Part shown: positions 1 through 64,000 of the stretch, in pieces
Position numbering within the stretch: the first letter of the stretch is position 1
Layout: every line of letters starts with the position of its first letter
From: Pseudomonas monteilii
Lineage (GTDB): Bacteria > Pseudomonadota > Gammaproteobacteria > Pseudomonadales > Pseudomonadaceae
DNA: 64,000 bases
Direction: 5' to 3'
NCBI GenBank assembly: GCA_001534745.1
Contig: CP013997.1
Location: 3,906,001 to 3,970,000 of the forward strand
Made by a program: the position numbers and the translations under genes
The notes under the pieces: model-generated
Told to the model about the DNA's origin: nothing
Databases searched by the model: none
What the model saw: only the letters and a program-made list of their open reading frames with translations

Positions 1-1
1 C

Positions 2-346
2 GCCTGGCAGGATCATCGTGAAGCCGCGCAACTGGCACGCCTCGAACTTCGCCTGCGCTATGCGCCCGACCAGTGCCCTGCTGATCGCGCCTTGCGGGTC
101 GAGATGAAGAACGGCAACGAGGTGCCCCTGGTCGAGTTGCGCTGGCAGGTCGCCGCCTATGCGCCCGGCGACACGATCAACCTGGCCGAAAACACCTACG
201 ATTCGCCGCGTTACCAGGGCCCCGGCCAGGTTCAGCCTGGCGCGGCCTGGAGCGATTGCCTGCCCCTGCCGCCCGTCCGTGCGGGTTATCGGGCGCAGAC
301 GCTGGTATTCCGTGCCGAGCAGTTGCAAGGTCGCTTCGCTGACTGA
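2..346 (+). CDS. C-terminal part of an unrecognised protein
   Basis: The reading frame is open from the left edge of the window to a TGA stop, giving the last 114 residues of a protein whose start lies outside. The segment is rich in Arg, Ala and Pro and has no membrane segment or motif I recognise. It includes a run that reads like a beta-sandwich (LRWQVAAYAPGDTINLAENT). The stop lies 28 bases before the next gene, which is on the same strand, so the two could be co-transcribed. Function unknown. Confidence 0.6.
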   Translation, partial: AWQDHREAAQLARLELRLRYAPDQCPADRALRVEMKNGNEVPLVELRWQVAAYAPGDTINLAENTYDSPRYQGPGQVQPGAAWSDCLPLPPVRAGYRAQTLVFRAEQLQGRFAD

Positions 347-374
347 TCGCCCCTTACATTGACAGGTACCGTGC

Positions 375-1199
375 ATGTCCGTCGTCTTGATCACCGGTTG
401 TTCCAGTGGCATCGGCCACGCCCTCGCCGAAGCCTTTCGCGACGCCGGTCACCGTGTCTGGGCCACGGCGCGACGCCCCGAGGACGTCGAGCGGCTGAGC
501 GCTGCCGGTTTGCGTGGGTATGGCCTGGAGGTGACCGATGCCGAGGGCGTGGCGCGTCTGGCCGAGCGGCTGGAAGCCGAGGAAGGCGGGTTGGACATTC
601 TGATCAACAATGCCGGTTACGGCGCCATGGGGCCGTTGCTGGACGGCGGTGGCGAGGCGCTGCGCCAGCAGTTCGAGACCAACGTGTTCGCCCTCGTCGA
701 CGTGACGCGCGCGTTGTTCCCGCTGTTGCGCCGCAGCCAGGGCTTGGTGGTGAACATCGGCAGTGTGTCGGGTGTGCTGGTGACACCCTTCGCTGGCGCC
801 TACTGTGCGTCCAAGGCGGCGGTCCATGCGCTCAACGATGCACTGAGGCTGGAGCTGGCGCCGTTCGGTGTCCGGGTGATGGAGGTACAGCCAGGCGCCA
901 TCGCCTCACGGTTCGCCACCCATGCCCAACGTCAGGCCGAACAGGTTCTGACGCCGGCTTCACCCTGGTGGCCGCTGCGCGATGGCGTGCGGGCCAGGGC
1001 CCGGGCCTCCCAGGATCGACCCACGCCGGCGACGGTGCTGGCCCAGGAGGTGTTGCAGGCCTGTGCCCGACAGCCTGTTCCGATTCGGGTGCGCGTGGGC
1101 AACGGCAGCCAGGCACTGCCCTGGCTGGCGCGCTGGGTGCCACGGCGGTGGCTGGATTGGGCGCTGAAAAAGCGGTTTGGTCTGCTGCGCTCGCTCTAG
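375..1199 (+). CDS. SDR family NAD(P)-dependent oxidoreductase
   Basis: A 274-residue classical short-chain dehydrogenase. The cofactor-binding TGxxxGIG motif is TGCSSGIG at residues 7-14, NNAG is at 78-81, the catalytic Ser is near 130-132 and the YxxxK pair is Tyr143/Lys147. The Rossmann fold therefore looks intact. The C-terminal third (about 190-274) is rich in Arg and Trp and probably forms the substrate lid; it resembles SDRs that act on lipid or steroid-like substrates, but the substrate cannot be read from sequence. A GACAGGTAC stretch before the ATG could serve as ribosome binding site. The REP array follows the stop codon. Confidence 0.9.
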   Translation: MSVVLITGCSSGIGHALAEAFRDAGHRVWATARRPEDVERLSAAGLRGYGLEVTDAEGVARLAERLEAEEGGLDILINNAGYGAMGPLLDGGGEALRQQFETNVFALVDVTRALFPLLRRSQGLVVNIGSVSGVLVTPFAGAYCASKAAVHALNDALRLELAPFGVRVMEVQPGAIASRFATHAQRQAEQVLTPASPWWPLRDGVRARARASQDRPTPATVLAQEVLQACARQPVPIRVRVGNGSQALPWLARWVPRRWLDWALKKRFGLLRSL

Positions 1200-1237
1200 G
1201 TCAGGAACCTGCACGTATGCTGACCTAGGTGGTGACT

Positions 1238-1682
1238 GATCAGCCGCTATCGCTGGCAAGCCAGCTCCCACCAAGACCAAGGCAGCCTGCAAAAAAGGGG
1301 TGTGCACGCTTGCCTATGGGAGCCTGCATATATCCCGGCATAGGTAGTGCCTGATCGACCGCTATCGCTGGCAAGCCAGCTCCCACCAAGACCAAGGCAG
1401 CCTGCAAAAAAGGGGTGTGCACGCTTGCCTATGGGAGCCTGCATATATCCCAGCATAGGTAGTGCCTGATCGACCGCTATCGCTGGCAAGCCAGCTCCCA
1501 CCAAGGCCAAGGCAGCCTGCCAAAAAAGGGTGCACGCTCGCCTGTGGGAGCCTGCACATGTCCCGGCATAGGTGGTGCCTGATCAACCGCTATCGCTGGC
1601 AAGCCAGCTCCCACCCAGACCAATGCAGCCTGCCAAAAAGGGTGTGCTCGCTCGCGTGTGGGAGCGGGCTTGCCCGCGATGG
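1238..1682. repeat. Tandem REP array, four units of 113-115 bp
   Basis: The core GCTATCGCTGGCAAGCCAGC recurs at 1246, 1361, 1476 and 1589, giving periods of 115, 115 and 113 bases. Each unit holds this palindromic REP core, a purine-rich stretch ending in AAAAAGGG, and a degenerate inverted half (CTTGCCTATGGGAGCCTGCA). A standard REP (TGTGGGAGCGGGCTTGCCCG) closes the array at 1659-1682. It fills the space between the SDR gene and the convergent efflux operon. Short reading frames across it are translations of the repeat, not genes. Confidence 0.9.
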
Positions 1683-1779
1683 CCCCTGCCAGGGGCCTAA
1701 GCTCCATGCCTGGTCATGGTTACCGGGCGACGCTGATCAGCCTGGCCAGCCTCCCCTCTTCAAGCCGGGACGACGTCAA

Positions 1780-3210
1780 CTACTCGAACGCCTGCCACCC
1801 ACCGCCCAAGGCCTTGTACAACCCCACCAGCGCCTGGGATACGTCCGCCGAACTGTCGATCCACTGCTCCTCGCTGGCCAGCAGCGCTCCTTGCACGGTC
1901 AGCACGTTGACGAAATCCACGGCCCCTTCCACGTACTGCCGCTGGGCCGTTTCCAAGGCGATCCGGTTTTCCTTCACCGCCTCGGCCAGGTGATCCCGAC
2001 GCAACTGGCTGGCGTTGTACAGCCGCAGGACATCGTCGATCTCATGCCAGGCGCCGAGCACCACCTTGCGGTAGTTGAGTGCCGCCTCCTGCTGCTGAGC
2101 CTCGCGCAATTGCAGGTTGCCCTTGAGCCGCCCGCCTTCGAAGATCGGCAGCGACAGTTGCGGCCCGAAGGCGAAGCGACGCGCATCCCAGACGCCCAGG
2201 TCCGACAGCTGCATGGCCTGCAGGCCGACGCTGCCGGACAACCGGATGCTGGGGTAGAAGTCCGCCTGGGCCACGCCGATGTTGGCGGTGGCGGCGTGCA
2301 GGCGGGCTTCGGCCTGGCGAATGTCCGGGCGACGTGCGGCCAGTTCCGACGGCAGGCCGATGGCGAAAGTCTGCCGGGGTGCGGGCAGGTCGGCCTCGGC
2401 CAGCAGGGTCGCCTGCAGGCTGCGTGGGGGCTCGGCGGCCAGCAGGCTCAGGGCGTTGATCAAGTCATCCCGGCGCGCTTCGAGGCTGGGCAGACGCGCC
2501 TCGATGGAGGCCACTTGCGCGCTGGCCTGGGCCACGTCCAGGCGCGTGGCGACGCCTTCGGCCTGGCGGCTGCGCGACAGCTTCAGGCTGTGCCGGGCGA
2601 CGTCGAGGTTCTCCTGCGTCACCCGCAGGGTGTGCTGGGTCGCGCGCAGCTGGATGTAGTCACCTGCCGTTTCAGCCAGCAGGGCCAGCAGTACGCCGCG
2701 ACGGTCGTTCTCGGCCACCGCGACGGAGGCATCGGCCGCTTCCACCTGGCGGCGCACCCGCCCCCACAGGTCCAGCTCCCAGCCGGCGACCAGGTCACCT
2801 TGCCAGAGGTTGTAGGCCGACTTGCCGCTGCGCCCCGACGGGTCGTTGAGGCCTTCGGCACTGTTGCGTGCCCGGTCGTAGCCGGCCTGGACACCGACCG
2901 CCGGCACTTCGTCGCTGGCCACGCTGCTGCGCAACGCCCGGCTTTGCAGCAACCGCGCGCTAGCCATCTTCAGGTCGAGATTCTGTTGGACGACGCGCTC
3001 GATCAAGGCGCTCAGGCGGTCGTCGTGGAAGGTGTCCCACCAGCGCGTCTCCAGGGGCTGCGCCTCGGGCTGACTGGCTGCGCCCTGCCCTTGCACGGGT
3101 TGCCAGTTGGCGGGTGCCTGGGCGTCCGGACGCTGGAAGTCCGGCCCCAGGGTGCAGCCGGCCAGCAGGAGGGCGGCCAGCAACGGGCTCAGGCGTGTCA
3201 GGGCGCTCAT
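1780..3210 (-). CDS. NodT-family outer membrane efflux lipoprotein
   Basis: A 476-residue outer membrane factor of the OprM/NodT class. It forms the outer membrane channel of a tripartite pump. The N-terminus is a lipoprotein signal with lipobox LLAGC, placing the lipidated cysteine at residue 19, followed by the family's TLGPDFQRP start. Two outer membrane efflux repeats follow (about 60-260 and 280-465), with typical LD...A.A coiled segments such as RLDVAQASAQVASIEARLP. The ATG overlaps the stop of the upstream adaptor gene (ATGA), so it is translated with the HlyD and MFS genes as the last gene of an emrAB-type operon. Confidence 0.92.
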   Translation of the reverse strand: MSALTRLSPLLAALLLAGCTLGPDFQRPDAQAPANWQPVQGQGAASQPEAQPLETRWWDTFHDDRLSALIERVVQQNLDLKMASARLLQSRALRSSVASDEVPAVGVQAGYDRARNSAEGLNDPSGRSGKSAYNLWQGDLVAGWELDLWGRVRRQVEAADASVAVAENDRRGVLLALLAETAGDYIQLRATQHTLRVTQENLDVARHSLKLSRSRQAEGVATRLDVAQASAQVASIEARLPSLEARRDDLINALSLLAAEPPRSLQATLLAEADLPAPRQTFAIGLPSELAARRPDIRQAEARLHAATANIGVAQADFYPSIRLSGSVGLQAMQLSDLGVWDARRFAFGPQLSLPIFEGGRLKGNLQLREAQQQEAALNYRKVVLGAWHEIDDVLRLYNASQLRRDHLAEAVKENRIALETAQRQYVEGAVDFVNVLTVQGALLASEEQWIDSSADVSQALVGLYKALGGGWQAFE

Positions 3211-4268
3211 CGTGCGCTGACCTGCGTGCCGTCCAGGGACGTGTCCTGGGTATCGATGGTCGCCTCGACCGACATGCCGACCCGCAGTCGCGCCAGCAAG
3301 GGCTGGCCGTCATCGAAGACGATCTTCACCGGAATCCGCTGGACCACCTTGGTGAAGTTGCCGGTGGCATTGTCCGGCTTGACCGCGGCGAAGGTCACAC
3401 CGGTGGCCGGGGCGATGCTCTGCACGTGGCCCTGCAACACCGCGTCGCCAAAGGTGTCCACGCGCAGGGTGACCGGCTGACCGGGCTGCACGTGGGTCAG
3501 CTGCGTCTCCTGGAAGTTGCCCACCACATAGGCCTGGTGCAGCGGTACCACCGACAGCAGCCGGGCACCGGGATTGACGTAGGCCCCCACGCGCAGCGCG
3601 CGCTCGCCGACCATGCCATCCACCGGCGCGGTGATGCGCGTATAGGACAGGGCCAGGCGCGCTTGCTCCACGCCGGCCTCGGCGCGCTTGAGCTGACCGT
3701 CCGCACTGGCGACCTGCGCCTGCAGCACGTCCACCTGCTTGCGCGTGGCCAGCAAGGCTGCCTCGGCATTGGCCTGCCGAGCGCGGGCCTGGTCGACGCG
3801 ACTGCGGGCCTGCTGTGCGTTCTGCACGGTGCCCGCCCCCTGCTCGGCCAGACGTCCATAGCGCCCGACCTCCTGGGTGGCGAACGCCGTTTCGGCCTTG
3901 GCCGCTTTCAGCGCAGCATCGGCCTGGGCGATCAGCGCCTGCTGGCGCTCCAGCGTGGCCCGCGCATCAACGCTCTGCGCCCGGGCCACCAGCCGCTGGG
4001 CCTCGGCGGCGTCCAGCGCGGCCTGATAGTCCCGCGCATCGAGGGTCGCCAGCAGCTGGCCGGCCTTGACCTGCTGGTTGTCTTCCACCAGCACCTGCTC
4101 GATGAAACCGGCGACCTTGGGCGCGACCACGGTGTAGTCGGCGACCACGTAGGCGTCGTTGGTGCCCTGATGCGCGTCGCTGCCGAGCAGCCAGGGCCCG
4201 GCCAGGGCCGCCAGCACGGCCACGGCGAGCACCGAGCCGATGACGAGGGTCTTGCGAGGATTGTTCAT
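3207..4268 (-). CDS. HlyD/EmrA-type periplasmic adaptor
   Basis: A 353-residue membrane fusion protein that would couple the inner membrane MFS pump to the outer membrane channel. One N-terminal membrane anchor (about 10-30) is followed by a biotinyl-lipoyl-like segment (VVAPKVAGFIEQVLVEDNQQ), a long Ala/Gln-rich coiled-coil hairpin (about 85-200), the returning lipoyl half (TRITAPVDGMVGERALRVGA) and a C-terminal beta-barrel. Order and length match EmrA-like adaptors. It sits 27 bases after the MFS gene and overlaps the outer membrane factor gene by four bases, so all three form one transcription unit. Confidence 0.92.
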   Translation of the reverse strand: MNNPRKTLVIGSVLAVAVLAALAGPWLLGSDAHQGTNDAYVVADYTVVAPKVAGFIEQVLVEDNQQVKAGQLLATLDARDYQAALDAAEAQRLVARAQSVDARATLERQQALIAQADAALKAAKAETAFATQEVGRYGRLAEQGAGTVQNAQQARSRVDQARARQANAEAALLATRKQVDVLQAQVASADGQLKRAEAGVEQARLALSYTRITAPVDGMVGERALRVGAYVNPGARLLSVVPLHQAYVVGNFQETQLTHVQPGQPVTLRVDTFGDAVLQGHVQSIAPATGVTFAAVKPDNATGNFTKVVQRIPVKIVFDDGQPLLARLRVGMSVEATIDTQDTSLDGTQVSAR

Positions 4269-4295
4269 GTGAGAAATTCCGAATGCAGCCCCAGG

Positions 4296-5834
4296 TCAGG
4301 CCACCGCGCGCGGTGGGTAGACCCGGGTAGGGACCAGAGGAATGAGGCAGATCAAAGCCACGGCAATCCCCGCCAGGACCAGGTAGAGGTCGGCCGAGGT
4401 CAGCACCGCGGCCTGCTCGTGAATGCGCCGGGCCAGACCGGCAGCGTGATCGTCGATCAGCGGCGCGTTGCCGAGGCTGTCCACCAGGTGATTGGAATGA
4501 AAATGCCGACGCAACGTCCCCAGCGCTTCGAGCAATCCACCGGCGATCACTGCCGACAGGCCCTTGACCGTGTTGAACCAGGCTGAGGCGAACGGCCCTT
4601 CCTGTGGGGTCATGCCATTGGTCGACATCATCAGCAGCGGCAGCACCGACATCGGCTGGCCGAACACCTGAAGCAGGTAGAACCCGTAGAAGTCGTCGCG
4701 GATCCATTGCGAGGTCAGCAAGTGGCTGCCGACACAGGACAGCGCCATCAGGCTCAGGCCCGTGGCCAGCACCCAGCGGCAGTCGACCGCCCGGATGTTG
4801 CACAGGGCCGCCGTCAGAGGCAGTGCGATCAGCTGCGGCAGGGCCACCAGCAGCATCAAGGGGCTGACCTGCGCGGGCCGATAATCCTGCAACTGCGCCA
4901 GGTACGCCGATGGCAGGCTGCCGCTGCCCGACAGCACGATCAGCACGCCGGCCAGGGTCACCAGGGCGAAGCTCAGGTTGCGGCGGCCCAGCAGGCGCAG
5001 CTGGAAGAACGGCAAGGGTTCGGACCATTCGTTGTAGAGAAACAGCACCAGCAACACCAGGCCACCGCCCAGCAGCCAGGTGATCAGCGGCGAATCGAAC
5101 CAGCCCCAGCGATCCCCCAGGCTCAGGCCCAGCACTAGGCCACTGATCGCCGGCAGCCCCAGGACCACGCCGCGCCAGTCGAACTGGGCGAAGCGTTCCA
5201 GGCGCAGCGGGTCCTGGGGCAGGCCCCAGCCCACGCAGGCCATCGCCACCAAGGACGGCACGATGATCTGCCAGAACGACCACTGCCAGCCGACATACTC
5301 GGTCCACAACCCGGCCAGGGGCGTGCCCAGGTTCGGCCCGAAGGTGGCGGTCAGGGCATAGCAGGCCAACCCGTAGATCTTGATGCCCGGCGGCAGGAAG
5401 CGCAGCGCCACGCTCATCAGCATCGGCGGCAGGGCACCGGACGCCAGCCCTTGCATCACGCGCAGCAGCATCAGGCTGTGCAGGTTCGGCGCATAGGGCT
5501 GGGCCAGGCCCAGCACGGCGAACAGGCCGATCGCGGTCAGGGTGAACCGGCGCAGCGAGAAGGTCGCCGCCAGCCAGGGCGAGAAGGCCATGGCCGACAC
5601 CGAGGCGGCTGAATACACGGCCAGCAGCCAGGCGCCTTCATCGGCGCCGATGCCCATGGCACCGCGGATGTCGGCCAGGGACAGCTTGATCACGCTCTCG
5701 TTGAGGCCCGCGCACAGCACCGCCAGCAGCACGCCGAACAGCCCGGTGACCACCCGTGGGCCGAAGGTCGTGTGCGCGGGCGCGGCCGCCGGCGGTGCGA
5801 CCGGCGCAGTGGAAGACAGGGACAGCGACGCCAT
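4296..5834 (-). CDS. DHA2-type MFS multidrug transporter (EmrB-like)
   Basis: A 512-residue major facilitator with about 14 predicted membrane segments, the size and layout of the DHA2 drug:proton antiporters. The region near residues 60-85 contains the family's NESVIKLSLADIRGAMG-type first helix and loop. It is the first gene of the operon with the HlyD adaptor and NodT-type channel, which makes an EmrAB-TolC-like pump spanning both membranes. A LysR gene lies immediately upstream on the same strand with 165 bases between them, long enough for a promoter of its own. The substrate cannot be inferred from sequence. Confidence 0.92.
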   Translation of the reverse strand: MASLSLSSTAPVAPPAAAPAHTTFGPRVVTGLFGVLLAVLCAGLNESVIKLSLADIRGAMGIGADEGAWLLAVYSAASVSAMAFSPWLAATFSLRRFTLTAIGLFAVLGLAQPYAPNLHSLMLLRVMQGLASGALPPMLMSVALRFLPPGIKIYGLACYALTATFGPNLGTPLAGLWTEYVGWQWSFWQIIVPSLVAMACVGWGLPQDPLRLERFAQFDWRGVVLGLPAISGLVLGLSLGDRWGWFDSPLITWLLGGGLVLLVLFLYNEWSEPLPFFQLRLLGRRNLSFALVTLAGVLIVLSGSGSLPSAYLAQLQDYRPAQVSPLMLLVALPQLIALPLTAALCNIRAVDCRWVLATGLSLMALSCVGSHLLTSQWIRDDFYGFYLLQVFGQPMSVLPLLMMSTNGMTPQEGPFASAWFNTVKGLSAVIAGGLLEALGTLRRHFHSNHLVDSLGNAPLIDDHAAGLARRIHEQAAVLTSADLYLVLAGIAVALICLIPLVPTRVYPPRAVA

Positions 5835-5999
5835 GGAGCAGACATCTCCAGCAACAAATTGGGGAAGCTGGGCATTCTAGGAGAGCATCGGGCTGACGAA
5901 AACTGACTTGTCGGCAGGTTTAGAGTGTGTCTGACGCAATGGTCAGCGCGCTGGAGCGTGCTTTTGCTGCACGCTCGGCGGCCCTGTCGGCGGTACGCG

Positions 6000-6911
6000 C
6001 TAGCGCTCCGGGTCGGCGCTGCAGCAGCGTTTCAGAAGCTGGCGCAACCAGCGGTGCGCCGGGTCGTGATGAAACCGTGGGTGCCAGGCCTGCATCACCG
6101 TCACCCGCTCCATCGACAGCGGGATCTCGAACGAGCGCAGTGGCAGGCCGAGCTTGGCGACGCTGTTGAGGATGTTGGCCGGCATCGGCAGGATCAGGTC
6201 CGAGTCGGGCAACGAGAACATCGCCGAGTGAAAACTCGGCGTGATCAGCGCGACCCGGCGCTGGACCTTGAAGTTGGCGAGTTCCACGTCGATCGGCCCG
6301 TTGGCGCGCCCCCGGCGGGACACGCTGATCTGCGGGTAGGCGGCGAAGCGTTCGGGGGTGATCGGCGCCTCGAAGATCGGATGGTCACGCCGTGCCAGCC
6401 CGATGTAGCGGGTATGAAACAGGCTCTGCACCTTGATCTCCGGGCCCAGGTCGATGCTCGAGCTGATCAGCAGGTCGGTGCGCCCATCGCGCAGCACGGC
6501 ATCGTCATCACCGCCGGTTTCCGGCACGAAACGCAGCACCGTGCGTGGCGCCTGCTCGTGCATCATGCGCAGCAGCTGCGCGCCGTACAATGCGATGAAC
6601 AGGTCGTTGGTGCGGATGTTGAAGGCACGCTCCAGGTTCGGCAGGTCGACCGCATCGCCACTGCGAAACACCTGCCCCGCCTGTTCGACCAGCGCGCTGA
6701 CCTGCTCGCGCAACGCCAAGGCCCTGGGGGTGGGCACCAGCCCTCGCCCCGCACGCACCAGGACCGGATCGCCCAACGCTTCGCGGATCCGCCCCAGGGT
6801 CCGGCTCATGGCCGCCGGGCTCAGGTTCATGCGCTGCGCGGCGCCCACCACGCTGCCTTCGTCGAGCAAGGCGTCGAGGGCGACCAGCAGATTCATGTCC
6901 GGGAGTTGCAT
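6000..6911 (-). CDS. LysR-family transcriptional regulator
   Basis: About 303 residues when read from MQLPDMNLLVALDALL. An upstream in-frame start at 6992 would add 27 residues of no family character, so I prefer the inner ATG. The N-terminal winged helix (about 5-65: GSVVGAAQRMNLSPAAMSRT) is followed by a periplasmic-binding-like effector domain. The helix sequence is of the NodD/SyrM-like branch (LVRAGRGLVPTPRA). Its position directly upstream of the MFS-HlyD-NodT operon on the same strand suggests it regulates that pump. No ribosome binding site is obvious, so the start is uncertain. Confidence 0.88.
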   Translation of the reverse strand: MQLPDMNLLVALDALLDEGSVVGAAQRMNLSPAAMSRTLGRIREALGDPVLVRAGRGLVPTPRALALREQVSALVEQAGQVFRSGDAVDLPNLERAFNIRTNDLFIALYGAQLLRMMHEQAPRTVLRFVPETGGDDDAVLRDGRTDLLISSSIDLGPEIKVQSLFHTRYIGLARRDHPIFEAPITPERFAAYPQISVSRRGRANGPIDVELANFKVQRRVALITPSFHSAMFSLPDSDLILPMPANILNSVAKLGLPLRSFEIPLSMERVTVMQAWHPRFHHDPAHRWLRQLLKRCCSADPER

Positions 6912-7111
6912 GACCGTTTTCCATGGCAAGGTGAGACGACGCAGCTTAACAGCTGGACGAATTGCGCCGAACGCAATCGGTGAGTGCGGCACGCGGCATT
7001 TCTCGCGTGGGGCCGAGGTGGTACACCTGTCGGTGCTGATTGCGGCCGGCGCCTGGTGGCGGCCGTTCGCGACTCGATGCCCACCGCCACCGCTGCCGCC
7101 AAGGAGCCCCC

Positions 7112-7558
7112 ATGCCCCGCACCGTCCTGATCGCCATCGACGCTTCCGTCGCCTCCCATGCCCTGCTGGCGCTGGCCGAACGCTATTGCCAGCCGCAGGC
7201 CCACGAACTGCACGTGCTCCTGGCCATCGACGCGACCTTTGCCGTGCACGGGCGCCCGGCGGTCTTCACGGAGCAGGAGCTGGACGAGTACCCGGCCGCC
7301 TGCGACGAGCAGCGTCAGGCCGACCAGGCCATGGCCGGCGCGCTGCGTCGGCTGCGCGAAGCCGGGTTCGTCTGCAAGGGCGCCCTGCTCGCCCAGGCGC
7401 CGGAAGACGCCATCGTGGCCCAGGCCACGGCGCTGGATTGCGAGCTGATCATCATGGGGCATCGGCACCTGTCGCGCCTGGGGCGGCTGCTCGATCCGTC
7501 GATCAGCGCCAAGGTCATCGACCGGGTGAGCGTGCCGGTGCTGGTGGGCGTCGCCTGA
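7112..7558 (+). CDS. Universal stress protein, UspA family
   Basis: A 148-residue single-domain Usp. The start is set by AAGGAG at 7101-7106, six bases before the ATG; a longer frame starting at 7040 lacks such a site. The protein begins RTVLIAIDAS and ends SVPVLVGVA, as in the family. The usual nucleotide-binding G-2x-G-9x-G(S/T) is only partly kept: MGHRHLSRLGRLL has His where the second Gly is expected. Tight ATP binding is therefore doubtful. It stands alone on the plus strand between the two efflux blocks. Confidence 0.88.
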   Translation: MPRTVLIAIDASVASHALLALAERYCQPQAHELHVLLAIDATFAVHGRPAVFTEQELDEYPAACDEQRQADQAMAGALRRLREAGFVCKGALLAQAPEDAIVAQATALDCELIIMGHRHLSRLGRLLDPSISAKVIDRVSVPVLVGVA

Positions 7559-7582
7559 CGCCCGACGCAGCGAGAACGCGCA

Positions 7583-8440
7583 TCACCCCTGTGGCCGCAC
7601 CACTACCGTACAGGTCATCCCCGCCGCCAGCAGGAACCCGTCCGGCACCTGGTCCAGGTGGATCCGCACCGGCACCCGCTGGGCCAGGCGCACCCAGTTG
7701 AAGGTCGGGTTGACGTCGGCGATCAGCTCGCGGCTCTGGGGGTTGTCGCGGTCGTAGATGCCGCGGGCGATGCTTTCGACATGACCTTGCAACTGCTCGC
7801 CGCTCATCATCTGCAGGTCGGCGGGGTCGCCGACCCGGACGTGGGGCAGCTTGGTTTCCTCGAAGAAGCCGTATACCCAGAACGAGTGCTCGTCGACCAC
7901 GGCCATGACCGCCTCGCCGGTACGCGCGTAGTCGCCCCGGTGCACGTTGAGGTTGGTGACGTAACCGTCAACGGTGGCGACGATGCGCGTGCGCTCCAGG
8001 TTCAGCTCGGCGGCGGCCAGGGCTGCCTGTGCCCGCTGGTAGTCGGCCTGGGCGGCCAGGGCGACGCTGTCGGCGTCGTCGCGGTTCTCGCGGGAGATCA
8101 CCAGGTTGTCCAGGTCGGCACGGCGGCGGGCGTTGTCCTTGCGCATCGCCCAGGTCGCCTTGCGCGAGGCGACCAACGCCTGGGCCTGCTGCACGGCCAG
8201 GCGGTAGTGCGCCGGGTCGATCTGCAGCAGCAGGTCGCCTTTCCTGACCCGCTGGTTGTCGCGGACCGCCACGTCCACCACGTAGCCGGGCACGTCGGCG
8301 GCGACGTTGATGATGTCGGCGCGCACACGGCCGTCACGGGTCCAGGGCGTGGTCATGTAGTGCAACCACAGCTGGCGGCCGATGACCACGGCAGCGGTCA
8401 GCACCAGCAGGGTAGCGAACAGGCTGAAGAACTTTTTCAT
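7583..8440 (-). CDS. AaeA-like HlyD-family efflux adaptor
   Basis: A 285-residue membrane fusion protein with an N-terminal anchor (about 5-25), a lipoyl half (INVAADVPGYVVDVAVRDNQ), a short coiled coil (about 85-150) and the returning half (TRIVATVDGYVTNLNVHRGD). It ends with a beta-barrel and the VRIHLDQVPDG segment typical of the p-hydroxybenzoate efflux adaptor AaeA. It follows the DUF1656 gene by 10 bases. Together with the FUSC gene and DUF1656 gene it forms an aaeXAB-like unit, here with a fourth gene for an outer membrane channel. Likely exports aromatic carboxylic acids; the substrate is inferred from family only. Confidence 0.9.
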   Translation of the reverse strand: MKKFFSLFATLLVLTAAVVIGRQLWLHYMTTPWTRDGRVRADIINVAADVPGYVVDVAVRDNQRVRKGDLLLQIDPAHYRLAVQQAQALVASRKATWAMRKDNARRRADLDNLVISRENRDDADSVALAAQADYQRAQAALAAAELNLERTRIVATVDGYVTNLNVHRGDYARTGEAVMAVVDEHSFWVYGFFEETKLPHVRVGDPADLQMMSGEQLQGHVESIARGIYDRDNPQSRELIADVNPTFNWVRLAQRVPVRIHLDQVPDGFLLAAGMTCTVVVRPQG

Positions 8441-8450
8441 CGCGGATGCC

Positions 8451-8651
8451 TCACCAGTAGACCCACAGCGCCATGGCGCCGAACAGACAGACGAACAGGC
8501 TCAGGCGCAACAGCGCCGGGTGCCAGAAGAAGCGGTAGCCATCATGGCTGGCGATGTAGCGGTCCAGCCCCCAGGCCAGGCCCGCGGCGAACAGGAACAT
8601 CAAGGTCATGGTGGGCAGGTAGACGCCGTGGAAGGCGATCTCACGGGGCAT
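8451..8651 (-). CDS. DUF1656 small membrane protein (AaeX-like)
   Basis: A 66-residue protein with two predicted membrane helices (about 10-28 and 45-65), matching DUF1656/AaeX. Such genes almost always sit between a FUSC permease and a HlyD adaptor, as here. Its start overlaps the end of the FUSC gene by 11 bases, so translation is coupled. The protein's own role in the pump is not established. Confidence 0.9.
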   Translation of the reverse strand: MPREIAFHGVYLPTMTLMFLFAAGLAWGLDRYIASHDGYRFFWHPALLRLSLFVCLFGAMALWVYW

Positions 8652-10818
8652 GGTGCAGTCCTTGTGCCGGCATCAGCGGCGAACGGGGGTCGAGCAGCGA
8701 ACTGCGGATGAAGTGCAGGTAGCTTTGCACCCGGCGCAGCACCGAGGTGTCGAAATGCCGGGCGAAAGGCTCGTCGGCGGCCTGGACGCTGGCGATCGCC
8801 TGGTCGACCGCCCACAGTGCACGTTCGTGGTTGCCGGCGTTCGGTTGCAGGAACAGCCGCGCTAATGCGCGCCCCATCACCCGGATCGCCTGGCGCCAGG
8901 GTTGCCAGTCGGCGTAGGCCGGGTGCACCGGCACGCTCGCCTGCTCCTTGCGCAGCTCGATGATCGCGTGCCCGATCTCCAGCACCGCGAACATCCAGCG
9001 CAGCAGTTCGCCCTGGACCTGGGGCTGGCCGGCCGCCAGCCCATAGGCCTGGTGCAGCAGGTCGCGGGTGCGGCTGTCGAAGGCCGAGCCCAGGCCACGC
9101 AGGCGGCCACTGATCGCCCACAGCACCTGCTCGCGCAGCTCGCGTTGCAGGCGAGTCCACAGCCAGCGGCTGTTGGGCGGCAGGATGATCGCGCCGGCCG
9201 CCGCGCAGACCAGCATCCCCAGGAGCATGCCCAGGTAATCGTTGATGAAGCTGTAGGGGTCGTACACCGTCAGGTTATTGGGCACGCTGCCGATGGCGAA
9301 GAACACCAGCAGGCCGACGCCATAGCCGGCGTAGGCCGGGCGCGAAGCGAGAAAGGCACCGAGCGCGAACACCGGCGCCAGCACCAGGCAGAGCAAGGGA
9401 AAGCCGTCGATCCACGGAAACACGAAGAAGGTCTCGAAAAAGCCCACCAGCGCCCCGAGCAAGGTGCCGCATGCCATCTGGAACGACAGCCGCCGGGGGT
9501 TGGGCGAGGCGGCCGAGAGGCCGGCGGTGACCGTGGCGATCAACGTCATCATCGCCCCGCTCGGCCAGTCGCTGAGCAGCCAGTAGCTGCCCAGCAGCAA
9601 CAGCACCGCCGCGCCACGGATCCCGGCCGCCAGCGATACCAGCCAGCTGGTCTGGGCCACGTAGGGCTCGTCCCAGCGCTCGCGTTCGTGGGTGTGGGCG
9701 GCCAGTGACGCATGGGTCTGGGCATAGCTGTAGAGGTCGTCGATGAAGCGGTACAACAGCTCGAAGGCGGTATGGAAGTCGAGCAGTTCCGCCTCGCTCG
9801 GCGCGCGCTCCAGAAAGGCAGCGCGCAGGGCGCGGACCTGCCCTTGCAGGCCGTCCTTGTAGGCCGCCAGCTCCAGGGTCAGGCGCACGGCATCGGCGTC
9901 GGTCAAGGCACGTCCGGCATAGGGCGCGAGCAGCTCGCGCAGGGTGTCCAGGCCGGGGGCAAGCGCATCGACGATCTGCGACGGCCCGCGCAGGCGCAGG
10001 CGTTCGAGCAGCTGGTGCAGGGCGTTGAAGCGCGTGCCGATGGCCATGAACTCGCTGTTCATGCGCATCAGGCGACCGCTGCGTCGGCGCATGTGCGGGT
10101 CTTCGAAGGCGGTGACGTTGCGCAGGCTCTCCAGCCCCACGGCCTCGGCGATGAAACGCACGCTGTCCTGCTCGAAGCGCTCACGCGAACCCGCCCCGCG
10201 CAGGGCCTCGACGACGAAGCCGGCGAACGCGCCGAAACGCTGGTACAGGGCGTTGCGCATGGCCGCGCTGGCCGACTGCGGCAGGATCGCGGCGCTGACC
10301 AGGGTCGAGACCAGAATCCCCAGGCAGATCTCCAGCACCCGCCAGACGGCGGCCATGAAGGCGGCCTGCGGGTGTTCCAGCACCGGCAGGCCGATCATCG
10401 CCGCGGTATACCCGGCCAGCACGAAGCCGTAGGCGCGGAAGGTGCGGTAGCGCATCGCCCCGGCCGAGCACAGGCCGACCCACAGCGCCAGGCTGGGCAG
10501 GAACAGTTCGGTGTTCTGCGGAAACCAGGCGATCAGCGTGACCATCATCGCCGAGCCGGCCAGGGTACCGAGGATGCGGTAGAAACTCTTGGCCAGGACA
10601 TGGCCGCTCTGGGGCTGCATGACGATGAACACGGTGATCATCGCCGTGCGCGGCTGCGGCAGTTCCAGGCGCATGGCCAGCCACAGCGTCAGGAAGGCGG
10701 CGACCAGCACCTTGACGATGTAGACCCAGGTCACCCCATCGGTGCGCGCCCAGGCAAAGAACCCGCGACGCCACTCCAGGTTGCCCAGCCAGCGGATCGG
10801 CGACTGGACCAGGCTCAT
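8641..10818 (-). CDS. FUSC-family inner membrane efflux permease (AaeB-like)
   Basis: A 725-residue protein with the two-block layout of the fusaric acid resistance/AaeB family. About six membrane helices near the N-terminus (about 25-180) are followed by a soluble region (about 190-370), a second helix block (about 385-545) and a C-terminal soluble part. The segment RTAMITVFIVMQPQSGHVLA in the first block is the family's hallmark. It overlaps the outer membrane factor gene (ATGA) at its start and the DUF1656 gene at its end. It would be the substrate-handling permease of the pump. Confidence 0.93.
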   Translation of the reverse strand: MSLVQSPIRWLGNLEWRRGFFAWARTDGVTWVYIVKVLVAAFLTLWLAMRLELPQPRTAMITVFIVMQPQSGHVLAKSFYRILGTLAGSAMMVTLIAWFPQNTELFLPSLALWVGLCSAGAMRYRTFRAYGFVLAGYTAAMIGLPVLEHPQAAFMAAVWRVLEICLGILVSTLVSAAILPQSASAAMRNALYQRFGAFAGFVVEALRGAGSRERFEQDSVRFIAEAVGLESLRNVTAFEDPHMRRRSGRLMRMNSEFMAIGTRFNALHQLLERLRLRGPSQIVDALAPGLDTLRELLAPYAGRALTDADAVRLTLELAAYKDGLQGQVRALRAAFLERAPSEAELLDFHTAFELLYRFIDDLYSYAQTHASLAAHTHERERWDEPYVAQTSWLVSLAAGIRGAAVLLLLGSYWLLSDWPSGAMMTLIATVTAGLSAASPNPRRLSFQMACGTLLGALVGFFETFFVFPWIDGFPLLCLVLAPVFALGAFLASRPAYAGYGVGLLVFFAIGSVPNNLTVYDPYSFINDYLGMLLGMLVCAAAGAIILPPNSRWLWTRLQRELREQVLWAISGRLRGLGSAFDSRTRDLLHQAYGLAAGQPQVQGELLRWMFAVLEIGHAIIELRKEQASVPVHPAYADWQPWRQAIRVMGRALARLFLQPNAGNHERALWAVDQAIASVQAADEPFARHFDTSVLRRVQSYLHFIRSSLLDPRSPLMPAQGLHHAP

Positions 10819-12341
10819 CGACTGGCCGCCTGGCGCGCGAAGACAGCCAGCGCGGCAGGCGCAGCCGGTGCAGCTTCCTGGCGAACTTCAGGCACGTCGC
10901 GCCCAGCCTGCACGCCACCGCCCAAGGCCGTCACCAATTCGGCCTGCGCCACCAGGCGCGCCGCCTGCACCTGGCGTTCGATCTGCTGCTGGCGGAACAG
11001 CAGCGTCTGGGCATTGAGCACTTCCAGGTAGCCGGTCAGGCCGCGCTCGAAGGCCAGCGTGGCGATGTCGAAGGTCTTGCGGGCGGTGGCGACCGATTCG
11101 GCGGCCAGGCGCGCCTGCACGTCCAGCGAGTCACGGCGGATCAACTGGTCCGACACCTGGCGGAGCGCGTTCACCAGGGTCTGGTCGTACTGGGCGACGG
11201 CCTCGTCGTACCCCGCTGCGGCCACGCCCAGGCGCGCACGCAGACGTCCGCCGTCGAACACCGGCAGGCTGAGGGCGGGGCCGGCGCTGTAGTTGAACTT
11301 GCGGCCCTGGAGGAAGGACAGCGCGCCGCCGCCCGTGGCGACGAAGCCCAGACCCGCGACCAGGTCGACGTTGGGCAGGAAATCGGCGTGGGCGATGTCC
11401 AGGCCCCGTGCCTGGGCGGCCACCTGCCAACGACGGGCGACCACGTCCGGGCGCTGGCCCAGCAGCTGCGCGGGCAGCGCCGACGGCAAGCCGATCGGAG
11501 CGCCCAGGTTCAGCTGCGGTCGGTCCAGGCTGGCGCCGGCGCCTGGCCCCTGGCCTGCCAGCGCGGCCAGCTGGTTGCGCGCCAGGGCGATGGCTTCGTC
11601 CAGGGCGTCGAGCTGGCGGTGGGTTTCCGGCAGCGGTGCCTGTGCCTGGCTCAGTTCGAATTCGGTGCCGATGCCAGCCGCCAGGCGGCGCTCGGCCAGG
11701 GCGACGATCTGCTCCTGCTGGCGCAGCTCATCGCTGACGATGTCGCGGCGGGCGAACTGCAGCGACAGGCCGATGTAGGTCTTGACCACGGTGTTCTGCA
11801 ACTCGAGTTCGGCCTGGCGAGCCTCGGCCACGCGCATGTGGGCCTGATCCAGGGCCTGCTCGCTGGCATTGCGCTCACGGCCCCATAGGTCCAGGGCATA
11901 GCTCAAGCCGAGGTTGGCCTGGTTGTCCCAGGTCTCGGCCCCTGACAGCGCGCCCGGGCCATAGAACTGATCCTGCGGCCAGGCATGGCGCTTGAGCGTC
12001 GCCTGGGCGATGCCTTGCAGGTGCTCGTCGGCCTCGACCACGCCGGCCAGCGCCTTGGCCTGGCGCACGCGCGCGGCCGCCAGGGCCAGGCTTGGGCTGC
12101 CGGCCAGCGCCAGGTCGACCCAGTGATCGAGCTGCGCGTCCCCGAAGGCGTGCCACCACTGCTGGGCGGGCCAGTCCGCCTCGCGCACGGCGTCGCGAAT
12201 GGCGTGGTCGATGGCCAGACCATCGGCCGAAGGGGCATTGCTCTGGGGCGCGATGCCCGCGGTGGAAAGACAGCCAGTCAAGGTCAAAGCGAGAACACAG
12301 ACGCTGAGCGCAGGGAGCGCTCCGATGAGGCGACGCGGCAC
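10815..12341 (-). CDS. NodT-family outer membrane efflux lipoprotein (second)
   Basis: A 508-residue outer membrane factor with lipobox LTGC and lipidated Cys24. Two efflux repeats follow, with LDLWGRERNASEQALDQAHM in the first and a typical DFLPNVDL segment in the second. It is the first gene of the four-gene operon, preceding the FUSC permease with an ATGA overlap. Placing the channel gene first is the reverse of the operon at 1.8-5.8 kb, where it is last. The 177 bases upstream separate it from a divergent LysR gene, the usual arrangement for a regulated pump. Confidence 0.92.
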   Translation of the reverse strand: MPRRLIGALPALSVCVLALTLTGCLSTAGIAPQSNAPSADGLAIDHAIRDAVREADWPAQQWWHAFGDAQLDHWVDLALAGSPSLALAAARVRQAKALAGVVEADEHLQGIAQATLKRHAWPQDQFYGPGALSGAETWDNQANLGLSYALDLWGRERNASEQALDQAHMRVAEARQAELELQNTVVKTYIGLSLQFARRDIVSDELRQQEQIVALAERRLAAGIGTEFELSQAQAPLPETHRQLDALDEAIALARNQLAALAGQGPGAGASLDRPQLNLGAPIGLPSALPAQLLGQRPDVVARRWQVAAQARGLDIAHADFLPNVDLVAGLGFVATGGGALSFLQGRKFNYSAGPALSLPVFDGGRLRARLGVAAAGYDEAVAQYDQTLVNALRQVSDQLIRRDSLDVQARLAAESVATARKTFDIATLAFERGLTGYLEVLNAQTLLFRQQQIERQVQAARLVAQAELVTALGGGVQAGRDVPEVRQEAAPAAPAALAVFARQAASR

Positions 12342-12518
12342 GACGGCGGTTTCCAGGCAGGAAGAGAGGGCGGCGCCATTCTAGGAGGCGGGCGCGCTGG
12401 CGATAAGCAGACATTCCTGCGAATCTTTGTTACCGAAAACGCGATAATCAGGCTTTCGTCTGACGGTCGCTGCTGGCGTCTTCGTGTCACAATCGGTCGT
12501 CTACTTCGAGAGCGACCC
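12342..12518. promoter_or_regulatory. Divergent promoter region, efflux operon and LysR gene
   Basis: This 177-base gap separates two divergent starts. It is richer in A and T than its flanks around 12415-12460 (GAATCTTTGTTACCGAAAACGCGATAATC), where promoters and a LysR binding site are expected. No single operator stands out clearly enough to mark. Confidence 0.45.
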
Positions 12519-13466
12519 ATGGACACCCTGCAAAACATGCGTGCCTTCAGCTGTGTGGCCCAAGTGGGCAGCTTCACCGCCGCTGCCGCGCAACTGGACA
12601 CCACCACCGCCAATGTCTCCCGTGCGGTTTCCAACCTGGAAGCGCACCTGCAGACGCGTCTGCTCAACCGCACCACCCGGCGCATCGCCTTGACCGAGGC
12701 GGGCAAGCGCTACCTGATGCGCTGCGAACAGATCCTCACCTATGTCGAGGAAGCCGAGGCCGAGGCCAGCGACGCCCATGCCCGCCCGGCGGGCGTGCTC
12801 AAGGTGCACTCGATGACCGGCGTCGGCCAGCACTTCGTGGTCGACGCCATCGCGCGCTACCGCGAAACGCACCCGGACGTCACCTTCGACCTGACCATGG
12901 CCAACCGCGTCCCGGACCTGCTCGACGAGGGCTACGACGTGTCCATCGTGCTGGCCAGCGAACTGCCCGATTCGGGTTTCGTGTCGCAGCGCCTGGGCAT
13001 CACCTACAGCATCGTCTGCGCCTCGCCGGACTACGTGGCGCGTCATGGCGTGGCGCAACGCCCCGCGGACCTGACCCAGCATGCCTGCCTGCGCATGGTC
13101 AGCCCGGTGATCCCGCTGGAGAAATGGAGCTTCGACGGGCCCCAGGGGCAAGAGGTGGTGACCATTGCCCAGTCCCCGTTCCAGGTCAATTCCGCCGACG
13201 CCATGAAGGTGGCGATCCGCAGCGGCATGGGCGTGGGCGTGCTGCCGATCTATTCGGCCATCGACGGTCTGCGCGATGGCAGCCTGGTGCGGGTGATGCC
13301 GGACTACCGTTTGCAGGAACTGAACCTGTACGCGATCTACCCGTCGCGGCAGTACCTGGATGCCAAGATCAAGACCTGGGTGGAGTACCTGCGCAACTCC
13401 CTGCCGGAGATCCTCGCGGCACACGAGGCGGACCTCAAGACTCACGAGCTGCTGATCGCCAATTGA
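12519..13466 (+). CDS. LysR-family regulator divergent from the AaeXAB-like pump
   Basis: A 315-residue LysR protein. The start is the ATG of MDTLQNMRAFSCVAQVGSF, the standard beginning of the CrgA/AaeR-like branch; the frame stays open far upstream but without family sequence. The winged helix spans about 1-60 (TTTANVSRAVSNLEAHLQ) and the effector-binding domain about 90-300. Divergent placement next to an aaeXAB-like operon parallels AaeR of Escherichia coli, so it probably activates that pump in response to an aromatic acid. That link is inferred from position. Confidence 0.9.
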   Translation: MDTLQNMRAFSCVAQVGSFTAAAAQLDTTTANVSRAVSNLEAHLQTRLLNRTTRRIALTEAGKRYLMRCEQILTYVEEAEAEASDAHARPAGVLKVHSMTGVGQHFVVDAIARYRETHPDVTFDLTMANRVPDLLDEGYDVSIVLASELPDSGFVSQRLGITYSIVCASPDYVARHGVAQRPADLTQHACLRMVSPVIPLEKWSFDGPQGQEVVTIAQSPFQVNSADAMKVAIRSGMGVGVLPIYSAIDGLRDGSLVRVMPDYRLQELNLYAIYPSRQYLDAKIKTWVEYLRNSLPEILAAHEADLKTHELLIAN

Positions 13467-13554
13467 AAACAGGGGTGTCTGCTCGGGGGTGGGAATGGTA
13501 GGTTGCTACGAACCGTACCCTTCCCCGCCACCCCTCTTGCAGAAAGGTTGTCCG

Positions 13555-14529
13555 ATGAAAAAAACCGTCCTCGCCTTCAGCCGCATCACGCCCGCCATGG
13601 CCGAGCGCCTGCGGCACGATTTCGACGTGATCCTGCCCGACCCCAAGCAAGGCGACCTCAACGCCCAGTTCAACGAAGCGCTGCCCCAGGCCCATGGCCT
13701 GATCGGCGTGGGCCGCAAGCTCGGTCGGACGCAGCTCGAAGGCGCGGGCAAGCTGGAAGTGGTGTCGAGCGTCTCGGTCGGCTACGACAACTATGACCTG
13801 GACTACTTCAACGAACGCGGTATCGCGCTCACCAACACCCCCGACGTGCTGACCGAAAGCACCGCCGACCTGGGCTTTGCGCTGATCATCGGCAGCGCCC
13901 GGCGCGTCGCCGAGCTGGATGCGTGGACCAAGGCCGGCCACTGGCAGGCCAGCGTCACCCCGAACCTGTTCGGCAGCGACGTGCATGGCAAGACCCTGGG
14001 CATCGTCGGATTGGGCAACATCGGCGCGGCCATCGCGCGGCGTGGGCGCCTGGGCTTCGGCATGCGTGTGCTGTACACCGGCAACAGCCGCAAGACCGCG
14101 CTGGAGCAGGAGCTGGGCGCCGAGTACCGCAGCCTCGAGCAATTGCTGGGCGAGTCCGACTTCGTCTGCCTGGTGGTACCGCTGAGCGAGGCCACGCGTC
14201 ACCTGATCGGTGCGCGCGAACTGAAGCTCATGAAACCCAGCGCCTTCCTGATCAACATCGCCCGTGGCCCGGTGGTGGACGAAGCGGCGCTGATCGAAGC
14301 CTTGCAATCGGGCACCATCCGCGGCGCCGGCCTGGACGTCTACGAGAAGGAGCCCTTGGCCGACTCGCCGCTGTTCAGGCTGCCCAATGCGCTGACCCTG
14401 CCCCATGTCGGCTCGGCCACCGCCGAGACCCGCGAGGCCATGGCCAACCGCGCCCTGGACAACCTGCGCGCGGCACTGCTGGGCGAGCGACCGCGGGATC
14501 TGGTCAATCCGCAGGTCTGGAAGGGCTGA
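13555..14529 (+). CDS. D-2-hydroxyacid dehydrogenase (GhrB/2-ketogluconate reductase-like)
   Basis: A 324-residue NAD(P)-dependent D-2-hydroxyacid dehydrogenase. AGAAAGG at 13541-13547 sets the start. The dinucleotide motif GLGNIG is at 152-157 and the catalytic Arg237 (ARGPVVDE), Glu266 (YEKEP) and His284 (LPHVGS) are all present. Overall it resembles the GhrB/TkrA group that reduces glyoxylate, hydroxypyruvate or 2-ketogluconate, and pseudomonad relatives near ketogluconate genes; no such genes are adjacent here. It is probably a general keto-acid reductase. It lies 88 bases after the LysR gene on the same strand. Confidence 0.9.
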   Translation: MKKTVLAFSRITPAMAERLRHDFDVILPDPKQGDLNAQFNEALPQAHGLIGVGRKLGRTQLEGAGKLEVVSSVSVGYDNYDLDYFNERGIALTNTPDVLTESTADLGFALIIGSARRVAELDAWTKAGHWQASVTPNLFGSDVHGKTLGIVGLGNIGAAIARRGRLGFGMRVLYTGNSRKTALEQELGAEYRSLEQLLGESDFVCLVVPLSEATRHLIGARELKLMKPSAFLINIARGPVVDEAALIEALQSGTIRGAGLDVYEKEPLADSPLFRLPNALTLPHVGSATAETREAMANRALDNLRAALLGERPRDLVNPQVWKG

Positions 14530-14576
14530 CGCCCGCTCGAAGGCCGTTTTCCAGGCCCGGTATCGCCGTGGCTCCC

Positions 14577-15482
14577 TTACGGGCGCGGCATGGCCAGTGG
14601 CTCGGGTAGCCGCGCCCTGGGCTTGCGAAACACCCAGACATTGCCCGCCATCACCAGGACCAGGCCTGCAAGCGCAGGCGCGGTCCACTGATAGCCCTCC
14701 ACCGCCGCCGACACGTTGAGCGCCACCAGCGGGAACAGCACCGTGCAGTAGGCGGCGCGCTCCGGTCCCAGGCGTCCGACCAACGTCAGGTAGGCGGTGA
14801 AGCCGATCACGGAGCCTGGGATGGCGAGGTACAACAAGGCGCCCACGTAGCGACCGTTCCACTCGACGGTGAAGGGGATGCCGTCGATCAGGCAGTAAAG
14901 CCCCAGCGCCAACGCGCCATACAGCATGCCCCAGGCATTGGTCGTCATCGGCTTGAGCCCGGCGCGCTGCTGCACGCTCGACAGCAGGTTGCCGGCCGAG
15001 AAACACAGCGTGCCGGCCAGTGCCAGGCCGACGCCGATCAACGTGCGCTCGCTGACGCTGTGGTGACTCAACTCCGGCCAGAACAGCAACCCCAGCCCCA
15101 GCAGGCCGAGGGCGGCACCGCCGAGCACGTTGCTGGCGATCTTCTGCTTGAAGAACACGCGTGCGTTCAGGGCATTCCACACGGTTGCGGTAGAGAACAC
15201 CACCGCGATCAGCCCACTGGCAATCCACTGGCTGGCCGTGAGAAAACACAGGAAGTTGACGCAGAACAGGCACAACCCTTGTGCCAGACAGATCAGGTGC
15301 GCGCGCCGGTCCATGCGCTGGAGACGGCCACTGAGCACCAGCAAGGCGAACAGGATCAGCGCGGCCAGGGCGAAGCGATAGACGATCGAGACCGGAATGG
15401 GCACCACGCCGAGCTGCCATTTCAGGGCGATCCAGGTAGTACCCCAGATCAGGACGGTCAGCAGGTACAGCGACAGGTTCAT
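14577..15482 (-). CDS. EamA-family (DMT) transporter
   Basis: A 301-residue membrane protein with ten predicted helices in two five-helix halves (about 5-140 and 150-290), the layout of the drug/metabolite exporter EamA family. It opens with NLSLYLLTVLIWGTTWIALK, the usual first helix. The divergent AraC gene starts 134 bases upstream, so that regulator may control it, an arrangement common for amino acid or metabolite exporters. The substrate is unknown. Confidence 0.9.
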   Translation of the reverse strand: MNLSLYLLTVLIWGTTWIALKWQLGVVPIPVSIVYRFALAALILFALLVLSGRLQRMDRRAHLICLAQGLCLFCVNFLCFLTASQWIASGLIAVVFSTATVWNALNARVFFKQKIASNVLGGAALGLLGLGLLFWPELSHHSVSERTLIGVGLALAGTLCFSAGNLLSSVQQRAGLKPMTTNAWGMLYGALALGLYCLIDGIPFTVEWNGRYVGALLYLAIPGSVIGFTAYLTLVGRLGPERAAYCTVLFPLVALNVSAAVEGYQWTAPALAGLVLVMAGNVWVFRKPRARLPEPLAMPRP

Positions 15483-15616
15483 AGGGACGCTCCTCGGGTC
15501 AGGCGGTCAGTGTCGATCGGTGATCGGCCGGGCGCTTGCACAAACTTGCGGTTTTGCGCAGCGCCCCGCTGCCCTGGCAGGCATCTCGCAGTACGATGGG
15601 CTCGGAGGAAGCACCC

Positions 15617-16504
15617 ATGACCGCCTTGAACCAGCTAGACGTCTTCAACAGCATGCAGGCTTCGCCCAACGCGCGCCTGGAACTGAGCGCGACCTTGGAC
15701 ACCGGCATGGCGGCCGCGGTGTGGCGCAACCGTGACGACGCCCGCGACTACTTGGCGCCGACCCATCACACCTTGTCGTGCTACATCGCCGATGGTACCG
15801 GCACCTTCCGGCGCCAACGGCCCGGTGCAAAGGGCGCGCCGAACAAGCTGTGCGTGATGCCGGCGGGCCACGAGTCCAACTGGGTGGTCAACGGGGCGAT
15901 CCGCCTGGCGCACCTGTACGTCAGCGAAGAACAGTTCGCCCTGGGCTGCGTGCGCCTGCTCGACCGTGAACCGCGGGAGCTGCAACTGCACGAGGCGACG
16001 TTCCTCGACGATCCCCTCCAGGCAGCGCGTTTTCATGGGTTGATCGCACTGGATTGGCAGGAGCCTGGGGAACGACTGCTGGCCAGCAGCCTGGGACAGG
16101 CGATCATCGACCATGCGCTGCTGGGGCAAGTGGGGCTGCGCCAGGGCGTACGTTTGACGGGAGGGCTGGCACCGCATCAGCGTCGGCACCTGGTGGACTA
16201 CATCGAGGCGCACCTGGATCAACCGCTGACACTGGACGAACTGGCGCTGCGCTGCCACCTGTCCAGCTACCACTTCGCCCGCATGTTCCGCACCAGCTTC
16301 GCCCTGCCGCCCCATCGCTACGTGCTGGCCCGTCGCCTGGCCCGGGGCTGCCAATGGTTGCGCGACAGTGACCTGCCCTTGGGCCAGGTGGCGCTGCTGT
16401 GCGGGTTCGCCAGCGCCAGCCATTTCAGCAATCGGTTCCGCGCCGCGCTGGGCGCGACCCCAAGCGATTACCGCGCGACCTTTCGAGGCTCACGCCGGCC
16501 ATAG
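15617..16504 (+). CDS. AraC-family transcriptional regulator
   Basis: A 295-residue AraC/XylS protein. GGAGGAA at 15604-15610 precedes the ATG by six bases. The N-terminal part (about 1-170) is an effector-sensing region with no clear family. The C-terminal DNA-binding domain (about 190-290) has both helix-turn-helix units: TLDELALRCHLSSYHFARMF and LGQVALLCGFASASHFSNRF. It is divergent from the EamA gene, the best target candidate. Its last 15 bases overlap the end of the convergent DUF3325 gene. Confidence 0.9.
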   Translation: MTALNQLDVFNSMQASPNARLELSATLDTGMAAAVWRNRDDARDYLAPTHHTLSCYIADGTGTFRRQRPGAKGAPNKLCVMPAGHESNWVVNGAIRLAHLYVSEEQFALGCVRLLDREPRELQLHEATFLDDPLQAARFHGLIALDWQEPGERLLASSLGQAIIDHALLGQVGLRQGVRLTGGLAPHQRRHLVDYIEAHLDQPLTLDELALRCHLSSYHFARMFRTSFALPPHRYVLARRLARGCQWLRDSDLPLGQVALLCGFASASHFSNRFRAALGATPSDYRATFRGSRRP

Positions 16505-16816
16505 CGCCAGGACCGGCCCCAGCACCACACTGAGCAGCGCCAGCCCCAGCAACAGCCGTGGCTGGTACGGCAGGCCGAAGACCCAGACGAGCAGCCCGGC
16601 CATCGACACGGCCATCCACTGCACCAGGCCATAGGCCCAGCCCTGCTCTTGTATGGCCAGCAGGAGCGAAACGAACAGCAACGCCCACCCCACGCCCCGT
16701 CTCAGGCGCGACTGCGCAAGGGTGGGCTTGCGCTTGAGCACGTCATGGGCGTGCTTGTCCATCGCCAGGCACAAGGCGGCAAACCCGGCAAACGCCAGCA
16801 TGGCCACGCTGAGCAT
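16490..16816 (-). CDS. DUF3325-type small membrane protein
   Basis: A 108-residue protein with about three hydrophobic segments (about 2-18, 45-62 and 68-105). It fits the DUF3325 family found at the end of PepSY/DUF3649 operons in pseudomonads. Its ATG overlaps the upstream stop by one base (TGATG), so it is translationally coupled to the PepSY gene. Its tail overlaps the convergent AraC gene. A role in iron-linked membrane reduction is inferred from context only. Confidence 0.8.
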   Translation of the reverse strand: MLSVAMLAFAGFAALCLAMDKHAHDVLKRKPTLAQSRLRRGVGWALLFVSLLLAIQEQGWAYGLVQWMAVSMAGLLVWVFGLPYQPRLLLGLALLSVVLGPVLALWPA

Positions 16817-18396
16817 CAGCGGGCCTCCACGTCGGTCATGGCCTCACGGGCAGCCTGGACGGTCCGGGGCGCGCGCTTGACCACGTGGGGTGCGACGAGC
16901 ATGCGCCGCGCGGTCCAGGCCAATAGCAGACCGGTGACCAGCGCCGTCAGGTCGAAGCCGGCCATGGCCCAGTCGCCGACGGCCAGGGAATGGTTCAAGC
17001 CTTGGCCGGTGGTCAGGCCATTGAGCAGCGGCAGGCCGGCGAACGCCAGCGCGCCCAGCGTCAGTTGCTCGCCCCAGGCGCGACGCCCGGGGCGCAGCGC
17101 GGCATGCACCAGCGCCAGGGCCCAGACGATGAAGAAGGCGTTCACCTCCCCGTCGGCGCGCCCTTCGAGGGTCATCGGCAGCAACCGGTTGGCCCAGAAG
17201 AATGCGGCCACCCCGAGCAGCAGGCCGCTCATGCTGGCGATGTTGAGCACCTCCACCAGGCGCAGCTCACCGGGCAGGCTCGGCTGCTTGGCGTGCTTGA
17301 GCTGCCGCTTGCCCAGCCACATCACCAGCCCCGTGCCGATCACTGCGGTGCCGGCCACGCCGAAGACGGCGTACAGCCAGCGCAGCCAAGGGCCGGCATA
17401 GTTGCCCATGTGCAGGCCGACGAAGGTGAAGGAGGTCATCATGGCGACGCTTTCCGGCGCGCCCTGCGACAGCGTGGCGCCACTGACGCCATCGAACGTC
17501 CATGTCTCGCTGCGCTTGTAGGCCACATGGTCGGCCGCCGAACGGGTAAAGCTCACGCGGGCATTCTGGTCATTGGGGTTCTGCACCTGGATGAAGCCCA
17601 TGCGCGCCCCCGGCACCTGTGTCTGTACCTTGGCGTACAGGGCTGGCAACGAGGTCAGGGGGGACGCGGCACCGGCAGCGGGCACGGTCTGGTCACGCCC
17701 GAACAGGTCGGCGAAGTAGCCGTCGGCGCTGCCGTAGCTGGCGAGGATGCCGGCCGGCATGACCATGTACATGAAGATCACCAGACTGCTGTAGCTGATC
17801 ATCAGGTGGAACGGCAGCACCAGTACGCCGATGGCGTTGTGGCCGTCCAGCCAGGAGCGCTGCCCCTTGCCTGGGCGGAAGGTGAAGAATTCCTTGAAGA
17901 ACTTCTTGTGGGTGATGATCCCGGTCACCAGCCCCAGCAGCATGATGAAGGCACAGAAGGTCGACAGCCAGCGGCCCCAGGGGTGCGGCATCTCCAGCTG
18001 GAAGTGGAAGCGGTAGAAGAACTCCCCGCCTCGGCTCTCGCGGGCCTCGACGACCTCCCCGCTGCGCGCGTCGAGTTCCTTGCCCGTGAAGCCTCGGCGG
18101 CCGACCGCGTTCTTGTCGCGCCAGTTGACGCTGATGGCCGGCTCGCGCTCGCTGGGCAGGCGGATGAACCAGCTGCTGGCGTCGCCCGCGTTGGCCTGCA
18201 GGTAGCGCTGGGCCACGGCCAGGCTGGCAGCCGGATCGAGCGCATGCCGCTGGATTTCCGGCTTGCTCCAGTGGCTGATCTCTTCCTTGAAGTACGAGAG
18301 CGTCCCGGTCAGGAAGATCGCGAACAGCAACCAGCCGAAGATCAGGCCGAGCCAGGTGTGCAACCAGGCCATCGCCTGGCGGAAGCCCTCTTTCAT
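16816..18396 (-). CDS. PepSY-associated membrane protein (probable iron-siderophore reductase)
   Basis: A 526-residue membrane protein of the PepSY-TM family. I take the ATG of MKEGFRQAMAWLHTWLGL, whose first helix carries the family's HTWLGL motif; the frame extends upstream only by reading through DUF3649 sequence. Helices lie near 15-35, 180-200, 230-255 and 370-395, with more at the C-terminus, and PepSY domains occupy the periplasmic loops. Relatives (FoxB/FiuB-like) are inner membrane reductases that release iron from siderophores. The gene overlaps DUF3649 (ATGA) and DUF3325 (TGATG). Position beside fecIRA and a Fur-like site supports an iron role. Confidence 0.85.
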   Translation of the reverse strand: MKEGFRQAMAWLHTWLGLIFGWLLFAIFLTGTLSYFKEEISHWSKPEIQRHALDPAASLAVAQRYLQANAGDASSWFIRLPSEREPAISVNWRDKNAVGRRGFTGKELDARSGEVVEARESRGGEFFYRFHFQLEMPHPWGRWLSTFCAFIMLLGLVTGIITHKKFFKEFFTFRPGKGQRSWLDGHNAIGVLVLPFHLMISYSSLVIFMYMVMPAGILASYGSADGYFADLFGRDQTVPAAGAASPLTSLPALYAKVQTQVPGARMGFIQVQNPNDQNARVSFTRSAADHVAYKRSETWTFDGVSGATLSQGAPESVAMMTSFTFVGLHMGNYAGPWLRWLYAVFGVAGTAVIGTGLVMWLGKRQLKHAKQPSLPGELRLVEVLNIASMSGLLLGVAAFFWANRLLPMTLEGRADGEVNAFFIVWALALVHAALRPGRRAWGEQLTLGALAFAGLPLLNGLTTGQGLNHSLAVGDWAMAGFDLTALVTGLLLAWTARRMLVAPHVVKRAPRTVQAAREAMTDVEAR

Positions 18397-18698
18397 GGGT
18401 GCGCCATCCCGTAGAGCAGGCCATTGATCGCGCCCAGCACCAGACTCGGCGTCAGCACACCGACCCAGGCGCGCCAGGCGCTGCGGCAGGCGAAGCACCA
18501 GAGAAAGGCCAGCACGTAGAAGACGAACGACAGCATCGAGCCGATCAGCACGGCATCGACCTGCGGCCCCGGGATCAGCAACGCCAGGCACACACTGACC
18601 ATCGATGCCAGCAGGTAGCCCCCCAGCAAGGCGGCCAGGCAGCGCGAGGCGACGGCCAGTCGATAACCGAGCGTGAGCCCGGCGGCGTTGCTTTTCAT
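18393..18698 (-). CDS. DUF3649-type membrane protein
   Basis: About 101 residues from the ATG of MKSNAAGLTLGYRLAVASR; a TTG at 18722 would add eight residues. Three membrane segments are predicted (about 15-40, 45-70 and 72-95). DUF3649 proteins typically head a DUF3649-PepSY-DUF3325 operon controlled by iron, exactly as found. The last four bases overlap the PepSY start. The exact role is not known. Confidence 0.82.
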   Translation of the reverse strand: MKSNAAGLTLGYRLAVASRCLAALLGGYLLASMVSVCLALLIPGPQVDAVLIGSMLSFVFYVLAFLWCFACRSAWRAWVGVLTPSLVLGAINGLLYGMAHP

Positions 18699-18729
18699 CG
18701 AACGTATCCAGAGGGAGGGCAAGGGTTGC

Positions 18730-18756
18730 GATAATAATGAGTTGGATTCTCATATG
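18730..18756. promoter_or_regulatory. Fur-box-like site
   Basis: GATAATAATGAGTTGGATTC followed by TCATATG reads as successive Fur hexamers (GATAAT, AATGAG, then TTGGAT, TCTCAT) with the dyad ATGAG/CTCAT. It lies between the divergent DUF3649 operon (32 bases before its ATG) and fecI (100 bases before its ATG). It could let Fur repress both in iron-rich conditions. The match to consensus is partial. Confidence 0.55.
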
Positions 18757-18856
18757 CAAAGCAGCACCGTACGTTTTCCTTGCCGCTCCTCTTCACGCAC
18801 TCTAAAATGCGAACAATTCTCGATCCCACTCGCGCCTGCCTGGTGCTGGAGTCAGC

Positions 18857-19354
18857 ATGGCGGTTCCCCACCCTACCCCTTTGGTCGAAGGCCTCTACCG
18901 AGACCACCATCGCTGGCTGACCGGTTGGCTGCGGCAGCGCCTGGGCTGCCCGCACAATGCCGCAGACCTGGCGCAGGACACCTTCGTCAAGCTGCTGCAT
19001 GCGCGGGAAACGCCCCAGTTGATCGAGCCCCGCGCCTTTCTGGTGACCATCGCCAAACGGGTCATGTGCAACCACTTCCGGCGTCAGGAACTCGAGCGGG
19101 CCTACCTGCAGGCCTTGGCGCAGGTCCCTGAGGCCTGTGTGCCCAGTGAGGAACACAAAGCGATCATCTTCGAAACGCTGCTCGAGCTCGACCGGTTGCT
19201 CGATGGCTTGCCGGGCCTGGTCAAGCGCGCGTTCCTGCTGTCGCAGGTCGATGGGTTGGGTCAGTCCGAGATCGCCGTGCAGCTGGGGATCTCGCTGGCC
19301 ACGGTCAAGCGGTATCTGCACAAGGCAGCCTTGCGCTGTTATTTCGCCCTGTGA
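18857..19354 (+). CDS. fecI: FecI-type ECF sigma factor
   Basis: A 165-residue extracytoplasmic-function sigma factor. Region 2 (about 10-75: DLAQDTFVKLLHARETPQL and FLVTIAKRVMCNHFRR) and region 4 (about 105-160: AFLLSQVDGLGQSEIAVQLG) align throughout with Escherichia coli FecI, including the IAKRVM motif. It would direct transcription of fecA when ferric citrate binds FecA. It overlaps fecR by four bases (GTGA), so sigma and anti-sigma factor are made together. The Fur-like site upstream suggests iron repression. Confidence 0.93.
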   Translation: MAVPHPTPLVEGLYRDHHRWLTGWLRQRLGCPHNAADLAQDTFVKLLHARETPQLIEPRAFLVTIAKRVMCNHFRRQELERAYLQALAQVPEACVPSEEHKAIIFETLLELDRLLDGLPGLVKRAFLLSQVDGLGQSEIAVQLGISLATVKRYLHKAALRCYFAL

Positions 19355-20274
19355 GCCGTTCCTTCGCCCCTTCCGTGGCCGAGCAGGCCGTGCACTGGCT
19401 GCTCGCCTCGCAGGATGACGACTTCGGCCCGCGCCAGCAGGCGGCCTTTGCTGACTGGCTCGAAGCCGACCCGGAGCATCGCCGCGCCTGGGAACACATC
19501 CAGCAGGTCAACCGACGCTTTCGCACGGTCGCCTCACCGGTCCTTCATGCCACCTTGCAAGCGCCGCCCTCGCCCGCGCGACGACACGCGCTCAAGGCCC
19601 TGCTGCTGGCAGGTGTGGTGACCGGGTGCGGGTTGGGTCTGCAAACGCACCCGTCGATGCCGCACCTGCTGGCCGACTACCGCAGCCCGCTCGGTCAGCG
19701 TCGGCGCCTGACCCTGGACGATGGCAGCCTGTTGCAACTGAACACCGCCAGCGCCGCCGATGTGCAGGTCACCGCACAGGCGCGTCACGTCAGGTTGCTG
19801 GAGGGCGAAGCGCAGCTCGACGTGCGCGCCGCGTCGCGACCTTTGTCGCTGGAAACGGCCGGTGGGCGGCTGCAGCTCGAACACGGGCGGTTCAACGTGC
19901 GCCGGTTCATGGGCTACAGCCATGTGTCAGTGCTCGACGGTGTGGCGGTCCTGCACGGCCAGGGTTTGCAGGCAGGGCAGCAGGCCCGGCTGCTGGAGGA
20001 CCGGTGGCAGGCGGTGGCGCCCCTGGACCCCAACGTCGGCGCCTGGGTCGATGGCATGCTCGTCGCCTCGCACATGCGCCTGGCGGACTTTCTCGACGAG
20101 CTGTCGCGCTATCGCCCCGGTCGGCTAGGGTGCAGCGAGCGCATCGCGGGGCTGCGCGTATCCGGCTCGTACCCCCTAGACGACAGCGAGCGCATCCTGC
20201 GCATGCTCAGCGTGGCCCTGCCCGTACGGGTTCGGCGCTTCACGCGCTACTGGGTTCAGGTAGAGCCGGCCTGA
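19351..20274 (+). CDS. fecR: FecR-type anti-sigma/sigma regulator
   Basis: A 307-residue single-pass inner membrane protein with a GTG start overlapping fecI. The cytoplasmic part (about 1-75) carries the conserved WL.AD.EHRRAWE segment that contacts the sigma factor. One membrane helix lies near 85-100 (LLLAGVVTGCGLGL). The periplasmic FecR domain (about 115-210: RRLTLDDGSLLQLNTASAAD) receives the signal from the receptor's N-terminal domain. It fits the FecI-FecR-FecA surface-signalling chain. Confidence 0.92.
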   Translation: MSRSFAPSVAEQAVHWLLASQDDDFGPRQQAAFADWLEADPEHRRAWEHIQQVNRRFRTVASPVLHATLQAPPSPARRHALKALLLAGVVTGCGLGLQTHPSMPHLLADYRSPLGQRRRLTLDDGSLLQLNTASAADVQVTAQARHVRLLEGEAQLDVRAASRPLSLETAGGRLQLEHGRFNVRRFMGYSHVSVLDGVAVLHGQGLQAGQQARLLEDRWQAVAPLDPNVGAWVDGMLVASHMRLADFLDELSRYRPGRLGCSERIAGLRVSGSYPLDDSERILRMLSVALPVRVRRFTRYWVQVEPA

Positions 20275-20377
20275 CCTGGACCACACGGCTGCCGATTTTT
20301 TTCATCGCGTGTGAGCCATTTCGTCGACCTCGCGTGACAGACAAGGCAAAGACCCACTTTCGAAGGATGTCCGCTTC

Positions 20378-22702
20378 ATGCCTCTGCCACGCACGCCCTG
20401 CCTCCCAGCGTTGCTGTTCGCCACCAGTCTAGTGCTCACCGTACCCGCCGTGCAGGCGGCCGAGACGCGCACGTATCACATCGCTGCCGGTGGGCTCGAG
20501 GATGCCCTGAACCAGTTCGGCCGGCAGAGCGGCGTGTTGATCGCCTATGGCTCAGCCTTGACCCAGGGCCTGCTCAGCCCTGGCCTGGAGGGCACCTATG
20601 AGGTCGCCGCCGGTCTGGAGGCGCTGTTGCGCGGCAGCGGCCTGCAGGCACAGCCAAATGCCGGCGGCTATACCTTGGAGCCTGCAAGGGCACCCGTGGC
20701 AGGCGCGCCGCTCGAGCTGGGCACCTCGACCGTGGTCGGTGACTGGCTGGGCGACGCCCGCCAGGATCGGGTGTTCGAGCACGCCGGTGCCCGTGACGTA
20801 ATCCGTCGCGAGGAATTCCAGCGCAGTGGCGCCGCGACCGCCCGGGACGTACTCGACCGCATGCCGGGGGTCAACGCGCCCGAGAACAACGGCACCGGTG
20901 GCCATGACCTGGCGCTGAACTTCGGCATCCGCGGTCTCAACCCACGACTGGCCTCACGCTCCACGGTGCTGATGGACGGCATTCCAGTGCCCTTCGCGCC
21001 GTACGGGCAGCCTCAGTTGTCACTGGCCCCGATCAGCCTGGGCAACATGGACGCGGTGGACGTGGTGCGCGGCGGCGGCGCGGTGCGCTATGGCCCGCAG
21101 AACGTCGGAGGCATCGTCAACTTCGTCACCCGTGCGATCCCCGAGGCGCCCACGCTCAAGGCCTCCATGACCAACCGCATCAGCCCTTCGTCGAGCCATG
21201 ATGGCTTCAAGAACACCGCCAACCTGCTGGCCGGTGGCACCAACGACAACGGGCTGGGCGGTGCGCTGCTGTACTCCGGCACCCGTGGCGGTGACTGGCG
21301 CGAACACAGCGACACCCAGATCGACGACCTCATCCTCAAGAGCGCGCTGCAGCTGGACGAGGCCAACAGCCTGCATGCCATGGCGCAGTACTACGAAGGC
21401 GAGGCAGACATGGCAGGAGGCCTGAGCAAAGCCGATTTCGACGCCGATCCCTATCAGTCGACTCGCCCCAAGGACAAGTTCTGGGGCCGCCGGACGTTGT
21501 TCAACGTGGGCTACGATTACCGTCAGGACGACCGTCAGTTCAGCGTCAACAGCTTCTTCACCAAGACCTTGCGCAGTGGCTACCTGGACCAGGGCAACTT
21601 CGTGTCCCTGTCGCCGCGCGAGTACTGGGTACGCGGCCTGGAGACGCGGTTCTCGCAAGGCATCGCCCTCGGCGACAGCTGGCACGAGCTGGGCGTCGGT
21701 TATCGCTACGTCAACGAATCCGGCCATGAGCTGCGCTTTCGCGAGGCCCCGGGCGCCGACCTGCCGACCACGGCCAGCCGTAACGATCGCGACACCCGTG
21801 GGCACACCGAAGCCCACGCCGTGTACCTGGACGATCGCATCGACATCGGTCGCTGGACGCTGACCCCAGGCATCCGCTACGAAATGATCGATTCCGAGCA
21901 GAACAATGCCCTCAGTGGCAGGCGCTACCAGGGCGACTACACGACCGCGCTGCCTGCGTTGAACGTGCTCTATCACCTGAGCGAGCGCTGGAACCTGTAC
22001 GCCAACACCGAAGGCTCCTTCGGCAGCGTGCAGTACAGCCAGATGCCCAACCGCGTCAGCAGTGGCGAAGTGAAGCCGGAAAAGGCCCGCACCTGGGAAA
22101 TCGGCACGCGCTACGACAGCGGCGACCTGCAAGCCGAACTGGGGCTGTTCCTGATCAACTTCGACAACCAGTACGAAAGCAACCAGACCAACGACTCGGT
22201 GATCGCCCGTGGCGAGACGCGCCACCAAGGCCTTGAAACCCGTGTGCGCTATGCGCTGGATGGCCTCGACCCGCGCCTGGCCGGCTTCGACGTGCACGCC
22301 AGCTACGCCTTCGTCGATGCGCGCATTCGCGAGGACGGGCCCAACAAGGGCAACCGCGTGCCCTTCTCTTCACGTCACAAGGGCGACCTGGGCGTGGGCT
22401 ACAGCGAAGGGCCCTGGCAGGCCAACCTCGATGTCAGCTTCCAGGACGGCCAGTTCGCCGACAATGCCAACACCCGTGCCGAAAGCGCCGACGGCAGCAC
22501 GGGAAGAATCCCGGGGTACATGTTGGCCAGTACCCGCGTGGCCTATGACTTCGGCCCCGAGTTGTCGAACCTGAACGTCGCCCTGGGGGTGAAGAACCTG
22601 TTCAACCGCGAGTATTACACCCGCTCGTTCGATGACAACAACAAGGGCAAGTACGTCGGGGAGCCGCGCACACTGTACCTGCAGACGTCCGTCGAGTTCT
22701 GA
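20378..22702 (+). CDS. fecA: TonB-dependent ferric citrate receptor FecA
   Basis: A 774-residue outer membrane receptor, the same length as Escherichia coli FecA. A signal peptide (cleavage after PAVQA, residue 27) is followed by an STN signalling domain (about 30-90), the plug (about 125-250) and a 22-strand barrel ending in SVEF with the terminal Phe. Long stretches match E. coli FecA nearly residue for residue, including RGLNPRLASRSTVL, GIPVPFAPYGQPQLSLAP, RGGGAVRYGP and NQTNDSV. The STN domain means it signals through FecR. No fecBCDE permease genes follow, so ferric citrate or its iron must be handled elsewhere or by the PepSY system. Confidence 0.95.
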   Translation: MPLPRTPCLPALLFATSLVLTVPAVQAAETRTYHIAAGGLEDALNQFGRQSGVLIAYGSALTQGLLSPGLEGTYEVAAGLEALLRGSGLQAQPNAGGYTLEPARAPVAGAPLELGTSTVVGDWLGDARQDRVFEHAGARDVIRREEFQRSGAATARDVLDRMPGVNAPENNGTGGHDLALNFGIRGLNPRLASRSTVLMDGIPVPFAPYGQPQLSLAPISLGNMDAVDVVRGGGAVRYGPQNVGGIVNFVTRAIPEAPTLKASMTNRISPSSSHDGFKNTANLLAGGTNDNGLGGALLYSGTRGGDWREHSDTQIDDLILKSALQLDEANSLHAMAQYYEGEADMAGGLSKADFDADPYQSTRPKDKFWGRRTLFNVGYDYRQDDRQFSVNSFFTKTLRSGYLDQGNFVSLSPREYWVRGLETRFSQGIALGDSWHELGVGYRYVNESGHELRFREAPGADLPTTASRNDRDTRGHTEAHAVYLDDRIDIGRWTLTPGIRYEMIDSEQNNALSGRRYQGDYTTALPALNVLYHLSERWNLYANTEGSFGSVQYSQMPNRVSSGEVKPEKARTWEIGTRYDSGDLQAELGLFLINFDNQYESNQTNDSVIARGETRHQGLETRVRYALDGLDPRLAGFDVHASYAFVDARIREDGPNKGNRVPFSSRHKGDLGVGYSEGPWQANLDVSFQDGQFADNANTRAESADGSTGRIPGYMLASTRVAYDFGPELSNLNVALGVKNLFNREYYTRSFDDNNKGKYVGEPRTLYLQTSVEF

Positions 22703-22880
22703 CCGCATCACGCAACCCTCGACGGCCGGTAAATACCTTTTGCAACAGGACATTTATCTGGCGAAGGGGGTTGAATTCTATGCACTTTCCCCCGACCTTG
22801 GAGTCAAGAGGCAATAGATCCCTTGGCTTTTTCGGCCAGGGCAAGGGCCTCTTGCGAGCCAGCTGAATAAGGATTGAACC

Positions 22881-23309
22881 ATGCAGATCCAGGTCAACAG
22901 CAGCAATCAAATCGAAGGCGGCATCCGTCTCAACGACTGGGTGACCAGCACCCTGCAAAGCGCGCTCGAACGCTACGAGGAAGACCTGACCCGCATCGAG
23001 GTGCACCTGAGCGACGAAAACGGTGGCAAGTCCGGGGCCGACGACAAGCGTTGCCAGCTCGAAGCACGACCCAAGGGACACCAGCCGATCTCCGTGACCC
23101 ACAACGCCCCCTCGCTCGAGCTGGCCATCGATGGCGCCGCCGAGAAGCTCGACCATGCGCTGGAGCACCTGTACGGCAAGCTGCGTGACAAGCGCGCGGT
23201 GCCGGAACTGATCGAAGACCCGGACCTGAAAGACCCGGAAGACGCCGAAGAACTGGAAGGCCTGCAGGACCTGCAAGACCAAGAAGAGGCCAAGGCCTCG
23301 AAAGCCTGA
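22881..23309 (+). CDS. HPF/RaiA-family ribosome-associated protein
   Basis: A 142-residue protein with an N-terminal ribosome hibernation fold (about 1-105: MQIQVNSSNQIEGGIRLNDW, IEVHLSDENGG, ELAIDGAAEKLDHALEHLYG). An acidic Glu/Asp/Leu-rich tail follows (about 112-142). The domain resembles RaiA/HPF, but the central basic residues that contact rRNA are fewer than in housekeeping HPF. It is monocistronic. Ribosome binding is inferred from family. Confidence 0.82.
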   Translation: MQIQVNSSNQIEGGIRLNDWVTSTLQSALERYEEDLTRIEVHLSDENGGKSGADDKRCQLEARPKGHQPISVTHNAPSLELAIDGAAEKLDHALEHLYGKLRDKRAVPELIEDPDLKDPEDAEELEGLQDLQDQEEAKASKA

Positions 23310-23319
23310 CCGATGCACC

Positions 23320-23346
23320 GGACGCCGGGCTTCGCGCCCTGCGTCC
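23320..23346 (+). terminator. Terminator-like hairpin after HPF-like gene
   Basis: GGACGC-C-GGGC-TTCGC-GCCC-T-GCGTCC forms a strong GC stem ten bases after the stop codon. No T-run follows, so it is either a weak terminator or an mRNA 3'-end stabiliser. Confidence 0.35.
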
Positions 23347-23416
23347 AGTCTGGCGTGAACCAACGCCCGTTGTCGCCGGTCTATCCTTACACGTCCCTCG
23401 CCACAGAACCGGCACC

Positions 23417-23710
23417 ATGCACAACCCGTTCAACCTCATCAGCGATGCCTTCGCCCCGCGCTATCGGGTCAACCTGAGCATCGAACGACTCGACGGCAGC
23501 ATCATGCTGACCTTGTCCACCGAGCATGGCGTGGCCGCCAAGCGCCTGATCACCCCTGAGCAACGCAACGACCCTCAGCGCCTTCAGCGCATGATCGACC
23601 GCATTCGCCTGGACCTCGCCTCCGAGCAGGCGGGAGGTACCCTGCCTCTGCTGACAGGCCTGCCCCGCTCGCCCGCCTCGTCCACACCCGTGACCGGCGT
23701 CGCCCTCTGA
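23417..23710 (+). CDS. DUF3509 domain protein
   Basis: A 97-residue soluble protein matching the Pseudomonas-restricted DUF3509 family: FAPRYRVNLSIERLDGSIML at 13-32 and the RLQRMIDRIRLDLA helix near 55-68. It ends in a Pro/Ser-rich tail. Function unknown. It converges with the PsiE-like gene, 26 bases away. Confidence 0.8.
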   Translation: MHNPFNLISDAFAPRYRVNLSIERLDGSIMLTLSTEHGVAAKRLITPEQRNDPQRLQRMIDRIRLDLASEQAGGTLPLLTGLPRSPASSTPVTGVAL

Positions 23711-23736
23711 GCACCACGCCTGTCATCGGCAGTTGA

Positions 23737-24207
23737 TCATTTGCCGTCGTCCAGGTCCTTGCCGTGTGCATCGAGCACGCGCGCCGAGGGGTAGCGATAC
23801 GAGGCATAGCGCACCACCAGGATGGAAAACGCCAGCAGCAGGATGCCGCCGCACAGGTACAGCAGCCCGACATCCGGTGCCTTGTGGTGCGACACGTCAC
23901 CGATCAGCAGGCGCGTCAGCGCGGTGATCGCGACGTAGAGCAGGAAGCGGATCGGCATGTGGTTGGTCTTGAAGTAGATCCCCACCATGGCGCCCAGCTC
24001 CAGGTAGATGAACAGCAGCAGGATGTCATCGACACTGGCACTGCCCTGACCCACCATTTCCAGAAAGGTCATCAGCGCGGCCCAGGCAGTCACGCCGCCG
24101 ATGCCGAACAAGGCCAGGTAGTGGAACGACTCGACGCACAGATTGCCCAGCGAGTCGGCGGAGCCATGCAGGCCCTTGCGTAGCTTTTCAGCCCATTTGA
24201 TGTTCAC
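23737..24207 (-). CDS. PsiE-like phosphate-starvation-inducible membrane protein
   Basis: A 156-residue protein read from a GTG start (VNIKWAEKLRKGL) with GGGAG nine to ten bases upstream. The frame could be extended to 24324, but that region shows no family sequence. Four membrane helices (about 30-55, 62-82, 88-108 and 115-140) match the PsiE family. Members are induced by phosphate starvation in some bacteria; their biochemical role is unknown. Confidence 0.8.
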   Translation of the reverse strand: MNIKWAEKLRKGLHGSADSLGNLCVESFHYLALFGIGGVTAWAALMTFLEMVGQGSASVDDILLLFIYLELGAMVGIYFKTNHMPIRFLLYVAITALTRLLIGDVSHHKAPDVGLLYLCGGILLLAFSILVVRYASYRYPSARVLDAHGKDLDDGK

Positions 24208-24382
24208 GATGTCCGGCTCCCGAGGTGACGGATGGAAAGGTACGTCCTGTCCATGACAGATGTAGCCATGCAGGCATGAGGCCAAGGCACTAGCCTGAGA
24301 AGACGACCGAGCGTCGCAGGGCACGTCGAGGCGCGGACGAAAGACACCTTCCGGCTTGCGCTGGAGGGATGAATGCGGAATA

Positions 24383-24398
24383 CTGTATATAGATACAG
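24383..24398. promoter_or_regulatory. LexA (SOS) box
   Basis: CTGTATATAGATACAG matches the gamma-proteobacterial LexA consensus CTG-N10-CAG with an AT-rich core. It lies 38 bases before the yebG ATG, where it would overlap the promoter. YebG is a known SOS gene in other bacteria. Confidence 0.93.
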
Positions 24399-24435
24399 CA
24401 ATCTACAGACAGCGATAAAGGCATAGAGGTGATGA

Positions 24436-24696
24436 ATGGCCGTCGAAGTGGTGTACCGCAGCAGTCGCGACCCGGAGCGTTTGTTCATGGATAAAGCCGA
24501 AGCAGATCGTCATGACAAGATGCTCGAACTGGCCGAGCGCCTGGCCGACGTGCTGCAAAAAGCCGTACCGTCGTTGAACGAGAAGCAGGTCGAAGAGGCC
24601 GGCATCTACATGGCCAAGCACCGGGACGTGTTCGCCCGGGCATTCAAGAGCCAGCCGGATGCACTCGGCGAGTTGCTCGACAGCCCGGCCGACTGA
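24436..24696 (+). CDS. yebG: YebG-family SOS-response protein
   Basis: An 86-residue protein with the YebG features: an N-terminal VEVVYRSSRDPERLFMDKAE strand-turn segment and a helical middle (DKMLELAERLADVLQKAVP). AGAGGTG precedes the ATG. The LexA box upstream confirms SOS control. The biochemical role of YebG is not settled. Its stop codon marks the start of the 62-bp direct repeat and the left edge of the accessory block. Confidence 0.92.
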   Translation: MAVEVVYRSSRDPERLFMDKAEADRHDKMLELAERLADVLQKAVPSLNEKQVEEAGIYMAKHRDVFARAFKSQPDALGELLDSPAD

Positions 24697-24757
24697 TCGA
24701 GTCGGGGCGCACGCGTGAGATCAGAAGCGCCCGTGCCCGTTTACTAGACGAACCGGG
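24696..24757. repeat. 62-bp direct repeat, left copy
   Basis: Begins at the last base of the yebG stop with ATCGAGTCGGGGCGCACGCG and ends at AACCGGG. It matches 48597-48658 at 56 of 62 positions with no gaps, in the same orientation. The two copies bracket the 24-kb accessory block. Confidence 0.8.
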
Positions 24758-24847
24758 TCGAGACTGCGCTGCGGGGTCGCTGTCGAGCATGACCGAAGAT
24801 CACTCGGTCGAAGTCCTGACCAAAGGCACGTCAATGGGCTAGTTCGG

Positions 24848-25822
24848 TCACTCGGGGCCGAATTGTTGACGGTACTGGTTGGGACTCACGCCAATACGCT
24901 CACAGAACACCTTGCGCATGTACTTGGCAGTGCAAAAGCCACATCGCGTCGCGATGGTCTTGAGGGGAAGATGTGTGCCCTCCAGCAGCCTTCGTGCATG
25001 ATCGATTCGAGCGTTCTGTACAAACTGCATCGGCGTCAGGCCAGTCTCCCGCTGAAACGCCCTGGCGAAGTTTCTCGAGCTCATCGCGACCCTGTCAGCC
25101 ATCGATTGCACCGAATACTGTTGTTCGATGTGATCGACCACGTAGGCCTGAACCTTGGCTATGGGTGAACCATCTCTGGTCACGGACGCCAACAGGGGAC
25201 CAAACTGGGTCTGCCCTCCCTGCCGCTTCATCACGACGAGCAAGACCTTGGCCACTTCCAGGGCCAGTTCTTTCCCATGGTCTTCAGCGATGATCGCCAG
25301 GGCCATGTCGATGCCCGCCGTGATGCCCCCTGAGGTGATCAGATTGCGGTCAACAACATAGATCTGCTCACTTTCGACTTTCGCGTCGGGATGTCGCTGG
25401 GCCAGTCTGCCGATGTAGTTCCAGTGAGTGGTACAGCGATAACCATCCAGAAGACCTGCCCTGCCCAGCAGGAACGCCCCGGTGCAGATGGCTCCGAAAC
25501 GCTTGGCATTTCGCGCCGCGTCGGGAAGCCACGCTTGAATGGCAGGATGAGGGTCGTCGTAAGCACCTGGCCCGCCAGGAACCAGCAAGAGATCCAGATC
25601 ACTCGGCGCTTGGGTCAACACACAATCGGCCTTGACCTGAAGCCCACAGGAGCTTCGAATCAATCCGTCCTCAACCCCGAGTGTCAGAATGCGATACCGT
25701 CTTCCCTCAGGAAGGAAACGGTTCGCCACTGCAAAGGCATCCACTGGCCCCGTGATATCCAGCATCAAAACGCCATCAAACAATACCATTGCAATCGTTT
25801 TGGCTGTCTTGCCTACTTGCAT
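24848..25822 (-). CDS. GlxA-family (DJ-1/PfpI-AraC) transcriptional regulator
   Basis: A 324-residue protein in two parts. The N-terminal DJ-1/PfpI-like domain (about 8-185) includes the FDGVLMLDITGPVDAF start and ICTGAFLLGRAGLLDG around the nucleophile-elbow cysteine. The C-terminal AraC DNA-binding domain (about 215-318) contains MADRVAMSSRNFARAFQRET and KTIATRCGFCTAKYMRKVF. In this family the first domain is thought to sense a ligand. It is the first gene inside the accessory block. No target is evident apart from the neighbouring AraC and ABM genes. Confidence 0.92.
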   Translation of the reverse strand: MQVGKTAKTIAMVLFDGVLMLDITGPVDAFAVANRFLPEGRRYRILTLGVEDGLIRSSCGLQVKADCVLTQAPSDLDLLLVPGGPGAYDDPHPAIQAWLPDAARNAKRFGAICTGAFLLGRAGLLDGYRCTTHWNYIGRLAQRHPDAKVESEQIYVVDRNLITSGGITAGIDMALAIIAEDHGKELALEVAKVLLVVMKRQGGQTQFGPLLASVTRDGSPIAKVQAYVVDHIEQQYSVQSMADRVAMSSRNFARAFQRETGLTPMQFVQNARIDHARRLLEGTHLPLKTIATRCGFCTAKYMRKVFCERIGVSPNQYRQQFGPE

Positions 25823-25924
25823 GTTACGCCGCCTGCACAGGAGCCGTTGAAATACAGCTTCAAACTTTGAATGAGGTCATGAAGTCGCTGCGGCGATAGA
25901 CACTCGCAGCGCCCCGCATTGGCG

Positions 25925-26167
25925 CTAAAATAACACTCCTTCCTGCAGAAATGACCTGATTGTCTCTGGGGAAATACCAGATGGCATGCAGTACTTGTCG
26001 TTGCCTGGTGCGTTCACCTTTCCTTCAGCGTAGGCCTGCCCGTTGGTAACGGCACCTGTCCTGGCCACACCCTTGGAAGTAGGTTTAATAAGTCTTAAGC
26101 AGGCGCTCAGGACTTTGCACATGGACAGTCGCCACACTCTCCCGTACTGAAATGGGGGAGTCGTCAT
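25925..26167 (-). CDS. Possible small protein or remnant, Rap1a/Tai-like C-terminus
   Basis: An 80-residue frame. The last third (GNDKYCMPSGISPETIRSFL) resembles the C-terminal Cys-Pro-x-Gly helix of Rap1a/Tai-type immunity proteins. The signal peptide and the first half of that family are missing. The start overlaps the divergent AraC gene by two bases. It could be a remnant of a longer gene or a chance frame. Confidence 0.25.
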   Translation of the reverse strand: MTTPPFQYGRVWRLSMCKVLSACLRLIKPTSKGVARTGAVTNGQAYAEGKVNAPGNDKYCMPSGISPETIRSFLQEGVLF

Positions 26168-26690
26168 GCGCTATCAAGAAGCCGTTCGGTCTGAATCGAT
26201 CACTCATCGACCTATTCCATCATGTGCTGGACTCGATGAAGCGCCTCTTCGAATCACGCCAACCGATTTTGCGTGGCAGCGTCCAACTTCAGCACCGGCA
26301 AGCCCGTGGCGCAATGTACGAAAAGCGCCCCCGGGTTCGCTCGCACCTCATCAGCTGCAGCAGGCGACCGACCTATTGCTGGCCAACCTGAATGGGCCCA
26401 TGGGGATCATCGAAATTGCCCGTGCCTGTCACCTCACCCGCAGCCATTTTTCGCGTGCCTTCAAGCTCAGCACGGGGATATCGCCGGTCGAGTGGCGCTT
26501 GAACGCTCGTCTGGAGAAGGCCAAGGCATTGCTCAGCTCGTCGCTAACCCTCACCGAAGTGGGGCTGGAAGCTGGCTTCTGTGATCAAGCGCACTTCACC
26601 AAGGCATTCACGCGCCTGGCGGGAACTACGCCGAAAAGATGGCGTGCCGCACGGGCAGTTGCATCAGCGGGAACAACGCTTAAGCGTTGA
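26166..26690 (+). CDS. Short AraC-family transcriptional regulator
   Basis: A 174-residue protein with GGGGGAG five bases before the ATG. Residues 1-60 are low in structure and rich in Pro, Ser and Arg. The DNA-binding domain occupies about 65-165 with both helix-turn-helix units (GIIEIARACHLTRSHFSRAF and TLTEVGLEAGFCDQAHFTKA). No room remains for a ligand domain, so it may be constitutive or respond through a partner. The ABM membrane protein gene follows on the same strand. Confidence 0.88.
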   Translation: MRYQEAVRSESITHRPIPSCAGLDEAPLRITPTDFAWQRPTSAPASPWRNVRKAPPGSLAPHQLQQATDLLLANLNGPMGIIEIARACHLTRSHFSRAFKLSTGISPVEWRLNARLEKAKALLSSSLTLTEVGLEAGFCDQAHFTKAFTRLAGTTPKRWRAARAVASAGTTLKR

Positions 26691-26815
26691 TTACACCTGG
26701 GTCCATATCCCTCGGGACAATAGCGGGCCGAACCGTTTATTGAAATCATAACGATCCTCGTGAATGCACGAGGGTTCAATCTTTTCAGCCTTGGCGACAT
26801 CACATGGGGGTGAAC

Positions 26816-27400
26816 ATGGGTGCCCACGAAGACATCATGACGCTTGTCATCAAACATCGAGTCAAGCCGGGTCATGAGGCCGCCTATGAAGCGTGGTTAA
26901 AGCAAACAGTGGACATTGCCAGCCGACGTGAAGGCCATCTGGGTGCCGACATTCATCGAGAGACTCATGGAGGTCTGCAAGTCTTCACCTGTGTGCTGCG
27001 CTTTTGCTCGACCGACGTGATGCAGGCATGGCTCGACTCGGAAGCACGCCACGAACGCGTGCAGGAAGTACTGCCCATGCTGGCAGACGGGGACCAGACA
27101 GACGTCACTCCAGGCAGCGAATTCTGGTTTGCGCCGGCCACGGAACATCAGCAGCAGCCTCCGCGCTGGAAGCAGGCCATTGTGTCCTTTCTGGTGATTC
27201 TGCCACTGAGCTTGATCGTGCCCAAGCTCTGGATACCCGTGCTCAGTCTGCACCCCTTCTGGGCCAGCTACCTGGGCAGCAACATCGTCATCACGGCAAC
27301 GATCGTCACGTTGGTCGTGTACCTCTGTATGCCTGCTGCCATGCGTCTGTTTGCTCCGTGGCTCGACCCCTCCCAGCGCGCCACTGATCAACAGCCTTGA
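26816..27400 (+). CDS. ABM-domain protein with C-terminal membrane helices
   Basis: About 194 residues from the ATG at 26816, which has GGGGGTGA just upstream; an ATG four codons earlier is possible. Residues 5-95 form an antibiotic biosynthesis monooxygenase-type ferredoxin-like domain (IKHRVKPGHEAAYEAWLKQT). Two or three hydrophobic segments (about 115-135 and 140-175) then place it in the membrane. ABM domains fused to membrane helices form a recognised but uncharacterised group; they may act on quinones or other reactive aromatics. A hairpin at 26756-26773 separates it from the AraC gene. Confidence 0.82.
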   Translation: MGAHEDIMTLVIKHRVKPGHEAAYEAWLKQTVDIASRREGHLGADIHRETHGGLQVFTCVLRFCSTDVMQAWLDSEARHERVQEVLPMLADGDQTDVTPGSEFWFAPATEHQQQPPRWKQAIVSFLVILPLSLIVPKLWIPVLSLHPFWASYLGSNIVITATIVTLVVYLCMPAAMRLFAPWLDPSQRATDQQP

Positions 27401-27517
27401 GAGTTGAAGGGCCCCGCGTCGGATCACCTCCGCCGTGGTGCGGCGTTCGACTTCCAACTGTTCATTAACGCTTCAACAAACCGTCGTTTACATCCCACCC
27501 ATCAAAGGTGCATTACC

Positions 27518-28144
27518 ATGAGCAATCCAGATTACAAGCGTTTGAATAAAGATGACGCAGTCGTACTGTTGGTTGACCACCAGACCGGCCTCATTTCGCT
27601 TGTGCAGGACTTCTCGCCCAATGAGTTCAAGAACAACGTCCTGGCTCTGGGTGACCTGGCCAAGTTCTTCGGCTTGCCCACCATCTTGACCACCAGCTTC
27701 GAACAGGGCCCTAACGGTCCGCTCGTTCCTGAGCTGAAGGAAATGTTCCCGGACGCCCCGTACATCGCGCGCCCTGGTCAGATCAACGCCTGGGACAACG
27801 AAGACTTCGTCAAAGCCATCAAAGCGACCGGCCGCAAGCAGCTGATCATCGCGGGTGTCGTGACTGACGTCTGCGTGGCGTTCCCGACGCTGTCCGCGCT
27901 GGCTGAAGGCTTCGACGTCTTCGTCGTGACCGACGCGTCCGGCACTTTCAACGAGACCGTTCAACAAGCGGCGTGGGTCCGCATGACCCAAGCCGGCGCC
28001 CAGATGATGAACTGGTTCTCGGTGGCCTGTGAGTTGCACCGCGACTGGCGCAATGACATCGAGGGCTTGGGCAACCTGTTGTCCCAGCGCATTCCCAACT
28101 ACCGTAACCTGATGAACAGCTATGCGGCCCTGACCGCCAAGTAA
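27518..28144 (+). CDS. YcaC-type isochorismatase-family hydrolase
   Basis: A 208-residue cysteine hydrolase. AAAGGTG precedes the ATG at 27518. Catalytic Asp20 (LLVDHQTG) and nucleophile Cys119 (VVTDVCVAFP) are present, with the GxVTDVC signature of the isochorismatase fold. It closely fits YcaC, a hydrolase whose physiological substrate is not established. A strong terminator follows, so it is probably transcribed alone. A second YcaC-type gene lies at 38907-39551. Confidence 0.92.
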   Translation: MSNPDYKRLNKDDAVVLLVDHQTGLISLVQDFSPNEFKNNVLALGDLAKFFGLPTILTTSFEQGPNGPLVPELKEMFPDAPYIARPGQINAWDNEDFVKAIKATGRKQLIIAGVVTDVCVAFPTLSALAEGFDVFVVTDASGTFNETVQQAAWVRMTQAGAQMMNWFSVACELHRDWRNDIEGLGNLLSQRIPNYRNLMNSYAALTAK

Positions 28145-28156
28145 TCACCCGTAGCT

Positions 28157-28188
28157 GCAAAAAGCCTGCGACCACGCAGGCTTTTTGC
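28157..28188 (+). terminator. Intrinsic terminator after YcaC-type gene
   Basis: A perfect 14-bp stem (GCAAAAAGCCTGCG / CGCAGGCTTTTTGC) with an ACCA loop, with the T-run inside the 3' arm. Because the A-run mirrors it, it can also act on the convergent kinase gene. Confidence 0.92.
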
Positions 28189-28225
28189 ATCCTGTCCTCT
28201 AGCAGTTTGCTGGCCAGGCAATGAA

Positions 28226-31200
28226 TCATCCCGGATTGCCACGCGGCAGCGTGAAGCGAATCCGGCATCCGCCACAGGGCGAATGCTCTGCCTGCAAGCT
28301 ACCGCCATGCGCGCGTACCACCGAATTGCAGATGGCCAGTCCCATTCCAAGACCATGATCCTTGGTGGTGTAGAACGCACCAAAGATGTTCTCCCGCTCA
28401 TCAGCAGGAATGCCAGGACCATTATCGTCGACGCTCACCTCGACCCCATCGTCCAGCGTGCGCGACGTGATGCGCAGCGTCCCATCGTCCGTCCTGAAGC
28501 CTGACAAGGCTTCCAGCCCGTTGTTTATGAGGTTGTAGATCAATTGCTGAACCTGGACCTGGTCGATCATGATGGGGTCAGGCGCATCGAGGTGGGTATC
28601 GAGCTTTACTCCCTGTCTGACGACCTCTGAAGTCGTCAGTCGGATCACCTCACGTATCACATCATCCAGGCATGTCATCTTCTGCTGAGCGTTCGTTTGC
28701 TTGGCGAGCGAACGGAGTGCCCGGACGATACCTGCAGCTCTTTCACTGTCGGCGCGGATGTCTTCCAGGCCTGCGATGGCCTCGTCCAGGTTGGGTGTGC
28801 CGCGTTTCAGCCACCGCAGGCTTGCGGCAGCATTCGAGGCTATGCCCAGTAGCGGCTGGCTGATCTCATGGGCAATGGAGGCCGAGAGTTCACCCATCAC
28901 TTGCATGTGAGCGCTACGCGCCAGCTCTGCACGAGAGCGCCTGAGCGCCTCCTCCATCTGGGCCTTGATCTGGTTATCTTCTGCCAGCCGTGTGAAGAAT
29001 TTCGCAGCCTGGAGCGACACTGCGGCTTGAGAAGCGAGAATTTCGAGCATGGCCAGGCGCTGAGACCCGAACAGACCAGGTACCCGTCGGTTTTCCAGGT
29101 AAACCAATCCAATCAACACCCCTTGCTTGATCAGCGGCAAGCAAAGAACCGAACGGGCGTTTCGCTGCTGCAGTTCACTTCTGAATGCATCGGGACACTC
29201 CAACAGCGCATCATGCAACACCAGATTGGTCTTGGTCCGCATGGTAGCGTTCAGGACGGACACCGGAGCCTGGGTCAAGAATTTCTGACAGTTCTCCATC
29301 GTGACCTTGAGACCGTCATCCTCGATGTCGGCAAGCGCAGCCATCTGAAATTCCGCGCCGCTCACAATCAGCAATGCGCCATGGTCAGCGCCGGAGTGCT
29401 GCATCAGATGGCTCATCAGCGTCTCGATGAGCCGTTCCAGGAGCACTTCTTCCGAAAGCGCTCGGGCGGCCTCAATACCGACCTTCAGATCCAAGTGGGC
29501 CTGGGAAGCACTCCTGAAGGTTTCTTGAACGGGCTGGATGCGCAGGAAAGGGTGTAGCGTCTCCAGTTGTCGAACCTTTCCATTAGCCCCCCATATGTGG
29601 AAGCAGTCCCGAGCGACGCGAAGGTGCAGGTTCGCACCGGAAATCAGACCGCTAGGAATGCACACTTCAGCGAGCTGCTCATGGGCAAGCGCCTGCTCAT
29701 GGAGGAAGCCGGCGGCGGCCGCTGCAATTTGAGCCTGGTCAAAGCAGCGAATCGCCACAAGCCCATCACCGTTTAGCTTGGCGATGACACCTTCGATCAG
29801 CAAAAGCTTATTGCGGAACGTGACAGGGTTCAGGGCTGCCCAGCGGGCGAAACGTTCACGGTTCTCATGCAGCGTCTCGAGTTTCGACTCCGTGGTGCCG
29901 GGTGCTTCAGGGCTACCCAAGGCCAGACTGTAAAACAGGTAGAAGTCGGAAAGGTTGATGTGCGCCGGAGCTGACCATGTCACGGTTTGGGCGGCTCGGA
30001 ACCGACGCACAGCGTAAGGAATGTGCCCAAGGTAGAAGGCCGACATCCCCGCGTAGAGCGAGCTGAAGAAAAGCGTGGTCTTGGAGCGGGCGGCTGCGTG
30101 CCCCGCCTCATAAAGCGCAGTTTCGGCGCAGTCCGACTCAACCATCGGCCTAGGCGAATAGCCTTCGGAAAGGTCCTGAACAAAACGCTCCTGTGCGACC
30201 AGAATGGTCTCGACGTCGGCGTAAGCGTACTGTCGAACCACCTTGAGGCCGCGACCGATCACCTTGGCGACCTCCTGCAGGTGCTCGCCCATGATCAATG
30301 AATCGGACACCAGGTGATTGCATGCGTAACAGGCCATTGCCAAGTCGCCGCTGAGGTGCCCCGTCTCGAAGGCCTCGGACGCTTTCTGTTTGGCGTACTC
30401 CATCGGAGCCGTCCAGGCGCTGACCTGATCCAGCGCAACCAGGGTACCCGTGAGGTCAGCTTCGAACCCATAGCGTTCGATCAGCTTGAGGGCGACCAGA
30501 CAACACGAATAACCGTCGTGATACGCACCGAACCGCTCTGCGATCATGACGCCGTACCAGGACAGGCCGTACGTACTGCCAGGTGCAATGCCGTATTGCA
30601 GTGACAGCTCAACGATCTTGGCAAGGTGCAGGAATCGGATGTCGTCCTCGACGAAGAAGGACGCACCGAGCGTCGCGAGAAGCTCGATGGCCACCTCGGC
30701 TTCTGGATCTGCGATTCTCGGTAGAGACTCCAGGCCAAACAATCCACGCGTGTCGATCAGCGTCTGAAGCTTGACGTGCTCAGCGGCCACCAGGTCGGGG
30801 AGCACACCGCGGCGCATCGTGATCCCAAGGCCGGCAAGCCCCTCGAGCGCTTCGTCGATTGCAGGTTCATACTCCGAGCGCAGCGTGAGAAGCTTGGCTT
30901 TGAGTTTATGCCCCCGGGCGCGCTCGATCCTGTTGCCCGCCCGGCGCATGCATTCTGCAATCTTGTGTTCCGCCTTGATCATCTCCGACAACTGCATGTC
31001 GCATTCAGCGGCTTGATACATGATCGCGAACGAGAACTTGGCGCGAAGATCGTCGCAGTTGCTCGACTGCTGTACGTGTTCGGCCGAGACGAGATAACCC
31101 GCCGCCTGTTCGAAGGCCGCGGTATCACGCGCTCGCGCAGCGGCTTCAAGCAGCAGCGTGAGAAAGTCCTCGGCCTGTTCTGGCTGATACGCGCCTTTTT

Positions 31201-33373
31201 CCGACAGATGCACCTGGTTGGCGATTTCGAAGGTGGCCTGAGCAAGCGCATCCCGCCACAGTCTGTGCATGCTGAGCGCGATTTCAGCGTGCTGCTTCGG
31301 CCGCTGCGCAGGCGGCGTCAAATCGTATGCGGCTTCAAGCACGCGGTCGTGGGTAAAGAGAATTCCCCCCGGCGTCAATGAAATGAAACCGGCACTGCTC
31401 AGGCTTTGAAGTCGGGTGTTCAACAGCGCCGGATCAAGGTCGACCAATGCAGCCAGCAGTGCCTCGTCGCACTTTCCTCCCACGGCAGCGATCAGCCGAA
31501 GGATCTCATGCTGCATGGGCGGCAGTCGCCGCAATCGCTGGATCATGAGGTCGGCCACGTTGTCGGCATAGCGATGCTGCGCGACTGCTTCCAGCGACCA
31601 CGTCCAGCCCATCTGATGGCTGTCGAATTCGACCAGCTTGTCTTCGATCATCACCTTCAAGATCTGGTTGATGAAGAAGGGGTTGCCGGCGGTTTTCTCG
31701 TGAACGTGCCTGGCGACTTCGACAACGCTTTCGCCTGGGGCATGGAATCGTTGAGCAATCAGCGCTTTCACCGCCTCTACCGAAAGTGGAGGCAGTGACA
31801 GGTGATAGGACAGCGCCGAGCACGTGTCCACTGGCAGGAGGCTCGAGTCCACCGCCTGCGATGCCTTCTGGTCTTCTGTGCGCAAGGCCAGTACCAGAAG
31901 CGTATTACGCAGAGGCCGGGCAAGATACTCTCTCAGCAAGCAATGGGTCGCGTCATCGGCCCACTGCATGTCATCGAGGAAGATCACCAAGGGTTTGCCG
32001 GGCGTGCCAAAGAACGCCAGAAAATCGAGGATCGCTCTGTTTTCTCTTTCAAGAGCAAGGCGCGTAGGCTTTTCAGGGAATTCGGCCATCGGGCCAATGA
32101 TGAGTTTCAAGTAAGGCGCCAGCTTCGCAAGCAACTTGCCACGGCCTTTGAGGCGCCCCGCGAGGTCAGCGCTGATCGAATCCAGGTCACTGCTGTTTTT
32201 GACCAGCAGTTGGGTGGCCAGGGATTCCAGGATTTCTCTCCATGGACCATACGGAATCGCCTGGTCAGAGGTATTGCACTTTCCCGCGGCCCAGTAGCTT
32301 TCCGTGTGCGCGCGTAGCGACGAGGTCACCAACGAAGACTTCCCGCTACCGGCAGGGCCGGAAACGGTGAGAACGCGTGGAGCACTGTCGCGTCGCAGGA
32401 CCCTCAGGATGCTTTCGACCTTCGCCTGCTCCTCACCACGACCAAACAGGACCTCGCCGCCCATCGAGGTGACATCCGCAGTTCCCAGGACGAACGGGGC
32501 AGTAGGCAAGTCTCCCGACCATTGACGCAGGCAGTGCTCGAAGTCCACGGCCAAGGCCTTGGCCGACTGATACCGTGCGTTAGGTTCCTTGGCCAACGCC
32601 TTGAGCAGGATGTCGCTGACCATGGAAGGAACGCCAGCCTTGAGCTCGACAGGTGGCCTGGCCTGCACGCCTGCATGCAGTTGTCGCCAATGCGATTTGT
32701 CCCGTCCCTCCAGAGGTAACTCACCCACCAGCAAGTGGTACAGCGCTGCACCCAGCGCATAGATGTCGCTCCTGTGATCCGTCAAGGACCCATGGGGACA
32801 CACTTGCTCTGGAGCCAGGTAGTTCCAGTGGTCCGAGGTGGCGCTTTCCAGGTTGATCAGCTCCAGCGTGTCGGCCCTGAAACAGCTGAGCCTGACCGAG
32901 TCGTGATCCCCTACGACAATATGCTGAGCTTGCAGAGCACCGTGCGTGACCCCCTTGTCGTGAGCAAGCGCCAGTGATTTCGAAGCATTGGAGGCCAAGC
33001 GGAGAAAACGCTCGTGGGGTACGCCACCGGCGCTGATCAGGTCCATGAAGCTCAGGCCGCTGGAGGGCGGATAGATCATCAAGGGTCCCTCTGCAGAACG
33101 GACGAACCCCACCGGCAGGATGGCCCACTCGGGCTCGAGCCGGATACGGTAATCTCGCTCGAGCCGCTGGCAAGCGGCAGGCGATTCAATCGGGGCACGT
33201 GCGGCTATCCAGGTCTTTGACGTGTCTGGATCAAACAGGCCGCAATACGTAAGTTCTCCCTCATGTCGTCGAAGCGAAACACGGCATCGATTCAGCCAGG
33301 CTTCACCCAACAGTGTTTCTTTGCGCGAAAGCATAGGAGGAAGACGGTTTTCTAGCATCGTGCCACCCTTCAT
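28226..33373 (-). CDS. Pseudokinase-ATPase-GAF-histidine kinase hybrid sensor
   Basis: A very large sensor of 1715 residues (ATG at 33373; another at 33358 is equally possible). Residues about 80-285 form a Ser/Thr-kinase-like domain without catalytic residues: HRD is replaced by HGA (144-146) and DFG is absent (SCF). An AAA/STAND ATPase follows, with Walker A GPAGSGKS (339-346) and Walker B LVIFLDD (462-468). A long helical repeat region (about 700-1290), a GAF domain (about 1310-1460) and a histidine kinase complete it. The H-box is SIAHEISQ with His1502, the N-box is near 1614-1618, and the G-boxes are DDNGPGIP and GLGMGL. The partner regulators are divergent at 33638-35040. The stimulus is unknown. 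Confidence 0.92.
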   Translation of the reverse strand: MKGGTMLENRLPPMLSRKETLLGEAWLNRCRVSLRRHEGELTYCGLFDPDTSKTWIAARAPIESPAACQRLERDYRIRLEPEWAILPVGFVRSAEGPLMIYPPSSGLSFMDLISAGGVPHERFLRLASNASKSLALAHDKGVTHGALQAQHIVVGDHDSVRLSCFRADTLELINLESATSDHWNYLAPEQVCPHGSLTDHRSDIYALGAALYHLLVGELPLEGRDKSHWRQLHAGVQARPPVELKAGVPSMVSDILLKALAKEPNARYQSAKALAVDFEHCLRQWSGDLPTAPFVLGTADVTSMGGEVLFGRGEEQAKVESILRVLRRDSAPRVLTVSGPAGSGKSSLVTSSLRAHTESYWAAGKCNTSDQAIPYGPWREILESLATQLLVKNSSDLDSISADLAGRLKGRGKLLAKLAPYLKLIIGPMAEFPEKPTRLALERENRAILDFLAFFGTPGKPLVIFLDDMQWADDATHCLLREYLARPLRNTLLVLALRTEDQKASQAVDSSLLPVDTCSALSYHLSLPPLSVEAVKALIAQRFHAPGESVVEVARHVHEKTAGNPFFINQILKVMIEDKLVEFDSHQMGWTWSLEAVAQHRYADNVADLMIQRLRRLPPMQHEILRLIAAVGGKCDEALLAALVDLDPALLNTRLQSLSSAGFISLTPGGILFTHDRVLEAAYDLTPPAQRPKQHAEIALSMHRLWRDALAQATFEIANQVHLSEKGAYQPEQAEDFLTLLLEAAARARDTAAFEQAAGYLVSAEHVQQSSNCDDLRAKFSFAIMYQAAECDMQLSEMIKAEHKIAECMRRAGNRIERARGHKLKAKLLTLRSEYEPAIDEALEGLAGLGITMRRGVLPDLVAAEHVKLQTLIDTRGLFGLESLPRIADPEAEVAIELLATLGASFFVEDDIRFLHLAKIVELSLQYGIAPGSTYGLSWYGVMIAERFGAYHDGYSCCLVALKLIERYGFEADLTGTLVALDQVSAWTAPMEYAKQKASEAFETGHLSGDLAMACYACNHLVSDSLIMGEHLQEVAKVIGRGLKVVRQYAYADVETILVAQERFVQDLSEGYSPRPMVESDCAETALYEAGHAAARSKTTLFFSSLYAGMSAFYLGHIPYAVRRFRAAQTVTWSAPAHINLSDFYLFYSLALGSPEAPGTTESKLETLHENRERFARWAALNPVTFRNKLLLIEGVIAKLNGDGLVAIRCFDQAQIAAAAAGFLHEQALAHEQLAEVCIPSGLISGANLHLRVARDCFHIWGANGKVRQLETLHPFLRIQPVQETFRSASQAHLDLKVGIEAARALSEEVLLERLIETLMSHLMQHSGADHGALLIVSGAEFQMAALADIEDDGLKVTMENCQKFLTQAPVSVLNATMRTKTNLVLHDALLECPDAFRSELQQRNARSVLCLPLIKQGVLIGLVYLENRRVPGLFGSQRLAMLEILASQAAVSLQAAKFFTRLAEDNQIKAQMEEALRRSRAELARSAHMQVMGELSASIAHEISQPLLGIASNAAASLRWLKRGTPNLDEAIAGLEDIRADSERAAGIVRALRSLAKQTNAQQKMTCLDDVIREVIRLTTSEVVRQGVKLDTHLDAPDPIMIDQVQVQQLIYNLINNGLEALSGFRTDDGTLRITSRTLDDGVEVSVDDNGPGIPADERENIFGAFYTTKDHGLGMGLAICNSVVRAHGGSLQAEHSPCGGCRIRFTLPRGNPG

Positions 33374-33557
33374 GAACCCTTCATTTCGTTCCGCGATCGA
33401 GTATACGCAAGGCGTGGAAGTTGCAGGATGACCCCGGCGGGTTTGGCTGAATGAGGTCCCCTGATGACCGTCATGTGCCCCAGAGGATGTTTACACTAAG
33501 GCGGAAGTTATAAGGGCAGAGGGCACTTCATAAACTCGCCCTATCCCACGGCATACT

Positions 33558-33569
33558 TGTCTTAAGACA
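33558..33569. promoter_or_regulatory. Perfect 12-bp palindrome upstream of regulator gene
   Basis: TGTCTTAAGACA lies 68 bases before the start of the three-domain regulator, in the 264-base divergent gap with the kinase gene. It is a candidate operator for that regulator or another factor. The rest of the gap shows no gene. Confidence 0.4.
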
Positions 33570-33637
33570 CGAGAGCGATTACGGTCGCGTGGCCTTGCTC
33601 CGGCCGACGTCGGTCAATCAAACCGGTTGAGAACATC

Positions 33638-34627
33638 ATGATCCGATTAGGCAACGCGACAATTTCCCTGGAACGCCGAGAGGTTTTCCTAGACGATCGT
33701 CCGGTCCGTATCGGCGGCCGTGCATTTGACATCCTGGCCGTGCTGATTCGTGCGCAAGGCCGGATCGTTGCGAAGGATGAGCTGATCAATCAGGTGTGGC
33801 CTGACACTGTCGTTGAAGAAAACAATCTCCAGGTGCAGATCTCCTCGCTGCGTAAGGCCTTCTTTCCACAGGCGTTGATACACACCGTGCCGCGACGCGG
33901 GTATCGCCTGTCTGCTGACATTGAGCTCGACCAGACGCCACCGCCTCGAAACCAAATCATGCTGCGCCAAGATACGGTGTCCTCCGTGGACGCCTCTGCC
34001 GTCCGGGTGTTCGTGATCGATGACGATGCCTCGATCAGAAATGCCTTGTCGCGCTTGCTGCGTGCCGAAGGTATCCCCCATGCACTGTTCGAATCTGCTG
34101 AAGCGTTTCTGAACACCCAATGGGAAACTCCGTACGCCTGCCTCTTGCTCGACATCAACTTGCCGACGAAGAGTGGCCTGGATCTGCAAGAGGCCTTGAG
34201 GAACATGGAGGCGCCCTGGCCCATCATCTTCATGACCGGCAACGGTACGATTCAGATGACCGTCCAGGCCATGAAGGCAGGCGCCGAGGAATTCCTGACC
34301 AAGCCATTTCAGGATGAACAACTCCTCGACGTATTGGCCAGTGTACGCGAGAAGGCCATAGAGAGCGGTGATGCCTGGCTGGACATGAAACGGGTGAGCG
34401 AGAAGTACGCCCGGCTGACAAGCCGTGAAAGAGAGGTGTATTCACTCGTGGTGAACGGCCTGACGCATAAAGAAATCTCCAACGCACTGGGCACCCGCGA
34501 AGTCACCGCGAAGGCCCATAAAAAGAACATCATGTTAAAGATGCAATCGAGGTCACTCATCGAGTTGGCGTCGATGTACAACACGATCACCGTGAGCCGC
34601 CCTCCTGAGCATCAGGAACCTGCATGA
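33638..34627 (+). CDS. Response regulator with two DNA-binding domains (wHTH-REC-LuxR)
   Basis: A 329-residue protein with an unusual order. Residues 1-95 form an OmpR/CadC-type winged helix (VRIGGRAFDILAVLIRAQGR, ENNLQVQISSLRKAF, HTVPRRGYRL). Residues 122-235 form a receiver with acidic pocket Asp128-130, phosphoacceptor Asp172, Thr200 and Lys222. Residues 255-320 form a LuxR-type helix-turn-helix (LTSREREVYSLVVNGLTHKE). FixJ/NarL proteins normally have only the last two parts. The first resembles the domain that in other bacteria is fused to AAA-type ATPases, like the one in the divergent kinase. It overlaps the next gene by four bases. Confidence 0.9.
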   Translation: MIRLGNATISLERREVFLDDRPVRIGGRAFDILAVLIRAQGRIVAKDELINQVWPDTVVEENNLQVQISSLRKAFFPQALIHTVPRRGYRLSADIELDQTPPPRNQIMLRQDTVSSVDASAVRVFVIDDDASIRNALSRLLRAEGIPHALFESAEAFLNTQWETPYACLLLDINLPTKSGLDLQEALRNMEAPWPIIFMTGNGTIQMTVQAMKAGAEEFLTKPFQDEQLLDVLASVREKAIESGDAWLDMKRVSEKYARLTSREREVYSLVVNGLTHKEISNALGTREVTAKAHKKNIMLKMQSRSLIELASMYNTITVSRPPEHQEPA

Positions 34628-35040
34628 ATAGAGACTCTGAGTGCAAAGCATTCAGTCCGACCGCGTCAGCGTTGATTGTCGTCTGCATTGTCGATGATGA
34701 CGCTTCTGTACGAAGAAGCCTGTCGAACTTATTGCGCTCTGCAGGCTTTGACACTTTGTCGTTCGCCTCAGGAGAAGACTTCCTTGCCTCGCCCCACGCG
34801 CGCGTAGCAGGGTGCGCCTTGCTGGATTTGAAAATGCAGGGCCTGTCTGGCTCGGACGTGCAAAAGGCGCTCATTCGCCTGGATAACCCATTGCCGGTGA
34901 TCTGCATGTCCGCACACTGGGACAATGGCGCCCTGTCGGAATCGATGCGTCAGGGGGCCGTTGCTTGTTTGTCCAAGCCCTTCACCGAAGAAACGCTGCT
35001 CGACGCAGTCGGTGAAGCCATGAAGGTTACCCGGCACTGA
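34624..35040 (+). CDS. Single-domain response regulator (FixJ-type receiver)
   Basis: A 138-residue receiver with no output domain: acidic residues Asp24-26, phosphoacceptor Asp68 (LLDLKMQGLSG), Ser96 and Lys118 (SKPF). Its ATG overlaps the stop of the three-domain regulator, so both are made together. It may act as a phosphate sink, or as a go-between for the hybrid kinase, or regulate by protein contact. All phosphorylation residues are kept. Confidence 0.9.
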   Translation: MNRDSECKAFSPTASALIVVCIVDDDASVRRSLSNLLRSAGFDTLSFASGEDFLASPHARVAGCALLDLKMQGLSGSDVQKALIRLDNPLPVICMSAHWDNGALSESMRQGAVACLSKPFTEETLLDAVGEAMKVTRH

Positions 35041-35244
35041 GCCGTCCTCTGCAGATGGCTTCCATCATCAAAGCCCGGTGCTGCAATGCACATGAACGAT
35101 GGTCACGCGGGCACTCGAACGGCACGTGCTGCCAGGTCACCGGCTTCCCTGGTCTGGGGCGTCGGAAAAGCCAGGCATGTGTGGCGGGAGGTCGATCAAG
35201 AACGGAGTCGTACGGGATGGGTGCAGAGTAAAAACAAGAATCAG

Positions 35245-35265
35245 TGATTCAAATAAAGGGACAAT
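35245..35265. promoter_or_regulatory. LysR-type site 1, overlapping the ribosome binding site
   Basis: TGAT-TCAAATAAAGG-GACAAT fits the TG(T/A)(C/T)-N11-GACAAT pattern found at three other promoters in the block. It ends three bases before the GTG start of the LysR gene and contains its AAAGGG ribosome binding site, an arrangement suited to autorepression. Confidence 0.55.
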
Positions 35266-35268
35266 TTT

Positions 35269-36171
35269 GTGGATCGAATCGAATGCATGCGTACGTTCAT
35301 CGCTACCGTCGACGCAAGCGGATTTGCTGCGGCGGCCAGGACTCTGCACGTGCCACGCTCGAAAGTGAGCAAGCAGGTCCAAGCGCTGGAGGAGGCGCTT
35401 GGCGTTCAGCTGCTGCACCGTACAACGCGAAGCCTGCACCTTACGGAGGCCGGTTGTGAGTACTACGAAGCGTGCCGAGAAGTCGTGGCGTCGCTTGAAG
35501 AAGCAGAGCAGCGGGCACGCAGTGGCTTGGCTGAAGTTCAGGGCGTACTGCGTGTAAACGCACCCATGTCCTTTGGGCAATGCCGCCTGGGCCCGTTGCT
35601 GCCTCGGTTTCATGCGCTCTATCCCAAGGTGGAGCTGCAGCTTGTCTTGAGCGATCAGCAGGTCGACCCCATCAAGGGAGGATTCGATGTCACGATCCGC
35701 ATTGCGAGTCTTGCCGATTCGTCGCTCGTCGCCCGCCATCTTTCCCCGGCGCCCAGGGTATTGGTCGCGTCACCGGGCTACCTGGCGCAGCACGGGGTAC
35801 CGGAAACGCCCAAGGATCTTGCGTCTCACCACTGTCTGAACTACGGCTACCTCCAGAGCGGGGCCAGCTTGCAATTGAGCAACGGCAAAGACACACAGCG
35901 GGTGCATGTGACGGGGCCTCTGCATGCGAATAACGGCGACCTGCTTGCACAGGCAGCCGAGGCCGACATGGGCATTGCCTTGCTGCCTCTTTTCATCGTC
36001 GAACAGGCCTTGGCTGAGGGACGGTTGATTCAAGTCTTGAACGAATGGGAGGCGCCACCGATCTCGATCAATGCCGTTTATCCGACGGCGCGTCGAGTGC
36101 CCTTGAAGACGCGAGCGTTTCTGGACTTCCTCGCTGCAGAACTGCGGATTTCCGAGACCGCAACCGCTTGA
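35269..36171 (+). CDS. LysR-family regulator, likely controller of the shared motif
   Basis: A 300-residue CrgA-type LysR protein starting at GTG, with AAAGGG eight bases upstream. The winged helix covers about 1-60 (ASGFAAAARTLHVPRSKVSK) and the effector domain about 90-295. A copy of the shared TG(T/A)(C/T)-N11-GACAAT site sits directly at its start, the usual sign of autoregulation. It is therefore the leading candidate to control the esterase, YcaC-type hydrolase and pirin genes that carry the same site. The other LysR (39731-40645) remains an alternative. Confidence 0.88.
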   Translation: MDRIECMRTFIATVDASGFAAAARTLHVPRSKVSKQVQALEEALGVQLLHRTTRSLHLTEAGCEYYEACREVVASLEEAEQRARSGLAEVQGVLRVNAPMSFGQCRLGPLLPRFHALYPKVELQLVLSDQQVDPIKGGFDVTIRIASLADSSLVARHLSPAPRVLVASPGYLAQHGVPETPKDLASHHCLNYGYLQSGASLQLSNGKDTQRVHVTGPLHANNGDLLAQAAEADMGIALLPLFIVEQALAEGRLIQVLNEWEAPPISINAVYPTARRVPLKTRAFLDFLAAELRISETATA

Positions 36172-36310
36172 TGGCAGTCGGATACGGAGGCATTGCCGAG
36201 ATTGCCTGACGGACCACTGAAGACCCTGCCTCGTGGTAGAGATCAAGGGCGAAAACCCTCGATCCAGACAAGGCAGAACCCTCAGCGCTCTGCCACAAGG
36301 TGGCCTCATG

Positions 36311-37330
36311 TCATTGCAGGTTTGCCTTCAGCTCGGCCGCCGCCTGGCGCAGGGCGACCTTGACCGCCGGCACCTGGCTCAGCGGATTGAGCAGGCCGTA
36401 GTCGTGGATCATCCCGTTGTACCGCACCGACGTCACGGTCACGCCAGCCGCGTTCAACTTGCGGGCATACGCCTCACCTTCATCACGCAACACATCGAAC
36501 TCGGCCGTCTGCACCAGCGCCGGCGGCAGCCCCTTGAGCTGTTCGGTGCTGGCCCGCAGCGGCGAGGCGTAGATCTGTTGCCGTGCCATGGCATCGGTGG
36601 TGTAGTTGTCCCAGAACCACTTCATCATGCCGGTGGTGAGGAAGTGCCCCTCGGCGAACTGCGTGTACGAACCGGTCTCGAAGCTGGCATCGGTCACCGG
36701 CCACAACAGCAGCTGGAAGCGCAACGTGGGCGTACCGGCTTCCTTGGCCTTGAGCGCCACCACGGCGGCCATGTTGCCGCCGACGCTGTTGCCGGCTACA
36801 GCCAGGCGCTTGCCGTCGACATCGATCTCGCTGCCGTGCTCGGCGACCCACTGAGTGGCGGCATAGGCCTGGTCGATCGCCGTCGGGTACTGGGCTTCTG
36901 GCGACGGGGTATAGTCGACATAGACAGCCACCGCGCCGGAGCCGACCACCAGATCGCGAATCAGCCGCTGATGGGTCGGGAAGTCGCCGAGTACCCAGCC
37001 GCCGCCGTGGAAGAACATGAACACGGGCAGCTTGCCTTTGACGTTGGCCGGGCGCACCACCTGCAGCTTGATCGACTGGCCGTTGGCCTGGATGGTGCGT
37101 TCCTTGACCTCGATACCGGAAAGGTCGACCTTCACCGAAGCCTGGGCCCCGGTCAACACGGCGCGGGCGTCTTTCGGGCTGAGCTGTTCGAGCGGCTTGC
37201 CACCCCCTTTTTCCAGCGCCTCGAGGAAGGCCTGCGTGTGCTGCTCGACGCCTGGGCTGCCGGCGGCGAAGGCGCTGGACACGGACAGCGCGAGCAGCGA
37301 GGCGGTGAGGGTCTTGTGGACAATGTTCAT
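36311..37330 (-). CDS. Exported alpha/beta hydrolase (HSL-type esterase)
   Basis: A 339-residue esterase with a Sec signal peptide (cleavage near 22-24, SSAFAAG), so it acts in the periplasm or outside the cell. The oxyanion motif HGGG is at 108-111, the nucleophile Ser182 lies in GNSVGG, and Asp279 and His309 complete the triad. This is the hormone-sensitive lipase/acetyl esterase family. A LysR-type site lies 128 bases upstream of its ATG at 37458-37478. The natural ester is unknown. Confidence 0.9.
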   Translation of the reverse strand: MNIVHKTLTASLLALSVSSAFAAGSPGVEQHTQAFLEALEKGGGKPLEQLSPKDARAVLTGAQASVKVDLSGIEVKERTIQANGQSIKLQVVRPANVKGKLPVFMFFHGGGWVLGDFPTHQRLIRDLVVGSGAVAVYVDYTPSPEAQYPTAIDQAYAATQWVAEHGSEIDVDGKRLAVAGNSVGGNMAAVVALKAKEAGTPTLRFQLLLWPVTDASFETGSYTQFAEGHFLTTGMMKWFWDNYTTDAMARQQIYASPLRASTEQLKGLPPALVQTAEFDVLRDEGEAYARKLNAAGVTVTSVRYNGMIHDYGLLNPLSQVPAVKVALRQAAAELKANLQ

Positions 37331-37457
37331 GAGCGAATCCTTTTCCTTGCACGTAAGAGTAGTGGGCGTCTTGCCTGGCCTTCAGGGCCATCGCTGCGAC
37401 TTGTTCGTAGATTAAAGAGATGGGCAGATGGGAAAAAGCCGCCCAACAGGGTTTCAC

Positions 37458-37478
37458 TGTCGCTTCAAAAGGGACAAT
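37458..37478. promoter_or_regulatory. LysR-type site 2, upstream of the esterase
   Basis: TGTC-GCTTCAAAAGG-GACAAT, an exact TGTC-N11-GACA dyad. It lies in the 258-base gap between the esterase start and the end of the DoxX gene. The rest of that gap shows no gene. Confidence 0.6.
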
Positions 37479-37588
37479 TCAACGAGGCCTGGAGTCGTTC
37501 GCTGTCACGATCGAGCTCGCCACCCAGGCGAATGTCGGAGGCAGGAGTGTTCATGGTCCGTTCGAGACATTCGATCCGCCAGCCGCTG

Positions 37589-38062
37589 TCATGGAGCGAG
37601 GTGATGTTTACTGGAAAGGCACCGGTCGAGACGGCGCATTGCAAAGCGCGCAGGCATCCTGATCACCCAGGCGCCGGGGCCGGTAATGGCCAGGCCTGCA
37701 TACAGCACGATGAGCAGCCAAGCGAACTGGGCCTCCTCCAACGTCCATTCCGGATGCACCACCACCAGCGCAACCCCGAGCACGGCGAGCACAGGCAGGC
37801 AGGCCAGTCGTGCGAACACGCCAAAGACCAGCAACAGGGGACAGACCACTTCAGCGAACACCGCCATGGCCAGCGTCAGCGTCGGCCCCAAGCCAAATGG
37901 ATCTTCGATCCGCTGCAGTTCGGTGCTCCAGTTGAGCAGTTTGGGGAGGCCGTGAATCTGGAGCAGCAGCGCCGCGGCAGACACGCGCAAGAACAACAGG
38001 CCGAGTGGGACCGAGCGTTCAGCCAAGGTACTTGGTCTGTGTGGGTTGTCTGAAATGACCAT
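37589..38062 (-). CDS. DoxX-family membrane protein
   Basis: A 157-residue protein with four predicted helices (about 18-36, 58-82, 86-104 and 110-132) and the DoxX hallmark HGLPKLLNW at 37-45. DoxX proteins are linked to thiosulfate or quinone oxidation and to oxidative stress in some bacteria; the role here is unknown. The gene lies between the DedA and esterase genes on the same strand, with 100 bases to the former. Confidence 0.88.
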   Translation of the reverse strand: MVISDNPHRPSTLAERSVPLGLLFLRVSAAALLLQIHGLPKLLNWSTELQRIEDPFGLGPTLTLAMAVFAEVVCPLLLVFGVFARLACLPVLAVLGVALVVVHPEWTLEEAQFAWLLIVLYAGLAITGPGAWVIRMPARFAMRRLDRCLSSKHHLAP

Positions 38063-38162
38063 GTCGCGAATCCTTGTACCTGAAGGTTGAAAGTTCTTGG
38101 ATGCCTCATCGCCCTGCAGCGATGGGCCGCCATGTTCATGTCGAGCGTGAGGCCCTCGACAG

Positions 38163-38786
38163 CTATTTGATGATCGGGCGCCGTATCGCCTGCTTCAGCG
38201 CAGTGCGCGCGACTTTGAATGCCAGCAACCCTAGGGCGCCGACACCGACACTCGCCAATCCGAGCACCAGGTAGTCCTTCATGCTGTCGAAGACATACAC
38301 GATCGGCCCACCGAAGCCGGCACCGAGCGCGAGAGCACTGTTGCACCAGAGCAGTGAACTCAACAGGCTGTAGGCCACAAAATGCGATTTGGGCATGCCC
38401 AGTTGTCCAGCCAGCAGCGTGGAAACCGCGCCTGCGCCAGGGACGAACTTGGCGAAGATCAGCACCATGGGCCCATGGCGCAGGTAGGCCTTGCGTCCTT
38501 GAGCAAAGGCAGCACTCATTTTCGGAAAGCTTCTGCAAATCCTGCGCGTCAGGGCATCGCCAAATCGGGCACCCATGAAGTACCAGATGCAATCAGCAAG
38601 CAGACAAACGACCAAAGCCATCAGAACGACGAGCACGGGATCAGGTGCTCCATGCTGACTGGCAAACGCTCCGGCAAGGACCAGCGAGGGGTAGGACGGA
38701 ATGGGCAAGCCCATCTGATCGCCGAAAACGTTCAGTGCGAGTAGCAGCAACGGGTGATCCACTGCAAAGCTTTCAACTGGACTCAT
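38163..38786 (-). CDS. DedA-family membrane protein
   Basis: A 207-residue protein of the DedA/SNARE-associated family with the conserved FGDQMGLPIPSYPSLVLAGA segment near 20-40 and FAKFVPGAGAVSTLLAGQLG near 110-130. Four to five membrane helices are predicted. DedA proteins act as lipid scramblases or flippases and in drug and membrane-stress tolerance. It may be co-transcribed with DoxX. The 120 bases upstream of it lead to the end of the second YcaC-type gene. Confidence 0.9.
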   Translation of the reverse strand: MSPVESFAVDHPLLLLALNVFGDQMGLPIPSYPSLVLAGAFASQHGAPDPVLVVLMALVVCLLADCIWYFMGARFGDALTRRICRSFPKMSAAFAQGRKAYLRHGPMVLIFAKFVPGAGAVSTLLAGQLGMPKSHFVAYSLLSSLLWCNSALALGAGFGGPIVYVFDSMKDYLVLGLASVGVGALGLLAFKVARTALKQAIRRPIIK

Positions 38787-38906
38787 GGCGGCACCTCTTC
38801 TGGGCTCGGCTGTCGTCGGATCGCTGAAGGCAGGGTGCGGCGAGTCAGCGCGAAGCCGTCAACCTGAGCCGCGATCGCACTCAGGCCGACGGTTCACGCC
38901 TGGCAG

Positions 38907-39551
38907 TCAGGACACCTGACGTGGAGGGGCCTTGTGCACCATGGTGTAGGCGTAATCGACCCCCATGCCATAGGCACCACTGTGCTCCCGGACCAGGTCC
39001 ATGACCGGTTGGTAGGTGTCCTTGTGCGCCCAGTCACGCTGGTATTCGAGCAGCACTTGCTGCCAGGTCACCGGAATGGCGCCGGCCTGAATCATGCGCT
39101 GCACCGACATGTCATGGGCTTCCTGGGTGGTACCGCCCGAGGCATCGGTGACGATGTACACCTCGTAACCGGCTTCCATGGCTTGCAGCGCCGGGAAGGT
39201 CAGACAGACTTCGGTCCACAGTGCCGCCATGATCAGTTTCTTGCGGCCAGTGGCGTTCACCGCCTCGACCAGCTTGGCGTCTTCCCAGCTGTTCATGGAG
39301 GTGCGCTCGATGGGCTGCGCACCTGGGTTCACCGCCAACAGTTCTGGCCAAATATAACCGCTGAAACTTTCGGTTTCGACCGAGGTGTAAAGGGTCGGAA
39401 CGTTGAAGATCTTGGCGGCCTTGGCCAGGCCGACCGTATTGTTTTTCAATGTCTGACGGTCGATGGACTGAACACCAAACGCCATTTGGGGTTGATGATC
39501 GATCAAAATCAGCGCGGAGTTGGTCGGGTTCAGCAGTTCGTATTTGGACAT
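38907..39551 (-). CDS. YcaC-type isochorismatase-family hydrolase (second)
   Basis: A 214-residue hydrolase read from MSKYELLNPTNSALILIDHQ, with GAAGAGA upstream. Catalytic Asp18 (LIDHQPQ) and Cys116 (LWTEVCLTFP) are present. It is clearly paralogous in family to the protein at 27518 but far diverged, so this is not a recent duplication. A LysR-type site lies about 140 bases upstream (39690-39710). Substrate unknown. Confidence 0.9.
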   Translation of the reverse strand: MSKYELLNPTNSALILIDHQPQMAFGVQSIDRQTLKNNTVGLAKAAKIFNVPTLYTSVETESFSGYIWPELLAVNPGAQPIERTSMNSWEDAKLVEAVNATGRKKLIMAALWTEVCLTFPALQAMEAGYEVYIVTDASGGTTQEAHDMSVQRMIQAGAIPVTWQQVLLEYQRDWAHKDTYQPVMDLVREHSGAYGMGVDYAYTMVHKAPPRQVS

Positions 39552-39689
39552 GGTTGCAGTCTCTTCAGAATGATTGAAAACATGACGTATCAAACAGACT
39601 CCGCACGGTGCGAATGGCGTTGTCTGCGGCATGGGGATCATTCTGATTGGTACAACTTGACCGCACAATTACCCTAAGTTTGACTTGTC

Positions 39690-39710
39690 TGTTTCAATAA
39701 AAGAGACAAT
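39690..39710. promoter_or_regulatory. LysR-type site 3, upstream of the second YcaC-type gene
   Basis: TGTT-TCAATAAAAGA-GACAAT fits the shared pattern. It sits inside a longer inverted repeat (TTGTCTGTT / AAGAGACAA, seven bases between, one mismatch, 39685-39709). It lies in the gap between the LysR gene's stop and the hydrolase start. Confidence 0.6.
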
Positions 39711-39730
39711 CGCTCATCCCTCCCGAAGTG

Positions 39731-40645
39731 TTACGCATGACGCTCTACAACTTCCAGCAACGCTTTCATGAATGTCGTAAAGGCCTTGCGCCGTGTGGAC
39801 TCACGGTTGATGGGCAAATAGATGATATTGATCGACGTGTTCACCGACCCCGGATTCACCTCATGGTCGGGTAGCACACGGGTGAGTCGTCCCTGTTGAA
39901 CATCCTCCGCCACCAGCCAGTCCGCCAGCAGCGCTATGCCCTGCCCTGCGACTGCCGCTTGCCTGAGAACGTCTGCGTTGTTGCTCTGCACACGCCCCTG
40001 GACCGAAACCGATACGGTCTGGCCATCGACGTCGAAGTGCCAGTCCGACCGTGATTCCCCGTAGTCGAAACGCATGCACGCATGGTCTGCGAGCTCGCCT
40101 GGCCGTGTCGGGGTTCCACACTGCTTCAGGTAGGCCGGGCTGGCCACCAGCCAGCGTTGGAAATGGCCGATGGTGTTGCAGATGACTTCTTCGCTGGAGA
40201 CCGTCGACCCCAGGCGTACGCTCAGGTCGATCCGGTCTTTGTACAGGTCGACTCTCTCATCACTGAGACTCAGGCTCACCTCCAGCGCCGGATGGGCTGC
40301 AAGCAATCGCCCAAGGTGGGGCGCGATCAAGCGCCGTCCGAACTCCACCGGGACGCTGACGCGGAGCTTGCCTTTCGCTTCACTTCCCCTATCGGACACC
40401 ATGCTGTCAGCCGCGGCCAGGGCATCCAGCAGGGCCACGGCCTTATCGAAATAGGCTTGGCCCAGGTCGGTGGGGCTGTTTCGCCGTGTGCTGCGAGTGA
40501 TCAGCGTTGTGCCTAGCTCCGACTCCAAAGCTGCCACCTGGCGCGCCACGGACGAGGTCGCCACGCCGAGCTTTCGTGCCGCGGCGGAGTAGCCGCCGCA
40601 ACGCACGGTCTCCACGAACATGTTCAGGGCAAGCAATTTATCCAT
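39731..40645 (-). CDS. LysR-family transcriptional regulator
   Basis: A 304-residue CrgA-type LysR protein starting MDKLLALNMFVETVRCGGYS. The winged helix is at about 1-60 (AARKLGVATSSVARQVAALE) and the effector domain at about 90-295. It lies upstream of the YcaC-type gene on the same strand and downstream of the MFS gene on the same strand. It could control either, and it is the second candidate for binding the shared motif. No copy of that motif lies before its own start. Confidence 0.9.
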   Translation of the reverse strand: MDKLLALNMFVETVRCGGYSAAARKLGVATSSVARQVAALESELGTTLITRSTRRNSPTDLGQAYFDKAVALLDALAAADSMVSDRGSEAKGKLRVSVPVEFGRRLIAPHLGRLLAAHPALEVSLSLSDERVDLYKDRIDLSVRLGSTVSSEEVICNTIGHFQRWLVASPAYLKQCGTPTRPGELADHACMRFDYGESRSDWHFDVDGQTVSVSVQGRVQSNNADVLRQAAVAGQGIALLADWLVAEDVQQGRLTRVLPDHEVNPGSVNTSINIIYLPINRESTRRKAFTTFMKALLEVVERHA

Positions 40646-40760
40646 AGGTCCGACTCTGTTGAAGGTCCATGAGGCGAGCGGATGTGTTCACCACTCGGGG
40701 TTTCAGACAGTGTGGATCATAGCCAGGTGGACTGGCCTTGAGCATGGACGGGTGTGTGGT

Positions 40761-41975
40761 TCAGCGCTTGCCCATGTGCTTTGCCAGATACACCATAAGT
40801 GCCAAGGCAGGGATCACTGCAGCCGAGCACAGGGTCGTGGTCCAGCCCAGTCGCTCGTAGAGCGGACTGGCGACCATAGAACCCACTGCTCCACCGACGA
40901 AGATACTGGTCATGAACACTGCGTTCAGGCGTGCCCGACTGTTGGGGTCCAGGGCATAGACCTCGCGCTGGCCGAGGACCATGTTCAGTTGCACGGCGAA
41001 GTCCAGGGCTATCGCAGCTGCAACCAGTCCCAGGTAACCCAGGCCGGGCACTGCGCCGACCAGCATGGCTGCCGGTGCCAATGCCAAGGCGACCAGCGTG
41101 CTCACGTTGCCATGACCGGCATCGGCCAGGCGGCCAGCGATCGGCGCCGCAATGGCACCCACGGCACCGACCAGGGCGAACAGCGCCACCCCGTTCTGAC
41201 TGAAACCATGATGACGAATCAACTCGATCGGAACGACAGTCCAGAAGAAACTGAAGCTTGCGAACAGCAACCCCTGGTACAACGAGCGCTCCCGCAGAAC
41301 GGCATACTGCCTGGCCAGTCCGAAGACAGAGCCAATCAGGCGACCATAGGTGGTGTGATGGTTCGGCATGCGCGCAGGCAGCAGTACCGTCACCAGCGCA
41401 GCAATCACGACCATCAACACGGCGGCACTAAAGAACACCCCTCTCCAGCCCATGTACGCCGACATCAGGCTGGACACGGGGCGAGCCAGCAGGATTCCGA
41501 TCAGCAAGCCACTCATGATGTTGCCCACCACCCGGCCACGGCTGTTTTCAGGCGCCATGTGCGCGGCCAGTGGCACCAGGATCTGCACGGCGACGGAGGT
41601 CAGCCCTATCATCAGCGACGCGATCAAAAATAGCGAAGGCGACTCGGCCAGGCCTGCTGCTGTCAGAAACACAGCGACGACCAAGGTGAAGCCGATCACC
41701 AGGCGTTTGTTTTCCATCAGATCGGCCAAAGGCACCAGGAACAGCAGGCCGGCGGCATACCCGAACTGGGTCAACGCAACGACCAGGCTGGCGTGTTCAG
41801 GAGACAGGCCAATGCGTGGGGCGATGAGTTCGACGATTGGCTGCGCATAGTAGAGGTTGGCGACTATGGCCCCACAACAAAAGGCAAGAAAGGTCACCAA
41901 GGCCTTGGATAGCGTTGGTGTTGCGTCGGCATGCGCCGACGTTGAAGTCACTGCTTCTGGACTGCTCGCTGACAT
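40761..41975 (-). CDS. MFS transporter (DHA1-type)
   Basis: About 404 residues from MSASSPEAV, preceded by GGAG eight bases upstream; an ATG at 42014 would add 13 residues. Twelve helices are predicted. The loop LVPLADLMENKRLVIGF after the second helix is the typical MFS G-x(3)-D-R-like motif in variant form. Such YjiJ/Ynfm-like transporters export small molecules. It lies 115 bases upstream of the LysR gene on the same strand and divergent from the amidohydrolase gene. Confidence 0.88.
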   Translation of the reverse strand: MSASSPEAVTSTSAHADATPTLSKALVTFLAFCCGAIVANLYYAQPIVELIAPRIGLSPEHASLVVALTQFGYAAGLLFLVPLADLMENKRLVIGFTLVVAVFLTAAGLAESPSLFLIASLMIGLTSVAVQILVPLAAHMAPENSRGRVVGNIMSGLLIGILLARPVSSLMSAYMGWRGVFFSAAVLMVVIAALVTVLLPARMPNHHTTYGRLIGSVFGLARQYAVLRERSLYQGLLFASFSFFWTVVPIELIRHHGFSQNGVALFALVGAVGAIAAPIAGRLADAGHGNVSTLVALALAPAAMLVGAVPGLGYLGLVAAAIALDFAVQLNMVLGQREVYALDPNSRARLNAVFMTSIFVGGAVGSMVASPLYERLGWTTTLCSAAVIPALALMVYLAKHMGKR

Positions 41976-42242
41976 GGGGACATCTCCGCACAGGATGAGA
42001 ACGCTCAGGAGCAAGCCTAGGTAGGACGTGGCGTTATCGGAATACGTGTGTCACGCAATGGACTTGTGCAGATGACGCAAGACTGCCAGCCCGCGCACCG
42101 CGACCGGTCCCGTTCTTCACACGCGTCCCGCAGCCACGCGGCGGAGCAACAGCCCACCGCACATCCGTCCAATCCTCGGCCTGTTTCAGCTGGCATGCTC
42201 TGCAGTGACACCTGTCGCCGCCGCCCTCACACGGAATTGAAC

Positions 42243-44225
42243 ATGCCTCAGGATCACAACGACAAGACCCGTCGCCAGTTCCTCGCCGCCAGCACTGTGC
42301 TGGGTGCCGCTGGCGCGCTTTGGTCTGCATTGCCTTTCACCGGCCAGGCCGGTTCCGCTCACGCATCCATCCAAGGAGGTTACATGACCGCCGACCTGAT
42401 TCTGTTCAACGGCAAACTGCACACCGTTGACCGCGAAAAGCCCACCGCCACCGCCGTCGCCATCAAGGACGGCCGCTTCGTGGCCGTGGGCAGCGACGCC
42501 GAGGCCATGGCCCACAAGGGCAGCGCCACGCAGATCATCGACCTCAAGCAGCGCACGGTGATCCCGGGCCTGAACGACTCGCACCTGCACCTGATCCGCG
42601 GCGGCCTGAACTACAACCTTGAACTGCGTTGGGAAGGCGTACCGTCGGTGGCCGATGCCCTGCGCATGCTCAAGGACCAGGCCGCCCGCACCCCGACCCC
42701 GCAGTGGGTACGCGTGGTCGGTGGCTGGAATGAATTCCAGTTCGCCGAAAAACGCATGCCGACCCTGGAAGAAATCAACCAGGCCGCCCCTGATACCCCG
42801 GTGTTCCTGCTGCACCTGTACGACCGCGCGCTGCTCAACCGCGCTGCGCTCAAGGCCGTCGGCTACGACAAGACCACACCGAACCCGCCCGGTGGAGAGA
42901 TCCAGCGTGACAAGTTCGGCAACCCGACCGGCATGCTGATCGCTCGCCCGAACGCGATGATTCTCTACGCTACCCTGGCCAAGGGGCCGAAGCTGCCGCT
43001 GGAATACCAGGTCAACTCCACCCGCCAGTTCATGCGCGAGCTGAACCGCCTGGGCCTGACCAGTGCCATCGACGCCGGCGGCGGTTACCAGAACTTCCCC
43101 GATGACTACTCGGTGATCCAGGAGCTGGCCGACAACGATCAACTGACCGTCCGCATCGCTTACAACCTGTTCACCCAGAAGCCCAAGGAAGAACTGGACG
43201 ACTTCCGCACGTGGACCTCCAGCGTCAAGCTGCACAGCGGCACCGACTTCCTGCGCCATAACGGCGCTGGCGAGATGCTGGTGTTCTCGGCCGCCGACTT
43301 CGAGGACTTCCTCGAGCCGCGCCCGGACCTGCCGCAGACCATGGAAGAAGAGCTGGAACCCGTAGTGCGCCACCTGGTGGAGCAGCGCTGGCCGTTCCGC
43401 CTGCACGCCACCTACAACGAATCGATCACGCGCATGCTCGACGTGTTCGAGAAGGTCAACCGCGACATCCCGTTCAACGGCCTGCCGTGGTTCTTCGACC
43501 ATGCCGAAACCATCACCCCGCAGAACATCGAGCGTGTCCGTGCGCTGGGCGGCGGTATCGCCATCCAGGACCGCATGGCCTTCCAGGGTGAGTACTTCGT
43601 CGACCGCTACGGCGCCAAGGCCGCCGAACAGACGCCGCCGATCAAGCGCATGCTCGACATGGGCGTGCCGGTAGGTGCGGGCACCGATGCCACCCGCGTC
43701 TCCAGCTACAACCCGTGGACTTCGCTGTACTGGCTGGTCAGCGGCAGGACCGTGGGGGGCATGGCGCTGTATCCGGAAGGCCTGGACCGCGATACCGCAC
43801 TGCAGCTGTTCACCCAGGGCAGCGCCTGGTTCTCCAGCGAGCAAGGCAAGAAAGGCCAGATCAAGGTGGGCCAACTGGCCGATCTGGCAGCGTTGTCGCT
43901 GGACTTCTTCAGTGTCGAAGAAGAAGCGATCAAGGGCATCGAATCCGTGCTGACCGTCGTCGACGGCAAGGTGGTGTATGCGGCGGGCGAATTCGATCGC
44001 CTCGGCCCACCCCAGGTGCCTGTACTGCCGGAGTGGTCCCCGGTGGCCAAGGTGCCGGGGCACTGGCGCGTGGGCACGCCGTCGCTGGCAGCCACCGTGC
44101 ACCAGTGTTCGGGACCGTGCGGCGTGCATGCGCATAGCCATGACAAGGCGCGCAAGTCGAGTGTGCCGGTGAATGACTACCAAGGATTCTGGGGAGCGCT
44201 GGGCTGTTCGTGCTTTGCTTTCTAA
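42243..44225 (+). CDS. Tat-signal YtcJ-like metal-dependent amidohydrolase
   Basis: A 660-residue amidohydrolase with TIM-barrel motifs: the HxH metal site in NDSHLHLIRGGL, later histidines in LHATYNES and FDHAET, and the late Asp in GTDATRVSSYNPW. Residues 1-43 form a twin-arginine signal (TRRQFLAAS, then a hydrophobic stretch ending in SAHAS), predicting export of the folded enzyme. Most relatives instead start like MTADLILFNGKLHTVDRE, which is Met48 here, and AAGGAGG lies directly before that codon. Both forms may be made. The substrate is unknown. A terminator follows. Confidence 0.88.
   Translation: MPQDHNDKTRRQFLAASTVLGAAGALWSALPFTGQAGSAHASIQGGYMTADLILFNGKLHTVDREKPTATAVAIKDGRFVAVGSDAEAMAHKGSATQIIDLKQRTVIPGLNDSHLHLIRGGLNYNLELRWEGVPSVADALRMLKDQAARTPTPQWVRVVGGWNEFQFAEKRMPTLEEINQAAPDTPVFLLHLYDRALLNRAALKAVGYDKTTPNPPGGEIQRDKFGNPTGMLIARPNAMILYATLAKGPKLPLEYQVNSTRQFMRELNRLGLTSAIDAGGGYQNFPDDYSVIQELADNDQLTVRIAYNLFTQKPKEELDDFRTWTSSVKLHSGTDFLRHNGAGEMLVFSAADFEDFLEPRPDLPQTMEEELEPVVRHLVEQRWPFRLHATYNESITRMLDVFEKVNRDIPFNGLPWFFDHAETITPQNIERVRALGGGIAIQDRMAFQGEYFVDRYGAKAAEQTPPIKRMLDMGVPVGAGTDATRVSSYNPWTSLYWLVSGRTVGGMALYPEGLDRDTALQLFTQGSAWFSSEQGKKGQIKVGQLADLAALSLDFFSVEEEAIKGIESVLTVVDGKVVYAAGEFDRLGPPQVPVLPEWSPVAKVPGHWRVGTPSLAATVHQCSGPCGVHAHSHDKARKSSVPVNDYQGFWGALGCSCFAF
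42373..42386 (+). promoter_or_regulatory. Internal ribosome binding site and alternative start
   Basis: AAGGAGG at 42373-42379 lies four bases before an in-frame ATG (42384) inside the amidohydrolase gene, just after the Tat signal region. It is a full Shine-Dalgarno match, stronger than anything before the upstream ATG at 42243. Confidence 0.55.
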
Positions 44226-44245
44226 GCTGATGTGACGGTCGAAAG

Positions 44246-44270
44246 AAAGGGGCCGCGATGGCCCCTTTTC
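44246..44270 (+). terminator. Intrinsic terminator after amidohydrolase
   Basis: Stem AAAGGGGCC / GGCCCCTTT with a GCGAT loop and a short T-run, 20 bases after the stop codon. It lies between the convergent amidohydrolase and porin genes and could serve both. Confidence 0.85.
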
Positions 44271-44321
44271 TTGGTTCTGCCTCGACTGCAGCACGCAGGA
44301 CCGTACGCCGAGACCATGACG

Positions 44322-45584
44322 TCAGAATCTACCTGCAAGGGGGTACTCGATGATCAGGTAGATACGGTCGATGTCGCCACCCGCCTGGGCTTGATTGGCT
44401 CGGTGACTGACATGGGAGAACGCCAGGCTGAGATCCTTTGCCGCGCCTGACTGGATGACATACTTCAGGTCGATATCGCGCTCCCAGTGCTTGCCACCCT
44501 GACCTTGCTGGCCGACATAGGCCCCGCCAGCTGGCGCACGTGTCCCGTCGATACCGCGACCGCTGACGTATCGCCCCATCAGGCTCAAGCCGGGCACACC
44601 GAGCGTCGTGAAGTTGAGGTCATAGCGTAGCTGCCATGAACGCTCCCCTGGACCATTGAAGTCAGCATACTTGATCGAATTGGCCAGGTAGATGGCATCG
44701 CCTCCGACAAAGTCGAAGGGCGTCTTGCCCTCGACCTTCTGGTAGGCCACGCTCAGCGCCTGGGCACCGAAGCTGAAGCTGGACAGCACGCTGTACGCCA
44801 GGGTATCGATTGCGCCTGCACTGGCCTTGCCGGTATCACGGGTCTGGTAGAGGTTGCCATCCAAGCGCCAATGGCCCTCAGCCCTGTTCAGGTTGAGGTA
44901 GACCTGACGCCATGTATCGTCCAGCACCCCGGCGTACAGCGCCCCCGCGAATGACCCCTTCGACGCGAATGTAGCGCCGGCCAGGCTGATCGCCCGATCA
45001 TGCGTCGTCGCGCCATAGCCGCTGAAGTCATCGTGGGTCGAACTGTTGTCCTGGTTGTTGAAGGCGGTGAAACGGCCTGCCTGAAAACGCCAGTCGGGCA
45101 GGTCTGCATTCTCCAGAAGCCAGCCCGTGGCATATTCAGGGTGCAGACGTTTGTCACCTGTATCGAACACCGGGGTTTCCACCATCATCTCGCCGTAGCG
45201 CAGTCGCGTGTTGCCCAGGCGTAGCTTGAGTGCGGCGCCTGCGCTGGAATACTCGGACGCTGCACGGTTATCGCTGTCGCGCGGCAGCAGCCCGGCACCG
45301 GCATGGCCACGCCCCCCGTCCAGCTTGAAACCGATGAACCCGTGGGCATCGATACCGACGCCAATGGGGCCTTTGGTAAACCCTGAGTGGATATCGCCGA
45401 TGAAGCCCTGCGCCCATTCTTGGCGATAATTCTGGCCGCTCCCGGACGGTGAGCGGAAGTCGCTGTGCAAGAAGTAGTGACGCGTGAGCAGCGACCAGCC
45501 CGCTTCGTCGGCTTGGCTGAAAAGCGGGCAACAGGTCAGCGTTGCGAGCAGGATGCGGCCTGGTCCGTGAGGTACGCGGATCAT
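44322..45584 (-). CDS. OprD-family outer membrane porin
   Basis: A 420-residue porin with an N-terminal signal peptide (cleavage near residue 24, LFSQA), the OprD start EAGWSLLTRHYFLHSDFRS, an 18-strand barrel and a C-terminal Phe. OprD channels admit specific amino acids or aromatic and other carboxylates. The C-terminal YPLAGRF ending is typical. It lies downstream of an MFS exporter on the same strand with a 193-base gap. Substrate not inferable. Confidence 0.92.
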   Translation of the reverse strand: MIRVPHGPGRILLATLTCCPLFSQADEAGWSLLTRHYFLHSDFRSPSGSGQNYRQEWAQGFIGDIHSGFTKGPIGVGIDAHGFIGFKLDGGRGHAGAGLLPRDSDNRAASEYSSAGAALKLRLGNTRLRYGEMMVETPVFDTGDKRLHPEYATGWLLENADLPDWRFQAGRFTAFNNQDNSSTHDDFSGYGATTHDRAISLAGATFASKGSFAGALYAGVLDDTWRQVYLNLNRAEGHWRLDGNLYQTRDTGKASAGAIDTLAYSVLSSFSFGAQALSVAYQKVEGKTPFDFVGGDAIYLANSIKYADFNGPGERSWQLRYDLNFTTLGVPGLSLMGRYVSGRGIDGTRAPAGGAYVGQQGQGGKHWERDIDLKYVIQSGAAKDLSLAFSHVSHRANQAQAGGDIDRIYLIIEYPLAGRF

Positions 45585-45777
45585 GGTGGCTCCGGGTGGA
45601 ATGAGCCTGAACTCTGCGCGATTGCCAGGGCTGGGGTCTTGTAACGGTGTGCTAGATGCCGATCACCCTCCCCGGCAGTGAGCCCTTGAAGGCTCGGTGC
45701 CGAGGAGCAATGCCAATGGTGTCAGGTACGTTGCCCAGGGCCGCACGATTCGTGTGGATTGCCCACACCGTGGCGGT

Positions 45778-47385
45778 TCAATGCTCGCCAGACCGATGAT
45801 GGATGTGTGTTCCAGCCAACAGATGACGAATTTTCACAGGTACGCCTTCGCTCTGGAATGTGCGCACCCGCGCTTCGATGCTCAACTCACCGTGGGTCAC
45901 CCGATGGTGATGACGCAGGTGCTCGAGCCAGGACTCTTCGAAGAAAAATTCCTGCCACACACTGGGCTCCGCGCTGTCCTGCATCAATCCCCAGGACAAG
46001 GCACCGTTTCGCTTGCGCATGGCTTCCAGCTCTCGAGCCGCCTGTGTGAACGCCTCTGCCTGAGCCGGATCGATATGGTACTCGACCGTCACCATGACAG
46101 GGCCACGTTCCTGATCCAGGTCATCGCTGAGCACGGGCGCGGGCCAGTGCAGCGAGGGCACGAGTTCTTCAGCTTCCGTTTCAGGGAGCGCCACCCTGCA
46201 GGTGGCGAGGGTCGCCAGGGCAAGGCCGCCAGCAGCCAACAGCAGGCTCAGCGTGATCGAGGCATGGCTCGCCACAGTCCCCCACAGAAGGCCGCCGCCC
46301 GCCATGGAACCGAAGAAGACCAGAATGTACACCGACAGTGCTCGGGCTCGTACCCACGCCGGCACCGACGTCTGAGCGGCAACCTGCATGTTGGACAGCA
46401 CCGCGATCCAAGCGGCCCCACCCATCAGCATCGCCGGCAGCAGCACATAGAAACTGCGGACCGATGCGAGCACAAGCAGGAACATGGCATACAACAGGCT
46501 GGCGATCATGACCAAACGGTCTCGACTGATCCGTTCACGCAAGGCAGGCAGAAGCGTTGCGCCCCCTACAGCGCCAATGCCTATTGCGGCGAGCAACAAC
46601 CCGAAATCGGCTGCGGTCCCCTGCATCTCGCTTCGCACGATCAAGGGCAGCAATGAAGTACCCGCGCTGGCAAACAGGAAGAAGGCCAGTGCACGAATCA
46701 GTACGGCTTGAAGTGGCTTGGAGCTTCTCGCAAATCGCATCCCCGTACGTATTGCGCCGATGAAGCGCTCGGCAGGCAAGAGCGGTTCCTTCACCTCGCG
46801 CTTCCACATGAACAGCACTAGGATGACACCCGCAAACGAAACGGCGTTGAGTGCGAATGTCAGCCACGGGCCTACCAGGCTGACCACCACACCTGCCAAG
46901 GCAGGGCCGATCGCTCGCGAGACGTTTATGCCGACACTCGAGATGGCCACCGCATTCGACAGATCCTCCTTCCCGACCAGCTCAGGTGTCAGGGCGCTCC
47001 ACGCCGGCATCATCAACGCCGTCCCCATGCCCAACGCCAACGTAAGCACCAGAAGCAAGGGCACGTTCATCAGCCCTAGCAGCGTGAGGCTTGCCAGGGT
47101 CACGGCGACTGCCGACATCCAGAGCTGCACGAGCAGCAGGTAACGTCGTTTATCGACAATGTCAGCAGCGGCTCCGGCTGGAAGGGCCAGGAAGAACATG
47201 GGTAGCGAGCCTGCCACTTGAATCAATGCAACATGCAGCGGGCTGGCTGAAAGGGTGGTCATCAACCATCCAGCGCCGACTTCGTGCATCCAGGTACCGA
47301 TGTTGGAGGCAATCGTTGCGATCCATAACATGCGGAAGGTGGTATTGCGCAAGGGGCTCCAAGCGCCAGAGGTGGATGTGCTCAT
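45778..47385 (-). CDS. MFS_3 (EntS-like) transporter with C-terminal ABM-like domain
   Basis: About 535 residues from MSTSTSGAWSPLRNTTFRML; an ATG at 47442 would add 19. Twelve membrane helices (about 15-400) are of the enterobactin-exporter-like MFS_3 family. A soluble C-terminal domain (about 420-530: VMVTVEYHIDPAQAEAFTQA) resembles the ABM fold, as in many members. The end is His-rich (GTHIHH). It lies downstream of pirin on the same strand, 241 bases away, and upstream of the OprD porin. Substrate unknown. Confidence 0.9.
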   Translation of the reverse strand: MSTSTSGAWSPLRNTTFRMLWIATIASNIGTWMHEVGAGWLMTTLSASPLHVALIQVAGSLPMFFLALPAGAAADIVDKRRYLLLVQLWMSAVAVTLASLTLLGLMNVPLLLVLTLALGMGTALMMPAWSALTPELVGKEDLSNAVAISSVGINVSRAIGPALAGVVVSLVGPWLTFALNAVSFAGVILVLFMWKREVKEPLLPAERFIGAIRTGMRFARSSKPLQAVLIRALAFFLFASAGTSLLPLIVRSEMQGTAADFGLLLAAIGIGAVGGATLLPALRERISRDRLVMIASLLYAMFLLVLASVRSFYVLLPAMLMGGAAWIAVLSNMQVAAQTSVPAWVRARALSVYILVFFGSMAGGGLLWGTVASHASITLSLLLAAGGLALATLATCRVALPETEAEELVPSLHWPAPVLSDDLDQERGPVMVTVEYHIDPAQAEAFTQAARELEAMRKRNGALSWGLMQDSAEPSVWQEFFFEESWLEHLRHHHRVTHGELSIEARVRTFQSEGVPVKIRHLLAGTHIHHRSGEH

Positions 47386-47626
47386 TCCATTGCTGCCTTT
47401 GACAAAGTGGGGTGGATACAGGTCGGTATTCCGGGTCGTCATGGCTGGGTCATGCCCGCCTGGAGCGCGCGCACGAGCCTCCAGCCAGCATCGGCCGGCC
47501 CGAATCGGTTCTTGGGTAGACGTCTCGACGGGACGAGTGCCAGGTCGGCAGTCCCTGATTCAGCCAGGCGGCCTGCTCTGCGCCCGCTTTGCGAGGAGAG
47601 GCAGGACCGTCATCCGGCTGCATGGG

Positions 47627-48349
47627 TCAAGGCATGCGGGGCAACTCATGGGGTCGCAGGTCGAACACGAGCACTTCTGCATCACGCCCGTTGGAAAGCT
47701 CGATGACCTGCTCTTTTCTCATGCGAACACCGTCGCCTTCACGAAGCGGCTGGCCGTTCACCTCGATGCCCCCACGTGCCACGTGCACATAGGCATGACG
47801 GTTGTCAGCCAGCGTCAGGGTCGCCTGCTCGTCACCGTCGAAGAGGCCCGCATAGACACGCGCATCCTGGCGAACCTGGAGCGAACCCTGCTGGCCATCG
47901 GGCGAAATGATCAGCCGGAGTTTGCCGCGCTTTTCATCATCGCTGAAGTGCTGCTGCTGATAACGAGGCGCCGCGCCACGTACATTGGGCACGATCCAGA
48001 TTTGCAGAAAATGAACCGGTTGTGACGTGCTGTGGTTGAACTCACTGTGAGCGACTCCACTGCCTGCACTCATCAATTGCACATCACCGGGTGTGATGAC
48101 CGATCCAGTACCCAGCGTGTCTTCATGCGCCAGAGCGCCCTCGAGTACATAAGAAAAGATCTCCATGTCACGGTGAGGGTGCTGGCCGAAACCTTTGCCT
48201 GCGATCACCCGGTCGTCGTTGATGACCAGAAGATCAGAAAAGCCACGCTCCTCAGGGTCGTGGTAGTCCGCGAATGAAAAGGTATGAGACGACTTCAACC
48301 AGCCATGGTTGGCGTGGCCACGTTCTTCAGCGTTACGGACAGTGATCAT
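47627..48349 (-). CDS. Pirin-family protein (YhaK-like)
   Basis: A 240-residue bicupin. The N-terminal cupin has metal ligands in FGQHPHRDME (His57, His59) and in SGVAHSEFN (His101, Glu103), all present. The C-terminal cupin (about 150-240) lacks ligands, as usual. Pirins of this type can oxidise flavonoids such as quercetin in vitro and are induced by electrophile or nitrogen-oxide stress in enterobacteria. A LysR-type site lies 94 bases before the ATG. It is likely a co-regulated stress enzyme. Confidence 0.92.
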   Translation of the reverse strand: MITVRNAEERGHANHGWLKSSHTFSFADYHDPEERGFSDLLVINDDRVIAGKGFGQHPHRDMEIFSYVLEGALAHEDTLGTGSVITPGDVQLMSAGSGVAHSEFNHSTSQPVHFLQIWIVPNVRGAAPRYQQQHFSDDEKRGKLRLIISPDGQQGSLQVRQDARVYAGLFDGDEQATLTLADNRHAYVHVARGGIEVNGQPLREGDGVRMRKEQVIELSNGRDAEVLVFDLRPHELPRMP

Positions 48350-48441
48350 GCTATGTCTCCTTGGGGCTCAAGTGCCTCTTTGCGATGAATCAACTTTACT
48401 GTCAGGCCTTAAGAACCAGAAGACGCAGTCCAGGGAATGAC

Positions 48442-48462
48442 TGTCTCTTGAATAGGGACAAT
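48442..48462. promoter_or_regulatory. LysR-type site 4, upstream of pirin
   Basis: TGTC-TCTTGAATAGG-GACAAT, an exact TGTC-N11-GACA dyad whose arms TGTCTCT/AGGGACA pair with one mismatch. It lies in the 347-base gap between the divergent pirin and SirB1-like genes. That gap also holds the right copy of the direct repeat and otherwise shows no gene. Confidence 0.65.
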
Positions 48463-48596
48463 TCGAACATCTTTTGAAGTGTTGAACGAATCTGGTAGCA
48501 CGCGTCATTCACGATGAGTGTTTCTTTCGACGTGTAGCGCTTCACTGCCGTGGAGGAGCTGTGACGAATACGGCAGATGCCCTCTGCCCTGAGCGA

Positions 48597-48658
48597 ATCG
48601 AGTCGAGGCGCACGCGTGAGATCAGGAGCACCCGCGCCTGTTCACTGGACGAACCGGG
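48597..48658. repeat. 62-bp direct repeat, right copy
   Basis: ATCGAGTCGAGGCGCACGCG through AACCGGG, matching 24696-24757 at 56 of 62 positions in the same orientation. It ends 38 bases before the SirB1-like gene and marks the right edge of the accessory block. Confidence 0.8.
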
Positions 48659-48696
48659 GCCCGACAGCTAATAGTTAAGACGTCGGGAGATGCCTC

Positions 48697-49503
48697 ATGA
48701 ATCCACGTCACGCTTGCCTGGACTGTCTGCAACACGATCCGCCGAACCTGGTCGAGGCCGCCCTGTGGGTTGCTGCCGAACATGACCGAGAGGTCGTCCC
48801 CGAGGCCTGGCTGCGGCACGTTCAACACGTTCAGCACGAGGTGCAGGTTCACCTGCCTGCGTTGCCGGCGGCCGAACTCGCCCAACTGCTGCTGCGCCAG
48901 CTCAATGCGCTTGGTTTTCAACAGGACGAGCAGTTCCCCCTACGGCCCCATGCTGCCCTGCTGGACCAGGTGCTGCTCAGGCGCCGAGGCCAACCACTGC
49001 CGTTGGCGATCCTTGCCCTGGAACTGGCGCGGCGTCTGGATATCGCGCTCGAGGGTGTGAATTTTCCGGGGCATTTCCTGCTGCGGGTGCCCGGTGCCGA
49101 CTACCTGCTCGACCCCTGCGGCGGCCGGCGCCTGTACCCGGTCGACTGCCGCGACCTGCTGGCCCGCCAGTACGGCGCGCAGGTGACCCTCAGCGCCGAC
49201 CACCTGCAGGCCGCCACGCCTCGGCAGATGCTGCAGCGCCTGTCGCGCAACCTGCGCCAGTTGCATGCCGACAACGATCAGCCCTTGGCCGCGCTGGTGG
49301 ATGCCGAGCGGGTCATGCAGCTGGGAGCGCCGACGGCGGCGGACTATGTGGCGCGGGCCATCCTCTACCAGCGGCTGGAGTGCCCCGAGGCAGAGCGGTT
49401 CGACCTGGAGCGCGCCTTGTTGCTGAGCGATGACCCGGTGCAGCGGTTGCGGTTGAGCGAACGGCTGGGACGCCTGCCGGTGACGGGGCATTCGCTTCAT
49501 TGA
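48697..49503 (+). CDS. SirB1-family transglutaminase-like protein
   Basis: A 268-residue protein of the SirB1/transglutaminase-like and TPR family. The transglutaminase-like part (about 80-165) has LPLAILALELARRLDIALEG, the His in NFPGHFLLR and the Asp in LLDPCGGRRL. The catalytic Cys seen in true transglutaminases is not evident, as in most SirB1 proteins. The C-terminal part (about 190-260) is helical (AADYVARAILYQRLECPEAE). GGGAGA precedes the ATG. Function is not established. Confidence 0.85.
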   Translation: MNPRHACLDCLQHDPPNLVEAALWVAAEHDREVVPEAWLRHVQHVQHEVQVHLPALPAAELAQLLLRQLNALGFQQDEQFPLRPHAALLDQVLLRRRGQPLPLAILALELARRLDIALEGVNFPGHFLLRVPGADYLLDPCGGRRLYPVDCRDLLARQYGAQVTLSADHLQAATPRQMLQRLSRNLRQLHADNDQPLAALVDAERVMQLGAPTAADYVARAILYQRLECPEAERFDLERALLLSDDPVQRLRLSERLGRLPVTGHSLH

Positions 49504-49620
49504 GGCTGGGTCGTGATGGGGGGCTGAGCGGTGCCACTGATGGGTATGCTTGCAGGCGGGCTTCGTGGGTCTTCTGCGCCCAATCGTGGCCGGTCTGGCG
49601 CCTCGGCAGGGACCGCCCCC

Positions 49621-49773
49621 ACACCCGTAGCCGTATTACGACGTTGCAGGCTATCGCAGGATCTTGTGTGGGCTTGCCCACGATGCAAGCGGCGCCTGAC
49701 AGGGCCCAATCGCGGCACAGGGGCCCACAGGTGGCCGCGATAGCCTGCAACCCCGCGATGGGGCTACGGGTGT
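49621..49773. repeat. Inverted REP pair
   Basis: ACACCCGTAGCC...GTTGCAGGCTATCGC at 49621-49657 is the reverse complement, with some mismatches, of 49737-49773. Together with REP motifs on either side (the GTGTAGGAGCGGCCC type near 49770-49830) they can form a long hairpin. The segment 49504-49916 holds only REP-related sequence; no gene is supported. Confidence 0.8.
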
Positions 49774-49916
49774 AGGAGCGGCCCCTGCCGGGGCGCCGGA
49801 CCGGCCGCGATGGGCCGCAAAGCGGCCCTAAATCGATTAGCAATAAAGCTCCGGATCCTGCCAGCTATCGCCCTGTTCTCTGCGCGACAGTGCGGCGCCA
49901 AGGCGGCGGGCGGACT

Positions 49917-50400
49917 CCCACCCAGATCTCTGCCGCCATCGGTGTAGGCATGGCTGCGCAAGCAGCTTGTGGGAGCGGGCTTGCCCGCGATGCAGGCGGC
50001 GCCTGACAGGGCCCTATCGCTGGCAAGCCAGCTCCCACCCAGATCTCAGCAGCCATCGGTGTAGGCATGGCTGCGCAAGCAGCTTGTGGGAGCGGGCTTG
50101 CCCGCGATGCAGACGGCGCCTGACAGGGCCCTATCGCTGGCAAGCCAGCTCCCACCCAGATCTCTGCAACCGTCGGTGTAGGCGTGGCTGCGCAAGCAGC
50201 TTGTGGGAGCGAGCTTGCCCGCGATGCAGGCGGCGCCTGACAGGGCCCTATCGCTGGCAAGCCAGCTCCCACCCAGATCTCAGCAGCCGTCGGTGTAGGC
50301 GTGGCTGCGCAAGCAGCTTGTGGGAGCGGGCTTGCCCGCGATAGCGTCCAGACCGTCGCCGCCTGCATCGCGGGCAAGCCCGCTCCCACAGAGGGCTGGG
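49917..50400. repeat. Tandem REP array, exact 117-bp period
   Basis: TGTGGGAGC recurs at 49968, 50085, 50202 and 50319, exactly 117 bases apart, with only a few substitutions between units. Each unit pairs a forward REP (GGGAGCGGGCTTGCCCGCGA) with an inverted REP of a second type (CTATCGCTGGCAAGCCAGCT), joined by GCAGGCGGCGCCTGACAGGG. An inverted REP closes the array near 50366-50390. Because 117 is a multiple of three, a 188-residue frame stays open on the minus strand; it is not a gene. Confidence 0.92.
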
Positions 50401-50443
50401 CTGGTCCGTCAGATCCCACAAAGGGTGACATGGGTCTATCAGG

Positions 50444-51073
50444 TCAGCTCGGTGTGTCCGCTTGTGCCTGCGGATGGGCGGCGATGAAGGCCGGATGCCG
50501 TTCCGCCAGCGCGACTACCCGCTGGATACGCGGACAGGCCTCCAGCCCCACGCCGAAGCGCTGGGCCGCATATACCTGCGGCACCACGAACACATCCGCC
50601 CACCCGGGTGTGGGGCCAAGACAGTACCCCTCCTCGCCCAGCATCTGCTCCACGGCCACCAGTCCACGACCAATCCAGTGCGTGATCCAGGCCTGCACGT
50701 CGGTCTCCTCCACCCCATGCCCTCGCAACCATCGCAGGACAGCCACATTGTGCAAGGGGTGGACGTCACACCCGATCGCCCCGGCGATGCTGCGCGCCTG
50801 GGCGCGCGCCAGCAGGTCGGCGGGCAGAAGCGGCGGCGTGGGCCAGCGTTCTTCCAGATAGTCGAGGATGGCCATGGATTGCGTCAGGACCTGGCCTGTC
50901 TCCAGACGCAGGGCCGGCACGCGGCCTTGCGGGTTGATCCCCAGATAACCAGCGTCCTGCTGCTCGCCCATCAGCAGGTTCACCGGCAACACCTGGGCTT
51001 GCAGCCCCTTGAGCGCCAGGGCGATGCGCACTCGGTACGACGCGGTCGAGCGGTAGTAGGTGAACAGCTCCAT
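50444..51073 (-). CDS. maiA: Maleylacetoacetate isomerase
   Basis: A 209-residue zeta-class glutathione transferase. It isomerises maleylacetoacetate to fumarylacetoacetate using glutathione. The start is MELFTYYRSTASYRVRIALA; an upstream extension to 51160 is not family sequence. The thioredoxin-like domain (1-80) keeps the active-site RSTASYRVR segment and the cis-Pro and QSMAILDYLEE glutathione site; the helical domain follows (about 85-205). It is the third gene of hmgA-fahA-maiA, ten bases after fahA. The REP array lies downstream. Confidence 0.95.
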   Translation of the reverse strand: MELFTYYRSTASYRVRIALALKGLQAQVLPVNLLMGEQQDAGYLGINPQGRVPALRLETGQVLTQSMAILDYLEERWPTPPLLPADLLARAQARSIAGAIGCDVHPLHNVAVLRWLRGHGVEETDVQAWITHWIGRGLVAVEQMLGEEGYCLGPTPGWADVFVVPQVYAAQRFGVGLEACPRIQRVVALAERHPAFIAAHPQAQADTPS

Positions 51074-51083
51074 ACCCAAGCCC

Positions 51084-52376
51084 TCAACGTGCTGGCATGA
51101 CCCTGCCACGGCACTCGCCGAAGCCGATGCTGACCTGTCCCTCACGCACGCAGCGTGCACGCAGGATGACCTCGTCGCCGTCCTCGAGAAACTGTCGCCG
51201 TTCGCCGTTCGCCAATTCGACCGCCTGCTTGCCGCCCTCGGTCGTTTCCAGCAGGCTGCCGAACGCGTCAGCCTCCGTGCCGGACAACGTGCCAGTGCCG
51301 AACAGGTCCCCAGGCTGCAACTGGCACCCGTTGACGCTGTGGTGGGCGATCATCTGCGCCACGGTCCAGTACATGCTCGACGCCTGGCTGCGCGCCAGGC
51401 GGTGGGCCGGCAGCCCCGAGGCGCGCATGCGCTCGGTCAGCAACAGCACCTCCAGCTCGATGTCGAACGCGCCCTGGGCCTGGTCCTGGGTATCGAACAG
51501 GTACGGCAGCGGTTGCGGATCGTCGGCAGAGCGCACGGGCTGCGCGCGCCGGAACGGTGCCAGTGCTTCGGCGGTGACGACCCAGGGCGACACGCTGGTC
51601 ATGAAGCTCTTGGACAGGAACGGCCCCAGCGGCTGGTATTCCCAGGCCTGGATGTCCCGCGCCGACCAGTCGTTGAGCAGACACAGGCCGGCCAGGTGCT
51701 GCCCTGCCTCGGCGATCGGGATCGCCTCACCCAGGGCATTGCCTGGCCCGATCCAGATACCCAGTTCGAGTTCGTAGTCCAGCTTGGCGCTCGGGCCGAA
51801 CACCGGCGTGGCCTGCCCGGCCGGCAGTGTCTGCCCGCAGGGACGCTGCACCGCCGTCCCCGAGGGCCGCAGGGTCGAGGCGCGTCCGTGGTAGGCGATG
51901 GGCACATGCTTGTAGTTGGGCAGCAAGGGGTTGTCCGGGCGGAACAGTTTGCCGACGTTGGTGGCATGCTGCAGACCCACATAGAAATCGGTGTAGTCGC
52001 CGACGCGTGCCGGCAGGTGCAGCTGGCAATCGCCCATGGGATACAGGGCACCCTCCAGCTCGCGGCGGTGCTCGCTGTGCTCGCCCAATAGCACCTGCAA
52101 GCGCTCGCGCAGCGCCACCCGTGGTGCGGCACCCAGGGCGAACAGCCCATTCAGGGTACCGTCCCGCGTTGCCGCTACGGCCGTCCGGGCCGCGCCCTCG
52201 AGCAGGCCTGCTGCCGAGACGGCCTCCAGGTCGAGAATCGCGTCACCGATGGCCACGCCGCAGCGCGGCGCCTCGCCCGGTCGGCTGAAGATGCCCAGCG
52301 GCAGGTTCTGCAAAGGAAAGTCGGCATGGCCGTTGGCATGTTCGACCCAGCTGCGGGCAACGGCGGTCTGGCTCAT
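51084..52376 (-). CDS. fahA: Fumarylacetoacetase
   Basis: A 430-residue enzyme that cleaves fumarylacetoacetate to fumarate and acetoacetate, the last step of homogentisate breakdown. The N-terminal SH3-like domain (about 1-115) precedes the catalytic domain, with YTDFYVGLQHATNVGKLFRP (metal Asp and catalytic His), the YELELGIW metal glutamates, and LLNDWSARDIQAWEYQPLGP with the third metal Asp. All key residues are present. It lies between hmgA (3-base gap) and maiA (10-base gap). Confidence 0.97.
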   Translation of the reverse strand: MSQTAVARSWVEHANGHADFPLQNLPLGIFSRPGEAPRCGVAIGDAILDLEAVSAAGLLEGAARTAVAATRDGTLNGLFALGAAPRVALRERLQVLLGEHSEHRRELEGALYPMGDCQLHLPARVGDYTDFYVGLQHATNVGKLFRPDNPLLPNYKHVPIAYHGRASTLRPSGTAVQRPCGQTLPAGQATPVFGPSAKLDYELELGIWIGPGNALGEAIPIAEAGQHLAGLCLLNDWSARDIQAWEYQPLGPFLSKSFMTSVSPWVVTAEALAPFRRAQPVRSADDPQPLPYLFDTQDQAQGAFDIELEVLLLTERMRASGLPAHRLARSQASSMYWTVAQMIAHHSVNGCQLQPGDLFGTGTLSGTEADAFGSLLETTEGGKQAVELANGERRQFLEDGDEVILRARCVREGQVSIGFGECRGRVMPAR

Positions 52377-52379
52377 CGA

Positions 52380-53681
52380 TCATCTCCGGTCCGGGGTGAA
52401 GGTGCGGGGCAGGGTCGCCCAGCACTGGTCGTAGTCGGGTTGCAACTGTGGGCTGTCCAGGGCCTGGCGGCTGGGGCGCAAGACCTGGGAGGTCTCGAAC
52501 ATGAAGGCCATGGTGTGCTCCAGGTACTGCGGCTGCAGCTCGGCGGCGATCGCCCGGGCGCAGGTCTCGGCATCCGGCCCGTGAGCGCTCATGCAAGGGT
52601 GCAATGAGGCGCCGCCGGGCAGGAAGCCCTCGGCCTTGGCGTCGTAGGCGCCCTGGATCAGGCCCATGAATTCGTTCATCAGGTTGCGGTGGAACCAGGG
52701 CGGCCGGAAGGTGTTCTGCGCCACCATCCAGCGGGGTGGGAAGATCACGAAATCCAGGTTGGCCATGCCAGGCACGCTGCTCGGCGAGGTCAGCACGGTG
52801 AAGATCGACGGATCGGGATGGTCGAAGCTGACCGTGCCCAGGGTATTGAAGCGGCGCAGGTCATAGGTGTACGGCACGTTGTTGCCATGCCAGGCCACCA
52901 CATCCAGGGGCGAGTGCCCGAGCTCGCAGGCCCAGAACGTGCCCAGGTATTTCTGCACCAATTGCGTGGGCCGCTCGAGGTCTTCGTAGGCGGCCACGGG
53001 CGCCAGGAAGTCGCGCGGATTGGCCAGACCATTGCTGCCGATCGGCCCGAGGTCCGGCAGCCGCAAGGGCACCCCGTGGTTCTCGGCGATGTAGCCGCGC
53101 GCCTGGGCGTCGAGCAGCTCGACCCGAAACTTCAGCCCCCTGGGCAGGACCAGGATCTGCAAGGGCTCGACCTGCAGCACGCCCAGTTCGGTCACCACCC
53201 GCAGGCGCCCCAGCTCCGGCACCAGCAGCAACTCGCCGTCGGCGTTGTAGCACACCCGCTCCATGGAGCGGTTGGCACAGTACAGCGACACGCTGACGCC
53301 CGCAGCCTGGTCGGCCGCCGCCGTGGCCGCCATCGGCAGCCATCCGTCGAGGAAGTCGGTCGGCGCGTCGGGTACTGGATGGGGCCCCCAGCGCAAGCGA
53401 TTCGGCGTGCCCTGCCCCGCAGCATCGGCCAGGGGCTGGTGGGCCAGGCGCTCGAAACGCGGGTGCAAGGCGGAGGGGCGGATGCGGTACAGCCAGCTGC
53501 GCCGCTGTTCGGTGCGCGGCAGGGTGAAGGCGGTACCCGAAAGTTGCTCGGCGTAGAGCCCATAGGGCGCTCGCTGGGGCGAGTTCTGCCCGACGGGCAA
53601 GGCACCGGGAAGCGCCTCGCTGGCGAACTCGTTGCCCCAGCCGCTCTGGTAGCGAATGTCCGAAGACGCGCTGGCTGTCAT
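52380..53681 (-). CDS. hmgA: Homogentisate 1,2-dioxygenase
   Basis: A 433-residue Fe(II) dioxygenase that opens the homogentisate ring in Tyr/Phe breakdown. GGAGGTACAG immediately precedes the ATG of [19 protein letters not shown]; a longer frame to 53735 lacks a site. The iron ligands lie in WFHRN, NEFMGL and SAHGPD, all present. It is the first gene of hmgA-fahA-maiA and faces hmgR, with a perfect palindromic operator between. Loss of this gene in pseudomonads gives brown pyomelanin. Confidence 0.97.
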
Positions 53682-53763
53682 CTGTACCTCCGTGCGCCGG
53701 AAAGCCCAGCTGCGGGTGGGTGCTCGCACTGACACGTCGAAGCGTCGTACGCGCGCGTTGTTT

Positions 53764-53786
53764 TTATCGTAAACAGATTACGATAA
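53764..53786. promoter_or_regulatory. HmgR operator
   Basis: TTATCGTAA-ACAGA-TTACGATAA, a perfect inverted repeat of nine-base arms with a five-base spacer, lies between hmgA (83 bases from its ATG) and hmgR (67 bases). HmgR of Pseudomonas putida is known to repress through a palindromic site in this gap, relieved by homogentisate. Confidence 0.9.
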
Positions 53787-53853
53787 ACGTAATTTGCTCG
53801 GCGCTGGTCGTCAAGCTATAAAGGCGGCCCCTGACTCACTGGACGCCCTGCCC

Positions 53854-54645
53854 ATGGCCAACGTCAATTCCGTTCCCGACACGGGCAAGCAAAAGGTACG
53901 TTCTGCCGAAACCGGCACCGACATCCTCAAGGCCCTGGCCCAGCTGGCGCCTTCGACCTCGCTGTCGCGCCTGGCCGAACACGTCGGCATGCCCGCAAGC
54001 AAGGTCCATCGGTACCTTCAGGCGCTCATCGCCAGCGGTTTCGCCGAGCAGGAGGTCGCCACCAACCACTACGCGCTCGGCCGTGAAGCCTTGCGTGTCG
54101 GCCTGGCAGCCTTGGGCAGTATCAATGTGCTGAAAGTGGCGGCGCTGCCGCTGGCGCAGTTGCGCGATGACCTCAACGAGACCTGCTTTCTCGCCGTCTG
54201 GGGCAATCAGGGCGCAACGGTGGTCAGCATCGAGCCGGCCGCGCGTGCGGTGACGCTGGTGACCCAGATCGGCTCGGTGCTGCCGCTGCTGTCGTCTTCG
54301 ACCGGCCTGGTATTCGCGGCCTACCTGCCCGAGCACCAGACCGCCAGCCTGCTCAAGGAGGCCTTGAAGGCGTTCGAGGACGACACGCAACCCTTGCGCA
54401 CATTGCAGACGATTCGTGAGCGCGGCCTGCACCATGTGCATGGCTCGTTGCTGCCAGGGGTCGATGCGCTGTCGGCGCCCATTCTCGATGCGCGGGGGCA
54501 GATCGCTGCGGTCATGACCGTGGTCGGCCCGGCCTCGACTTTCGATGCCGACGAGCGCGGCCCGGCCGCCCGGCGCTTGCTGGCAGCCGCCCAGGCGACC
54601 AGTTGGCGGATGGGCTACCAGGCCGAGGACGGTGTGGAGGCGTGA
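53854..54645 (+). CDS. hmgR: IclR-family repressor of homogentisate catabolism
   Basis: A 263-residue IclR protein from MANVNSVPD; an upstream start at 53794 is possible but less likely. The winged helix (about 20-80: TSLSRLAEHVGMPASKVHRY) precedes the GAF-like IclR effector domain (about 95-255: VSIEPAARAVTLVTQIGSVL). Divergence from hmgA and the palindrome between them identify it as HmgR, which responds to homogentisate. Confidence 0.93.
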   Translation: MANVNSVPDTGKQKVRSAETGTDILKALAQLAPSTSLSRLAEHVGMPASKVHRYLQALIASGFAEQEVATNHYALGREALRVGLAALGSINVLKVAALPLAQLRDDLNETCFLAVWGNQGATVVSIEPAARAVTLVTQIGSVLPLLSSSTGLVFAAYLPEHQTASLLKEALKAFEDDTQPLRTLQTIRERGLHHVHGSLLPGVDALSAPILDARGQIAAVMTVVGPASTFDADERGPAARRLLAAAQATSWRMGYQAEDGVEA

Positions 54646-54746
54646 GCGAGAACGCGCCTGCTGCGAAGCGGACTGTTGCCTGCCGTGCAACAGTGAATGT
54701 CAAAAGCAGCGGTATTTCCTTTGCGCTCAAGCGCTTATGCTGGCCC

Positions 54747-54870
54747 GACTGATCGGCAGGGGTGACTATTCCCCCTCTTTACCCCCGCCGATGGGTACCT
54801 CGACGCGGATTTTGAAGCTCCTTGATCTGTCGTCTCGATTGGCCGCTGCCTTGGACAGCGGCTTTTTTTA
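54747..54870 (+). ncRNA. Probable small RNA with C-rich loop
   Basis: A 5' hairpin at 54752-54792 pairs ATCGGC-A-GGGGT with ACCCC-C-GCCGAT (one mismatch) around a 17-base loop containing CCCCCTCTTT. About 50 bases of linker follow, then a strong intrinsic terminator at 54842-54869. TATGCT at 54736-54741 is a possible -10 box; no good -35 is seen. No reading frame fits, and the neighbouring gene is on the other strand, so this looks like a free-standing RNA of about 120 bases. The C-rich loop recalls regulatory RNAs that pair with Shine-Dalgarno sequences. A long 3' end of hmgR mRNA is the alternative. Confidence 0.5.
54842..54869 (+). terminator. Intrinsic terminator
   Basis: GCCGCTG-CCTTGGA-CAGCGGC followed by seven T. 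It works only on the plus strand. It ends the probable small RNA, or hmgR mRNA about 200 bases after its stop. Confidence 0.92.
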
Positions 54871-54889
54871 TGGCAGATCGAAATCCCGG

Positions 54890-55345
54890 TCAGCCTTTCA
54901 GCGCCTGGACGAAGTCATCCAGCCAAGGCTCGGCGTCGGTCTCCTGGTCGACCGTCTCGCTGGCATCCAGACGCAGCATGGGCACGACCTCCTGCACGCC
55001 AAGCTCGGCATACAGCTCGCGCAGCTGCTCGCCGCCGCCACAATAGGTATCGCCATAGCTCGAATCGCCCAGCGCGATGACGCCGCCCGGCAGGCCTCGC
55101 CATTGGCTTGGCAAGGTGTCGCGCAGGCTGTCGTACAGGGGCATCAGGTCGTCGGGTAACTCGCCCATGCCGGTGGTCGAGGTGACCGCCAGCAACGCAT
55201 CGGGGGCGAATGCCTGGATGTCGGCGAGCGTGCCGCGCGGCGAATGCCAGGTCTCGAAGCCTGCCGTGTTCAGCCGTGTGGCGGCATGACGAGCGACGTC
55301 CTCGGCGGTGCCGTAGACCGTTCCTGAAATGATGGCGACTTTCAT
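54890..55345 (-). CDS. Flavodoxin (MioC-like)
   Basis: A 151-residue flavodoxin from MKVAIISGTVYGTAEDVARH. The FMN phosphate loop is SGTVYGTAED (7-16) and the isoalloxazine loops are in STTGMGELPDD and LGDSSYGDTYCGGGEQLREL. It is a one-electron carrier; partners are not adjacent. No clear ribosome binding site precedes the chosen ATG, though the frame extends to 55402. Confidence 0.9.
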   Translation of the reverse strand: MKVAIISGTVYGTAEDVARHAATRLNTAGFETWHSPRGTLADIQAFAPDALLAVTSTTGMGELPDDLMPLYDSLRDTLPSQWRGLPGGVIALGDSSYGDTYCGGGEQLRELYAELGVQEVVPMLRLDASETVDQETDAEPWLDDFVQALKG

Positions 55346-55601
55346 CAGGTGAAGATTCCGAACAGAGTGAAACCGTAGGATACGCGTATTCGTCGATAGC
55401 AAAAGGCCAATGCATGAACACGGTCTTCACATGTCATGGGCTATGATGTCCGCCATGCTGCCCCAGGATACGCCGAGCGATCGTTCGCGTGGCGGCAGCC
55501 GGCGCCCGGCCGACGAGGACTGGGCAGTGTTTCAACGCTACCGCGATTGCACGACTCGTCCGTGCGATCGCCGCACTTGATGAGTGTCTTCGGGTTCGAC
55601 C

Positions 55602-56216
55602 ATGTCAGACAACCTTCTCACTCAGGATGAGCTGGACTTCATCCTGGACATGCAGCGCCTTCCCCAGCCCGGTTCGACCGATGCGGGGCCTGGCTTGCGC
55701 GTGGATGGCGATCGTCGGGTCCAGGACCTGCTCACGCGCCTGGTCGGCCATGAACAGGTCACCTTGCAGGCGCACATCAACAATCAGCAGATCAGCTTCC
55801 CCCTGCACCTGGTGGAAGATGAATTCCACACGCTGCACCTGCAACTGGGCATGCCCGACATCTACGAAGACGGGCCCATGTTGCGGCCGTGGCGCCTGAC
55901 GCTGGAGACACCTGTCGCCCTGCTCGACGACCGTGACCGTGCCAGCCGACTGTGGGTGCGCGACATCTCGTTCAAAGGGGTGCTGCTGGAAGCCCAGGGC
56001 ACCGCCAGGACGCCCACGCGCTTCAACATGCGCTTCGCACCGCCGGGCGAGCTACCGATTCGTCTGCGCGGCCTCAAGCGTCGGCAGATCGACAGCCGCC
56101 TGGCGGCCTACGACCTGAGCGAAAGCGCCGAAGACGAGATCGAGCGCCTGCGTGACTACATCCTCCAGGCGCACCGACGCGTGCACCCGGACGTGCATGA
56201 CCCGTTGCTGGAGTGA
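55602..56216 (+). CDS. PilZ-domain protein with FliM-like N-terminus
   Basis: A 204-residue protein starting MSDNLLTQDELDFILDMQ. This N-terminal LTQDELDFIL closely resembles the CheY-binding start of the flagellar switch protein FliM (LSQ-E-IDALL). A YcgR-like region (about 40-120) and a PilZ domain (about 120-200) follow, with DISFKG matching the D/NxSxxG c-di-GMP motif. The upstream RxxxR is irregular (arginines at DDRDRASR). It probably tunes the flagellar motor in response to c-di-GMP. A GTG six codons upstream is an alternative start. Confidence 0.82.
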   Translation: MSDNLLTQDELDFILDMQRLPQPGSTDAGPGLRVDGDRRVQDLLTRLVGHEQVTLQAHINNQQISFPLHLVEDEFHTLHLQLGMPDIYEDGPMLRPWRLTLETPVALLDDRDRASRLWVRDISFKGVLLEAQGTARTPTRFNMRFAPPGELPIRLRGLKRRQIDSRLAAYDLSESAEDEIERLRDYILQAHRRVHPDVHDPLLE

Positions 56217-56300
56217 GGCCGGCACGCCTGCGCGAGGCCCTGCACTTCGGTTATGCTCGACGACCTTCCCACTGAGCAGACAGCGTTGACCACCCAGCAC

Positions 56301-56993
56301 ATGAACAGCCCCATTCTCGTCACCGGCGCCAGTCAGCGGGTCGGGCTGGCCCTGGCACTCGCGCTGGCCAAGGCCGGCCATACCGTGGTCAGCACCAGCC
56401 GCAGCATCGGCACCGACGCCGCACACCCGAACATCATCCCGTTCCAGGCCGACCTGTGCGTGGCGGCCGAGCGCCAGGCGCTGATCGACCATCTGCGCAA
56501 CGACTACCCCGGCCTGCGCGCGATCGTGCACAACGCGTCGCTCTGGCTGGACGACGGTCTGGACAACCTGCAGACCATGTTCCAGCTGCACGTCGAGGCG
56601 CCCTATCACCTCAACCTGGCGCTGGGCGACCAGCTGGCGAAGGTCGAGAAGGCCGACATCATCCATGTCTGCGACGAGACCTCGTCACGGGGCAGCAAGA
56701 GCCACATCGGCTATGCCGCGACCAAGGCCGCCCTGCAGAACATGGTGCTGTCGTTCGCCGAGAAGTACGCGCCCGGCGTGCGGGTCAACGGTATCCTGCC
56801 GGGGTTGCTGATCTTCAAGGAAGACGGCGACCAGGCGTACCGAGAACAGGCCCTGAAGAAAGCCCTGCTGGAATTCGAGCCGGGCGCGGGCCCCTTGGTC
56901 GACGCCGTGATGTTTTTGCTCGAAAGTCGCTACAGCACCGGAAGCCAGGTGGTCATCAACGGTGGCCGCCATCTGAAGAATCGAATCGCCTAG
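56301..56993 (+). CDS. folM: Dihydromonapterin reductase FolM-like SDR
   Basis: A 230-residue short-chain dehydrogenase from MNSPILVTGASQRVG. The cofactor motif is TGASQRVG and the active site is YAATKAA with Tyr and Lys four apart. The NADPH-type TSRS sequence follows the second strand. It resembles FolM, which reduces dihydromonapterin or dihydrofolate. Upstream in-frame starts from 56253 are not favoured. DUF1244 follows by ten bases, with GGAGGT for that gene. Confidence 0.85.
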   Translation: MNSPILVTGASQRVGLALALALAKAGHTVVSTSRSIGTDAAHPNIIPFQADLCVAAERQALIDHLRNDYPGLRAIVHNASLWLDDGLDNLQTMFQLHVEAPYHLNLALGDQLAKVEKADIIHVCDETSSRGSKSHIGYAATKAALQNMVLSFAEKYAPGVRVNGILPGLLIFKEDGDQAYREQALKKALLEFEPGAGPLVDAVMFLLESRYSTGSQVVINGGRHLKNRIA

Positions 56994-57003
56994 GAGGTCG
57001 CCC

Positions 57004-57300
57004 ATGACACCCCAACAACAGCTCGAACTCGAGGCCGCCGCGTTTCGTCGCCTGGTCGAACACCTGCGTCATCGCACCGATGTGCAGAACATCGACCTGA
57101 TGAACCTGTCGGGCTTCTGCCGCAATTGCCTGTCGAAGTGGTACAAGGCCGCCGCCGACGAGCAGCAGCTCGACCTGAGCCTGGACGATGCCCGCGAAGC
57201 GGTGTACGGCATGCCCTATGCCGAGTGGAAAGACCGTTATCAGACCGACGCCAGCCCTGCCCAACAGGCGGCCTTCGAAAAAGGAAAACCCCGTGACTGA
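57004..57300 (+). CDS. DUF1244 family protein
   Basis: A 98-residue helical protein with the family motif LMNLSGFCRNCLSKWYKAAA (two cysteines) and YGMPYAEWKDRYQ. AGGAGGT lies just before the ATG. It overlaps the HopJ-like gene by eight bases, so translation is coupled, as in other pseudomonads. Function unknown. Confidence 0.9.
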   Translation: MTPQQQLELEAAAFRRLVEHLRHRTDVQNIDLMNLSGFCRNCLSKWYKAAADEQQLDLSLDDAREAVYGMPYAEWKDRYQTDASPAQQAAFEKGKPRD

Positions 57301-57634
57301 CCTGGCTACCCTGCGCGCCCGCCTGACCACCGGCGAGCATGCCTTCGCCGACACGCTGGCGTTCATCGCCGAGCACTACCGCTACACGCCGCAAGCCTTC
57401 GACAACGGGGGCGTGCACAACGCTGCCGGGCAGAACGAAGGCTCCTGCAAGACCCTGGGCCTGGCCGTGCTCGAGGGCCTGAGCGACCAGGAAGCCTTGC
57501 TGGCGTTCGGCGAACACTATCGCAGCGTGCAGGCCACGCCGGACGGTAGCGACCATGCCAACATCCGGGCGCTGATCGCCCATGGCCTGGCCGGTGTCAC
57601 CTTCGTCACGCCGCCTCTGGAACGTCTGGCCTGA
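57293..57634 (+). CDS. HopJ-type family protein
   Basis: A 113-residue protein from a GTG start with AAAGGAAAAC upstream, overlapping DUF1244. It matches the HopJ family: HYRYTPQAFDNGGVHNAAGQ and NEGSCKTLGLAVLEGLSDQE. Despite the name, most members in non-pathogens are housekeeping proteins of unknown role, and nothing here suggests secretion. Confidence 0.88.
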   Translation: MTDLATLRARLTTGEHAFADTLAFIAEHYRYTPQAFDNGGVHNAAGQNEGSCKTLGLAVLEGLSDQEALLAFGEHYRSVQATPDGSDHANIRALIAHGLAGVTFVTPPLERLA

Positions 57635-57653
57635 CAGCGGTTGCGTGAGCCTT

Positions 57654-57674
57654 GGCCTGGGGCACACCCAGGCC
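57654..57674. terminator. Hairpin between convergent genes
   Basis: GGCCTGGG-GCACA-CCCAGGCC, a perfect eight-base stem with flanking GAGCC/GGCTTT, lies between the convergent HopJ-like and acetyltransferase genes. It may terminate both; only a short T-run follows. Confidence 0.5.
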
Positions 57675-57683
57675 CATCGGCTT

Positions 57684-58364
57684 TCACGCCGCCGCCACGC
57701 CGCGCAGCAAGGGCCGGCACAGCTGCTCCAGACGCGAACCCTCGTAGGTCGTTTCGCGGAACAGGCGCCAGCGCCCGAACAGCCCGTACACGTGGGTGAT
57801 CCGCCCCATTTCGACATAGCCCATGCGCATGTGCAGACGCATGGCCGGCACGTTGTGGCTTTCGACCACGTCGATCGTCGTCGTGCAGCCCTTCTCGCGC
57901 ATGCATTCCCACATGGTCAGCTGCGCGGTCTGCGACAGACGCGTGCCGTAGTAACGGCGGATCAGTTCCCCGCTGTGCGCGAAGTACTGGCCTGGCGCGA
58001 CCTTGAACGTACAGCCGTAGTAGTGCTTGTCGTAGTAATCCTGAGTGGTCGACCACATTACGCCAACGACGTCACCGGCTTCGTCTATCCACATGTGCCC
58101 GACATGGCCTTGTTCGGCGAACTCGCGCATGACGCCCACGCGATCACCGAAATGCTTCTGAAAGCGGTGCACGTTGTCGGGGGTGATGTCGAGGCGGGTG
58201 AGCGGTGGGTGCTCACGCAGTTTGAACCGCTCGATCGGCATGCTCAGGTCACGCTCGGTCCAGATCAGTTCCCAGTGAAAGAACACGTACCGTTCGAAGG
58301 CCGTCTTCAGTGAACGCTTCAGGCCTTTCTGCCTGAGCTTTTGCAGTAGCGCACTCGCTCCCAT
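57684..58364 (-). CDS. GNAT-family N-acetyltransferase
   Basis: A 226-residue protein. The GNAT fold spans about 60-200, with the acetyl-CoA region near GELIRRYYGTRLSQTAQLTM and the terminal MRLHMRMGYVEMGRI strand-helix. A basic N-terminal helix (LRQKGLKRSLKTAFERYVFF) precedes it. The Q/RxxGxG loop is degenerate. Substrate unknown; some relatives act on cell-envelope molecules. Confidence 0.8.
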   Translation of the reverse strand: MGASALLQKLRQKGLKRSLKTAFERYVFFHWELIWTERDLSMPIERFKLREHPPLTRLDITPDNVHRFQKHFGDRVGVMREFAEQGHVGHMWIDEAGDVVGVMWSTTQDYYDKHYYGCTFKVAPGQYFAHSGELIRRYYGTRLSQTAQLTMWECMREKGCTTTIDVVESHNVPAMRLHMRMGYVEMGRITHVYGLFGRWRLFRETTYEGSRLEQLCRPLLRGVAAA

Positions 58365-58474
58365 GTGTATTCCCCTAGCTGATTGAATCGACTTCCCCAG
58401 GAAGCGGTATAGGCCAGAAGTGGGAGGATTGCTCGCGCGCGGCGTGAAATAATTTGTATCAACTAGTTTCAGAC

Positions 58475-58512
58475 CGAAAGAAAACCCGCACGCTTCGAAA
58501 GCCGTGCGGGTT
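58475..58512 (-). terminator. Intrinsic terminator of fabV
   Basis: On the minus strand, AACCCGCACG pairs with CGTGCGGGTT around a ten-base loop, followed by a T-rich tail (TTTCTTTC). It lies 12 bases after the fabV stop. Confidence 0.9.
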
Positions 58513-58523
58513 CGGAGTGAAGC

Positions 58524-59735
58524 TTACAGCTGAACGCAGTCGAACTGCACGTCGGTCGCCACGTCCTGGTCGTAGTCGACATCGGTGCGCTCGAAGCCGA
58601 ACAGGTTCAGGAATTCACGCTTGTAGCCGGCGTAGTCGGTCAGCTCGAACAGGTTCTCGGTGGTCACCTGCGGCCACAGGGCCTTGCAGGCGTTCTGCAC
58701 GTCGTCGCGCAGCTCCCAGTCGTCCAGGCGCAGGCGGCCTTTCTCGTCGACTTCCCCTGGCTGGCCATCGGTGCGGTACAGCCGGTCGCGGAACATGCGG
58801 TTGAGCTGGTCGCCGGTACCTTCGTGGATGCCCTGCTCTTTCATCACCTTGAAGACCATGGACAGGTACAGCGGCATGACCGGGATGGCCGAGCTGGCCT
58901 GGGTCACCACCGACTTGAGCACGGCCACGTTGGCGCCGCCGCCGATGGCCTCGGACAGCTTGGCATCCAGGCGCAGCGCGGTGTCGTCCAGGTCCTGCTT
59001 GGCCTTGCCCAGGGCGCCGTCCCAGTAGATCGGCCAGGTGATCTCGGTACCGATGTAGCTGAACGCCACGGTGCGGGCCTGTTCGGCCAGGACACCGGCG
59101 TCGGCCAGGGCCTCGATCCACAGCTGCCAGTCCTGGCCACCCATGACGGTGACGGTGTCCTGGATTTCCTGTTCGGAGGCCGGCTCGATCGCGGCCTCGA
59201 TGATGGTGTCCTTGTTGGTGTCGATGGCGGTCGACGTGTACGGCTCGCCGATCGGCTTGAGGGCCGAGCGCACCAGCTCACCGGTCTTCGGCAGCTTGCG
59301 CACGGGCGAGGCCAGGGAGTAGACCACCAGGTCGACCTTGCCGCCCATGTCGTTCTTGATCAGCTCGATGACCTTGGCCCGCGCTTCATCGGAGAAGGCA
59401 TCGCCATTGATCGACTTGCTGTACAGGCCTTCTTCCTTGGCGAACTTGTCGAAGGCTGCGGCGTTGTACCAACCGGCGGTGCCGGGCTTGGTCTCGGTGC
59501 CTGGCTTTTCGAAGAACACGCCCAGGGTGTCGGCCTTGAAGCCGAATGCCGCGGTGATGCGGGCGGCCAGGCCGTAGCCGCTGGAGGCGCCGATCACCAG
59601 GACCTTCTTCGGCCCGTCTTCACGAACGCCCAGTGCGCGGGTCGCCTCGATCTGGTCACGAACGTTGAGTTCGCAGCCTTTCGGGTGGGTCGTGGTGCAG
59701 ATGAAACCGCGGACTTTGGGGTGGATGATGGCCAA
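58524..59735 (-). CDS. fabV: Enoyl-ACP reductase FabV
   Basis: A 403-residue NADH-dependent enoyl-ACP/trans-2-enoyl-CoA reductase completing each cycle of fatty-acid elongation. The start [20 protein letters not shown] is typical. The cofactor motif is [13 protein letters not shown] and the active-site Tyr-x8-Lys is [10 protein letters not shown]. Length and motifs match FabV, which is naturally insensitive to triclosan. It has its own terminator and appears monocistronic. Confidence 0.96.
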
Positions 59736-59898
59736 CGTCTGTACCTCTTCGGGGTTTAGTCTGTGAACGGCCCTTCGATGGGCGCGTTCGCGTGATCAGA
59801 GGGTGAGACTACCCCTGCTCCGTAGCCGACACATATTAAGGGGAGATCGACGGGTTTCAAGGCCGGCGTGGGTCCAGTGCCTGAACGGTACCTGGAAG

Positions 59899-59914
59899 GC
59901 AGCACGCGTGCTGC
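59899..59914. promoter_or_regulatory. Perfect 16-bp palindrome upstream of metE fragment
   Basis: GCAGCACGCGTGCTGC lies 94 bases before the metE-like start, in the 272-base gap after fabV. An AT-rich stretch follows at 59938-59956 (GCGAATTTAATTAGATTTTC), probably the promoter. The palindrome could be an operator; no factor is suggested. Confidence 0.35.
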
Positions 59915-60007
59915 ATTAGAAATGCTCAGGATCAAAGCGAATTTAATTAGATTTTCTCAGGCACGAAGGCTCGGCAGACTGTGCACATCTGACTGGAGAT
60001 TCGACAC

Positions 60008-61150
60008 ATGGCCGTTGCACACACCCTGGGATCCCCGCGCATCGGGCGCGACCGTGAACTGAAACGCGCCCAGGAGGCCTTTCGCCAGGGCAATCTCGAC
60101 GAAGCCGGCCTGCGGGCCATGGGCCAGGCAGTGCGCGCCGCACACTGGCAGGCGCAGAGCGAGGCCGGTATCGACCTGCTGCCCGTGGGCGACTTCGCCT
60201 GGCATGATCAGGTCCTGACCCATTCGCTGACCTTCGGCGTGATCCCTGAGTACGTTCGCCCCCAGGGTGATGGCGCAGCGACGCTGCACACGCTGTTCGC
60301 CATGGCACACGGCGGGTCGGTCGATCCAGTGGATGGCAAAGGGGCTCCGATTGAGGAAACGGCCTCGTGGTTCGACACCGACCATGTCTACCAAGTCCCG
60401 GTCTTCAGTGCCGACCAGGCCTTCCAGCTGAGCTGGACGCAACTGTTCGAGGAGGTGGATGAAGCCCAGGCCTTGGGCTACAGCGTCAAGCCAGTGATCC
60501 TGGGTCCGCTGACCTACCTCTGGCTGGGCAAAGCCCAGGACGAGGCCTTCGACAGGCTGGACCTGGTCGAGCGCCTGCTGCCGCTGTACGACCAGATCTT
60601 CCATCGCCTGGCCGATCAGGGCGTGGAGTGGGTGCAGATCGACGAACCGATCCTGGCCCTGGACCTGCCCCAGGCTTGGAAGAATGCTTACGAACGCGTC
60701 TACAACCTGCTTCAGCGCGCGCCGTTGAAGAAGCTGATCACCACCTATTTCGGTGGCCTGCAGGACAACCTGGGGCTGGCCGCCAACCTGCCAGTCGATG
60801 GCCTGCACATCGACCTGGTGTGCGCACCGGAGCAGTACCCTACCCTCCTGGACCGCCTGCCCACCTACAAGACGCTGTCGCTGGGTCTGGTCGATGGCCG
60901 TAACCTCGAGGGGTGCGACGTGGACAAGGCGATGGGTGTCCTGCGTCATGCCGCTGAACGGCTGGGCGATCGTCTGTGGGTGGCACCGTCGTGCTCGCTG
61001 CTGCAAGGTTCGAACGACGAGCCCAAGCGCTGGCTGGCGTTCGCGGTGCAGAAATGCCAGGAGGTGGCGTTGCTGGCCAAGGCCGTCAATGACCCTGAAT
61101 CGGCGGCAACGGCCGAGGGCGTCGCGTACGGTCTTGCCAAGGCAAGCTGA
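60008..61150 (+). CDS. MetE N-terminal half only (truncated methionine synthase)
   Basis: A 380-residue protein matching the N-terminal half of cobalamin-independent methionine synthase: HTLGSPRIGRDRELKRAQEA, GIDLLPVGDFAWHDQVLTHS, VKPVILGPLTYLWLGK, EWVQIDEPILALDLPQAW and VAPSCSLLQ. Complete MetE has about 755 residues. The C-terminal barrel with the zinc ligands and homocysteine site is missing, and nothing in the 100 bases after the stop encodes it. The frame itself is intact with normal codon use. It is either a remnant or a specialised N-terminal paralog; it cannot be a complete MetE. Confidence 0.85.
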   Translation: MAVAHTLGSPRIGRDRELKRAQEAFRQGNLDEAGLRAMGQAVRAAHWQAQSEAGIDLLPVGDFAWHDQVLTHSLTFGVIPEYVRPQGDGAATLHTLFAMAHGGSVDPVDGKGAPIEETASWFDTDHVYQVPVFSADQAFQLSWTQLFEEVDEAQALGYSVKPVILGPLTYLWLGKAQDEAFDRLDLVERLLPLYDQIFHRLADQGVEWVQIDEPILALDLPQAWKNAYERVYNLLQRAPLKKLITTYFGGLQDNLGLAANLPVDGLHIDLVCAPEQYPTLLDRLPTYKTLSLGLVDGRNLEGCDVDKAMGVLRHAAERLGDRLWVAPSCSLLQGSNDEPKRWLAFAVQKCQEVALLAKAVNDPESAATAEGVAYGLAKAS

Positions 61151-61215
61151 GAGGTGCGAAGAAGGCGTAGATCTGTTGAGACCCGGCGCCCGCGCGCTTC
61201 ATACACCAGAGCCAA

Positions 61216-61246
61216 TGCGCACGACGCCCAGGGGCTGTCGTGCGCA
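61216..61246. terminator. Hairpin between convergent genes
   Basis: TGCGCACGAC and GTCGTGCGCA form a perfect ten-base stem around an 11-base loop, between the metE-like and hemerythrin genes. No T-run follows on either strand, so its terminator activity is uncertain. Confidence 0.4.
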
Positions 61247-61254
61247 TCGACCGG

Positions 61255-61719
61255 TCATGCGGCGTGCTGGGTGCCTTTGAAGTCTTTCTTGTACTGCTCC
61301 ATCTGCTGGCCCAGCGTCTCCAGCTCGGCGTCGGAGAACAGCTCCCGCGCCTTGGGGAACATCTCGCTTTCCTCTTCTTCGATGTGGTGCTCGAGCAGCT
61401 CCTTCATCACCTTGGCGCGCCCGGAAAACTCCACGGTGCCGGTGTCGGTCTTCATCAGGTCCGGCAGCACCAGCGCGTCGACGGTACGGTGCTCTTCCTT
61501 GGCCTCGTAGTACATCGTCGCTTCTTCTTTCTTGCCCGCCTTCTTGAATGCGGGGTAGAGGATTTCTTCTTCCAGTTGCGTGTGCAGCCGCAGTTCGTAG
61601 TCCAGCTTGCCCAACAACTCGGCGCGTTTCTTCACGGCGCGCTCGGTGGTCGAGGTCAGGTCCTCCAGCAGCTTCTTCACGGTCTTGTGATCGTTGACCA
61701 GCAGTTCGATAGCGTTCAT
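61255..61719 (-). CDS. Hemerythrin HHE-domain protein
   Basis: A 154-residue four-helix protein. The start is MNAIELLVNDHK with GAGG upstream. Di-iron ligand motifs are present: NDHKTV, LRLHTQLEEEILYP, AKEEHRTVD and LLEHHIEEEESEMFP. Such proteins bind oxygen or nitric oxide, or store iron. It probably acts in the cytoplasm under stress. No regulatory partner is adjacent. Confidence 0.9.
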   Translation of the reverse strand: MNAIELLVNDHKTVKKLLEDLTSTTERAVKKRAELLGKLDYELRLHTQLEEEILYPAFKKAGKKEEATMYYEAKEEHRTVDALVLPDLMKTDTGTVEFSGRAKVMKELLEHHIEEEESEMFPKARELFSDAELETLGQQMEQYKKDFKGTQHAA

Positions 61720-61842
61720 GGAAACCTCATCAGGGCCAGGGTTCGGTTCACGGTGTCGCCAAAGGTTGAGTGGCGCAATAGGCGTCAGGTTCAAATCGGA
61801 CGATTACCGGGAGGTGGATCGCTTCGCCCAGGCTCCAGCCGT

Positions 61843-61864
61843 AAAAAAGCCCGCATCAGCGGGC
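61843..61864 (-). terminator. Intrinsic terminator on the minus strand
   Basis: On the minus strand GCCCGC-TGAT-GCGGGC followed by six T, 25 bases after the stop of the small acidic protein gene. Confidence 0.92.
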
Positions 61865-61888
61865 CAAAGAGCACACGCAATACGCAGG

Positions 61889-62122
61889 TCAGCGCGGATC
61901 GGGCTGACCATCGAACTCGGCGTTGTCGGTTTCTTCATTCGTCGGCTGCGGGTCGAGCGGTGTGTCGCCACCGTCGATGGGCCGGTGATCGTGATCGTCG
62001 GGCAACTGCTCCACGCCAGCATCGCGTGAGGGATGAACGTCGACACGGCCTGGGCTCAGCGGGTTGTTCGAATGGGGCAACGGGTCTACCGGGGGCAAAC
62101 CCTGGTCGTCTGGAGAGGGCAT
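61889..62122 (-). CDS. Small acidic disordered protein
   Basis: A 77-residue protein very rich in Asp, Pro, Gln and Gly with no hydrophobic core. AAGAGGAG lies six bases before the ATG and a terminator follows the stop, so it is a real gene. It has no recognised domain and is probably intrinsically disordered. It may be a stress-related or partner-binding protein; unknown. Confidence 0.75.
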   Translation of the reverse strand: MPSPDDQGLPPVDPLPHSNNPLSPGRVDVHPSRDAGVEQLPDDHDHRPIDGGDTPLDPQPTNEETDNAEFDGQPDPR

Positions 62123-62278
62123 GACAGTTCTCCTCTTGAGTGGTAACGCCTATGCTGATTCGAGACACCGCCGGCCCAGCGAGTTCGATCCACGCACGAC
62201 CGCCCGTCAGTGCGCCCTTCATATCGGCCCTGGCGCGCCGATACCCGTAGCGAAGAAGCATTGCCATCTGGATGAACC

Positions 62279-64000
62279 ATGGAAGTGACGTATTGCCCGA
62301 TGCCGGAGCATGAAGACGCACGGCTGAACATGCTCAGGGACCTGGAGGCCGAAGCGCGCAGCAAGGAAGACCCGGTCCTGGCCAAGCTCGTGGCGATGAC
62401 CGCTTCCGTGCTCGAGGTGCCGATCGCCTTCATTTCCATCGTCGAGAGCGAGCGCCAGATCTTTCGCGCCCAGATCGGCCTGGCGGTCGAATCGGCGCCC
62501 CGTGACGAAGCGATCTGTGCCTACACCATTCTCGAACCGCGCCTGCTCGAAGTGCTCGACACCTGGCAGGACGTGCGCTTCGCCACCAATCCCTTGATGG
62601 TCGACGACCCAGGGCTGCGCTACTACGCCGGCTTCCCGATCCTGTCGAGCGAAGGGCTGGGGCTGGGCAGCCTGTGCGTGGCCGACACGCAGCCACGCGG
62701 GGCCATGAACGAAAAGCAGGCGGCCTTTCTACAGCACATGGCCGAGCTGGTGATGATCCGCTTGAGCAACCTGCGCGCGGCCTCGTACATCGACCCGCCT
62801 ACCGGGTTGTACAACCGCTCCAAGCTCGAACAGGACATTTTGCTGTCGATGCGTGCGCAGCGGGCCACGCAACTGGTGGCCATTGATGTGATTTCGCCCA
62901 GGGCCCTGAACGACGTGGTCAAGGCGTTCGGCTACACCTTCGCCAGCAACATGATGCTGGCCATCCGCGACCGCTTCCTGACCTTGCTGCCCCTGCGGCA
63001 CGCGTTGTACAAGGTTAGCCCTACCCGCTTCGGCCTGTTGCTGGAAGAACCCTGCGACGGACCGGCGCTCTACCAGCTGATCCTCGACCACTTTAGCCAG
63101 CCGCTGGTGAACGACGGCATTCCCTTGCACATGAACATCGGCATCGGCGTCCTGCCCATCGGTCGAGACACACCCTTCGACCAGGACCACGTGCGCCTGG
63201 TGGTCGGCGCCTCCGACAACGCACGCGCCAAGCGTCTGGGCTGGACGCTCTACCAGTCCGAGATCGACGCTGCGCAACAGCGCGCCCTGAACCTGGTGAG
63301 CGCCTTGTCGGTGGCCGTCCATTCGGGTGATCAGTTCCGCCTCGACTACCAGCCCAAGGTGTCGCTGCGCGACGGCCACTGCACCGGCGTCGAAGCCTTG
63401 CTGCGCTGGACGCACCCGGTGCTGGGTGTGATTTCTCCCGCCGAGTTCATTCCCCTGGCGGAAAAGACCGCGCTCATCGAAAACCTCAGTTGCCTCGTGG
63501 CCCGGGCCGCCATCGAACAGGCCGGCGCCTGGCACCGGCAAGGCCTGCGCATGCCGATCGCCATCAACCTGGCGGCGCCGGACCTGGAGAACACCCGCCT
63601 GGCCGACCTGATCATCGGCCTGCTGGACGAGCAGGCTCTGCCCCGCGGCTCGTTCTCGATCGAACTCACCGAAAGCTCGCTGATGCGTTCGCCCGAGGTG
63701 GTGTGCTCGCAGCTGCAACGGCTGCGCCAGGCCGGCGTGCGCATCGCCATCGACGACTTCGGTTCGGGTTACAGCAACTGGATCTACCTGCGCGACCTGC
63801 CTGCCGAAGTCATCAAGGTCGACCGCACGCTGGTGCACAACCTCGCCACCGAGGAAAAGGACCAGCGCCTGGTCAAGACGATCATCAACCTGGCACGCAA
63901 GACCGGATACAAGGTAGTGGCCGAAGGCATCGAGACCGATATCGAACGCGTGCTGCTGGCCGAATGGGGGTGCGACGAAGGGCAAGGCTTCCTGTTCGCG
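62279..64000 (+). CDS. GAF/degenerate GGDEF/EAL protein (partial)
   Basis: The frame opens at ATG 62279 (MEVTYCPMPEHEDARLNML) and is still open at the window end after 574 codons. A GAF domain (about 20-165) precedes a diguanylate-cyclase-like domain (about 175-330) that starts DPPTGLYNR but has SPTRFGLLLEE where the GGDEF loop should be, so it cannot make c-di-GMP. The EAL domain (about 345 onward) keeps EALLRW, INLAAPD, IELTES, IDDFGSGYS and VAEGIET, so it should hydrolyse c-di-GMP. The GAF and dead GGDEF parts are probably sensory. Confidence 0.92.
   Translation, partial: MEVTYCPMPEHEDARLNMLRDLEAEARSKEDPVLAKLVAMTASVLEVPIAFISIVESERQIFRAQIGLAVESAPRDEAICAYTILEPRLLEVLDTWQDVRFATNPLMVDDPGLRYYAGFPILSSEGLGLGSLCVADTQPRGAMNEKQAAFLQHMAELVMIRLSNLRAASYIDPPTGLYNRSKLEQDILLSMRAQRATQLVAIDVISPRALNDVVKAFGYTFASNMMLAIRDRFLTLLPLRHALYKVSPTRFGLLLEEPCDGPALYQLILDHFSQPLVNDGIPLHMNIGIGVLPIGRDTPFDQDHVRLVVGASDNARAKRLGWTLYQSEIDAAQQRALNLVSALSVAVHSGDQFRLDYQPKVSLRDGHCTGVEALLRWTHPVLGVISPAEFIPLAEKTALIENLSCLVARAAIEQAGAWHRQGLRMPIAINLAAPDLENTRLADLIIGLLDEQALPRGSFSIELTESSLMRSPEVVCSQLQRLRQAGVRIAIDDFGSGYSNWIYLRDLPAEVIKVDRTLVHNLATEEKDQRLVKTIINLARKTGYKVVAEGIETDIERVLLAEWGCDEGQGFLFA

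Follow-up and report, generated by a model that had tools for sequence, protein, structure and literature searches.

The question raised by this locus, a 64,000-nucleotide stretch of Pseudomonas monteilii contig CP013997.1 (positions 3,906,001 to 3,970,000; hereafter the window, numbered from its first letter), is whether the promoters of a LysR gene, an esterase, a YcaC-type cysteine hydrolase and a pirin are controlled by a single regulator through a common binding site, as the initial annotation had proposed. Our sequence comparisons confirm that these four promoters, which lie in a 13-kb stretch, share a real and conserved candidate binding site. They also indicate that the four sites are probably operators of one LysR-type activator, LTTR1. 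The coordinates of the features discussed here are collected in the table.

Table. Predicted operators, promoter elements and genes of the block (window coordinates)
Feature	Coordinates	Strand	Remarks
LTTR1 operator (predicted), AGTGATTC-N7-GGGACAAT	35243..35265	.	4-26 bp before the GTG start
Shine-Dalgarno-like AGGGA in the LTTR1 operator	35257-35261		7 bases before GTG
LTTR1, LysR-type regulator	35269..36171	+	HTH_1 + LysR_substrate; CrgA/YafC-like
Esterase	36311..37330	-	Alpha/beta-hydrolase fold 3, hormone-sensitive-lipase type
Esterase promoter, predicted -10 hexamer TAATCT	37409..37414	-	Conserved in relatives
Esterase operator (predicted), ATTGTCCCTTTTGAAGCGACAGT	37456..37478	-	Esterase-proximal half aligns with relatives; distal half LTTR1-like
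DoxX-family membrane protein	37589..38062	-	Third gene of probable ycaC operon
DedA/VTT-family membrane protein	38163..38786	-	Second gene of probable ycaC operon
YcaC-type isochorismatase-fold cysteine hydrolase	38907..39551	-	First gene of probable operon
ycaC promoter, predicted -10 hexamer CAGAAT	39640..39645	-	Relatives' consensus at the same place TAAAGT
ycaC operator (predicted), ATTGTCTCTTTTATTGAAACAGA	39688..39710	-	
LTTR2, second LysR gene	39731..40645	-	
MFS exporter-like gene	45778..47442	-	184 bp behind pirin
Pirin	47627..48349	-	Closest solved relative E. coli YhhW
Pirin promoter, predicted -10 hexamer TAAAGT	48393..48398	-	
Pirin operator (predicted), ATTGTCCCTATTCAAGAGACAGT	48440..48462	-	

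The pattern TGWY-N11-GACAAT is present at all four promoters, with the 11-bp spacing and the GACAAT half intact in each, and a fifth exact match is absent from the window; 0.26 matches are expected there, and none of 100 shuffles reached four. The element near 26714 is a half-site only, as had been noted, since its best placement has 5 of the 12 key bases wrong. The genome-wide search for the pattern, which had been suggested as a check, was run on one contig of 4,714,359 bases (4.71 Mb) and returned 20 exact matches: the four in the block, eight identical copies of one repeated sequence and eight scattered matches, seven of which fall inside mechanically defined open frames (100 codons or longer), the eighth lying outside any such frame. 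Of the 12 non-repeat matches, 4 are found within 13.2 kb, against a Poisson expectation of 0.034 (P about 5e-8); this value is post hoc, the pattern having been derived from these very promoters. With a tighter pattern allowing up to two mismatches there are 30 matches in the genome versus 16 with a reversed-pattern control; removal of the eight repeat copies and of six cluster matches (two of the four sites match on both strands) leaves 16, i.e. background. ATTGTC-N11-GACART, the form that the operator takes in relatives, is matched perfectly at just two places in the genome, the esterase and pirin promoters. Beyond the block, the genome-wide pattern scans revealed no further regulon above background, except for a partial site at an adhC-linked LysR gene.

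Read on the opposite strand, all four sites start with a strong half, ATTGTCYCT. At the esterase and pirin, the inverted copy placed 11 bases after ATTGTC is a good one (GACAGT); at ycaC (AACAGA) and LTTR1 (ATCACT) it is poor. The T-N11-A inverted repeat of LysR-type operators is present in all four as TGWY-N11-GACA, with a weak inverted copy at the latter two. Such a strong half with a weaker inverted copy would correspond to the T-N11-A type of contact made by a LysR protein. Of the three sites said to lie 90-140 bp upstream of a start codon, those of the esterase (128-148 bp) and pirin (93-113 bp) do so approximately, but that of ycaC lies 139-159 bp before the ATG at 39551. Its distance to ycaC is similar to that of the LTTR1/ycaC intergenic site in other Pseudomonas. 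The site centres fall at -65, -65 and -66 in the three target promoters, relative to starts predicted from -10-like hexamers picked by hand from alignments; a position near -65 is the usual one for LysR recognition. The fourth site does cover the ribosome-binding site of the LysR gene, with the Shine-Dalgarno-like AGGGA lying inside it. Conservation of AGGGA at LTTR1 could in part reflect the Shine-Dalgarno sequence.

LTTR1 contains both domains of the family well above the Pfam gathering scores (PF00126, 71 bits versus a cut-off of 26.6; PF03466, 154.7 bits versus 28). In a survey of 77 fetched orthologous loci, the site directly precedes the LTTR1 start in 72 (up to two mismatches; exact TGWY-N11-GACAAT in 44), and ycaC is adjacent and divergent in 70. 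These two associations make LTTR1 the most likely regulator. Exact matching of the pattern in 59 genomes from the same genus points the same way: six relatives have a match, one each, and all six matches are directly upstream of LTTR1. An esterase ortholog stands beside LTTR1 or behind ycaC in only 3 of the 77 loci. PA2417-PA2419 are a possible P. aeruginosa counterpart; a literature search on these locus tags found no paper.

At the target promoters the site is likewise conserved. Among 49 distinct esterase promoters (at least 79% identity, window included), 45 have the site with one mismatch in the 12 key bases and two more with two, while 42 of 45 pirin promoters (at least 72% identity, window included) have it with one or two. 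The sites occupy near-fixed positions in the relatives' promoters. More distant esterase homologs (70-78%) lack it in 11 of 12 cases, indicating that the operator is a feature of one subgroup of these esterases. The upstream stretches of other genes, used for comparison, have best matches with 3 to 6 mismatches; no site was found upstream of the window's ABM, ycaC2, amidohydrolase, OprD, MFS, doxX, dedA, LTTR2 and sensor-kinase genes, or of the relatives' doxX, ABM, amidohydrolase and ycaC2 genes.

These data bear on two rival explanations. A chance or compositional coincidence might be entertained, given that the pattern was defined from these promoters and has 16 further exact matches in the genome. 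However, it is already contradicted by the retention of the site at near-fixed positions in many species, and with the sites similarly placed before predicted starts and matches elsewhere at background, we regard it as exceedingly improbable. LTTR2 would be a candidate by location: its gene is within the cluster, immediately preceding the ycaC promoter and on the same strand. Nevertheless, its own 350-bp upstream stretch contains no operator (best match with 5 mismatches), the conserved neighbor of the site is LTTR1, and the two proteins share just 36% identity. We accordingly rejected LTTR2, lacking both an upstream site and, in the LTTR1 loci surveyed, conserved linkage, as the regulator of the block, a role that is very unlikely for it.

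The proposal of a single regulator meets a complication in the relatives, where the esterase and pirin go not with LTTR1 but with a different LysR gene, LTTR3. At a threshold of E 1e-110, the 199 sampled genomes include 37 with LTTR1 and 110 with LTTR3, and 102 of the 107 sampled genomes having this pirin also have LTTR3, often beside the esterase or pirin. A search for LTTR3 in the present genome did not find it, the best match being LTTR1 itself at 41% identity; among the 199 genomes, this is the only one that combines LTTR1 and the pirin without LTTR3. One could hence posit two or more related LysR regulators, with LTTR1 serving itself and ycaC, and another CrgA-like LysR, such as the adhC-linked one at 1.128 Mb of this genome, serving the esterase and pirin. 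Consistent with this, ACTGTC, which is common in relatives, is retained in the half nearest the promoter at both the esterase and the pirin operator of the window; over positions 13-23 these operators score as the older types, and the paralogs have the same type of box at the same position over their own starts. Against it stand the absence of LTTR3 from the search results for this genome, the distant location of the remaining paralogs and the outer (distal) halves of both operators, which are LTTR1-like. Over positions 1-12 the LTTR1-type score is +6.1 for the window's esterase site versus -18.9 to -4.6 in 22 distinct esterase sites of relatives, and +11.3 for its pirin site versus -19.8 to +4.1 in 37 distinct pirin sites (leave-one-out), a comparison with some bias, because the matrix retains sites from genomes related to one another but not those of the window. 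The LTTR1 matrix is clearly favored only over these first 12 positions: whole-site log-odds do not favor it at the esterase operator (-2.6 relative to the esterase matrix and -6.2 relative to the pirin matrix) and do so weakly at the pirin operator (+2.1 and +1.8). The half-site types also overlap, with 2 of the 22 distinct esterase sites of relatives starting with ATTGTCYCT, and the site at ycaC in genome G009 (below) is a further exception. We consider a division of the block among several regulators unlikely.

The LTTR1-like outer halves at the esterase and pirin operators instead suggest replacement of the regulator. The DNA alignment of the esterase region to relatives breaks inside the operator, at the point where the LTTR3 gene of the relatives begins. 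Tentatively, and as a call that falls just short of even, we propose that the esterase and pirin moved from LTTR3 to its paralog LTTR1 upon loss of LTTR3, their operators now being hybrids of an older proximal half and a distal half of the LTTR1 type. A converse arrangement is seen in the relative genome G009, which has LTTR3, retains a good site at ycaC and has ycaC-dedA-doxX beside the pirin; LTTR1 was not found there at E 1e-110, and the site at ycaC could be readable by LTTR3. A remnant of LTTR1 beside ycaC in the window, considered from the promoter alignment, was too weak to state.

Accepting LTTR1 as the probable reader of all four promoters, where the sites stand as expected from relatives, the regulon would be larger than first described: the ycaC promoter serves a probable operon, ycaC-dedA-doxX, headed by ycaC, and the MFS gene, which adjoins the pirin in G009 too, is possibly co-transcribed with it. 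The esterase has a signal-peptide-like N terminus, as judged by eye. We envisage that inducer-bound LTTR1 recruits RNA polymerase from the predicted sites near -65 in the ycaC-dedA-doxX, esterase and pirin promoters, and that from the site over its own ribosome-binding site, which is probably autoregulatory, it would limit its own production. The divergent ycaC/LTTR1 pair may represent the older module; the esterase and pirin, elsewhere linked to LTTR3, would have come under LTTR1 in this lineage, for which the search found no LTTR3. Our guess is that an electrophile, phenolics and quinones among the candidates, probably acts as inducer. The locus offers a testable operator and target set for LTTR1 and LTTR3, Pseudomonas LysR regulators for which we found no description. 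It would also join YcaC, pirin, DoxX, DedA and an esterase whose physiological role is uncertain in a single response, and provide a natural case for how paralogous regulators exchange target genes.

The initial annotation knew of no described regulon of this make-up, and this holds in part. The best solved relative of LTTR1 is 3hhg (E 2e-47), the LysR-family protein CrgA of Neisseria meningitidis, according to the accessible parts of PMC6422896; CrgA and LTTR1 share their family architecture. The same parts describe P. aeruginosa CrgA as a repressor of alkB2, a target different from those predicted here. The repressor-bound operators are mirror repeats (e.g. GGGA-N3-GGC-N-GG-N-CGG-N3-AGGG), unlike ATTGTC-N11-GACART. 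Some gene content is shared with the regulon of E. coli YhaJ, a LysR activator encoded divergently from yhaK; in the accessible text of PMC5031710 YhaJ turns on the pirin-type genes yhaK and yhhW as well as yqjF upon hydroquinone or dinitrotoluene. This regulon thereby includes two pirin-type genes and, yqjF being of the DoxX family, a DoxX gene, and the window's pirin is nearest YhhW among solved structures. Yet YhaJ and LTTR1 share only 25% identity (261 residues, E 8e-7), the YhaJ box TCA-N7-TGA is not the form of the four sites, and neither a ycaC nor an esterase target is described in that text. In E. coli ycaC is also supported by a LysR regulator, being down-regulated upon ycaN deletion (PMC9068703, accessible parts, which describe no pirin or esterase target). 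However, YcaN is 29% identical to LTTR1, ycaN and ycaC are not adjacent in E. coli, and the YcaC proteins of E. coli and the window share 41% identity. On these identities LTTR1 was rejected as a member of the YhaJ or YcaN groups, and neither is a close relative. It was likewise rejected as YafC of E. coli, whose NCBIfam model (NF040888) is its best but scores 225.9 bits against a cut-off of 470. A literature search, covering mostly titles and beginnings of abstracts and including PMC5031710, PMC9068703, PMC4519933, PMC11052242 and PMC6422896, found no description of the operator or the gene set. Within the present genome, another paralog also carries GGGACAAT at its start codon, making cross-binding possible.

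The four sites at the promoters of LTTR1 (the LysR gene beside which the first of them lies), the esterase, ycaC and pirin constitute a real set of predicted LysR operators, ordinary in kind, which would define a regulon; no description of such a regulon was found in the literature consulted. The initial annotation had proposed TGWY-N11-GACAAT as a LysR-type site at these four promoters, and the window indeed contains exactly four matches, each where it had placed them; chance would yield 0.26, and four were reached in none of 100 shuffles. Read on the other strand, each site starts with the half ATTGTCYCT, with an inverted copy 11 bases after ATTGTC that is good at esterase and pirin and poor at ycaC and LTTR1.

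Predicted operators and neighboring features of the window
Feature	Coordinates	Strand	Description
Half-site ATTGTCTCT	about 25959-25981		lone; ~200 bp upstream of the AraC-like gene
AraC-like gene	26166		
1715-aa protein	28226-33373		serine/threonine-kinase-like front, ATPase middle, histidine-kinase end (by eye)
Two response-regulator-like genes	33638, 34624		adjoin the 1715-aa protein, upstream of LTTR1
LTTR1 operator	35243-35265		
LTTR1	35269-36171		LysR regulator
Esterase operator	37456-37478		
Esterase (alpha/beta-hydrolase), DoxX, DedA and YcaC-type cysteine hydrolase genes		minus	convergent to LTTR1
ycaC operator	39688-39710		
LTTR2	39731-40645		second LysR gene, 36% identity to LTTR1
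MFS gene	45778-47442		C-terminal extension resembling a small monooxygenase-type (ABM-like) domain (by eye)
Pirin operator	48440-48462		

The genome-wide search that the annotation had called for, run on the single contig of 4,714,359 bases, returned 20 matches: the clustered four and 16 others, of which eight belong to one repeat and eight are scattered; seven of the latter fall within mechanically called open frames of 100 codons or more. The repeat, TGACCAAGAAATACAGACAAT, is present in eight identical copies (e.g. G000:C1 1965190-1965210) and represents a repeated element, possibly insertion-sequence-like; because of these copies any genome-wide count of the pattern is inflated. With a tighter pattern and two mismatches allowed, 30 places were found, while a reversed control gave 16; taking the eight repeat copies and six readings of the cluster sites off the 30 leaves 16. 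At this stringency the operator set is limited to the 13-kb cluster. The form ATTGTC-N11-GACART, searched genome-wide only after relatives had revealed it and with one mismatch allowed, gave seven readings (reversed control four). Only the esterase and pirin operators are perfect; two further readings are these same places on the opposite strand, and three are other places with one mismatch. Scored as a full operator, the lone half-site deviates at four of the 12 key bases.

Scanning one genome per GTDB species with a peptide pattern, a method that detects close relatives only, recovered 77 LTTR1 loci, 76 from Pseudomonas and one a Lysobacteraceae fragment. In 70 of these a divergent ycaC orthologue adjoins LTTR1; it was not found within the fetched locus in L024, L025, L037, L089, L091 and L097, and L021 has it on the far side. 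An operator with at most two mismatches is found directly upstream of LTTR1 in 72 of the 77, and is missing at that limit in L028, L030, L074, L097 and L021, the last having one extra base of spacing; the exact initial pattern occupies this position in 44. When 59 genomes of the genus were scanned for exact matches, six besides the window's own had a single one, in each case immediately upstream of LTTR1. Other species share an intergenic operator between LTTR1 and ycaC, and its distance from ycaC is approximately that of the ycaC operator in the window. An esterase orthologue (81-82%) beside LTTR1 or behind ycaC was seen in L026, L089 and L091 only. The L021 locus, from Pseudomonas endophytica, carries LTTR1, doxX, dedA and ycaC in nearly the window's arrangement, with operators at both ends and no esterase between.

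The esterase and pirin sites are likewise retained in relatives. Among promoters of esterases with at least 79% identity (49 distinct, window included), 45 show one mismatch in the 12 key bases, two show two, one three and one five; for pirins with at least 72% (45), one mismatch occurs in 11, two in 31, four in one and six in two. Positions are nearly constant, e.g. -114 in many pirin promoters, and the regions upstream of other genes, in relatives and window alike, gave best matches with three to six mismatches, excepting the gene divergent from pirin, whose stretch contains the pirin site itself. Since just one of 12 distant esterase homologues (70-78%) possesses the site (L160), the operator marks an esterase subgroup. 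Judged by departures from the perfect repeat, the esterase and pirin sites are stronger than those of LTTR1 (90 distinct promoters: 54 with two mismatches, 31 with three, five with more) and ycaC (81: one with one, 49 with two, 27 with three, four with four). In L259 (genome G093) an esterase-type operator, ATTGTCTCGCTCTTGGTGACAGT, directly precedes pirin, as if an intervening esterase gene had been excised.

In many relatives the back-to-back neighbor of the esterase is a different LysR gene, LTTR3 (L175:17990-18886; 41% identity to LTTR1), and the operator and the LTTR3 start codon overlap (seen in L175 and L279); in G056, G093, G115, G167, G182 and G213 it is instead divergent from pirin. 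Of 199 genomes sampled from the genus, 37 have LTTR1, 110 LTTR3 (both at E 1e-110 or better), 107 pirin (1e-118) and 83 the esterase (1e-170). LTTR3 co-occurs with pirin in 102, LTTR3 is present alone in eight, pirin alone in five and neither in 84, which is not an independent test because the genomes are related; one of the pirin-alone genomes, G001, has a 53% LTTR3 relative beside pirin (L141), under the limit used. Among the 12 genomes with LTTR1 and without LTTR3, only the window's own has pirin, and a direct search of the latter for LTTR3 recovered seven LysR genes, with LTTR1, at 41%, as the top match. Six fetched Pseudomonas stretches (L175 and its equivalents L176-L180) share one cluster of ~17 kb with LTTR3 beside the esterase, along with ycaC2, an amidohydrolase, an ABM-domain protein, DoxX, two large regulators (winged-helix/ATPase-like, by eye) and pirin; rearranged relatives of these genes are present in the window. 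In G009 (L183:7167-11640), pirin, MFS, ycaC, dedA and doxX lie together, LTTR3 is present and LTTR1 was not found, a mirror image of the window's situation.

To compare operator types, matrices were built from distinct sites outside the window's genome (LTTR1 41 and ycaC 36, 43 pooled; esterase 22; pirin 37), leaving out those with more than three (LTTR1, ycaC) or two (esterase, pirin) mismatches and the sites of L021, L089 and L157. At positions 1-12 the LTTR1 matrix outscores the esterase matrix by +6.1 on the window's esterase operator (leave-one-out range of the orthologous sites, -18.9 to -4.6) and the pirin matrix by +11.3 on its pirin operator (-19.8 to +4.1). This comparison is somewhat biased, because close relatives of each orthologue remain in the matrix, whereas the window leaves none there. 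Positions 13-23 favor the older types (-8.8 and -9.5 for esterase and pirin against their own matrices). The whole-site scores, -2.6 for esterase (orthologues -41.0 to -19.3) and +1.8 for pirin (-36.8 to -4.0), exceed those of all orthologues, yet neither operator is clearly of the LTTR1 type; both look like hybrids. For nine of ten relatives the BLAST alignment at the esterase stops at 37461, for the tenth at 37464, which is the end of the esterase-proximal operator half; past this point LTTR3 follows in the relatives and other DNA in the window. As half-site types overlap (ATTGTCYCT starts two of the 22 esterase sites of relatives), the evidence for hybrid operators is suggestive and not proof. 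It points to a possible replacement of LTTR3 by LTTR1 as the regulator in the window's lineage, which would be an interesting evolutionary twist on an ordinary operator set.

Promoter alignments across relatives (46 esterase, 44 pirin, 81 ycaC) revealed a -10-like hexamer conserved downstream of the operator, strongly in esterase and less in pirin and ycaC. Assuming transcription to start 7 bp past it, the operator centers fall at -65 (esterase, pirin) and -66 (ycaC), an agreement that is not a blind test because the hexamers were hand-picked from the alignments. LysR activators bind their recognition site near -65. A T-N11-A box is quoted in passages of PMC5031710 and PMC6422896. We infer binding and regulation at the predicted operators. 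The LTTR1 operator, 4-26 bp ahead of the start codon, covers a Shine-Dalgarno-like sequence, a position from which LTTR1 would be expected to repress itself. An operator over the regulator's own start is also seen at LTTR3 and, as a poorer site, at the LysR gene G000:1127876-1128733. This third CrgA-like gene (G000:C1:1127876-1128771; L190, L102) has about 36% identity to LTTR1; the sequence GGGACAAT ends two bases short of its start codon, and the gene is divergent from one resembling, by eye, glutathione-dependent formaldehyde dehydrogenase.

The nearest NCBIfam model to LTTR1 is YafC, with a score far under the cut-off, and its nearest solved relative is 3hhg, named as Neisseria CrgA in a passage of PMC6422896. 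Given gaps of 120 bp (ycaC-dedA) and 100 bp (dedA-doxX), ycaC, dedA and doxX are probably a single operon behind the 39690 site; the MFS gene follows pirin after 184 bp, and the pair is also together in G009. The window's pirin is nearest to YhhW, and its YcaC has 41% identity to that of E. coli. The cysteine hydrolase, pirin, DoxX, DedA and esterase resemble the E. coli YhaJ set as outlined in part of PMC5031710; near yhaJ, E. coli K-12 has the DedA gene yqjA, the DoxX gene yqjF and a glutathionyl-hydroquinone reductase. The structure of P. aeruginosa YcaC has an acrylamide adduct on the active-site cysteine, its substrate being described as unknown in a portion of PMC4519933. From this likeness and the adduct we would guess, with low confidence, at a phenol, quinone or aldehyde-like inducer. 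The arrangement of the 1715-aa protein with response-regulator-like genes is retained in P. endophytica (L021).
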